Assembly: GCA_001464235.1 (NCBI GenBank)
Contig: LNFH01000323.1
Location: 1 to 39,894, forward strand
DNA: 39,894 nucleotides
Reading direction: 5' to 3'
Origin: Rhizobiales bacterium Ga0077556
GTDB lineage: Bacteria > Pseudomonadota > Alphaproteobacteria > Rhizobiales > Phreatobacteraceae
A model generated the notes under the pieces. The model saw only the letters and a program-made list of their open reading frames with translations, made no database searches and was not told the origin of the DNA. Below, piece after piece: positions 1 to 39,894 of this stretch. The number at the start of each line of letters is the position of its first letter. Within the stretch, counting starts at the first letter, position 1. Position numbers and translations under genes: made by a program.

Positions 1-377
1 TCGCCTCGGTGTCCAGCGATCCCGTCATCATCCTGATGATGATCAACGTCTTCCTGCTCATCATCGGCATCTTCATGGAGCCGCTGCCGGCGCTCTTTAT
101 CCTGATCCCGGTCCTGGTGCCGGTGGTGCAGGCGGTCGGCATCGACCTCGTCCATTTCGGCCTGGTCATGGTGTTCAATCTCTGCATCGGGCTGATCACG
201 CCACCAGTCGGCATCCTCCTCTACATCTGCGCCAACTTCGCCGGCGTGAAGCTGGAGGAGGAGAGCCGCGAACTCGGCCCCTTCCTCGCCGCGAGCCTCG
301 TCGTCCTCGCCATCATCTCCTTCTTCCCATCGACGGTCCTTTGGCTGCCGCGGGTGCTCGTCGGCTACACGGGGTGA
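1..377 (+). CDS. TRAP transporter large permease (DctM family), C-terminal fragment truncated by window start
   Basis: Hydrophobic protein with DctM-like C-terminal motif 'NLCIGLITPPVGILLYICANFAGV'; ORF open at window edge. Confidence 0.85.
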   Translation, partial: ASVSSDPVIILMMINVFLLIIGIFMEPLPALFILIPVLVPVVQAVGIDLVHFGLVMVFNLCIGLITPPVGILLYICANFAGVKLEEESRELGPFLAASLVVLAIISFFPSTVLWLPRVLVGYTG

Positions 378-381
378 CACC

Positions 382-1179
382 ATGAGCAATGCGCGACTCG
401 CAGACCGCGTCGCCCTCGTCTTCGGCGCCGGATCCGTCGGCCCCGGCTGGGGCAACGGCAAGGCCTCGGCGGTCGCCTATGCCCGCGCCGGCGCGAAGGT
501 CGTCTGCGTCGACATCAACCGCTCGGCGGCGGAGGAGACGGTCGGCATCATCCGCGGCGAGGGCGGCACGGCGGAGGCGCTCGCCTGCGACGTGACCAAG
601 CTCCTGGAGGTGGAGGACGTGGTGGCCCGCACCGGCGCGCTCTTCGGCCCCGTCGACATCCTCCACAACAATGTCGGCCACGCGAAGATGGGCGGCCCGC
701 CGGACCTTTCCGAGGAGGAGTGGCGTCGCGAGATGGACCTCAACGTCACCGGCATGTTCCTCGCCTGCAAGGTGGTGATCCCGACCATGCAGGCACGCGG
801 CCGGGGCGTCATCACCAACATCTCGTCCTCGGCCGGCATTCGCTATGTCGGATATCCCTACACGAGCTACTACGCGGCCAAGGGCGCGGTGAACCAGTTC
901 ACGGTGGGCGTGGCGCTGCAATATGCCCGCGACGGTATCCGCTGCAACGCCATCCTGCCGGGCCTGATGGACACACCGCTGATCTACCAGCAGATTTCGG
1001 TCCAGTACGCATCGCCCGACGAGATGGTGAAGGCCCGCCACGAGGCGACGCCGATGGGTCGCATGGGCACCGGCTGGGACGTCGCCAACGCCGCCGTCTT
1101 CCTCGCCAGCGACGAGGCCAGCTACATCAACGCGGTCTGCCTGCCGGTGGACGGCGGCTTTACCGCCCGCTGCGCCTGA
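382..1179 (+). CDS. SDR family oxidoreductase
   Basis: Rossmann N-terminus, 'NNVG', catalytic S...YTSYYAAKGA (YxxxK), C-terminal 'ASDEASYINAVCLPVDGG'. Confidence 0.9.
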   Translation: MSNARLADRVALVFGAGSVGPGWGNGKASAVAYARAGAKVVCVDINRSAAEETVGIIRGEGGTAEALACDVTKLLEVEDVVARTGALFGPVDILHNNVGHAKMGGPPDLSEEEWRREMDLNVTGMFLACKVVIPTMQARGRGVITNISSSAGIRYVGYPYTSYYAAKGAVNQFTVGVALQYARDGIRCNAILPGLMDTPLIYQQISVQYASPDEMVKARHEATPMGRMGTGWDVANAAVFLASDEASYINAVCLPVDGGFTARCA

Positions 1180-1257
1180 GCCTTCGCCGCCGGCGAGGGG
1201 GTGCGCACGCCGCCTGGGCGGGGTAAGGAGCCCTCAGCGTCCGCGAGGAGAGCCGCC

Positions 1258-2076
1258 ATGGCAGGGTCGAAAGTCGTTCTGGTCACCGGAGCCTCCTCCG
1301 GCATCGGCCGCGCCACGGCCGAGCACCTCGCCGCCCGCGGCCACCGGGTCGTCGGCACCAGCCGCCGCGAGAGCCCCGGCGCCGCGCCCTGGACCTGGGC
1401 GGTGCTCGACGTCACGGACGATGCCTCCGTCGCCGCCTGTGTCGCCGGCGTTCTCGCCTCCCACGGTCGCATCGACGCGGTGGTGAACAATGCCGGCCTC
1501 GTCATGTCAGGCGCGATCGAGGACACCTCGCTCGACGAGGCGCGTCTCAGCTTCGAGACCAATCTCTTCGGTGCCATGCGCCTCGCGCGCGCCGTCCTTC
1601 CGGGCATGCGTGCCCAGGGATCGGGCACCATCGTCAACATGGGCTCCCTCGCCGGGCGGGTGGGCATGCCCTTCCAGGGGATCTACTCCGCCAGCAAGTT
1701 CGCGCTCGAAGGCCTGACCGAGGCGCTGGCCCAGGAGGTCGCCGCCTTCGGCGTCACCGTGGCGCTGGTCGCGCCCGGCGACACCGCGACGCCGGTGGTC
1801 GACAACCGCGTGCGGACGGCCGGGTCGCGCGATCCGGCCTCGCCCTATGCCGCGGCCTGCGCCCGCGTCGTCGCCATGTACGAGCGGGACGAGCGGGCCG
1901 GCGCGCCCGCGGCGGGGGTCGCCGCCCTCGTCGCGGCCATCGTCGAGGACCGGAGGCGCGGCCCCCGCCACGTGGTCGGACCCTTCGCGCAGCGTGTCAT
2001 GGTGGCGTCGCGCGGCGTGGTCCCCGGCGGCATTTTCCAGTGGGGGATGTCACGTTATTTTGGTCTCGGGAGATGA
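1258..2076 (+). CDS. SDR family oxidoreductase
   Basis: 'VTGASSGIGRATAEHLA', 'NNAG', 'YSASKFALEG'. ATG at 1258 preferred over the longer ORF start at 1201. Confidence 0.9.
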   Translation: MAGSKVVLVTGASSGIGRATAEHLAARGHRVVGTSRRESPGAAPWTWAVLDVTDDASVAACVAGVLASHGRIDAVVNNAGLVMSGAIEDTSLDEARLSFETNLFGAMRLARAVLPGMRAQGSGTIVNMGSLAGRVGMPFQGIYSASKFALEGLTEALAQEVAAFGVTVALVAPGDTATPVVDNRVRTAGSRDPASPYAAACARVVAMYERDERAGAPAAGVAALVAAIVEDRRRGPRHVVGPFAQRVMVASRGVVPGGIFQWGMSRYFGLGR

Positions 2077-2295
2077 TCTGTCGGGATGCGTGATCGGCGG
2101 CGCCGCAGCGCGGCACGGGGCGTCCGCCTAAAATTCTGAAGCGACAGGCGAATTCATTGTTTCTGATCGTTGCTCCCGGGCGGCTGAAAGGCGGGTCCCT
2201 TCTTGGCCCGAGGCTTGCTCGCGACCGCCAAGCCCACTATAGCGACTGAACCGCCTCTTTGACGGTTCGGTGACCCTTGAAAGCAAAGCTGTTCC

Positions 2296-3549
2296 ATGTC
2301 CGATAGTACGGTGCATCCCGAAGGCGGATCGCAAACGGTGGCCGCGACCGCCCAACTCACCGGGATCCTGCGCCGCGTCGCATCGCTCGGCGATATTCTC
2401 GAACGGTCCGTCGGCGATGCCACCCACCCCCTGAAGATCCAGATCGACCGTTTCGACAGCCCGGTCCGTGCCGTGATCGAGGGCAGGCCCACTACGCTGT
2501 TCGGCACCAACAGCTATCTCGGCCTCAATTTCGACCCGCGCTGCATCGCCGCCGCCGAGACCGCCCTGAGGACCTGGGGCACCGGCTCCACCGCCTCGCG
2601 CGTCGCCAGCGGCAACCAGGCCGGCCACGCCGAGCTCGAGCGCACCATCGCCGCCTATTACGGCCGGCCGGACGCCATCGTCTTCTCGACCGGCTTCATG
2701 GCCAATCTCGGCTCCATCGGCGGCCTCGCCGCCGAGGGCGACCTCATCCTCTACGATGCCTTCTGCCACGCCAGCATCATCGATGCCTGCCGGGCCAGCG
2801 GCGCCACCTTCAAGTCCTTCCGCCACAACGACCCGGCCGATCTCGACCGCATGCTGACGGAAGCCACCGTGCCGCCCTCGCGCACCCTCGTCGTTCTCGA
2901 GGGCCTCTATTCGGTCTGGGGCGACCTCGGCGCGGTCAAGGACCTCGCCACCGTCGCCAAGAAGCACGGCGCGCTGGTGCTGGTGGACGAGGCGCACGGC
3001 CTCGGCCTCTACGGCGCCACCGGCCGCGGCGTCACCGAGGCCCAGGGCGCCGAGCATCTGGTCGATGCCGTCGTCGGCACCTTCTCCAAGTCGGTCGGCG
3101 TCATCGGCGGCTATTGCGTCACCAGCCACCCGGCCCTGAAGGCGCTGCGCTTCCTCGCCCGGTCCTACCTCTACACGGCCTCGCTGCCGCCGGCGGTCGT
3201 CGCCTCGGCCCGCACGGCCATCGGCATCATCGCCGGCGAGCCGGAGCGGCGCGCCGACCTCTGGCGCAAGGCCGAGCGCTTCTGCGCCGGCGTGGAGGCC
3301 CTCGGCTATTCCATGTGCGCGGCCCCCGGTCCCGTCGGCGCCATCAAGATGCGCGGCCTCGTCCAGGGTCTCGGCTTCTGGCGCGAGCTGCTCGAGCGCG
3401 GCATCTACGTCAACATCCTCGTGCCGCCGGCGACCCCGAGCGGCGAGGTTCTGCTGCGCTACTCGGTCTCGGCCGCCCACACCGACGCCGACATCGACCA
3501 GTTCCTCGCCATTCTGGGCGACCTGTCGCAGATGGCGCAGACCGCCTGA
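2296..3549 (+). CDS. spt: Alpha-oxoamine synthase, probable serine palmitoyltransferase
   Basis: Class II PLP aminotransferase fold: 'NSYLGLNFDPRC', 'DEAHGLGLYGATGRG', PLP lysine 'GTFSKSVGVIGGY'; sits beside an ACP and a sphingolipid-type gene set. Confidence 0.85.
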   Translation: MSDSTVHPEGGSQTVAATAQLTGILRRVASLGDILERSVGDATHPLKIQIDRFDSPVRAVIEGRPTTLFGTNSYLGLNFDPRCIAAAETALRTWGTGSTASRVASGNQAGHAELERTIAAYYGRPDAIVFSTGFMANLGSIGGLAAEGDLILYDAFCHASIIDACRASGATFKSFRHNDPADLDRMLTEATVPPSRTLVVLEGLYSVWGDLGAVKDLATVAKKHGALVLVDEAHGLGLYGATGRGVTEAQGAEHLVDAVVGTFSKSVGVIGGYCVTSHPALKALRFLARSYLYTASLPPAVVASARTAIGIIAGEPERRADLWRKAERFCAGVEALGYSMCAAPGPVGAIKMRGLVQGLGFWRELLERGIYVNILVPPATPSGEVLLRYSVSAAHTDADIDQFLAILGDLSQMAQTA

Positions 3550-3556
3550 TCCCGGC

Positions 3557-3970
3557 TCACAGCAGGACGACGGCTTCCGCCAGCGCCGCCGCCTTGCCGT
3601 CGGGACCCTTGATGAAGATGCGCAGGGTCGCGCGGGCGCGCCCCTCCGCATGGTCCGCCCGCACCACCCGCGCCGATACCGTCACCGCCGTGCCCACCGC
3701 CACCGGCATGGCGAAGCGGCTGGAGAGCTTGGCGCAGGTGCCCTGCGGCAGCCATTCGGCGAGCGCCGTGTCCGCCAGCCCCATCAGGAGCATGCCCTGC
3801 ACGATGGCGCCGGGCAGGCCGACCTCCCGGGCCGCCGCCTCGTCCACATGGATCGGATTGTCGTCGCCGGAGGCCGCCGCGTAGCGCCGCACCATGGCCA
3901 TGTCGACGGCCGGAAAGTGCCGGTCGGGCAGCACGGTGCCGAAGGGCAGGGGATGGTCCGCGGCGGTCAC
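3557..3970 (-). CDS. MaoC-like (hotdog) dehydratase domain protein
   Basis: 'YAAASGDDNPIHVDEAAAREVGLPGAIVQGMLLMGL' hydratase-2 type motif (D..P.H). GTG start at 3970 overlaps the preceding stop (GTGA). Confidence 0.8.
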   Translation of the reverse strand: MTAADHPLPFGTVLPDRHFPAVDMAMVRRYAAASGDDNPIHVDEAAAREVGLPGAIVQGMLLMGLADTALAEWLPQGTCAKLSSRFAMPVAVGTAVTVSARVVRADHAEGRARATLRIFIKGPDGKAAALAEAVVLL

Positions 3971-4338
3971 GGCACCAGCCTCAGGACGGCGTGGAGGCGC
4001 GCCACGGGCACGTCCGCATCGCTGACCGTGGCGTCGAGGGAGAGATGGATCTCGTCCGTGCGCCGTACCTCGAACGCCAGCGACAGCGGCCGGTCGAGGG
4101 GAAGGTCGGCCGTCGCCTCCACCGTCTGCAGCTCGTGGACGGGAAGAGAGCCCGGCCGGTCGGCGGCGAGCTCGCGCACGCAATCGACCACCTCGGGCCG
4201 GGTCAGCCAGCGGATCGGATAGGTGGTCGGCGTGCGTCCGCTGGCGGCGAGCCCGAGGCTGTCCGCGAAGGCCGCGACGTCGGCGGCCGTGGCGACCACG
4301 GTGAGGGTGGCCTGGCGGGTCGCGCCGACGAGGCTCAC
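3967..4338 (-). CDS. Small hypothetical protein, possible FAS1-type dehydratase N-terminal hotdog half
   Basis: 123-aa ORF 'VSLVGATRQATLTVV...HAVLRLVP', GTG start overlapping the KAS stop (GTGA) and GTGA overlap with the downstream MaoC gene. Fold assignment is inference. Confidence 0.55.
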   Translation of the reverse strand: MSLVGATRQATLTVVATAADVAAFADSLGLAASGRTPTTYPIRWLTRPEVVDCVRELAADRPGSLPVHELQTVEATADLPLDRPLSLAFEVRRTDEIHLSLDATVSDADVPVARLHAVLRLVP

Positions 4339-5529
4339 GCCGCCCGGCCGATGGCCAGCGAGGCGTTGATGCCGCCGAAGGCGAAGGAATTGGTCAGCGC
4401 CACGTCGAAGGCGTGCTTGCGTCCGACATTGGCGACGCAGTCGATCGGGCAGGCCGGGTCCGCCTCCAGGAAGTTGATGGTGGGGGGCACGAAACCCTCC
4501 TCCAGCGCCCGGATGGTGACCACCGCCTCGATGGCGCCGGCGGCGCCCAGCGTGTGCCCGTGGATCGGCTTGGTGGAGCTGACCGGCAGGGTGCCGAGCC
4601 GCTCGCCGAAGACGCGGCCGAGGGCCTCGCTCTCGGTGGAATCGTTGAGGATCGTCGCCGTGCCGTGGGCATTGACGTAGCCGACCGCCTCCGGCGCGAG
4701 ACCGGCATCGGCCAGCGCCAGCGCCATGGCCTCGGCCGCGCCGCCGACGTCCGGCTTCAGCATGTCCTTGGCGTCGCTGGTGGTGCCGTAGCCGAGGATG
4801 CGGCCGCGGATGCGGGCGCCGCGCGCCGCGGCGACCTCCTCGGCCTCCCTCGCCGAGCAGAAGGCCGTTGCGCCCGCGCGAGAAGGGCCGGCAGAGCTGC
4901 GGCGACAGCACGCGCAGCATCTCCCAGGCCTTCATGCCGCCCGGCGTGATGATGGCCTCGGCGCCGACGACGATGGCCCGGTCCGTCAGGCCCGCGCGGA
5001 CCATGTGGAAGGCGATGCCGAGCGCCTGGGCGGAGGAGGCGCAGGCGCTGGACACCACGAAGGTGGTGCCCGTGCAGCCGTAGACGAGGCCGACATTGGA
5101 GGCAGAGGCGCTGATCATCGCCCGCGGCACGGTCAGCGGGTCGGGCCGCTTCTGCGTCAGCGCCATGTTGCGCGAGGCAGCCTCGATGGTGCCGAGGCTG
5201 GCGATGCCCGTGCCGACGATCACCGAGGTGCGGGGGCCGAGCGGCAGGGCCTCGGCGAGGCCGGCATCCTTCACCGCCTCTTCGGCCGCGATCAGCGCCA
5301 TCAGCGTGACCTGGTCGAAGAACGAGGTCTTCAGATGCGGGAAGAAGCGCTCGAGGTCGAAGTCCTGGACCTGGGCGGCGATGCGCAGGTTGTTGCCGAA
5401 CTCGTAGTCCAGCACTATCTGCTTGACGCCCGACACGCCCGCCGCCGCCGCGCTCCAGAGGGCCTCGACCCCCTGGCCGGCAGTGGTGAGCGCACCGAGA
5501 CCGGTGACGACGACGGAGCGGGACGTCAC
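4335..5529 (-). pseudogene. Beta-ketoacyl-ACP synthase (KAS II/FabF-like), frame-disrupted near 4847
   Basis: N-terminal part (frame of ORF 3967-5529) carries 'VSSACASSAQ' active-site Cys and stops resembling KAS after 'RPFSRGRNGLLLGEG'. C-terminal part (ORF 4335-4763 frame) carries 'NAHGTAT' and 'SSTKPIHGHTLGAAGAIE'. Confidence 0.85.
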
Positions 5530-5531
5530 GA

Positions 5532-5810
5532 TCAGGCCTGCTGCGCTTTCTGGATATGCTCCTTGAGCACGGCGATGAGGCCGCCGACGTCCTTCACCTG
5601 TGCCAGGCTTTCGTCCATCGGCACGTAGACCTGAAACTTCTCCTCGATGGCGGCGAGGATCATCATGTAGTCGACGCTGGCGATGTTCAGCGATTCGAGC
5701 GTCGTGTCCGGCCCAACGCCGTTCAGATCGACCATGCCTTCCTTCGCGATGACCTCGACGAGGTCGCGCGTCAGCTGGTCGTCCCCGAAAGCGGATGCGG
5801 TATCGGTCAT
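5532..5810 (-). CDS. Acyl carrier protein (dedicated, sphingolipid-locus type)
   Basis: 92 aa; helix with 'LNIASVDYMMILAAIEEKF' giving a candidate phosphopantetheinyl Ser; located directly upstream of the KAS gene (2-nt gap). Confidence 0.8.
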   Translation of the reverse strand: MTDTASAFGDDQLTRDLVEVIAKEGMVDLNGVGPDTTLESLNIASVDYMMILAAIEEKFQVYVPMDESLAQVKDVGGLIAVLKEHIQKAQQA

Positions 5811-6033
5811 TCCGTGGCCTTCTTGTTTCTTCTCGACGTCGTCCGGTTCTGACACCGTCACGCTAGGCGCTGCGCGCGCGCAAGCCAAGGGGTGCTCGGC
5901 TCGTGCGCCCGCGTCCCGTGCGACGCTCAGTGCCTTCCTAACCTCTTATTTCCGTCCTATCTAGCACCCAGTTGCACCGGAGGTGGCCCTTGGGCCCCTT
6001 CGGTCGCGAAACAATGCGTTGACGAGGGTTCCC

Positions 6034-6642
6034 ATGACGTTGTCCCGCCGAGGTCTGATCGCCGCAGCCGGCCTGCTGGTGCCCGCGAGCCCGTCCCTCG
6101 CACAGGATCGCCTGCCGCCGGTGAGCATCCGGCGCTCGGAACTGACGGTGTCGCGCTCGCTCGCCGTCGCCCGTCCCGACCTGCCGGTCCCCTCCGACAG
6201 CGGCATGCTCTTCTATGTCCAGCACGCCATCAACAGGAATGTTCTGGTCTATGCCGCCCGCCAGCGGCCGGACGGCGGCCTCGACCCGCAGGCGCCCGTG
6301 GAGGTCTTCTGGCGCCGTTACGACGACGATAACGGCCGGCGGCGCGAACTCTCCTTCTTCGAGCGCGTCTTCGCCTTCGGCGTCAGCGCCCAGCCGGTGG
6401 CCCCGTCCCGCTATTCGGCCCGCATCGCCGGGTACCGCGAGCGTGACGCCACGATCGACGTCGGCGCCGACGGCAAGCCGCGGGCGCTGATGACCTCCGG
6501 CCAGCGCACCTTCCGCATCGTCTATGCCTATGCCCAGGCCGAGGACCGTCGCTTCATCCCGAAGATCCACCACATCGACATCCACGGCATCGACATCGCC
6601 AGCGGCGAGGCGGTGCGCGAGCGCGTCCGCCTCGACATGTGA
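6034..6642 (+). CDS. Secreted DUF4833-like protein
   Basis: N-terminal signal 'MTLSRRGLIAAAGLLVPASPSLAQ'; 'MLFYVQHAINRNVLVYAARQRPDGGLDPQAPVEVFWRRYDDDNGRRRELSFFER' resembles the DUF4833 pattern from memory. Confidence 0.6.
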   Translation: MTLSRRGLIAAAGLLVPASPSLAQDRLPPVSIRRSELTVSRSLAVARPDLPVPSDSGMLFYVQHAINRNVLVYAARQRPDGGLDPQAPVEVFWRRYDDDNGRRRELSFFERVFAFGVSAQPVAPSRYSARIAGYRERDATIDVGADGKPRALMTSGQRTFRIVYAYAQAEDRRFIPKIHHIDIHGIDIASGEAVRERVRLDM

Positions 6643-6646
6643 GGCC

Positions 6647-7414
6647 TCAGCGCCCGCCGGCGCCCCAGCCGAAATCGTGCCAGAGCCCGCGTGGGAACGG
6701 GTTCGGCAGGCGGTTGCGCTCGATCAGGCGGCGCAGGAGGGGCGGGCGCTCCCCCGTCTTCCAGCTGCCGAGGAAATGGTGGCGGCAGAGAATGCGCCGG
6801 CCGAGCAGCGGCAAGTCGGCGTAGAGGTCCGGCGGCACCCAGCCGATCTGGTGCAGCACGTCGACGTCCGCGGGACGGGCGGCGTAGAAGAACCGGGTCA
6901 GCGCCTTCGGTCCGGTCGCATCCTCGATGTCGCGGCGCTCCGTCACCGGCCGTTCCGACAGGCGGCGGACCATCTCCGCGGCGAAGGCGGCGAGGAACGG
7001 ATGGCCGGCCGGCCCCGCGAAGATGCAGTTGGCGATCTGGAACGGCTGGTCGTAGCCGAGCTCGCGCTGGCGGATGCCCGTCACCTGCGCCTCGATGCCG
7101 AAGACCGCCCGGTCCCCCGCCAGCACCGGCCCGAGCGGCGCCATGCACTCCATGTCCATGTCGGCGTAGATGCCGCCCTCGGCGAGCACCACGAGCACGC
7201 GGAACAGGTCGGCCTTCTGCACCGGGAAGCGGATGCCCTCGTAGGTCGCCGCATAGGCCGGGAACCGCTCCGCGACGAAGCGGTCCATGGCCGCGTCGTC
7301 GTAGAAGCGCAGGGTGATCGCCGGATTGTGGCGCACGAAGCTCTGCTGGAAGGCGGCGAGATCGGCGGGCAGCTCGGCCGATTTCCAGGTCTGGTGGAGG
7401 ACGAGGGGGATCAC
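6647..7414 (-). CDS. DXD-motif glycosyltransferase, GT32/OCH1-MIPC-synthase-like (Gly_transf_sug)
   Basis: 'IPLVLHQTWKS', 'FPVQKADLFRVLVVLAEGGIYADMDMECM' (DxD), 'NCIFAGPAGHPFL'. GTG start overlaps the LptG-like stop. Confidence 0.8.
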   Translation of the reverse strand: MIPLVLHQTWKSAELPADLAAFQQSFVRHNPAITLRFYDDAAMDRFVAERFPAYAATYEGIRFPVQKADLFRVLVVLAEGGIYADMDMECMAPLGPVLAGDRAVFGIEAQVTGIRQRELGYDQPFQIANCIFAGPAGHPFLAAFAAEMVRRLSERPVTERRDIEDATGPKALTRFFYAARPADVDVLHQIGWVPPDLYADLPLLGRRILCRHHFLGSWKTGERPPLLRRLIERNRLPNPFPRGLWHDFGWGAGGR

Positions 7415-8610
7415 GAAGGCTCCGGACGCGACAGCACGGTGGGCGAGGGGCCGCCTCGCCCGGCCCGCTCGATGCGCGCCATCAGGCCGAGGCCGGTGGC
7501 GATCATCGCCAGCGGCATGAACCACGCCGCGAACAGGGGAGGCAACTGCCCGTATTCGCCGAGCCAGACGACGACGTTGTTGGTCACGTAGAGGAAATAG
7601 CCGGCGAGCCCGATCAGGATCATCGGCTTGAACAGGGTGCGCTGGGCGAGGAGCGTCATGGCCAGCGCCGAGGCCATCAGCATCATGCCGAGCGGCAGCA
7701 CCGCCTGGGCGATCCTGACGTGCCACCAGGCCCGGTAGGAGGGCTCCTGGACCCCCGGCAGGCTCGCCAGGGCCGCCAGCGTCCCCTGCGGGAGATAGCG
7801 CGCGTCGATGCCGAGATTGGCGAGCCAGAGAGGCTGCAGCGGCAGGGCGATGCGCTCCTCGGCAAAGCGCCGGACCTCGCCGACCCCCGCAGCCTCGCCG
7901 GTCGGCGCGATCCAGCGGCTGCCGTCCCGGAAGACCCAGATCCCCGGCGCATCGCCCGGCGAGGCGCTGGCGGCCGAGACGCGGCCGGTCAGCCGTCCGC
8001 CCTCCGACAGTTCGAACAGCTGCACGTCGACCAGCGTCCGGTTGCGGAAGTCGACCCGCGCCTGGACCATGTGGTTGGCGAGCACGATCCAGCGCCGCTC
8101 GTCCGGCTTCAGCCGCCGGTCGAAGCGCTCGCCGTAGCTGCCGAGGCGGCTCTCGATCTGCACGGCGACGGCGGCCGGGCGCAGAAACGTCAGCGCCGCC
8201 ACCTGCAGCGCCCCGAACGCCGCTCCGAGGAGGAGGAGCGGCATCAGCGCCTGCAATGGCGAACGCCCGCCGTTCCACACGACGATGCGCTCCCGCGACT
8301 GCGTCAGCGTGATCTCCGACCAGAACAGGCCCATGAAACAGGCGAGCGGCAGCAGGTTGCCGATGACGTCGCAGATGCGCAGCAAGAGGTACCAGCCCAT
8401 CAGCAGGGCGACGCTCGCGGCGCCCCCGCCGGCCGCGGCGACGATCCGCTCGGCGCGCGAGGCGAGGTCGAGCGTCAGGGCGACGATCAGGAGGGCGGCC
8501 GCCACCGTCCCGACATGGCTCGCATGGGCGAGCGTCAGCGTGCGGGTGAAGGTGCCGAAGGGCACGAGGCCGAAGCGCCGGCCGGCCGGGGGAGCGGGAG
8601 CGTCTGTCAC
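7411..8610 (-). CDS. LptG-like YjgP/YjgQ family permease
   Basis: About 399 aa; TM segments flanking a periplasmic domain; 'VLANHMVQARVDFRNRTLVDVQLFEL', C-terminal 'LFKPMILIGLAGYFLYVTNNVV'. Coupled (GTGA) to the LptF-like gene. Confidence 0.8.
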   Translation of the reverse strand: MTDAPAPPAGRRFGLVPFGTFTRTLTLAHASHVGTVAAALLIVALTLDLASRAERIVAAAGGGAASVALLMGWYLLLRICDVIGNLLPLACFMGLFWSEITLTQSRERIVVWNGGRSPLQALMPLLLLGAAFGALQVAALTFLRPAAVAVQIESRLGSYGERFDRRLKPDERRWIVLANHMVQARVDFRNRTLVDVQLFELSEGGRLTGRVSAASASPGDAPGIWVFRDGSRWIAPTGEAAGVGEVRRFAEERIALPLQPLWLANLGIDARYLPQGTLAALASLPGVQEPSYRAWWHVRIAQAVLPLGMMLMASALAMTLLAQRTLFKPMILIGLAGYFLYVTNNVVVWLGEYGQLPPLFAAWFMPLAMIATGLGLMARIERAGRGGPSPTVLSRPEPS

Positions 8611-9821
8611 GAGCGGCTGAGCCCCGGTCGCGCAATGGCCGAGGAACGCAGCGCCACGGCGGCGACGAGCCCGACGCCGATGGCGAGGCCGCCGGTGGCG
8701 ACGAGGCCCAGCACGGGCCACAGGCCGGCCGCCAGGATCCCCGTGAGCACGGATGTGCCGGCGATCTCCATCGTCATCAGCCCGGCGCAGGCGAGGGGCA
8801 GCACGAAGGCCTGGTTGGCCCGCGTCGTGAACGACAGCGCCAGCAGGGCGATGAGCGGCGCGATGAGGCAGAGGAGGCTGCGCCCGATGCGCTTGGCGAG
8901 CTCCAGCCTCTCGCCGGTGCGCGCGAAGGCGCCGGTGAAGAGCTCCGGCAGGGTCAGTTCCGCGATGTTCCGCCCCCGCGGATCGAAGGGCACCACGTCG
9001 TTGAAGACGAGGCTCTGCTGGGTGGCCGTGCCGCGCAGCGAGGATGTGGGCGCGACGGGCCGCTGCTGCGCGGTGGTCGCGCCCGCAGCCGGCGCCGGGA
9101 AGTCGTCCACGGCGAAGTCGTAGAGGTGGAGGGCGACGCGCCCGTCGATGTCGGGGCCGATCAGGCGGGTGCCGTTGGCGACCACCACCCGCTCGCCGCC
9201 CGCCTCGGTCGGCTGGCGCACGAAGAGGCGCGGCGTCGGCATCCCGTCCGAGCGCGGCATCACCGCGACCGTGCCGATCCGCGTTTCGAACAGTCGGTTG
9301 GCGGTGACCGTGCCGCCGGTGAGCGCGTGGTACTGCGCCGAGAACATCACCAGCCGGAAGGCATAGCGCGACAGGGGATCGACGAATCCGCCGACGGCGA
9401 GGGCCGCGATCTGCGCCCAGATGCCGATGCGGATGACGAGCCGGATGAGGCCGTGCGGCGGGATGCCGAGGCTCGACAGCATCAGGAACTCGCGGTCCTC
9501 GCGCAGGCCGAGCGCCACGCGGTAGACGGCGATGAGAATGGCGGTGGGCAGGGCGAGTTCGAACACCTGCGGCAGCATGGTCGCCATCATGGCGACCGTC
9601 TTGGAAAGCGGAGCGCGGATCTTCAGCACCTCCTCCAAGAGGCCGGAGATGAGCTGCTCGGCGACGAAGATGCTCTCGATGAGCAGCAGCACGAGGGCCA
9701 CCTGCACCGTGACGTCGCGCATGATGCGGTGGGCCTGCTGGCTGGGGAAGCGCCGCGCCCGTCCGCCGAGATCGAGTTGCGAGACGAGCCGCCTTTTCAG
9801 GGCGAAGAGGCTTCTCACCAC
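8607..9821 (-). CDS. LptF-like YjgP/YjgQ family permease
   Basis: 'LPQVFELALPTAILIAVYRVALGLREDREFLMLSSLGIPP' typical of YjgP/YjgQ; C-terminal TM helices. Confidence 0.85.
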   Translation of the reverse strand: MVRSLFALKRRLVSQLDLGGRARRFPSQQAHRIMRDVTVQVALVLLLIESIFVAEQLISGLLEEVLKIRAPLSKTVAMMATMLPQVFELALPTAILIAVYRVALGLREDREFLMLSSLGIPPHGLIRLVIRIGIWAQIAALAVGGFVDPLSRYAFRLVMFSAQYHALTGGTVTANRLFETRIGTVAVMPRSDGMPTPRLFVRQPTEAGGERVVVANGTRLIGPDIDGRVALHLYDFAVDDFPAPAAGATTAQQRPVAPTSSLRGTATQQSLVFNDVVPFDPRGRNIAELTLPELFTGAFARTGERLELAKRIGRSLLCLIAPLIALLALSFTTRANQAFVLPLACAGLMTMEIAGTSVLTGILAAGLWPVLGLVATGGLAIGVGLVAAVALRSSAIARPGLSRS

Positions 9822-9918
9822 GGGCGACGCCCTGCGCTGGCTTCAGCCGTCGCCGCGGTGTAGAGAGCCCGCAGGCTGAACGGCAGCGGCCTCCCGCGCC
9901 CATCGGGGACGAATTCGG

Positions 9919-11055
9919 TTGCAGATTGCTGAAGCACGGTCACGGCGCGATTTTAGACGCTTCGTCCGCATCCCGCGACAACTCTATTCGGGCATGCCCG
10001 GATTTCAGCCGCCGCTGGATCTGGAACGGACGCTTCTGCTCGACCCGCGCGTCGCCCCCTTCTTCACCCACGGCGAGGCCGCCTTCTTCATCGCCAGCGA
10101 CGACGACGGCCGGCCGCTCGGGCGCATCTCGGCCCAGTTCGACCGGCTGACCCCGGCCGGGCGCACCGCCACAGGTCATTTCGGCTGCCTCGACGCGGTG
10201 GACGATCCCGCCGTGGTCGCCGGCCTCGTCGCGGCCGCCCGCGCCTGGCACGCGGCGCGCGGCCGGCACCGCATCGAGGGGCCCTTCACCTATTCCATCA
10301 ACGAGGAAGTCGGCGTCCAGGTCGAGGGCCAGTACCGGGGCGACATGGTGCTCATGCCCTGGCATCCGCCCTATCTCGGCGCCCATGTGGAGGCGGCGGG
10401 TCTCGTGCCGGTGAAGGACCTCCTCGCCTATTCCGTGCCCATCGAGCAGGGCGCCCGCTGGCGCGGCCGGCGCTTCGCCGAGCTCCCCGAGGGCAGCCGC
10501 ATCACCGTCCGCAAGCTCCGGCTCCGCGACCTCGCCGGCGAAGCCGCCATCATGACCGACCTCTTCAATGCCTCCTGGCGCGACAACTGGGGCTTCATCC
10601 CGCTCGCGGCGGCCGAGCTGACGACGCTGCTCCGGGTGATCCGGCCGATCCTGCGCGCCGACCACGCCGTCTTCCTCGAGCATGAGGGGCGCCCCGCCGC
10701 CTTCGCCTTCATCATGCCCAACGGCTACGAGCTCTTCCGCGGCTTCGGGGGCCGCCTCCTGCCGTTCAACTGGGCGCGGATCGCCTGGCGCATCCTGACC
10801 CATCGCTTCGCCTCCAAGCGCGTCACCCTGCTCGGCGTCCGGACCGACCTGCGCGACACCATTCTCGGCGCACGGCTGCCGATCGTCGCCATCGCGCGCC
10901 TCATCGCCGCCAATCCACAGCCGGCGGAGATCGAGATGAGCTGGATTCTTGACGACAATGTGCGTATGCGCCGTATCATCGAAGGCGCGGGCGGGACGGT
11001 GTCCAAGCGCTATCGGGTCTATGCGGACCCGGTGACGGAAGGTGAGGGGCCATGA
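9919..11055 (+). CDS. GNAT-fold protein, candidate bacterial ceramide synthase (bCerS-like)
   Basis: 'RFVRIPRQLYSGMPGFQPPLDLERTLLLDPRVAPFFTHGEAAFFIA', 'GPFTYSINEEVGVQVEGQ', 'FNASWRDNWGFIPL' match the family used by Caulobacter ceramide synthase. TTG start. Confidence 0.75.
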   Translation: MQIAEARSRRDFRRFVRIPRQLYSGMPGFQPPLDLERTLLLDPRVAPFFTHGEAAFFIASDDDGRPLGRISAQFDRLTPAGRTATGHFGCLDAVDDPAVVAGLVAAARAWHAARGRHRIEGPFTYSINEEVGVQVEGQYRGDMVLMPWHPPYLGAHVEAAGLVPVKDLLAYSVPIEQGARWRGRRFAELPEGSRITVRKLRLRDLAGEAAIMTDLFNASWRDNWGFIPLAAAELTTLLRVIRPILRADHAVFLEHEGRPAAFAFIMPNGYELFRGFGGRLLPFNWARIAWRILTHRFASKRVTLLGVRTDLRDTILGARLPIVAIARLIAANPQPAEIEMSWILDDNVRMRRIIEGAGGTVSKRYRVYADPVTEGEGP

Positions 11056-11561
11056 GCACGGCAGACGGTACGGGCGTCCTCGCCCCGGTGGACGCCGCCT
11101 TCATGGTGAGCCACCCCGCGTCCCTGCTGGCCCTGGTGGGCGGCGCCGGCCTCTTTCCCTACGGCCCCGGCACCCTCGGCGCCCTCGTCGGCATCCCGCT
11201 TGGCCTCGCTCTCCAGGCAGCATCCCCCGCCGTCGCCATCGCCGTCATCGCCGCCGCCTTCGCCATCGGGGTCTGGGCCTGCGGCGTCACCGCCGTCCGG
11301 TCGGGGCTCCACGACCATCCCGCCATCGTCTTCGACGAGACCTGGGCCATGGCCGCCGTCGTGGCCTTCTCGCCGCCGGGCCTGCGGGCGGTGATCGTCG
11401 GCTTCGTCGCGTTCCGCCTGTTCGACATCCTCAAGCCCTGGCCCATCGGCCATATCGACGAGAACGTCGCCGAGGGCTTCGGCATCATGCTGGACGACGC
11501 GGTGGCGGGCGTCTTCGCCCTGGCTCTCGTGTTCGGCCTGTCGCGGCTCGGCTGGCTCTAG
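11052..11561 (+). CDS. PgpA-family phosphatase (phosphatidylglycerophosphatase A-like; candidate phosphatidylinositol-phosphate phosphatase)
   Basis: 'GAGLFPYGPGTLGAL', 'IVFDETWAM', 'FRLFDILKPWPI', 'GIMLDD'. ATGA overlap with the upstream GNAT gene. Confidence 0.85.
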   Translation: MSTADGTGVLAPVDAAFMVSHPASLLALVGGAGLFPYGPGTLGALVGIPLGLALQAASPAVAIAVIAAAFAIGVWACGVTAVRSGLHDHPAIVFDETWAMAAVVAFSPPGLRAVIVGFVAFRLFDILKPWPIGHIDENVAEGFGIMLDDAVAGVFALALVFGLSRLGWL

Positions 11562-11565
11562 CGGC

Positions 11566-11646
11566 TCAGACGCCTGCGATCACCCGCATGGTGAGCAGGC
11601 CGCAGGCGAGGGCGATGGCGATACCCAGTCCATCGAAAATCTGCAT
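11566..11646 (-). CDS. Candidate 26-aa single-TM microprotein
   Basis: MQIFDGLGIAIALACGLLTMRVIAGV; ATG at 11646, TGA at 11566-11568; short, so coding status is uncertain. Confidence 0.3.
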   Translation of the reverse strand: MQIFDGLGIAIALACGLLTMRVIAGV

Positions 11647-11791
11647 ACGCGTAACCCCGCTCGAACGGTGTGAAACGTAAAGCAACATGATGAATGAACC
11701 GTGTCGCAAGAACGGCCGCTTCGTTGCGGCCGCGTGTCGGTGACGCGGCAGGATCGGGGATCGCGGCCCCTGTTGCCGGGATGCGACAGGC

Positions 11792-12508
<717 letters not shown>

Positions 12509-12560
12509 GGCGCCGGCCCCAGGGCACGGGCGCGCCGCCGGGAGGTCGCCGCAGCGGCCC

Positions 12561-13640
12561 TCAGCGCTCGCCCTCGATGAAGGCGATGGTGAGGTCGCGC
12601 GCCTCCGGGTCGGTGTACTGCTTGGGCGGCGACTTCATGAAGTAGCTCGACGGCCCGCCGATCGGTCCGCCCTGTTTGCGGTCGAGGGCGATGCGGCAGC
12701 AGCGCACGGCGTCGATGACCACGCCCGCGGAATTGGGCGAGTCCCAGACCTCGAGCTTCAGCTCCATGTTCAGCGGCACGCCGCCGAAACCGGTCCCCTC
12801 GATGCGGATATAGGCCATCTTCCGGTCGTCGAGGAAGGGCACGAAGTCGCTCGGGCCGATATGGATGTTGTCGGCGTCGATCGGCACGTCGATCTGGCTG
12901 GAGACGGCCTGGGTCTTCGACTTCTTCTTCGACGACAGGCGCTCGCGCTCCAGCATGTTGAGGAAGTCGGTGTTGCCGCCGAAATTGAGCTGGTAGGTCC
13001 GCTCGATCTTGACGCCGCGGTCCTCGTAGAGGCGGGCGAGCACGCGGTGGACGATGGTGGCGCCGACCTGGCTCTTGATGTCGTCGCCGACGATCGGCAG
13101 GCCCTTGTCGGCGAAGCGCTTCGCCCACTCGGGATTGGAGGCGATGAACACCGGCACGCAGTTGATGAAGCCGCAGCCGGCCTCCAGCGCGCGCTCGGCA
13201 TAGAACTCGCAGGCCTTCTGCGACCCGACCGGCAGGTAGCAGATGATGACCTCGGCGCGGGCCGCCTTCAGCACCGCCGTCACGTCGGCCGGTGCCTCCT
13301 TCGATTCGGTCACCACGCCGACCAGGTGCTTGCCGACGCCGTCGAGGGTCGGGCCGCGCTGCACCGTCACGCCGGTGGGCGGCACCTTGGCGAACTGGAT
13401 GGTGTTGTTTGGCTTGGCGAGGATGGCGTCGGCCACGTCCTGGCCGACCTTGCGGCTGTCGATGTCGAAGGCCGCCACGATCTCCACGTCGCGGATATGG
13501 TAGGGGCCGACCTCGACGTTCATCAGGCCCGGGATCGACTCACCGGGCTTGGCGTCCTTGTAGTAGTGCAGACCCTGAACGAACGAGGCGGCGCAATTGC
13601 CCACGCCGACGATGGCAACACGAATGGCAGACCGTGACAC
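12561..13640 (-). CDS. ino1: Inositol-3-phosphate (myo-inositol-1-phosphate) synthase, actinobacterial-type
   Basis: '[22 protein letters not shown]', '[14 protein letters not shown]', '[20 protein letters not shown]', '[12 protein letters not shown]'; GTG start at 13640. Confidence 0.92.
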
Positions 13641-13728
13641 GAAACATCTCCAGGCGCTCGGGCCGAAGACCACCGGCTGCGCGCGGCTCCTTATACTGCA
13701 TTGTTCCCCCATTTGAAGTGCTTCCGTC

Positions 13729-14694
13729 ATGATCGTGACAGGCGCCGCCGGCCTTCTCGGTAACACCGTGTTGCGGGCCGCCGCGGCGCGGGGTCTGGAG
13801 CCCACCGCCTGGCTGCGCGGCAGGGCGGGCGAGAGGACGCTCGCCGGGCTCGACCTCCCGGTCGTCTTCGCCGATCTCGCCGTCGATCCCCTGGAGAAGC
13901 ATCTCGAAAACGCGGGAATCGTCGTGCATTGCGCCGCCAGGGTGGAGATCGGCAGCACCGGGGCCGAGGCCTCCCGCCGCGACAACGTGCTGGCGACGGC
14001 GCGGCTCGCGAGCGCCTGCCGTGCAGTCGGCGCACTTCTGATCCACATCTCGACCGTCGACACGCTGGCCTGGGGAACACGGGAGGCGCCGGGCGACGAG
14101 ACGCCCGCCGCACCCCATCCACGTGATACCACTTACGCCGCCACCAAGCGGCTCGCCGAGGCGGCGGTGCTCGCCGAGATGGAGCGGGGACTCGCCGCGA
14201 CCATCGTCCACCCCGGCTTCCTCCTCGGCCCCTGGGACTGGAAACCCTCCTCCGGGCGCATGCTGCTCGCCGCCGTGCGCGGGCCCGTCGGCATCGCCCC
14301 GCCGGGGGGCAACGATTTCTGCCACGCCGGCGCCGTCGCCGAGGCCATCCTGACGCTCGCCGACCGGCCGCCGCCCTCTCGGCGCTACGTCCTGTCGGGC
14401 GAGGCGCTGACCTATGCCGAGGCCTTCCGTCAGATGCGGCGGGCGGCGGGACGCCCGCCTCGCGTCGTCGAGGCGCCGGAGGCGCTGGTACGCGCCGCCG
14501 GGTGGGCCGGCGATCTCTGGGGACGGATCAGCGGCCGCGAGCCGGCCCTCAACGGCGCCGCGGCGGAGGTTGCCTGCGCGCCGCACCACTTTTCCTCCGC
14601 CCGGGCCATCGCGGAGATCGGCTACCGGCCCCGCCCCGCCATCGAGGCCATGCGCGAGGCGTGGACATGGTTCGTCCAACGCGGCTATGCGTGA
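13729..14694 (+). CDS. NAD-dependent epimerase/dehydratase family (extended SDR), candidate CerR-like ceramide-pathway reductase
   Basis: '[16 protein letters not shown]', '[10 protein letters not shown]', '[13 protein letters not shown]'. Function inferred from locus context. Confidence 0.75.
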
Positions 14695-14730
14695 CCGCCC
14701 GCCGCCCAGCCCCTCGATGAGAGCCGCCCC

Positions 14731-15821
14731 GTGAAGATCGCACTCGTCAGCGACTGGTTCGTGCCGCGCCTCGGCGGCATCGAGCTGCAGATGCGCGATC
14801 TCGCCCTGGCGCTGCGCGAGCGCGGCCACGAGGTCCGCGTCATCTGCGGTGTCCCAGGCGAGGCGCAGGTCGACGGCATCCCGGTCGAGCGCCTGCCCGG
14901 CCCGCGGCTGCCCGGTTTCGGCATCGCCTTCACGCCGGCGGTCTTTGCGGCGCTCAGGGCCGCCATCGACGCTGGGGGGGACGAGGTCGTCCACGTCCAT
15001 TGCGGCAACGTCGCGCCCATCGCCCACCACGCCGTGCAGCACTGCATCCACCGCGGCATTCCGGCCGTCGCCACCTTCCACTCGGTGCTGAAATATTACG
15101 ACCTGCCGCTGATGGCGCTGAACGCGCTGCATGGCTATGCCCGCTCCGCGGTCCGCTTCTCCGCGGTCTCGACGGTGGCCGGCGCGGCCTTGCGCCCGCT
15201 TCTGGGCGACCGGGCGGTCACCGCCATTCCCAACGGCATCGACCTCGCCTGGTGGCGCCGGCCGGGCGACTTCGCTTCGAGTTCGTCTCGGTGACGCGGC
15301 TGCAGAAGCGCAAGCGGGCGCGCTGGCTGGTCAAGGCCTTCGCCGCGGCGGTGGCGCACCTGCCCCCCGACGCGGCGCGGCTGACGGTGGTCGGAGACGG
15401 CGACGAGATGGCCGCCATCGCCGCCATCATCCGCCGGGCCGGCATGGAGGACCGGACCGTCCTCGCCGGCCGCGAGACGCGCGAGGCGATCCGCGACCGT
15501 CTCCATCGCGCCGACGTCTTCCTGCTGGCGTCCCGGCTGGAGGCCTTCGGCATCGCCGCCCTCGAGGCGCGCGCCGCCGGCCTGCCGGTCGTCACCATGG
15601 CGCAGTCGGGGGCCCGCGACTTCCTCCGGGACGGCGAGGACGCCATCCTCGCGGCGGACGATCGCGAACTGACGGACGCCATCCGCCGGCTGGTCGAGGA
15701 TCCCTCGCTCCGCGGGCGGCTCGTCGCGGCGGCCGCCCTGCCGCCGGCCGGCGTCGACTGGCGCGACGTCGCCCCGCTCTACGAGGCGGAATATCAGGCG
15801 GCGCGGGCCGCGGTCGCCTAG
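14731..15821 (+). pseudogene. GT4-family glycosyltransferase, frame-disrupted at a CTTCG duplication (15270-15279)
   Basis: N-terminal 'MKIALVSDWFVPRLGGIELQMRDLALALRERGHEV...IPNGIDLAWW' in one frame; C-terminal 'FEFVSVTRLQKRKRARWLVKAF...LASRLEAFGIAALEARAAGLPVV' in another. Confidence 0.88.
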
Positions 15822-16816
15822 GGCTGGTCGAGCCGGCGCTGGCCCTTGTCGTCCTGGGGCAACGCCCAGCCGAGATAGGCGAGGCTCACCAGCGAGGCGA
15901 CGAAGAGCACGCCGTGGTGGATCAGCGCCGCTGCGGTCGCCAGCGGCAGCGGCACGCCGAGATACTGGTAGCAGAGGATGACGGTCGCCTCGAACACGCC
16001 GAGATGGCCGGGCGAGACCGGCGCCATGGTGGCGAGGTCGAGGGCCGCCACCACCAGCACCGCCGCGGCGACCGAGGGCTCGATGCCCACCGCCACCTGC
16101 ACGGTCATCACCATCAGCACCTCCGCCGCGGTCTTGGCGAAGGTCAGCAGCACCACGGCTGTGCCCAGCACCGGCTTGCGCAGCGGCTCGAGATTGTCGA
16201 CGAAATCGGCGACGTGGCCGACCAGCCGGGCCGGGCGTGCCGAAAGGCCGATGCCGAGGCGGCGCAGCCGGTTGCCGCCATGGGCGGCGACGAGCAGGGC
16301 AAGCGTGAACACCGCCATGATGCCCGACAGGGCGAGGAGGCCGGAGCGCAGCCAGTCCGGCACCGGCACCAGCAGCGCGGCGAGGGCCAGCGTCGCCACC
16401 TTGCCGATGCCGGTGACGAGCTGGTCGACCGTGTAGAGCGAGGCGGCGGCGGAGGCCGGCAGGCGCCCGCGCACGATCAGAAAGCCGACGGAGGCGACGA
16501 CGCCCGTCATCGGCAGCGAGGTGTTGGCGGCCCCGCTCAGCGCCGTCACCTGCGCCATGCGGGCGAAGCTCGGCCGGTGCGCCTTCGGCGCCAGCAGCTG
16601 CCACTGCAGGATCCAGAACGGCCAGCCCGCCAGCGAGACGAAGACCGCGAGGAGCGCCCAGTGCCATTTCGCGCCGGCGAGGGCGGCGATGACGTCGGCC
16701 CAGGGCAGGGCATAGGCGGCGATGCCGGTGAAGAGGGCCAGCACGCACCAGCCGAGGATCCACCACAGGCGGCGCGAGGGCGGCGCGGCGGCGTCCGTGG
16801 CGGCGGGCACGCTCAT
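15818..16816 (-). CDS. Lysylphosphatidylglycerol synthase TM-region / UPF0104-like flippase domain protein
   Basis: Polytopic; 'LSGAANTSLPMTGVVASVGFLIVRG', 'APVSPGHLGVFEATVILCYQYLGV' typical of the family. Confidence 0.75.
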   Translation of the reverse strand: MSVPAATDAAAPPSRRLWWILGWCVLALFTGIAAYALPWADVIAALAGAKWHWALLAVFVSLAGWPFWILQWQLLAPKAHRPSFARMAQVTALSGAANTSLPMTGVVASVGFLIVRGRLPASAAASLYTVDQLVTGIGKVATLALAALLVPVPDWLRSGLLALSGIMAVFTLALLVAAHGGNRLRRLGIGLSARPARLVGHVADFVDNLEPLRKPVLGTAVVLLTFAKTAAEVLMVMTVQVAVGIEPSVAAAVLVVAALDLATMAPVSPGHLGVFEATVILCYQYLGVPLPLATAAALIHHGVLFVASLVSLAYLGWALPQDDKGQRRLDQP

Positions 16817-17553
16817 GCCGCTATCCCCTTCGCCTGCGCGCCCATGTCCCGCATGGTCATGAAGGTGGCGCCGCGGCCCTTGAAATAGCCGATCACCGAG
16901 GCGAGTGCGTCGAGCGCCGGCTGGCCCGTGCGGAAGCGGCAGTCGTAGCGCAGGTTCGAGGAGCGGAAGTCGACGAACTCCCAGGGGTGGACGAAGAGCA
17001 CGACGGGATCGGGCAGCCGGCCGAGGAAATATTCGCGCAGAAGCTTGGGGATGCGCAGCGCGCTCGATGTGATGGAGGCGGGAATGCGCACGAGCCCCGG
17101 CGCGTTCTCCTCGCCGGGAACGTCCTTCTTGTAGCGCGCCTGCGAGGAATCGAGGGCGAAACCCTCGTCCTGGAGCAGGTCGAGATAATGGCCGGGAAAA
17201 CGCAGATAGGGGGCGCGGAACGAGGTGATCTCGCCGAACTCGCGCAGCCGCCGTGTCGAGTCCTGGATTTCCCAGCGGGCGCTGTCCTTCGACATCCAGT
17301 CGAAGCGCTGGTGGGTGACGCCGTGGCAGGCGAGTTCGTGGCCACCGTCGACCACGGCCCGGACGGCGGCGGGGTGGAGCCTGGCCGTCTCGCCGGTGGT
17401 GAACCAGGTGACCGGCACGGCCTCGCGGGCGAAGAGGTCCAGGAGGCGCGGCGCGCCCTCCGTCACTCCCCGCCACGTCCACAGGAACGGCGGGCAGTCC
17501 GGTTCCATGTCGACGGTGAGCGCGACGCGCAGCGGCGGGACGAGAGCGGCCAT
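16813..17553 (-). CDS. Polysaccharide deacetylase (NodB homology)
   Basis: 'ALTVDMEPD', 'GHELACHGVTHQRFDWM', 'SFRAPYLRFPGHYLDLLQDEGFALDSS'. ATGA overlap with the flippase-like gene. Confidence 0.88.
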   Translation of the reverse strand: MAALVPPLRVALTVDMEPDCPPFLWTWRGVTEGAPRLLDLFAREAVPVTWFTTGETARLHPAAVRAVVDGGHELACHGVTHQRFDWMSKDSARWEIQDSTRRLREFGEITSFRAPYLRFPGHYLDLLQDEGFALDSSQARYKKDVPGEENAPGLVRIPASITSSALRIPKLLREYFLGRLPDPVVLFVHPWEFVDFRSSNLRYDCRFRTGQPALDALASVIGYFKGRGATFMTMRDMGAQAKGIAA

Positions 17554-17665
17554 GGCCGCGCTCTTAGAGCATTTCGCAGGCGAGGGGGAGAGGCCCTCGC
17601 CTGCACGACGGCCGACCGGGTCTACGACGGACGGCCGACGCTGTTCCGCGGCGCGGGTCCCGCCC

Positions 17666-18376
17666 TCAGAGGAGCGTCACCTTGCCGGTGGCGAGGTCGT
17701 AGACGCCGCCGGCCACCGTCAGCTTCTTCTCCGCCACCAGCCCGGCGAGGACCGGCGTCGAGGTCTTCAGCTTCTCGACGTTGAGGCGGACATTGGCCGC
17801 GATGGTGGCCGCCAGCATGTCGGCCGGCTTCCCGGCGTCGGCGGCGTGCACCGCCGGCTTGATCGCGTCGATGAGCTGCGGCAGGTGCCCCGGCAGCTGC
17901 GTGTTGTTGCGCACCACGTCGATGGCCGCGGCGATGGCGCCGCAGCTCGTGTGGCCGAGCACGAGGATGAGCTGCGAGCGCAGCACCGCCGCGCCGAATT
18001 CGAGGCTGGCCAGCCCGTCCTGGTTGACGAAATTGCCGGCGACGCGGACGACGAAGAGGTCGCCCGCTCCCTGGTCGAAAGCGAGCTCGGGGGCGACGCG
18101 CGAATCGGCGCAGCTGACGATCGAGGCGAAGGGGTGCTGCGAGCGCGACAGCGCCGCCCTCCGGGCCGAGAAGTCGCGCTGGTCCGGCGCATTGGCGACA
18201 TAGCGGGCATTGCCGTCCATCAGCCGCTTCAGCGCCTCCTCACCGCTCACGGACGCGGCGGGCTGGGCGATGGCGGGACGGGGCAGGGCAAGGCCCCCGG
18301 CGAGGGCGAGGCCCGCACCCGCCTTCAGGAAGGTGCGGCGGGACGAGGAGGCGGGGAAGGCACACGAGTCGCACAT
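17666..18376 (-). CDS. Beta-class carbonic anhydrase with Tat-type signal peptide
   Basis: 'SSRRTFLKAGAGLALAGGLALPRPAIAQ' twin-arginine; 'SIVSCADSRVAPEL', 'LGHTSCGAI' zinc-site motifs. Confidence 0.9.
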   Translation of the reverse strand: MCDSCAFPASSSRRTFLKAGAGLALAGGLALPRPAIAQPAASVSGEEALKRLMDGNARYVANAPDQRDFSARRAALSRSQHPFASIVSCADSRVAPELAFDQGAGDLFVVRVAGNFVNQDGLASLEFGAAVLRSQLILVLGHTSCGAIAAAIDVVRNNTQLPGHLPQLIDAIKPAVHAADAGKPADMLAATIAANVRLNVEKLKTSTPVLAGLVAEKKLTVAGGVYDLATGKVTLL

Positions 18377-18666
18377 GGGGGGCGGTCTCCGGCTGGGGGC
18401 GCGGGACGGGCCGCCGGGACTGCCCGGGGGTGATGTCCTGCACGTGACGCCCGCCATGGTTGAGCAGTCCGCCCGTCGTTTCCAGTCGTTTGACGCCCCG
18501 CGTCCCGCCGAATGCTTGGAAGCGTGAACGTCGTTTCAACGCTTTCATGCGGATCATCGCGAGAATTCGCTGAAAATAGTCTCCCGATGTGGAGGTCTAT
18601 TGCGGGGAGGGGCGGAAAGCGGCGCGGCCGAGCTCCGGGTCGCCCGATAACCTTGCCGTTATGGTG

Positions 18667-19539
18667 CTACCACCAGTCCCGGAAGGCGGCGATGGCATCG
18701 AGGTCGTTGGTGCCGGAGCTGTTCGGCCCGAAGGTGAGGGCGGCGAGGTTCGACGCTTCCGTCTCGATCGGCAGGCCGCGGCCGGGAATGACGAGGCGCG
18801 GCACGCCGCGTTTCGCCAGGTGGCCGGCGAACCACACGTCGTCGACGAAGCGGATGCCGGGCGCATGGTCCGAGAAGTCGTGGACGGCCGCGTCGAAGGC
18901 GCCGGGCGGCACGAGATAGCCCCAGGTGCCGAGCAGGATGTCCACCGGTTCCGGTTCGGCGAGGGCGGTGGCGAAGATGTGCGGGAAGCGCTTGGGATGG
19001 GCGCCCTGCACGATGCGCCAGCCGCGCCAGCCGATGGCGGCGCCCGGCAGGCGGCGGTGCCAGGCGAGCATCTGCTCGAGGAAATCGGCGGGATAGATGA
19101 CGTCGTCGTCGACGACGATGATCGCCGCATCGGGTTCGGTGAGCAGCGCCGGCAGCAGCTTGGTGGCCGGTCCCTCGTCGGTGGTGTCGAGCACGTCGAC
19201 CCCTGGAAAGGGCGGGTCGAGCCGCGGATAGGGCTTGCCGGAGCGCCGCGACACCTCGGGGCGGGCGAGAATGATGCGGTCCGCCGCCACCGTCTGGTCG
19301 AGGAGGCTGCGGAACACCGGGGTGAGCCTGTCCATGCGCTCCGGTACGGTCGTCAGCGTCACGACGAGCCGCTCCGGCCGTGGCGGGGAGGGGGGGCGCG
19401 CGGGGGGAGAGCCCTGCATCAATTTGCGTGCCCGGGCATGATCCTGATAGAGCCTAGCCGGCGTCATGCGCCGGAAGCGCATCAGCGCGTTGCGGATCAT
19501 CATGGCCGGAAGGCCGGGGCGGTCCGGAAAGTGGGGCAC
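18667..19539 (-). CDS. Glycosyltransferase (GT-A-like)
   Basis: 'LVVTLTTVPERMDRLTPVFRSLLDQTVAADRIIL', 'AIIVVDDDVIYPADFLEQML' (DDD metal motif), 'FVDDVWFAGHLAKRGVPRL'. Confidence 0.7.
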   Translation of the reverse strand: MPHFPDRPGLPAMMIRNALMRFRRMTPARLYQDHARARKLMQGSPPARPPSPPRPERLVVTLTTVPERMDRLTPVFRSLLDQTVAADRIILARPEVSRRSGKPYPRLDPPFPGVDVLDTTDEGPATKLLPALLTEPDAAIIVVDDDVIYPADFLEQMLAWHRRLPGAAIGWRGWRIVQGAHPKRFPHIFATALAEPEPVDILLGTWGYLVPPGAFDAAVHDFSDHAPGIRFVDDVWFAGHLAKRGVPRLVIPGRGLPIETEASNLAALTFGPNSSGTNDLDAIAAFRDWW

Positions 19540-19612
19540 ATCTCGGCCTCGGCTCCTTTCGGGGTGAGGACGGGCTCATAGCACCGCACGCGGCAAACGG
19601 GGAGCCGGGTTG

Positions 19613-20311
19613 ATGTCGGAAAGCTGGGTCTCGCGGCTTCTCGCGAGCCTTGAACGGGGCGCCTCCCTGCAGGACGTCGCCCGCAGTGCGTCCTTCGCCG
19701 GAACGCTGGCGAAGGTGGCCTCCGTGCTGGCGCGCACCGGCGTCACGCCCAACACGCTGACGCTGCTGTCGCTGTTGCCGGCGCTGGTCTCCGGCGTGCT
19801 CGCCGCTTACGGCGCCTTCGGCTGGGCGACGCTCCTGCTTCTGCTCTCCGGCGTCTTCGACATGCTGGACGGGCCGCTCGCCCGTTCCACAGGCACGGTG
19901 AGCCGCTATGGCGCGCTGCTCGATTCCACCGTTGACCGCCTCACCGACGCCGCCCCGCTGCTCGGTCTCACCGTCTTCTACACCACGTCCGGTTGGATGG
20001 CGGTGGTCCCCGCCTTCACCCTGCTCGCCGCCTACACCGTCTCCTACGTGCGGGCGCGCTGCGAGGGCCTCAAGGTGCAGCTGCCGCCGCTGTGGATGCG
20101 CCGCGGCGACCGCATGGTGCTGATCGCGGTCGCCCTGCTCCTCGGCGTCGTCTCGCCGGCCATCACGCTCGGCGGCATCGGCCTCGTCGGCGTCCTCAGC
20201 CTCCTCGCCGCCGCCGACGCTCTGCGCGTCGCGCGCAACGTCATCGACGCCCGGGTGCCGGAGGTGCGCGCCGTGGCGGATGCACCGGCCGGCCGCGACA
20301 ACGCCGCCTGA
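19613..20311 (+). CDS. CDP-alcohol phosphatidyltransferase, candidate phosphatidylinositol(-phosphate) synthase
   Basis: Intact CAP motif DG-PL-AR-STGTVSRY-G-ALL-D-STV-D; followed by 'YVRARCEGLKVQLPPLWMRRGDRMVL'. Confidence 0.85.
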   Translation: MSESWVSRLLASLERGASLQDVARSASFAGTLAKVASVLARTGVTPNTLTLLSLLPALVSGVLAAYGAFGWATLLLLLSGVFDMLDGPLARSTGTVSRYGALLDSTVDRLTDAAPLLGLTVFYTTSGWMAVVPAFTLLAAYTVSYVRARCEGLKVQLPPLWMRRGDRMVLIAVALLLGVVSPAITLGGIGLVGVLSLLAAADALRVARNVIDARVPEVRAVADAPAGRDNAA

Positions 20312-20319
20312 GACCTCCC

Positions 20320-21246
20320 ATGATCGACACCGCCCGGACGCGCCTGACGGACCTGTGGGGCCGCTGGTGGCTGGCGCCGCTGGCGCCGACCCTCTACGCC
20401 CTCGCCATGATCCCCGCCGGGCAGTTGCGGCCCGAGCACATCCTCATCGCCGGCCTCGTCCTCGGCCTCGGCCTCTTCAACCGCACGACCCAGCGCATCA
20501 CCGCCGCGCTCTATCCCGGCGTCCTCGTCGCCATCGCCTCGGATGCCATGCGCTTCGTCGTGCCGATCTTCGTCACCCCGGAGCGCGTCCATGCCTGCGA
20601 CCTCCGCGCCCTCGAGCTGAAGCTCTTCGCGGTGGCGCCGGACGTGACGCCCGGCGACTGGCTGCAGCAGCACACCGCGCCCTTCTGGGACGTCTTCTTC
20701 GCCGTCCCCTACGCCGCCTTCCTCTATGTCGTGCCGGTCTATGCGCTCTACCTCTTCGTCCGCGACCGGGAGCGCATGGCGCTCTATCTCTGGGCCTTCG
20801 CCATCGCCCACGCCATCGGCTTCGCCATGTGGCTGATCGTGCCGGCGGCGCCGCCCTGGTACGTGCGGATGAACGGCTGTCTCGTCGACGTGAAGGCCGC
20901 CGCCAACGCCGCCGGCCTCCTGCGTGTCGACGACCTCTTCGGCATGACCTATTTCCGGCAGTTCTACGCCCGCGCCGCCAATGCCTTCGGCGCCATGCCC
21001 TCCATGCACGTCGCCTTCCCGCTGATCGGCCTCTTCGCCGCCATCGGCCGCGCCACCTGGCGCACCTGGCCGCTGCACCTCTTCTACGCGACGGCCATGT
21101 TCATCGGCAGCGTCTATCTCGACCACCACTGGATCCTCGACGGGATCGCCGGCGCCTTCGTGGCCCTGGCCGCCGTCTGGATCGCCGCGCGTCTCCTCGG
21201 CCTGCCCTGGCCCTGGCCGCCGCGGGCGGACAAGGCGGCCCCCTGA
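20320..21246 (+). CDS. PAP2-family membrane protein, Aur1-like candidate inositol phosphorylceramide synthase
   Basis: Polytopic; 'FGAMPSMHVAFPLIGL' and 'YLDHHWILDGIAGAFV' match the PSxH and HHxxxD motifs of PAP2/Aur1 proteins; 8 nt after the CDP-alcohol transferase stop. Confidence 0.75.
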   Translation: MIDTARTRLTDLWGRWWLAPLAPTLYALAMIPAGQLRPEHILIAGLVLGLGLFNRTTQRITAALYPGVLVAIASDAMRFVVPIFVTPERVHACDLRALELKLFAVAPDVTPGDWLQQHTAPFWDVFFAVPYAAFLYVVPVYALYLFVRDRERMALYLWAFAIAHAIGFAMWLIVPAAPPWYVRMNGCLVDVKAAANAAGLLRVDDLFGMTYFRQFYARAANAFGAMPSMHVAFPLIGLFAAIGRATWRTWPLHLFYATAMFIGSVYLDHHWILDGIAGAFVALAAVWIAARLLGLPWPWPPRADKAAP

Positions 21247-21253
21247 AACGCGA

Positions 21254-21277
21254 ACGGCCCGGGTCGCCCCGGGCCGT
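21254..21277. terminator. Perfect 10-bp stem hairpin between convergent genes
   Basis: ACGGCCCGGG-TCGC-CCCGGGCCGT; no clear T tract, so terminator role is probable only. Confidence 0.5.
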
Positions 21278-21300
21278 CGTCACCGCGCGATGGTGGCGGC

Positions 21301-23520
21301 TTACTCGAGGCAGTCCAGCGGCACCACCGACTGGTCCGAGTTCTGCAGGATGTCGCTGGTGGGCAGCGTGGCGCTCGATTCGCCCTCGGCCGGCGTCACG
21401 TTGTTGGCGGCGAGGAAGGTGCGCACGAGATCGAGCTTGATGCCGAAGTTGATGTTCTGCGCGGTGCGCTCGCCGGAGATCTTGTCGATCTGCGAGACCA
21501 CCACGCCGACCACCAGGCCCGCGGCGTCGAGCACCGGCCCGCCGGAATTGCCGGGCTGGGTCGGCGCCGTGTACTGGAACCGGCTCTGGTCGCCGAGCGC
21601 TCCGCGCAGGCCCGAGACGATGCCCTCGGTGACGTTGACGCCGCCGAGCTGCGAGCGGGCGGGATAGCCCACCAGCACGACCTTCTCGCCGCCCCGGACG
21701 TTGACGCCGCCGCCGTTGCGCAGCCGCAGCGGGGCCGAGGTGGCATTCTCCTGCACCAGCACGGCGAGGTCGGCGCCCTCGTCGGCGCCGATCAGGCGCA
21801 GCGGCACGCGCTGGCCGCCCGGCCGGGCGATGGCCACCGTGGCGCAGCCGTCGATGACGTGGTGGTTGGTCAGGATGTGGCCGGTCTCGTTGATGTAGAA
21901 GCCGGTGCCGGTGGAAGCGACCTGGCCGGGACGGCCGGCGCGGCCGATCGCCATCTCGGGCGTCGCGCAGAGGTCCTGGTCCCGCTTCTCCATGGACTGG
22001 CCGCCCTCGTAGACCACCTTCAGGTCCCAGCGGCAGCCGCCCTCGGTCGGCAGGCGGAGCTCGAGGCGGAAGCGGCGCGGCATCAGTTCCGAGCCGAGAC
22101 GGTCGTCGCCCCAGTGGGTGTCGGTCACCGGCGTCAGGTAGACCTCGCGCACGTCGCCGCGGCCGTTGTTGGTGAAGACGACGCGCCGGCCGTTCTCCGG
22201 CCCGCCGCCGTCGACGCGGAAGGCGTTGGCGCCGCCGAAGGCGATCTCCTGGCGCTGGCAGAGGTTCTGCCGCATGCGCCGCTCCTCGCGTCCGCCCTGG
22301 TAGACGATGCGCAGGTCGTAGTTGCACTGGTCGTCACGCTCGACGCGGGCGGTGAAACGGGCGCCCGGCGGAATGCGGACCTCCGGGTTCAGCATGTCGT
22401 CGCCCCAGGACGAGACCTTGGACGAGGAGATGAACAGCGATTCGATCGGCCGGTCGCCCTCGTTGATGACGACGATCTGCGAGATGGAGGGCTGGGCGGC
22501 GCGGGTCGTCGGCCGCTGCTTGCGGTCGCCGCGGCCGGTGGCCAGGGCGGGACCGGAGACGACGAATTCGGATGATTCGCACAGGTTGACCGCGTTGCGG
22601 ACCTCCTCGCGGTCGTTGTCGAACCGCACCTTCACGTCGTACTCGCAGCCGCGCCGCGGCATGGTGACCTGGAAGGTGCCGCGCGCGGCGATGGTCTCGC
22701 TGCCGAGGCGGTCCTCGCCCCAGGCGCTGGTGCCGCGCGGGCGCACGTAGAGATACTGGATCGGGATCGCGCCGCGGTTCTGCACCACGAAGGCCAGCGG
22801 CTCGCCGGCCGGCTGTTCCGGCCGCTCCTGGCCGCCCTCGCGGCGGGCCTGCGGCTGGCCCTCCGCCTCCGTCCCGAAGACCACCTCGCGGCTGGTGCAG
22901 AGGTTGCGGCCCGACAGGGTGCGGTCGCCCGCGCCGTCGAAGGTCGCCACCACGTCATAGGTGCAGCCGGCGCCGCGCCGGAAGCGGCCGGTGAAGCTCT
23001 GGCCGTTCTCGAGCACCGTCGCGCCGAGCACGTCCTCGCTCTCGTTGCCGCCGGGCGCCACCAGCTTGAGCACCTGCAGGGTCGATCCCGAGCGGTTGCG
23101 CACGACATAGAGCGCCACCGGGCCCTGGCGCTGCAGGTCGGTGTTGGACGTCTGGGTGCGGCCGTTCAGCGCCACCTCGGGGCGGGCGCACAGGTCGAGG
23201 CCGAACCGCGTCTCCTCGCGGCCGTTCTCGTAGATCGCCCTGAGGTCGTGGCGGCACTGGTCGCCCTCGATGGTGAAGGTGTGGGAGCGGTTGCGCGCCA
23301 CCGTGTCGTTGCCGAGCCGGTCCTCGCCCCAGGACGTTTCGCCCACCGGCGTCACGAACAGATACTGGAGGGTGGCGCTGGCGCGGTTCTGGATCGTCAC
23401 CTCCGTCGAGGCCGGGGCCTGCTGGCGCCGACGCTGGGCCTCGGCATCGGGAGCCTGCAGCAGCATCAGGCAGGCGGCGGCGAGCGCGAGCGGCGCTGGG
23501 TGGCGGGTGAGCAGCGACAT
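21301..23520 (-). CDS. Trypsin-like (S1/HtrA-type) serine protease with five N-terminal ~80-100-aa repeats, secreted
   Basis: 'GHILTNHHVIDGC', 'GADLAVLV', 'PTQPGNSGGPVLDAAG' triad motifs; five repeats with SWGeDrLg...C.yDl...LC pattern; N-terminal signal peptide. Confidence 0.88.
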   Translation of the reverse strand: MSLLTRHPAPLALAAACLMLLQAPDAEAQRRRQQAPASTEVTIQNRASATLQYLFVTPVGETSWGEDRLGNDTVARNRSHTFTIEGDQCRHDLRAIYENGREETRFGLDLCARPEVALNGRTQTSNTDLQRQGPVALYVVRNRSGSTLQVLKLVAPGGNESEDVLGATVLENGQSFTGRFRRGAGCTYDVVATFDGAGDRTLSGRNLCTSREVVFGTEAEGQPQARREGGQERPEQPAGEPLAFVVQNRGAIPIQYLYVRPRGTSAWGEDRLGSETIAARGTFQVTMPRRGCEYDVKVRFDNDREEVRNAVNLCESSEFVVSGPALATGRGDRKQRPTTRAAQPSISQIVVINEGDRPIESLFISSSKVSSWGDDMLNPEVRIPPGARFTARVERDDQCNYDLRIVYQGGREERRMRQNLCQRQEIAFGGANAFRVDGGGPENGRRVVFTNNGRGDVREVYLTPVTDTHWGDDRLGSELMPRRFRLELRLPTEGGCRWDLKVVYEGGQSMEKRDQDLCATPEMAIGRAGRPGQVASTGTGFYINETGHILTNHHVIDGCATVAIARPGGQRVPLRLIGADEGADLAVLVQENATSAPLRLRNGGGVNVRGGEKVVLVGYPARSQLGGVNVTEGIVSGLRGALGDQSRFQYTAPTQPGNSGGPVLDAAGLVVGVVVSQIDKISGERTAQNINFGIKLDLVRTFLAANNVTPAEGESSATLPTSDILQNSDQSVVPLDCLE

Positions 23521-23679
23521 CGACGGCTTTCCTCAGGTCTCGCAGCCCGCGGAGGCAGGCGATGGTCAGCCTATAGCCGGGGGCGGTTTCCGCAAGTTTT
23601 CGCGCGGACGTGGCTTTGTCGTGGCAGCCCGCCCGCGCCGCAATACCGCTGAAACGTTGCAGCCCCCGGCAGCGCCGCC

Positions 23680-24921
23680 TCAGCCCATGAGGTGACGGGC
23701 CACCGCCATCCAGGCGGGCAGCGAGATAGGGTCGTTGGCGACGTTGCCGGCCGCCGGATGGGAGGCGTAGCGGGCGATCACCATCTCCGCGGTGGGGTCG
23801 ATGTAGAGCGCCTGACCGTAGACGCCGCGGGCCATGTAGGCGCCGTGGGCGTTGTGGCTCACCCACCACTGGTTCCGGTACGACCAGCCGGGCAGGGTGG
23901 CATAGCCCGCCGGCGCGAACTTCGCGGGATCGCCGCCGCGGGCGATGTCGTCGGCGACGCTCGCCGGGAAGATCTGCCGGCCGTTGAAGGTGCCGCGGTT
24001 GCGCATCACCTCGCCGAAGCGGGCGAGATCGCGGGTCGTGGTGTTGAGCCCGCCGCCGCCGCTTTCGATGCCGAGACGGTCGACGTGGTAATAGGCATCC
24101 TCCTCCGCGCCCATCGGCTGCCAGATGCGGGTCGACAGGAGTTCGCTCAGCGACAGGCCGCTGGCCCGGCGCAGGATCCAGGCGAGGACGTCGGTGTTGA
24201 CGGTCTTGTAGGCGAAGACCCGGCCGTGCTCGCCCTGCTTGCCGACGGTCGTGAGGTAGTCCAGCAGCGACAATTGCGGAACGCCCGGCAGCGGCGGGGC
24301 CATGCCGTTGGCCCGCCGGAGCGCCCAGACGTCGGACTTCGGATCCGTGTAGATTTCCGAATAGGCGAGGCCGGTGGTCATATCCATGACCTCCGCGACG
24401 CTCGCATCGCCGAAGGCGCTGGCGGCGAGTTCGGGGACGTAGTGCGTCACCGGCGCCGCCGGATCGACGAGGCCGTCGGCGACGAGCATGCCGGCGAGCG
24501 TGCCGGTGAAGGACTTGGTCACCGACATGCCGATATGCGGCTGGTGGGGTTTCAGCGCCCCGAAATAGCGCTCGTAGACGAGCTTGCCCCGGTGCAGCAC
24601 CACGATCCCGTCAGCATAGGTCTGGGCGAGGGCCTCGGCGAAGCTGATCGTCTGGCCGCCCATGGTCGTCACCGCCACGGCGTCGAGGTCCACCTCGTCC
24701 CGCGGCAGGGCGGAGGCGGGGCCCTGCCCGCGCCACACGTTCACCGTCGGCACGATCTGCCGAACGTTGCTCCACGACCAGCGCAACTGGGGGAAGGACC
24801 GGAACGAGCCGTCGGCATAGGTGACGGCCTTGTCGGCCGGCGGCGGAAAGCCGGTCATCCATCCCAGCGCCACGGGATCGCTCGCGGCGGCGTCGGGAAT
24901 GTCGGTCTTCGCGTCGGTCAT
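23680..24921 (-). CDS. Serine hydrolase, class C beta-lactamase / 6-aminohexanoate-dimer hydrolase-like
   Basis: 'GMSVTKSFTGTLAGML' (SxxK), 'YKTVNTDVLAWIL' (YxN), 'MTTGLAYSE'. Confidence 0.85.
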   Translation of the reverse strand: MTDAKTDIPDAAASDPVALGWMTGFPPPADKAVTYADGSFRSFPQLRWSWSNVRQIVPTVNVWRGQGPASALPRDEVDLDAVAVTTMGGQTISFAEALAQTYADGIVVLHRGKLVYERYFGALKPHQPHIGMSVTKSFTGTLAGMLVADGLVDPAAPVTHYVPELAASAFGDASVAEVMDMTTGLAYSEIYTDPKSDVWALRRANGMAPPLPGVPQLSLLDYLTTVGKQGEHGRVFAYKTVNTDVLAWILRRASGLSLSELLSTRIWQPMGAEEDAYYHVDRLGIESGGGGLNTTTRDLARFGEVMRNRGTFNGRQIFPASVADDIARGGDPAKFAPAGYATLPGWSYRNQWWVSHNAHGAYMARGVYGQALYIDPTAEMVIARYASHPAAGNVANDPISLPAWMAVARHLMG

Positions 24922-25143
24922 GGACGGGCTCCTGCACGAAGGCGGCCGCACCGCGGCACGCCGGGTCTGAACGGTGGACGAGGCCACGATTCGTACCGCA
25001 TAGCGATACATTCGTGCCAAAACAGGTTGAAGCCGAAGAAGATTGCTGCTCTTTTTGCGGCCGCGGGCGAAATGAAACTCACCGACCATAACGGCGGCGG
25101 GCAACAAATCCACCCCGCGCAATGGTGAGGTGCCCGGCACCAG

Positions 25144-25177
25144 CGTGGCTTGCCGATGCAAAAACAGGCATGCCACG
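25144..25177. promoter_or_regulatory. Inverted repeat upstream of amidohydrolase operon (candidate operator)
   Basis: CGTGGCTTGCC-N12-GGCATGCCACG, 10/11 matching arms, 30 bp before ATG at 25208. Confidence 0.35.
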
Positions 25178-25207
25178 ATGCTGGGCAGTTTTTAGTCGGG
25201 GGTTTTG

Positions 25208-26845
25208 ATGCCGATCCTGCCCAGGGCGGATGTCGTATTGCGTGGTGGCCGTGTTTTCGTGGCCTATGGCGAGCCGGTGGCGGAGGCGATCGCCCTCTGG
25301 TCCGGCAAGGTCCTGGCGGTCGGTTCCTCCGCTGACATGGAGCCGCTGATCGGCCCCGGGACGAAGATCGTCGAACTGCGCGGCCGCCTCGCGACGCCGG
25401 GCCTGTTCGAGGCCCACGCCCACCTCCTGCCCATGGGCATCTCCATGGCCGAGATCGATGCCCGGCCGCAGAATGCGGACACGCTCGACGCCCTCCTCGG
25501 CCTCATCCGCGACGCCGCCGCGAAGAAGAAGCCCGGCGAGTGGATCCTCGCCCGCGGCTATGACGATTCGAAGCTCGACATCCGCCGCCATCCGCACCGC
25601 ACCGAGCTCGACCTCGCCGCGCCCGACAACCCGGTCTACCTCGTGCGGACCTGCGGCCATCTCGCGGTCGCCAATTCCATGGCGCTGAAGATCGCCGGCG
25701 TGACGACGAAGTCGCCGGTGCCGGCGGGCGGCGCGATCGAGCAGGTCAACGGCGACCTCACCGGCCTGATGGCCGAGAACGGCCGCCAGGCCGTTCAGGC
25801 CGTCCTGCCCGCCTACACCGACGAGGACCATGTCGCCGCCATCGAGCGCGGCGCGCAGTACATGAACACCTTCGGCATCACCTCGACCATGGATGCCGCC
25901 GTCGGCATGCGCTCCGGCTACCGGGAGATCATCTCCTACCGCAATGCCGTCCGCACCGGCCGCCAGCCGATCCGGGTCACCCAGTGCCTTCTCGACATTC
26001 CCGGCGGCATTCTCGGCCGCTGCTGGGAGGAGGGCCTCGTCACCGGCTCCGGCGACGACATGCTCCGCATCGGCCCGGTCAAGATCTTCACCGACGGCTC
26101 GGCCGGCGGAAAGACCGCAGCCATGACCACGCCCTATGCCGGCGAGGAGGAGACCCACGGCATCTACTGCCTCACCGACAAGGAGATGGAAGAGGCGACG
26201 ATGGAGGTCCACGCCAAGGGCTACCAGCTCGCCGTCCACGCCATCGGCGACGGCGCCATCGAGCAGACGCTCGTCGCCATGGAGAAGGCGCTGGCGAAAT
26301 ATCCGGACGCCGACCGCCGCCATCGCATCGAGCACTGCGGCTTCAACACCATGAACCAGATGAAGCGCATGCGCGCCGCCGGCATCGAGCCGGTGCCGCA
26401 GCCGGTCTTCATCTACGATTTCGGCGAGCTCTATCAGCAGGTCATGCCGGACGACCGCCCGGCCACCAGCTATCCGATGAAGACCTGGATCGACATGGGC
26501 TTCCGCCCGGCCGCCTCCACCGATGCGCCGGTCTGCGACGCCAACGTCTGGCCGAACTTCTTCACCATGGTCACCCGCAAGACCCACAAGGGCACGGTCA
26601 TCGGCGCCGGAGACGCGATCTCCATCGAGCGCGCCATCCAGGCCTATACCGAGTTCGGCGCCTACGTGAACAAGTGCGAGGACCATCGCGGCACGCTGAG
26701 GCCGGGCATGGTCGCAGATGTCGCAGTCTTCTCGCGCGACTTGCTCACCGCCTCGCCAGAGGCGATCCTCTCGGACACGCGCTGCGATCTCACCATCCTC
26801 GGCGGCGCCTGCGTCCATGACGCGACCGGCGAGTGGAAGGGCTGA
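25208..26845 (+). CDS. Amidohydrolase family protein (YtcJ-like)
   Basis: 'LATPGLFEAHAHLLPMG', 'GEWILARGYDDSKL', 'LAVHAIGDGAIEQTL', 'ASTDAPVCDANVWPNFFTMVTRKT'. Confidence 0.88.
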   Translation: MPILPRADVVLRGGRVFVAYGEPVAEAIALWSGKVLAVGSSADMEPLIGPGTKIVELRGRLATPGLFEAHAHLLPMGISMAEIDARPQNADTLDALLGLIRDAAAKKKPGEWILARGYDDSKLDIRRHPHRTELDLAAPDNPVYLVRTCGHLAVANSMALKIAGVTTKSPVPAGGAIEQVNGDLTGLMAENGRQAVQAVLPAYTDEDHVAAIERGAQYMNTFGITSTMDAAVGMRSGYREIISYRNAVRTGRQPIRVTQCLLDIPGGILGRCWEEGLVTGSGDDMLRIGPVKIFTDGSAGGKTAAMTTPYAGEEETHGIYCLTDKEMEEATMEVHAKGYQLAVHAIGDGAIEQTLVAMEKALAKYPDADRRHRIEHCGFNTMNQMKRMRAAGIEPVPQPVFIYDFGELYQQVMPDDRPATSYPMKTWIDMGFRPAASTDAPVCDANVWPNFFTMVTRKTHKGTVIGAGDAISIERAIQAYTEFGAYVNKCEDHRGTLRPGMVADVAVFSRDLLTASPEAILSDTRCDLTILGGACVHDATGEWKG

Positions 26846-26850
26846 CGGGC

Positions 26851-27792
26851 ATGGGAGTGCACCTCTTACACCGTGCCGTGCTGTCGATCCCGGTGCTCTT
26901 CGGCGTGCTGCTGCTCGGCTTCATGCTGCTGCAGCTCGTGCCCGGCGACGTCGCCCAGGTCATCGCCGGTCCGCAGGCCACCCCCGAGGTCGTCGAGCAG
27001 ATCCGCCGGGATCTCGGCCTCGACCGCTCCCGCGTCATCCAGTTCTTCATCTACATCACCCGCGTGATGCAGGGCGATCTCGGCTACTCGATGATCAACA
27101 ACACGCCCGTCATCAGCGAGCTCGGCGAGGCCATCGGCCCGACCTTCGAGCTGATGATCGGCTCGCTGCTCTTCTCCGTGCCGATCGGCATCGCGCTGGG
27201 CACCGTCGCCGCCGTCAACCGCGGTCGCGCCCTCGACCGCATCATCATCGCCATCTCGGTCTTCGGCGTCTCCATGCCGGTGTTCTTCATCGGCCTGATG
27301 CTGATCATGTATGTCGGCTACCACTGGGAACTCTTGCCCTTCCTCGGCCGCGCCGGCCCGCTCTGGACGCTCGACGGCCTCGCCCATGCGGCGCTCCCCT
27401 CGCTGACCCTCGGCCTCATCTTCATCGGTCCGGTGGCGCGCATGACGCGCACCGCCGCCCTCGAGGTGATGAACGCCGACTATGTCCGCACCGCCCGCGC
27501 CAAGGGCCTCGCCGAGCGCACGGTCATCATCCGCCACGTGCTGCGCAACGCGCTCATCCCCGTCGTCACCCTGATCGGCCTGCAGGCCGGCTACCTGCTC
27601 GGCGGCGCCGTCGTCACCGAGACCATCTTCTCCTGGCCCGGCGTCGGCCGGCTCGCCGTCGGCGCCATCCTGGCGCGCGACTTGCCTCTCGCCCAGGGCT
27701 CCATCCTGATCCTCGCGGTCTCCTTCATCGTGATCAATCTCCTCGTCGACGTTCTCTACGGCATCCTGGACCCCCGGGTGGGCAAGCGATGA
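26851..27792 (+). CDS. ABC transporter permease, dipeptide/oligopeptide DppB-like
   Basis: 'LGFMLLQLVPGDVAQVIAGPQATPEVVEQIRRDLGLD', EAA-loop 'YVRTARAKGLAERTVIIRHVLRNALIPVVT'. Confidence 0.93.
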   Translation: MGVHLLHRAVLSIPVLFGVLLLGFMLLQLVPGDVAQVIAGPQATPEVVEQIRRDLGLDRSRVIQFFIYITRVMQGDLGYSMINNTPVISELGEAIGPTFELMIGSLLFSVPIGIALGTVAAVNRGRALDRIIIAISVFGVSMPVFFIGLMLIMYVGYHWELLPFLGRAGPLWTLDGLAHAALPSLTLGLIFIGPVARMTRTAALEVMNADYVRTARAKGLAERTVIIRHVLRNALIPVVTLIGLQAGYLLGGAVVTETIFSWPGVGRLAVGAILARDLPLAQGSILILAVSFIVINLLVDVLYGILDPRVGKR

Positions 27793-28682
27793 CCGCCGTG
27801 ACCGCCACCGAACCCGCCACGGCCGCCCCGCGCCGCTGGGGCAACATGCGCCGGCTGTTCCGCGACAAGCTCGCCATCACCGCCGCCATCCTCCTGGTGC
27901 TGCTCGTCCTCGCGGCGATCCTCGCCCCGTGGCTGGCGCCGAACGATCCCTACCTGACCAACACCCGCCTGCGCATGCTTCCCCCCGTCTGGGAGGCGCG
28001 CGGCCGCTGGGAGTTCCTGCTCGGCACCGACGGCCTCGGCCGCTGCATGCTCTCGCGCCTGCTCTACGGCCTGCGCGCGACCCTGTTGATGGGCATCATC
28101 GCCACCGTCATCGGCGGCTCGATCGGCCTGCTGCTCGGCCTCTTCGCCGCCTTCTACCGGCGGCTCGACGGGGTCATCATGCACCTGTCGGACATCCTCC
28201 TGTCCTTCCCCGCCATCCTGCTCGGCCTGTCCTTCGCCGCGGTCGTCGGCCCGGGCATGACGGCGGTCGTCATCTCGCTGGCGGTCGCCACCATCCCGAC
28301 CGTCGTGCGCGTCACCCGCGCCTCGGCGCTGGTGGTCATGGGCCAGGACTTCATCGAGGCGGGCCGCTCCATCGGCCTCAACGACCGCACCCTGCTGGTG
28401 CGCTACCTCGCGCTGAACTGCATCTCCTCGGTCTTCGTCTACATGACGCTGCGCTTCGGCCAGGTGATCCTGCTCGGCTCGGCCCTGTCCTTCCTCGGCC
28501 TCGGCGCCCAGCCGCCGGCGGCCGAACTCGGCACCATGGCCTCGGCGGGCCGCAACGAGCTCTTCCTCGCCCCGCACATCGCGGTCATGCCGAGCCTCGT
28601 CATCGTCGTGCTGGTGCTCTGCGCCAACGTCCTCGGCGACGCGCTGCGCGACATGCTCGATCCGCGGCTCAGGCACACCTGA
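27789..28682 (+). CDS. ABC transporter permease, DppC-like
   Basis: 'LLGTDGLGRCMLSRLLYGLRATLLMGIIATVIGG', EAA-loop 'FIEAGRSIGLNDRTLLVRYLALNCISSV'; ATGA overlap with DppB-like gene. Confidence 0.93.
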   Translation: MTAVTATEPATAAPRRWGNMRRLFRDKLAITAAILLVLLVLAAILAPWLAPNDPYLTNTRLRMLPPVWEARGRWEFLLGTDGLGRCMLSRLLYGLRATLLMGIIATVIGGSIGLLLGLFAAFYRRLDGVIMHLSDILLSFPAILLGLSFAAVVGPGMTAVVISLAVATIPTVVRVTRASALVVMGQDFIEAGRSIGLNDRTLLVRYLALNCISSVFVYMTLRFGQVILLGSALSFLGLGAQPPAAELGTMASAGRNELFLAPHIAVMPSLVIVVLVLCANVLGDALRDMLDPRLRHT

Positions 28683-28752
28683 GCGGCACACAACCAACGG
28701 CCCGGATCAACGCGGGCCGGGAGAGAACCCACGTCTTCAGAGGAGTAGGGAC

Positions 28753-30348
28753 ATGAGTATGAAGCGACTTGCATTGCTCGCCGGCGCGATCGCCGGCGGC
28801 CTGGCCATGGCGAGCCCGGCCCTGGCCCAGGCGCAGAACACGCTCACCATCGTGCGCGAGGTCGATTCCGACCGCTACGATCCCCATCGCTCGACTGCCC
28901 GCGCGGCGTCCGAGGTGCTGTTCATGCTCGCCGACACCCTGGTGTCGCTCGACCACGACATGACCTCCATCAAGCCGGGCCTCGCCGAGAGCTGGACCGT
29001 CTCGCCGGACGGCAAGGTCTACACCTTCAAGCTGCGCTCCGACGTGAAGTTCTGCGACGGCAAGGCGATGACCGCCGACGACGTGGTCTATTCGCTGAAG
29101 CGCTGGATCGACCCGGCCACCCGCTCGCCCGTGCGCTGGCGCGCCGGTCCGGTCGAGGACATCGTCGCCAAGGACGCGACGACGGTCGAGTACCGCCTCA
29201 CCGCACCCTTCTCCGAGCTCCTCTACCAACTCACCCAGAGCTTCGCCGTCGTCATCGACAAGGCCAATGTCGACGCCCTCGGCGCCGATTTCGGCGTCCG
29301 CGGCTTCAACGGTACCGGCCCCTATTGCTGGGTCGACTGGCGTCCGCGCAACGACATGCGCCTGCGCCGTCACGACGCCTATCGCTGGGGCCCGCCGATC
29401 TACGAGAACCGCGGCCCGGCGCATATCCAGGAGATCGTCTGGCGCATCGTGCCCGAGGAGAACACCCGCCTCGCCGCCGTGCTGACCGGCCAGAGCCAGG
29501 CCACCCAGTACGTGCCCTATTCGGGCATGGCGCAGATCCGCGCCAACCGGAACCTGCGCATCGTCGACAATCCGGCCGCCTTCTGGACCTATTTCATCGG
29601 GTTCAAGGTGGACAAGGCCGGCGTGGACGACCCCGCCGTGCGCCGCGCCATGGTCATGGCCGTCGACCAGGAGGCCATCTCGCGCGACATCAACTTCGGT
29701 GAGACCGAGCCGGCCTATTCCTACATCCACCAGTCGGCCACCGACTGGAACAAGGCCGTCGATTCGCGCCTGATCCGCACCAACGTCGCCGAGGCCAACC
29801 GCATCCTCGACGAGGCCGGCTGGGTTCGCGGCGCCGACGGCTTCCGCTCCAAGAACGGCGTCCGCCTCTCCCCGCTCGCCTACGGCTTCACCGGGTCGAC
29901 CTGGCAGAAGCTGATGGAGACCGTGCAGGGCGACCTGCGCAAGATCGGCGTCGACCTGCGCATCCAGCTCTTCGACGCGACGGTGGCCTGGGGCAAGCTC
30001 GCCACGCAGGAGTTCGACCTGTTCGGCATGTCCTTCCCCTACATCACCGCCGGTGACGCGCTGAACCTCTACTTCCGCTCGGCCAACGCCCCGACGCCGA
30101 ACCGCATGAACTGGAAGGACGGCGAGACCGACCGCCTGCTGCAGACCGGCATGACCGCCGTCTCCGACGCCGATCGTGCCGCGGCCTATGGCCAGGTGCT
30201 CCAGCAGGTGCACGACGCGGCGGTGTGGATCCCGCTCTACCACGAGCCGATGAAGGTGGCGGCGACCTCGCGCCTCGCCCCGTTCAAGGCCCACAACATC
30301 TACGGCTGCGGCTTCTACAAGGGCCTCGACCTGCGCTTCACGCGCTGA
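28753..30348 (+). CDS. ABC transporter substrate-binding protein, SBP family 5
   Basis: Signal peptide; 'LVSLDHDMTSIKPGLAESWTVSPDGKVYTFKLRSDVKFCDGKAMTADDVVYSLKRW'. Confidence 0.93.
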   Translation: MSMKRLALLAGAIAGGLAMASPALAQAQNTLTIVREVDSDRYDPHRSTARAASEVLFMLADTLVSLDHDMTSIKPGLAESWTVSPDGKVYTFKLRSDVKFCDGKAMTADDVVYSLKRWIDPATRSPVRWRAGPVEDIVAKDATTVEYRLTAPFSELLYQLTQSFAVVIDKANVDALGADFGVRGFNGTGPYCWVDWRPRNDMRLRRHDAYRWGPPIYENRGPAHIQEIVWRIVPEENTRLAAVLTGQSQATQYVPYSGMAQIRANRNLRIVDNPAAFWTYFIGFKVDKAGVDDPAVRRAMVMAVDQEAISRDINFGETEPAYSYIHQSATDWNKAVDSRLIRTNVAEANRILDEAGWVRGADGFRSKNGVRLSPLAYGFTGSTWQKLMETVQGDLRKIGVDLRIQLFDATVAWGKLATQEFDLFGMSFPYITAGDALNLYFRSANAPTPNRMNWKDGETDRLLQTGMTAVSDADRAAAYGQVLQQVHDAAVWIPLYHEPMKVAATSRLAPFKAHNIYGCGFYKGLDLRFTR

Positions 30349-30441
30349 TGTGACGACCTCCGCGGCCGGGCGCCCCACGGTGCCCGGCCGTGTCCTTCGC
30401 AGCCGCCGGCCGAACCATAAACGTCCCGAGAGAACGCCCCG

Positions 30442-31893
30442 ATGCCCGTCACCCTCATCAGACATGCCGCCTGGGTCGTCGCCTTCGACGGCCGCAAGCA
30501 CACCTACATGCAGGGTGCCGACGTCGCCTTCGAGGACGACAAGATCATCCATGTCGGTCCGGGCTTCGCCGGCAAGGCCGACAAGACCATCGACGGTGCG
30601 GGCATGCTGGTCATGCCGGGCCTCGTCAACGTCCACTCCCATCCCGCCTCCGAGCCCATGGCGAAGGGCTGGAACGACGAGCTCGGCTCGCCGCGGCTCT
30701 ACCAGTCGGCGCTCTACGAGTTCATGCCGCTGTTCCGCGCCGATGCCGGCGGCGCCCCGGACATGGAGGCGATCCCCGCCTCGGCCACGGTGGCCTATTC
30801 CGAACTGCTGCTCTCCGGCGTCACCACCCTCGTCGACATGTCGGTCGCCTGGGACGGTTGGCTCGACACCTTCGCGGCCTCCGGCCTGCGCGGTGTCCTC
30901 TCGCCCATGTACCGCTCGGCCCGCTGGTTCACCAAGAACGGCCACGTCGTCGAATACGAATGGGCCAAGGACGAGGGCATGCCCGCCATGGAGGCGGCGA
31001 TGAAGGTGCTCGAGAGCGCGGCGAAGCACCCGTCGGGCCGCATGTCCGGCATGGTCTCGCCGAGCCAGATCGACACCTGCACCCCCGGCCTCATCAAGGC
31101 GAGCTTCGCCGAGGCGAAGAAGCGCAAGCTGCCCTTCCAGATCCATGCGGCCCAGTCGGTCGTCGAGTTCCACGAGATCACCCGCCGCCACGGCATGACG
31201 CCGGTGGAATGGCTCGGTTCGCTGGGCGTGCTCTCCGACCGCTCGCTGATCGGCCACGGCATCTTCATGGACCACCACACGTCCGCCCACTGGCCGCGCC
31301 GCGACGACCTGCAGGACCTCGTCGACACCGGCACGACGGTCGCCCATTGCCCGACCGTGTTCCAGCGCCGCGGCATCGCGCTGCAGACCTTCGGCGAATA
31401 TGTCCGCCGCGGCGTCAACATGGCCATCGGCACCGACACCTATCCGCACAACATGATCGAGGAGATGCGCCACGTCGCCATCATGTCGCGCGTGGTCGGC
31501 GAAGACGTCTATGACGTGCGCTCCACCGACGTCTTCAACGCGGCGACCCTCGGCGGCGCCAAGGCGCTGGGACGCAAGGACATCGGCCGCCTCGCCGTCG
31601 GCGCCAAGGCCGACATCGTGCTGGTGGACGTCACCCACGCCTCCATGCGGCCGCTGCGCGACCCCGTCCGCTCGATGATCTATTCGGCCGCCGAGCGCGC
31701 CATCCGCACCGTCTTCGTCGACGGGCAGAAGGTGGTCGACGGCGGCAAGGTCCTGACCATGGACCTCGACGCGGCTTCAGAGAAGCTGGAGGCGGCCCAG
31801 CGCCGCGCCGAGGCCGGCGTCAAGGCGCTCGACTGGGCCAAGCGCGATCACATGAAGATCTCGCCGCTGATGTTCCCTCCGGCGAAGGGGTGA
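30442..31893 (+). CDS. Amidohydrolase family protein (TRZ/ATZ-type deaminase/hydrolase)
   Basis: 'MLVMPGLVNVHSHPASEPMAKGWNDEL', 'IHAAQSVVEFHEITRRHGMTPVEWL', 'MAIGTDTYPHNMIEEMR'. Confidence 0.88.
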   Translation: MPVTLIRHAAWVVAFDGRKHTYMQGADVAFEDDKIIHVGPGFAGKADKTIDGAGMLVMPGLVNVHSHPASEPMAKGWNDELGSPRLYQSALYEFMPLFRADAGGAPDMEAIPASATVAYSELLLSGVTTLVDMSVAWDGWLDTFAASGLRGVLSPMYRSARWFTKNGHVVEYEWAKDEGMPAMEAAMKVLESAAKHPSGRMSGMVSPSQIDTCTPGLIKASFAEAKKRKLPFQIHAAQSVVEFHEITRRHGMTPVEWLGSLGVLSDRSLIGHGIFMDHHTSAHWPRRDDLQDLVDTGTTVAHCPTVFQRRGIALQTFGEYVRRGVNMAIGTDTYPHNMIEEMRHVAIMSRVVGEDVYDVRSTDVFNAATLGGAKALGRKDIGRLAVGAKADIVLVDVTHASMRPLRDPVRSMIYSAAERAIRTVFVDGQKVVDGGKVLTMDLDAASEKLEAAQRRAEAGVKALDWAKRDHMKISPLMFPPAKG

Positions 31894-31916
31894 GGTCTGG
31901 TCGGGCCGGCGCCCGC

Positions 31917-32075
31917 GAAGGCCCCACCCGTACCCTCCCCGCTGCGCGGGGAGGGAGACCACGACGTCCCGCACGATCTCGCGCGTCGTGCCTGGCGCAG
32001 CCGTCGCCGAAGGGGCGCGACGCCATAGTCCCCCTCTCCTCGCTTCAGCGAGGGGAGGGTGCGGGTGGGGCCTTC
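31917..32075. repeat. 159-bp MITE-like element with 24-bp imperfect terminal inverted repeats and two internal hairpins
   Basis: Left end GAAGGCCCCACCCGTACCCTCCCC and right end GGGGAGGGTGCGGGTGGGGCCTTC are inverted repeats (23/24); hairpins at 31933-31955 and 32033-32058. Confidence 0.7.
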
Positions 32076-32097
32076 ATAGGGCGATGAGTTAGCCCCC

Positions 32098-33228
32098 TCA
32101 GCCCCACACCTCGCGCGCCACCTCGACGATCATCTCGAGCTTCCGCCACTGCTCGTCCTCGGCGAGCGTGTTGCCCTCCTCCGTCGAGGCGAAGCCGCAC
32201 TGGGGCGACAGGCAGAGCTGCTCGATGGGCGCATATTTCGCAGCCTCGTCGATGCGCCTCTTGATGTCGTCCTTCGCCTCCAGCACGCCGGTCTTCGAGG
32301 TCACGAGGCCGAGCACCACCGCCTTGCCCTTCGGCAGGAAGCGCAGCGGCTCGAAGCCGCCGGCCCGCTCCGTGTCCCACTCCATGAAATAGGCGTCCAC
32401 CGGCATGGCGTTGAACAGGAGGTCGGCGATCGGCTCGTAGCCGCCGGAAGCGACGAAGGTGGAGCGGAAATTGCCGCGGCACAGGTGCATGGTGATGGCG
32501 AGGTCCTTCGGCCGCCCGCCGATGGCCGCCGTGACCATGTCGGCATAGATGCCGCCCTGCTTGTCGGGATCGTCGCCGCGCTCGGCCAGCATCTTCTTCT
32601 GCTCGGGGTCGCAGAGATAGGCGAAGGAGACGTCGTCGAGCTGCAGGTAGCGGCAGCCGGCGTCGTAGAAGGCGTGGACGGCCTTGCGATAGGCCTGGCC
32701 GAGGTCCTCGTAATAGTCGGCCATGTCGGGATAGAGGCCCATGTTGATGAGCTTACGCCCGCCGCGATAGTGCAGCATGGAGGGCGAGGGGATGGTCATC
32801 TTCGCCGTGCGCGTCGTGTTCGCCTTCAGGAACTTGAAGTGCTCGATGAAGGGATGGGTCGAGAAGTCGATCCGGCCGGTGACGCGCGGCGCCTCCGCCT
32901 TGGTCTGCACGCCGGCGAACTGGATGCCCTGGTCGAGCTCCACCCGGCTGACACCGTCCAGCTGCCAGAGGAAGTCGTAGTGCCACCAGGAGCGGCGATA
33001 CTCGCCGTCGGTGATCGCCTGCAGGCCGATCGCCTCCTGCCGTGCGATCAGCTTCTTGATCTCGGCATCCTCCACCGTCCTCAGGCCGAGGGCGTCGAGC
33101 TTGCCGGCGGCATGGTCGGCGCGCGCCGCCTTCAGCGCCTGCGAGCGCAGCAGCGATCCGACCTGGTCGGCGCGATAGGGTCCGGTCTTGCCGGGCAGGA
33201 CGGGGGCGGGCGTGGTCATGGTGGTCAT
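32098..33228 (-). CDS. Cobalamin-independent methionine synthase II family protein (MetE C-terminal-like)
   Basis: '[19 protein letters not shown]', '[16 protein letters not shown]', '[15 protein letters not shown]', 'HLCRGNFRS', '[14 protein letters not shown]'. Confidence 0.9.
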
Positions 33229-33474
33229 CGGTCGCGTCTCCCTGGCGGGCCCTCGGCCCGGACCGTCTCGCGGGGGCGGCGGTCTTCTCCCGAGAGGATA
33301 GAGCGGAACGCGTGCCTCTGCCACGGGGGCGCGATCGGAAAGCGCGCGGCGGGCATGGATGCAAGTCCAGCTTGCACGGGCTTCCGCCGGCCGCCCCTTG
33401 CCCGCGGCGGCCAACGGGCCGATGTCTGGCGGCAAGGAAGCGCGGCCTCCGCCGCGTCATGCGAGAACCGCGCC

Positions 33475-34425
33475 ATGACCCCCGCTCTCACCGGCATCCA
33501 TCATCTCACCGCCGTCTCGGCCGACGCCCCCGGCAACCACGCCTTCTACACCCGCGTCCTCGGCATGCGCCTCGTCAAGCGCACGGTGAACCAGGACGAC
33601 ACCTCCGCCTATCACCTCTTCTACGGCGACGGCGTCGCCAGCCCGGGTTCCGACATCACCTTCTTCGAATGGCCGGTGGCGCCCGAGCGGCGCGGCACCA
33701 ACGCCATCATCCGCACGGCGCTGCGCGTCTCCGGCGAGGCGACCATCCGCTGGTGGGCAGCCCGCTTCGCCGAGCAGGGCGTGAAGCACGACCAGCCGGT
33801 GGTCCGCGACGGCCGCCTCACCCTCGACTTCGAGGACCCGGAGGGCCAGCGCCTCGCCCTGATCGACGACGGCGGCGCCGGCGAGGCCCATCCCTGGGAC
33901 GCGAGCCCGGTTCCGGCCGAGCACCAGATCCGCGGCCTCGGCCCCATCACCGCCAGCGTCCCCGTGCTGGAGACCACCGACCTCGTGCTCACCCACGTGC
34001 TCGGCATGCGCAAGGTGCGCGACTACACCCTGCCCAGCGCCTCTCCCGTCCATGTCTACGCCATGGGCGAGGGCGGCCCGGCGGCCGAGTATCACGTGGC
34101 GGTCGAGCCGCACCTGCCGCAGGCGCGCCAGGGCGCCGGCTCCGTCCACCACGTCGCCTTCCGCACCCCCGACGAGAAGGAATATGCCGGCTGGATCGAG
34201 CGGCTGAACGGCATGCGCATTCCAAGCTCCGGGGCGGTGGACCGCTACTATTTCCGCAGCCTCTATTTCCGCGAGCCGAACGGCATCCTCTTCGAGATCG
34301 CCACCGACGGCCCGGGGTTCGACGTCGACGAGCCGCTCGCCACCATCGGCGAGAGCCTCGCCCTCCCGCCCTTCCTGGAGCCGAAGCGCGCCGCCATCGA
34401 GCGGGGCCTGAAGCCGCTGAACTGA
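33475..34425 (+). CDS. VOC-family (glyoxalase/ring-cleaving dioxygenase-like) two-domain protein
   Basis: '[46 protein letters not shown]', '[18 protein letters not shown]', '[14 protein letters not shown]'. Confidence 0.9.
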
Positions 34426-34499
34426 CGGCGCCGCGCTTGTCGCGGGCCGGCGGCGGCGCCTAGGATCGCCCCATCGATTCGAGACCCTCGGGGCACTCC

Positions 34500-34844
34500 A
34501 TGATCCGCGCCGGCCTGCTCACCGCCATCGCCGCCCTCGGCCTCGCCGCCTGCCAGTCGACGACGGCCGAGACGCCGGCTCCGCAGCCGGTGGCCTCCTC
34601 GACCCCCACCTACGTGACGCGGCCCGACTTCCGCCTGCCGGAGGGTTCGGGCTGCGCCGGCGACATCGCGCGCTTCCGCGCGGTGATGGACAACGACCTC
34701 GCCACCGGCCATGTCACCCGTGAGGTGCACGGCCGCGTCCTCGCCGATCTGCGCGGGCCGGAAGGCGCCTGCTCGGCCGGCCGCGCCGGCGAGGCGAGCG
34801 CCGGCCTCTCCGCCGTCAAGCGGCGCTACGGCTATCCCGGCTGA
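34500..34844 (+). CDS. Small hypothetical lipoprotein
   Basis: Lipobox-like 'LGLAACQS'; no family recognised. Confidence 0.65.
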   Translation: MIRAGLLTAIAALGLAACQSTTAETPAPQPVASSTPTYVTRPDFRLPEGSGCAGDIARFRAVMDNDLATGHVTREVHGRVLADLRGPEGACSAGRAGEASAGLSAVKRRYGYPG

Positions 34845-34922
34845 TCGCCGAAAGGCGATCTTGCGGCCTCCGCGCCGCGGTTGAAGGATGAGCCCGCGGA
34901 TCGCACGATCCGGGAGGCGCCC

Positions 34923-35663
34923 ATGCGCATCGCACTCCTCACCGACATCCACGCCAACCGCGAGGCGCTCGAGGCGACGCTCGCCCATGTGGCGCGCCAG
35001 CAGGTCGGCCGCATCGCCGTGCTCGGGGACATCGTCGGCTACGGCGCCGACCCCGTCGCCTGCACCGAGATCGTGATGGACCTCGCCGCGTCGGGCGCCC
35101 TGGTCCTTCAGGGCAACCACGACGAGGCGGTTGCGCGCGACGATGCCGACATGAACGCCGACGCCCTGGCGGCTATGGCCTGGACCCGTGGCGTGCTCGG
35201 CGAGGCGCATCGCCGTTTCCTGGCAGGCCTGCCGCTCACCGCCCGCGAGGGCGACCTTTTGCTGGTCCATGCGGGGGCCCGCAATCCCGGCCAGTGGCCC
35301 TATGTCATGACGCCGCGGGACGCGGAACTCAGCTTCGGCGCCACCGACGCCCGCCTCATCGTCTGCGGCCACACCCATGTGCCGGCGCTGTTCTCCCTCC
35401 AGCCGAACCGCACCTGCGTCGCCTTCACGCCGGTTGCCGGCTCTCCCGTCCCGCTCGCCGCCCATCGCCGCTGGCACGTGGTGGTCGGCTCGGTGGGCCA
35501 GCCACGCGACGGCATCGCCGCTGCCGCCTATGCCGTGCTTGATCTCGGCCAAGGCGTGCTGGAGCCCCATCGTGTTCCCTATGACCATCCCGCCGCCGCC
35601 GCGAAGATTCGCGCCGCGGGGCTGCCGGATCGGTTGGCGAGCCGCCTCGCCCACGGGAGGTGA
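34923..35663 (+). CDS. Calcineurin-like metallophosphoesterase family protein
   Basis: 'MRIALLTDIHANREALEATL', 'VLGDIVGYGADP', 'LQGNHDEAV', 'VCGHTHVPALF'. Confidence 0.9.
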   Translation: MRIALLTDIHANREALEATLAHVARQQVGRIAVLGDIVGYGADPVACTEIVMDLAASGALVLQGNHDEAVARDDADMNADALAAMAWTRGVLGEAHRRFLAGLPLTAREGDLLLVHAGARNPGQWPYVMTPRDAELSFGATDARLIVCGHTHVPALFSLQPNRTCVAFTPVAGSPVPLAAHRRWHVVVGSVGQPRDGIAAAAYAVLDLGQGVLEPHRVPYDHPAAAAKIRAAGLPDRLASRLAHGR

Positions 35664-35669
35664 CGAGGC

Positions 35670-37061
35670 ATGCGGCCGCCGCGCATCGAGAAGGGCCTTG
35701 TCCTCGACGGCTTCACCCTGGTCGCGCCGCTGAAGCTCGGCGGCATGGCGCAGATCTGGGAGGTGACCCGCGAGGGCGACGATCTCCCCATGGTCATGAA
35801 GATCCCGCTCATCCTCGACGGCGACGACCCCACCATGATCGTCGGCTTCGAGATGGAGCAGATGATCCTGCCCCGGCTCTCCGGCCCGCACGTGCCGCGC
35901 TTCGTCGCGGCCGGCGACTTCGCCCACCAGCCCCACATCGTCATGGAGCGCATCACCGGCGGCTCGCTCTACGAGCGCATGACCGGCGCGCCCTTCGCGG
36001 CGGCTAAGGTCGCTCGGATCGGCCTCGCGGTGGCGCACGCCCTCTGCGACCTGCACCGCCAGGACGTCCTGCATCTCGACGTGAAGCCGGCCAACGTGCT
36101 GTTCCGCGAGGATGGGACGGCCGTCATGGTCGACTTCGGCCTCGCCCGTCATCGCCGCCTGCCCGACCTCCTCGCCGAGGAGTTCCGCCTGCCCATCGGC
36201 ACCGCGCCCTACATGGCTCCCGAGCAGGTGCTGCGGGCCCGCGACGATCCCCGCTCCGACGTCTTCGCCCTCGGCTGCGTCCTCTACGAGATGACGACGG
36301 GTCGCCAGCCCTTCGGTGACCCCCGCGGATCGCGCCGCCTGCGCAAGCGCCTCTGGTGGGATCCCTGGCCGCCACGCGCCCTCCGTCCGGACTGTCCGGA
36401 CTGGCTGCAGGAGATCATCCTGCGCTGCCTCGCCGTCGACCCCGCGGGCCGCTATCCCACCATGGCCCAGCTCGCCTTCGACCTCGCCCATCCCGGCCAG
36501 GTGCGGCTCACCGCCGCCGCCTCGCGGATGAGGCGCGACGGCCGCATCGAGCGGCTGCGGCGCTGGTTCAGGGCCGCCGGCGCCGAGCGGCCGCCGCCGC
36601 CCGCCCTGGACGGGGACACCGCTGCACCCATCGTCCTCGTCGCGGTCGACCTCGCGGCCGACTACTGCGCGGTCGCCGACGCGGTCCGCGCGATGACGGG
36701 GCGCATGCTGACCCTTCTCCCGGGCGCCCGGCTCGCCTGCGTCAACGTCCTCAGGCTCAAGCGGCTCGGCATCGACGACACCACCGACGGCGAGGGCAGG
36801 GCGCTCCACGTCGCCCGCCTGATCCAGCTGCGCGCCTGGGCGGCGCCCCTCGGCCTGCCCGCCGAGGCCATCAGCTTCCACGTGCTGGAGAGCACCGATC
36901 CGGCGGAGGCGATCGTCACCCATGCCCGCGAGAACCATGTCGACCAGGTCATCATGGGCGCCCGCGGCCAGTCCGGCACGCGGCGCTATCTCGGCAGCGT
37001 CTCGGCGCAGGTGACCGCCGAGGCGCCCTGTACGGTGACGGTGGTGCGCGCCGCCGCCTAG
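35670..37061 (+). CDS. Serine/threonine protein kinase fused to C-terminal universal stress protein (UspA) domain
   Basis: 'VLHLDVKPANVLF', 'MVDFGLARH', 'GTAPYMAPEQVL', 'DVFALGCVLYEM'; C-terminal 'IVLVAVDLA...HARENHVDQVIMGARGQSGTRRYLGSVSAQVTAEAPCTVTVVR'. Confidence 0.92.
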   Translation: MRPPRIEKGLVLDGFTLVAPLKLGGMAQIWEVTREGDDLPMVMKIPLILDGDDPTMIVGFEMEQMILPRLSGPHVPRFVAAGDFAHQPHIVMERITGGSLYERMTGAPFAAAKVARIGLAVAHALCDLHRQDVLHLDVKPANVLFREDGTAVMVDFGLARHRRLPDLLAEEFRLPIGTAPYMAPEQVLRARDDPRSDVFALGCVLYEMTTGRQPFGDPRGSRRLRKRLWWDPWPPRALRPDCPDWLQEIILRCLAVDPAGRYPTMAQLAFDLAHPGQVRLTAAASRMRRDGRIERLRRWFRAAGAERPPPPALDGDTAAPIVLVAVDLAADYCAVADAVRAMTGRMLTLLPGARLACVNVLRLKRLGIDDTTDGEGRALHVARLIQLRAWAAPLGLPAEAISFHVLESTDPAEAIVTHARENHVDQVIMGARGQSGTRRYLGSVSAQVTAEAPCTVTVVRAAA

Positions 37062-37771
37062 GTCGCCGCGCCGCCGGCGAGCCACCATTCGGCATAGGCG
37101 AGCTGGAAGGGCGGCATCAGGTCGGGCCGCAGATCGTCATGGCTGCGGACGATGTGGATGTCCGCCAGTTCCGGCTCCGCCTGGCGTGCGAGCCGGGCGA
37201 GGATGTGGGCCCTGAGATCCTCCGCCAGGCGAGGCGAGCGCACCACCTTGACGAAGGCGGAGCGCTTCTCGTCCTCGTGCAGCCAGAAATCGGGATCGAC
37301 GGTCACCTCGTCCGCCGTCAGCCCCGTTTCCTCCGCGAGTTCGCGCACGACGCTGCCTGCGAGGTCGACCCGGCCGTCGACCACGTCGGAGGGGTCGGGT
37401 GTGCCGCCGGGGAAATAGATCTTGCCGGCATTGGCGGTATGGGCGCCCATGACTCCCATCAGCATCGCGCCATCGGCGCTGGTGAGGCCGGCCAGGGCGA
37501 AGCCGTTGCGGGTCGACCCGTCGGGCTCGCCGTGCCGCATGTAGTGGAGAAACTGCGCAAAGCGCACCTGCCGGTAACGGGCCTCGAAGACCTCGCCCGC
37601 GACGGTCCGCTCGGCGATGACCAGCACCTGTCCGTCGAACAGCGCCGGGTTGGCGGCGCTCGCCGTCCGCCAAGCCGCCTCGATGGCTTCCGCATGGGTT
37701 TCGGCATAGGCCCAGGGCCCGGATTCGACCGTGGCGCGAATGTGGCGGATGCGGCGGAACCGGGACGTCAT
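37058..37771 (-). CDS. NUDIX hydrolase
   Basis: 'GKIYFPGGTPDPSDVVDGRVDLAGSVVRELAEETGLTADEV' (degenerate-length Nudix box). Confidence 0.8.
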   Translation of the reverse strand: MTSRFRRIRHIRATVESGPWAYAETHAEAIEAAWRTASAANPALFDGQVLVIAERTVAGEVFEARYRQVRFAQFLHYMRHGEPDGSTRNGFALAGLTSADGAMLMGVMGAHTANAGKIYFPGGTPDPSDVVDGRVDLAGSVVRELAEETGLTADEVTVDPDFWLHEDEKRSAFVKVVRSPRLAEDLRAHILARLARQAEPELADIHIVRSHDDLRPDLMPPFQLAYAEWWLAGGAAT

Positions 37772-37932
37772 GAAGGCGTTGTCCTCGCGAGATGTCCTGC
37801 GGCGTCGGATAGCCGGCCAGGGGAGAAGGGTCATTGACCCGTCCTTAAGGCTGGTGGAACCGCAGCTTGGCAAATCGCACGACGGTCACCTATGGTCCAC
37901 CCCGGGTCGGGGGCCTGCAGGAGGGAATATCC

Positions 37933-38199
37933 ATGTTGAAGAAGCTCACTCTGGTTGGCGCTGCCGCCCTGATGATCGGTGCGTGCACCCCGCGCGAGGA
38001 GCGTGCTGCGGCAGGCGGTGCCATCGGTGCCGGCGCCGGCGCGCTGATCGGCGGCCTCGCCACCGGAACGGGTGGTGGCGCTCTCGCGGGTGCCGCGATC
38101 GGCGGCGTCGCCGGTGCGGTCATCGGCGCGGAAACGACCCCGCGTCGCCGCTGCTACGTCAACCGCTACGGCGAGCGCATCTGCCGCTATCGTCGCTGA
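37933..38199 (+). CDS. Glycine-zipper lipoprotein (YMGG/SlyB-like)
   Basis: Lipobox 'MIGACTP'; 'GGAIGAGAGALIGGLATGTGGGALAGAAIGGVAGAVIG'. Confidence 0.8.
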   Translation: MLKKLTLVGAAALMIGACTPREERAAAGGAIGAGAGALIGGLATGTGGGALAGAAIGGVAGAVIGAETTPRRRCYVNRYGERICRYRR

Positions 38200-38222
38200 G
38201 CCACCGGCTCCGACAGACAGAA

Positions 38223-38252
38223 GCCCGCCGGCATCGCGCCGGCGGGTTTTTT
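38223..38252 (+). terminator. Rho-independent terminator
   Basis: GCCCGCCGGC-ATC-GCGCCGGCGGGTTTTTT following the glycine-zipper gene. Confidence 0.85.
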
Positions 38253-38263
38253 CATGCGTCCCG

Positions 38264-39190
38264 TCAGAGGAACAGCCGCCCCTCGGTGAGGATCACGGCG
38301 CCGCCGCCGATCGTCACCGCGCTCACCTGCCCGCCCGCCAGCGTCAGGCCGAGGTGGATGCGGCTCGGCCGTCCCATGTCGAAGCCCTGCTCGATGACCA
38401 CGCCGTGGGTGCCGTCGGCGAGTCCCTCGCGCGCCGCCAGAACGCCGGCAAACGCCGCCGCGGCCGATCCCGTCGCCGGGTCCTCGGCGATGCCGAGGCC
38501 GGGCGCGAACATGCGGGCGTGGAAGCCGGCGTCCGGGTCCACCGTCTCGCGGCTATAGGCGAAGATGGCCGGATGGTCGTCGGCGATGGCCGCGAAGGTC
38601 TCGGCGAACCAGCGCGTATCGACCCGGATGCGCGCCATGGCCTCGCGCGTCTTCACCGGCACGTAGCAGAAGGAGACGGGCGCGCCGAACCGGCTGGGCC
38701 GGTGGCGGTCGAAGCCGATGTCGCGCAGCTCGAGGCCGAGCACGCCGGCGAGCTGCGCCGGATCGGGCGCCGGGCCGAGGTCTGCCGGCATGCGCGGCGC
38801 CGCGAACTGCGCCTCGTATCGGCCCTGCGCGTCACGCGTCACGCGGCATGGCACGGGACCCGCCGTCTCGCCGAGGACGAAGGCGGTCTCATCCCCCGGC
38901 GCGAGGCCGTCGAGCGCGGCCAGGAGCACCGCCGTCCCCACCGTCGGATGCCCGGCGAAGGGCAGCTCCGCGCCGGGCGTGAAGATGCGGATGTCGGCGC
39001 GCCGGCCCGCCGCCGCCTGCGGCAGCACGAAGACCGTCTCCGACAGGTTGAACTCGCCGGCGATCCTCTGCATCGCGGCCGTGTCGAGCCCGCCCGCGTC
39101 GAGCACCACCGCCAGCGGATTGCCGGAGAGCGCCTGGTGGGTGAACACGTCGAGCGTATGGAACCGGCGGGAGGGAGCGGGGGCGGTCAT
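38264..39190 (-). CDS. PhzF family phenazine-biosynthesis-like isomerase
   Basis: 'FHTLDVFTHQALSGNPLAVVLDAGGLD', 'FNLSETVFVLPQ', 'LPFAGHPTVGTAVLL', 'EDPATGSAAAAFAG'. Confidence 0.92.
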   Translation of the reverse strand: MTAPAPSRRFHTLDVFTHQALSGNPLAVVLDAGGLDTAAMQRIAGEFNLSETVFVLPQAAAGRRADIRIFTPGAELPFAGHPTVGTAVLLAALDGLAPGDETAFVLGETAGPVPCRVTRDAQGRYEAQFAAPRMPADLGPAPDPAQLAGVLGLELRDIGFDRHRPSRFGAPVSFCYVPVKTREAMARIRVDTRWFAETFAAIADDHPAIFAYSRETVDPDAGFHARMFAPGLGIAEDPATGSAAAAFAGVLAAREGLADGTHGVVIEQGFDMGRPSRIHLGLTLAGGQVSAVTIGGGAVILTEGRLFL

Positions 39191-39198
39191 GGGCGTCC

Positions 39199-39894
39199 TC
39201 AACCGATCTGTTCCGGGGTGAACAGGGTCGTCGGGCTGACGAACTCGTCCTGCGCCTCGACGGTGAGGATCTCGCGCGATTCCGCCGCCTCGGTCCGCTT
39301 CAGGAGGCCGAAGACCGAGGAGGCCGCGCGCGACACCGCGAAGGCCTCGTCGCGGCTGGTGGCGGCATGGACGAAGAACAGCGCGGCGATGGCGTCGCCC
39401 GCGCCGTTGACCGAGACCGACAGCCGCGGGGTGCGCACCCGGAACCGCCCGTTGGGGCCGCAGGCGAGGAGGTCGATGGCGTCCGCCGGCGTATCCTCCG
39501 TCATCAGGCTGGTGACGAGCACCGTGCGCGGACCCGTGGCGCGGACCGCCTCCACCGCCGCGATAGCCTCCGCGATGGTGGTGATTCGCCGCCCCGAGAG
39601 ATATTCGAGCTCGAACTGGTTGGGCGTGATGATGTCGGCGGCCGGCACGGCCTTGTCGCGCATGAACTCGGGGATGCCCGGCCGCACGAAGACGCCGCGC
39701 CCGACGTCGCCGATCACCGGATCGCAGCAGTAGAGCGCATCCGGATTGAGGGCGCGCACGCGCCGGACCGCCGCCACGATGGCGGAGCCGATGTCCGACG
39801 AGCCCATGTAGCCCGACAGCACGCCGTCGCAGCGCCCGAGCACGCCGCGCTCCTCGATGCCTTCCACCAGCTCGTCGATCATCGGGCCGTCATA
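39199..39894 (-). CDS. pdxY: Pyridoxal kinase PdxY (N-terminus beyond window)
   Basis: 'VLSGYMGS', 'YCCDPVIGDVGRGVFV', 'ADIITPNQFELEYLSG', 'SVNGAGDAIAALFF'; ORF open at window edge. Confidence 0.9.
   Translation of the reverse strand, partial: YDGPMIDELVEGIEERGVLGRCDGVLSGYMGSSDIGSAIVAAVRRVRALNPDALYCCDPVIGDVGRGVFVRPGIPEFMRDKAVPAADIITPNQFELEYLSGRRITTIAEAIAAVEAVRATGPRTVLVTSLMTEDTPADAIDLLACGPNGRFRVRTPRLSVSVNGAGDAIAALFFVHAATSRDEAFAVSRAASSVFGLLKRTEAAESREILTVEAQDEFVSPTTLFTPEQIG

Follow-up and report, generated by a model that had tools for sequence, protein, structure and literature searches.

The window, by which we mean the whole 39,894-nucleotide stretch analysed here (contig LNFH01000323.1 of Rhizobiales bacterium Ga0077556, Phreatobacteraceae), carries on its plus strand a gene for a CDP-alcohol phosphotransferase (CAP; 19613..20311), followed by a gene for an Aur1-type PAP2 protein (20320..21246). 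The CAP gene starts with an ATG at 19613, one codon after an in-frame TTG at 19610, has its stop at 20311 and encodes 232 amino acids; the PAP2 gene runs from an ATG at 20320 to a stop at 21246 and encodes 308. The two are 8 nt apart, as the first-pass annotation of this DNA had stated. Both are real coding genes under purifying selection, with dN/dS against the nearest Phreatobacter genome (G002) of ~0.10 for CAP and ~0.13 for PAP2, and GC3 of 0.92 and 0.96, respectively.

CAP belongs to Pfam family PF01066, and its signature, which the first-pass annotation had described as intact, is indeed unbroken (D83-x2-D86-G87-x2-A90-R91-x8-G100-x3-D104-x3-D108) and invariant in 56 aligned sequences, satisfying the class I CDP-AP pattern D1xxD2GxxAR...GxxxD3xxxD4. 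The closest NCBIfam models were those for archaetidylinositol-phosphate synthase (NF040950, 124 bits), PI-phosphate (PIP) synthase (NF045883, 98.9 bits) and BT_1523 (NF052561, 91.3 bits); all scores were below cut-off, which for the PIPSynth equivalog is 170 bits. The PDB sequence matches were the mycobacterial and Renibacterium PIP synthases (6h5a and 5d92), which have in common with CAP the signature, an RxxR motif, and the serine and basic residues of the inositol-phosphate pocket. In the Renibacterium enzyme, R153 and R191 hold the phosphate of inositol-phosphate (Clarke et al., PMC4634129). The RxxR of CAP (R164/R167), corresponding to the Rs R153 motif, was invariant in the 56 sequences. 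At the Rs R191/Mt R195 position, however, CAP has A203, with R205 two residues on, in a last helix whose alignment is uncertain; two alphaproteobacterial relatives (L037 and L038) have no arginine there. By sequence, CAP thus resembles PIP synthases, but differs from the mycobacterial and Renibacterium enzymes in that the second of the two phosphate-binding arginines is not cleanly conserved. In a class-wide search 361 of 385 genomes gave a CDP-AP match of some kind; the search is informative only for the best match outside the genus, which was 35% identical (E 1e-22).

The PAP2 protein carries the motifs FGAMPSMH (with H230) and YLDHHWILDG (with H270 and D274) in the Aur1-type arrangement that the first-pass annotation had recognized, and also PAAPPWY, which it had overlooked. 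H230, H270 and D274 align to H255, H294 and D298 of Aur1 (numbered by chain position in the PDB sequence alignment), the catalytic triad of that enzyme, and are invariant in 39 sequences; in the same set PAAPPWY is mostly invariant, and the key motif residues are invariant or nearly so. The sole NCBIfam match of PAP2 was phosphoinositol dihydroceramide synthase (NF052609), at 136 bits against an equivalog cut-off of 480, a shortfall that bars the equivalog label but not that of a relative. Its only significant PDB sequence matches were fungal Aur1 (9ivc, E 2.6e-13; 9vj3, E 4.2e-13). The first-pass annotation had proposed comparing a structure prediction with Aur1. An AlphaFold model built from the 39 sequences (pLDDT 93) had Aur1 as its top Foldseek match (9vj4, E 1.8e-9, TM 0.66/0.72), followed by a second Aur1 (6.8e-9). 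PAP2 and the fungal Aur1 structures (9ivc, 9vj3, 9vj4) share the fold, as predicted for PAP2, the PAAPPWY motif and the His-His-Asp triad, at ~24% identity over the aligned fold.

PgpB and LpxE belong to the same superfamily, and LpxE was the third fold match of PAP2, the best after Aur1. PAP2 might then be a lipid phosphatase acting on undecaprenyl-PP, PA or PIP, in which case CAP and PAP2 would make PI only. The E-values of LpxE (2.9e-3) and PgpB, however, are some six or more orders of magnitude weaker than that of Aur1 (PgpB, LPP1 and SMSr all scored below LpxE), and the predicted fold is much closer to Aur1 than to any PAP2 phosphatase. Given also the Aur1-like context of the triad, and the presence of a separate PgpA phosphatase and of serine palmitoyltransferase (SPT) and ceramide genes in the same cluster, we regard a phosphatase role as very improbable.

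PAP2 was found in all 12 Phreatobacter genomes. Elsewhere it is rare. A sample of 298 genomes from the order gave, outside the genus, weak partial matches only (E 5e-8 or poorer), and an NF052609 profile search of 385 genomes of the class returned, beyond the window, nothing better than weak matches, with E-values of 1e-6 or poorer. In a quick unrooted tree, which says nothing firm on the direction of transfer, the alphaproteobacterial sequences grouped (SH-aLRT 95) beside those of Myxococcota. In the Myxococcota relatives (L029-L034) CAP lies near PAP2, with PgpA nearby too in two of them (L029 and L031), and SPT and myo-inositol-phosphate synthase (MIPS) are absent from the stretch examined. 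Next to PAP2 in the window, 21301-23520 (minus strand) encodes a trypsin-like protease whose N-terminal part has several repeat-like units; it lies near PAP2 across the Phreatobacter genomes compared and is probably unrelated.

Within 18 kb upstream of the pair lie genes predicted to cover every step from serine and glucose-6-phosphate to inositol phosphorylceramide (IPC). For inositol there is a MIPS of the mycothiol_INO1 type (12561..13637, minus strand; TIGR03450, 546 bits; PF01658) and a PgpA-type phosphatase, predicted to act on PIP (11052..11561, plus strand; PF04608). The latter overlaps by 4 nt the gene for a ceramide synthase (bCerS/CerS)-like acyltransferase (9919..11055, plus strand), which had no match in a Pfam search and whose tblastn matches, distant homologues, are the genes immediately 3' of SPT in Bacteroidota loci. 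SPT itself is encoded at 2296..3549 (plus strand; NF047599, 471 bits), and a NAD-dependent epimerase/reductase at 13729..14694 (plus strand; PF01370) is a candidate ceramide reductase (CerR-like); the ceramide-synthase and CerR assignments are candidate ones, resting mainly on position. On the minus strand follow a MaoC-like dehydratase domain protein (3557..4183; PF01575), a beta-ketoacyl synthase (4335..5529; PF00109, PF02801) and, adjoining it, a 92-amino-acid acyl carrier protein (5532..5810), picked by eye from the six-frame translation by analogy with acpR (PMC11324152). The ketosynthase frame is broken in the assembly at 4763-5000; relatives read in one frame, with the spacing intact in L106. 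A carbonic anhydrase gene is also present among the upstream genes. A DUF4833 (PF16117) protein, encoded at 5983-6642 (plus strand) of the window, recurs in each of the three other sphingolipid or MIPS clusters that were tested (L039 3338-3928, L186 12033-12677 and L187 11438-12073) and is a candidate conserved accessory.

Genes of MIPS, PIP-synthase, PgpA-phosphatase and Aur1-synthase type, as assigned from their sequences, thus occur together, as in the Bacteroides-type IPC gene set. Alongside the family matches, catalytic residues and predicted fold, this content, the strongest evidence of all, makes it likely that the CAP/PAP2 pair forms the lipid end of a pathway for inositol sphingolipids that is encoded in one cluster and yields IPC in Phreatobacter. 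We infer the substrates and the order of steps as follows. MIPS would convert glucose-6-phosphate to inositol-phosphate, which CAP would join with CDP-diacylglycerol to form PIP; the PgpA-type enzyme would remove a phosphate to give PI; and PAP2, with H230, H270 and D274 as its expected triad, would transfer phosphoinositol from PI onto (dihydro)ceramide, releasing DAG. The ceramide would be supplied by the adjoining SPT, acyl carrier protein, ketosynthase, ceramide-synthase-like and reductase-like genes. The pairing of a PIP synthase with an IPC synthase, proposed in the first-pass annotation, is largely supported by the NCBIfam and PDB matches, the predicted fold and the adjoining supply genes, and is limited by the missed equivalog cut-offs and by A203 at the R191 position.

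The PgpA gene bears on a different reading of the neighbourhood, in which CAP would be a PGP synthase, PgpA its PGP phosphatase and the whole a housekeeping set for PG synthesis. The PgpA annotation would agree with this, and because no PgpA besides the cluster copy was found in the six genomes tested, that copy could have a part in PG synthesis as well. However, a genome-wide search found PgsA, scoring above its NCBIfam cut-off, and PssA, both encoded away from the cluster; given this PgsA, we rejected CAP as PgsA, and use of glycerol-3-P by CAP is unlikely. Furthermore, of 61 genomes surveyed from the order, 56 gave no PgpA. Two of the five carriers are Phreatobacter, and in each of the three outside the genus (G046, G047 and G051) MIPS lies within ~3 kb of PgpA. 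With the family rare and MIPS-linked, we rejected a housekeeping PG phosphatase as the main reading of PgpA, and dedication of the neighbourhood to PG synthesis appears extremely improbable. Rarity and MIPS linkage fit a role as PIP phosphatase, as the BT_1525 knockout indicates for Bacteroides.

Gene order was identical in ten other Phreatobacter genomes, within the reach of 20-kb stretches; in G011 a distance of ~30 kb separates the SPT-PgpA part from the MIPS-PAP2 part. In three Hyphomicrobiales MAGs (L035, L037 and L038), whose PAP2 is 43-49% identical to the window copy, the genes for SPT, ketosynthase, ceramide-synthase-like protein, MIPS, CAP and PAP2 lie within 20 kb in varying order, and the same 20 kb hold the GT4, flippase-like, deacetylase and GT-A genes described below. 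PgpA is present in two of the three, and no CerR-like or Lpt genes were found in these 20-kb stretches. L039, a MAG from Rhodobacteraceae, carries some of the cluster genes. Constant content despite shuffled order is good evidence of a shared function. Such conservation also helps to judge whether PAP2 might be a sphingolipid head-group transferase with another donor (PG, PE or PIP directly), its product then not being plain IPC. An Aur1-type fold alone leaves the head group unfixed, and the PAP2 superfamily includes sphingomyelin-synthase-type enzymes, to which the weak SMSr match belongs. Yet MIPS and the PIP-synthase-type CAP are adjacent and co-conserved, the Aur1-specific PAAPPWY is kept, and every significant PDB match of PAP2 is an IPC synthase, which makes another donor unlikely.

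Besides the genes predicted to make IPC, our preferred product, the cluster contains genes that probably serve its export and decoration. LptG- and LptF-like permease genes (7411..9821, minus strand; PF03739) are candidates for sphingolipid export to the outer membrane by analogy with Caulobacter LptF2/G2, and an LptB-type ATPase is encoded at 11792..12508 (minus strand; TIGR04406, 326 bits, above cut-off). A GT4 glycosyltransferase (14731..15821, plus strand) is BshA/PimA/MshA-like: a PDB sequence search with the intact G002 copy as query (5d00, 4n9w) gave BshA and PimA as the nearest matches and MshA as a weaker one. BshA, PimA and MshA act on malate, PI and inositol-phosphate, respectively. 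The window copy has a frameshift near 15280 in the assembly, and relatives have one frame (L106 14126-15232); this break and that of the ketosynthase may each be an assembly error or a recent mutation. Next come an LPG_synthase_TM/flippase-like membrane protein (15818..16858, minus strand; PF03706) and a polysaccharide deacetylase of the NodB/CE4 type (16813..17553, minus strand; PF01522, with CE4 matches in PDB), a candidate GlcNAc deacetylase. Finally, 18667..19539 (minus strand) encodes a GT-A glycosyltransferase with a GlcNAc-transferase-like predicted fold. Its model (A2 alignment, pLDDT 77) was closest to KfiA (Foldseek E 3.2e-10) and heparosan synthase, then to EXT1/2 and EXTL2; the fold likeness to EXTL2 being weaker than that to KfiA, we rejected a GT64 assignment like that of plant GINT1. 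The closest homologue outside the genus among the 385 class genomes is 43% identical and lies in G436 with MIPS and SPT beside it. Another genome (G319, L201) has two GT homologues and no cluster.

The GT4, GlcNAc-transferase-like, deacetylase and flippase-like genes are co-conserved with the inositol-sphingolipid genes. Taken together, the GT4, the KfiA-like enzyme and the deacetylase suggest, from their families and predicted folds, GlcN on the inositol. A tentative possibility, which we hold well short of the IPC assignment itself, is that the cluster product is a glycosylated, probably glucosamine-bearing IPC, which in bacteria would parallel the GIPC of plants and fungi as well as the first GPI steps. 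Here the GT4 and/or the KfiA-like transferase would add GlcNAc to inositol, the deacetylase would expose the amine, and the Lpt-like proteins would deliver the product to the outer membrane; set against plant and fungal GIPC synthesis, a GlcNAc-transferase-like enzyme and a deacetylase next to an IPC synthase could give GlcN-inositol-phosphoceramide.

The core chemistry is already known from Bacteroides and fungi. In Bacteroides thetaiotaomicron, BT_1522-1526 is a known inositol-lipid cluster, and deletion of each of BT_1522, BT_1523, BT_1525 and BT_1526 gave an effect matching its pathway step (PMC9246714, PMC8791184). It has in common with the window MIPS, PIP synthase, a PgpA-type PIP phosphatase and an Aur1-type PI-DHC synthase. 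An LPG-synthase-type gene is also nearby in both (BT_1521 and the PF03706 gene), and a gene annotated as LPG synthase, homologous to BT_1521, adjoins both Bacteroidetes inositol-lipid clusters. The systems differ in that the Bacteroides SPT (BT0870) is located elsewhere and a GT4/deacetylase/KfiA-like set is not described there, whereas the window has ceramide and Lpt genes in the cluster; moreover, the MIPS of the window is of the mycothiol type, unlike that of the Bacteroides cluster, and its PAP2 shares only ~32% identity with that of Bacteroides in L091. Because the first-pass annotation had missed both the pathway encoded around the pair and its precedent in Bacteroides, the novelty of the gene pair is lower than it implied. 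Caulobacter crescentus, also an alphaproteobacterium, has spt, acpR, cerR, cerS and a second LptF/LptG, proposed as sphingolipid exporters, in one region (CC_1152-1168), but its head group is phosphoglycerate, added via ceramide kinase (PMC11324152), in place of which the window has the predicted inositol route. Another alphaproteobacterium, Novosphingobium acidiphilum, has a PI-DHC-like lipid without homologues of either Bacteroidetes cluster (Heaver et al.).

An incomplete literature search found no Phreatobacter lipid data, and no report of inositol lipids in that genus or of bacterial GIPC. Relative to the literature surveyed, what is new is the arrangement in a single supercluster, its occurrence in Alphaproteobacteria and the presence of glycosylation genes. 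The cluster offers, in a further alphaproteobacterial genus, one complete and testable predicted gene set for IPC, a sphingolipid characteristic of fungi and plants. Should the glycosyltransferases and the deacetylase indeed modify the inositol head group, GIPC-like lipids, which have been best known from plants and fungi so far, would also be bacterial products; this would bear on how such lipids originated and on outer-membrane sphingolipids.

Two further alphaproteobacterial loci carry part of this gene content. A 20-kb cluster (L200, G436:C1:1-20000) has SPT, MIPS (61%), GT-A and GT4 homologues, two CDP-AP genes and, by eye, a CdsA-like gene; no Aur1-type PAP2 was found in it, and an Aur1-free route to inositol sphingolipids is possible there. 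In the other (L187, G051:C12:11000-30999), SPT, MIPS and PgpA have genes for a PhnW-like aminotransferase and a nucleotidyltransferase-like protein next to them (by eye), and this is possibly a phosphonosphingolipid cluster.
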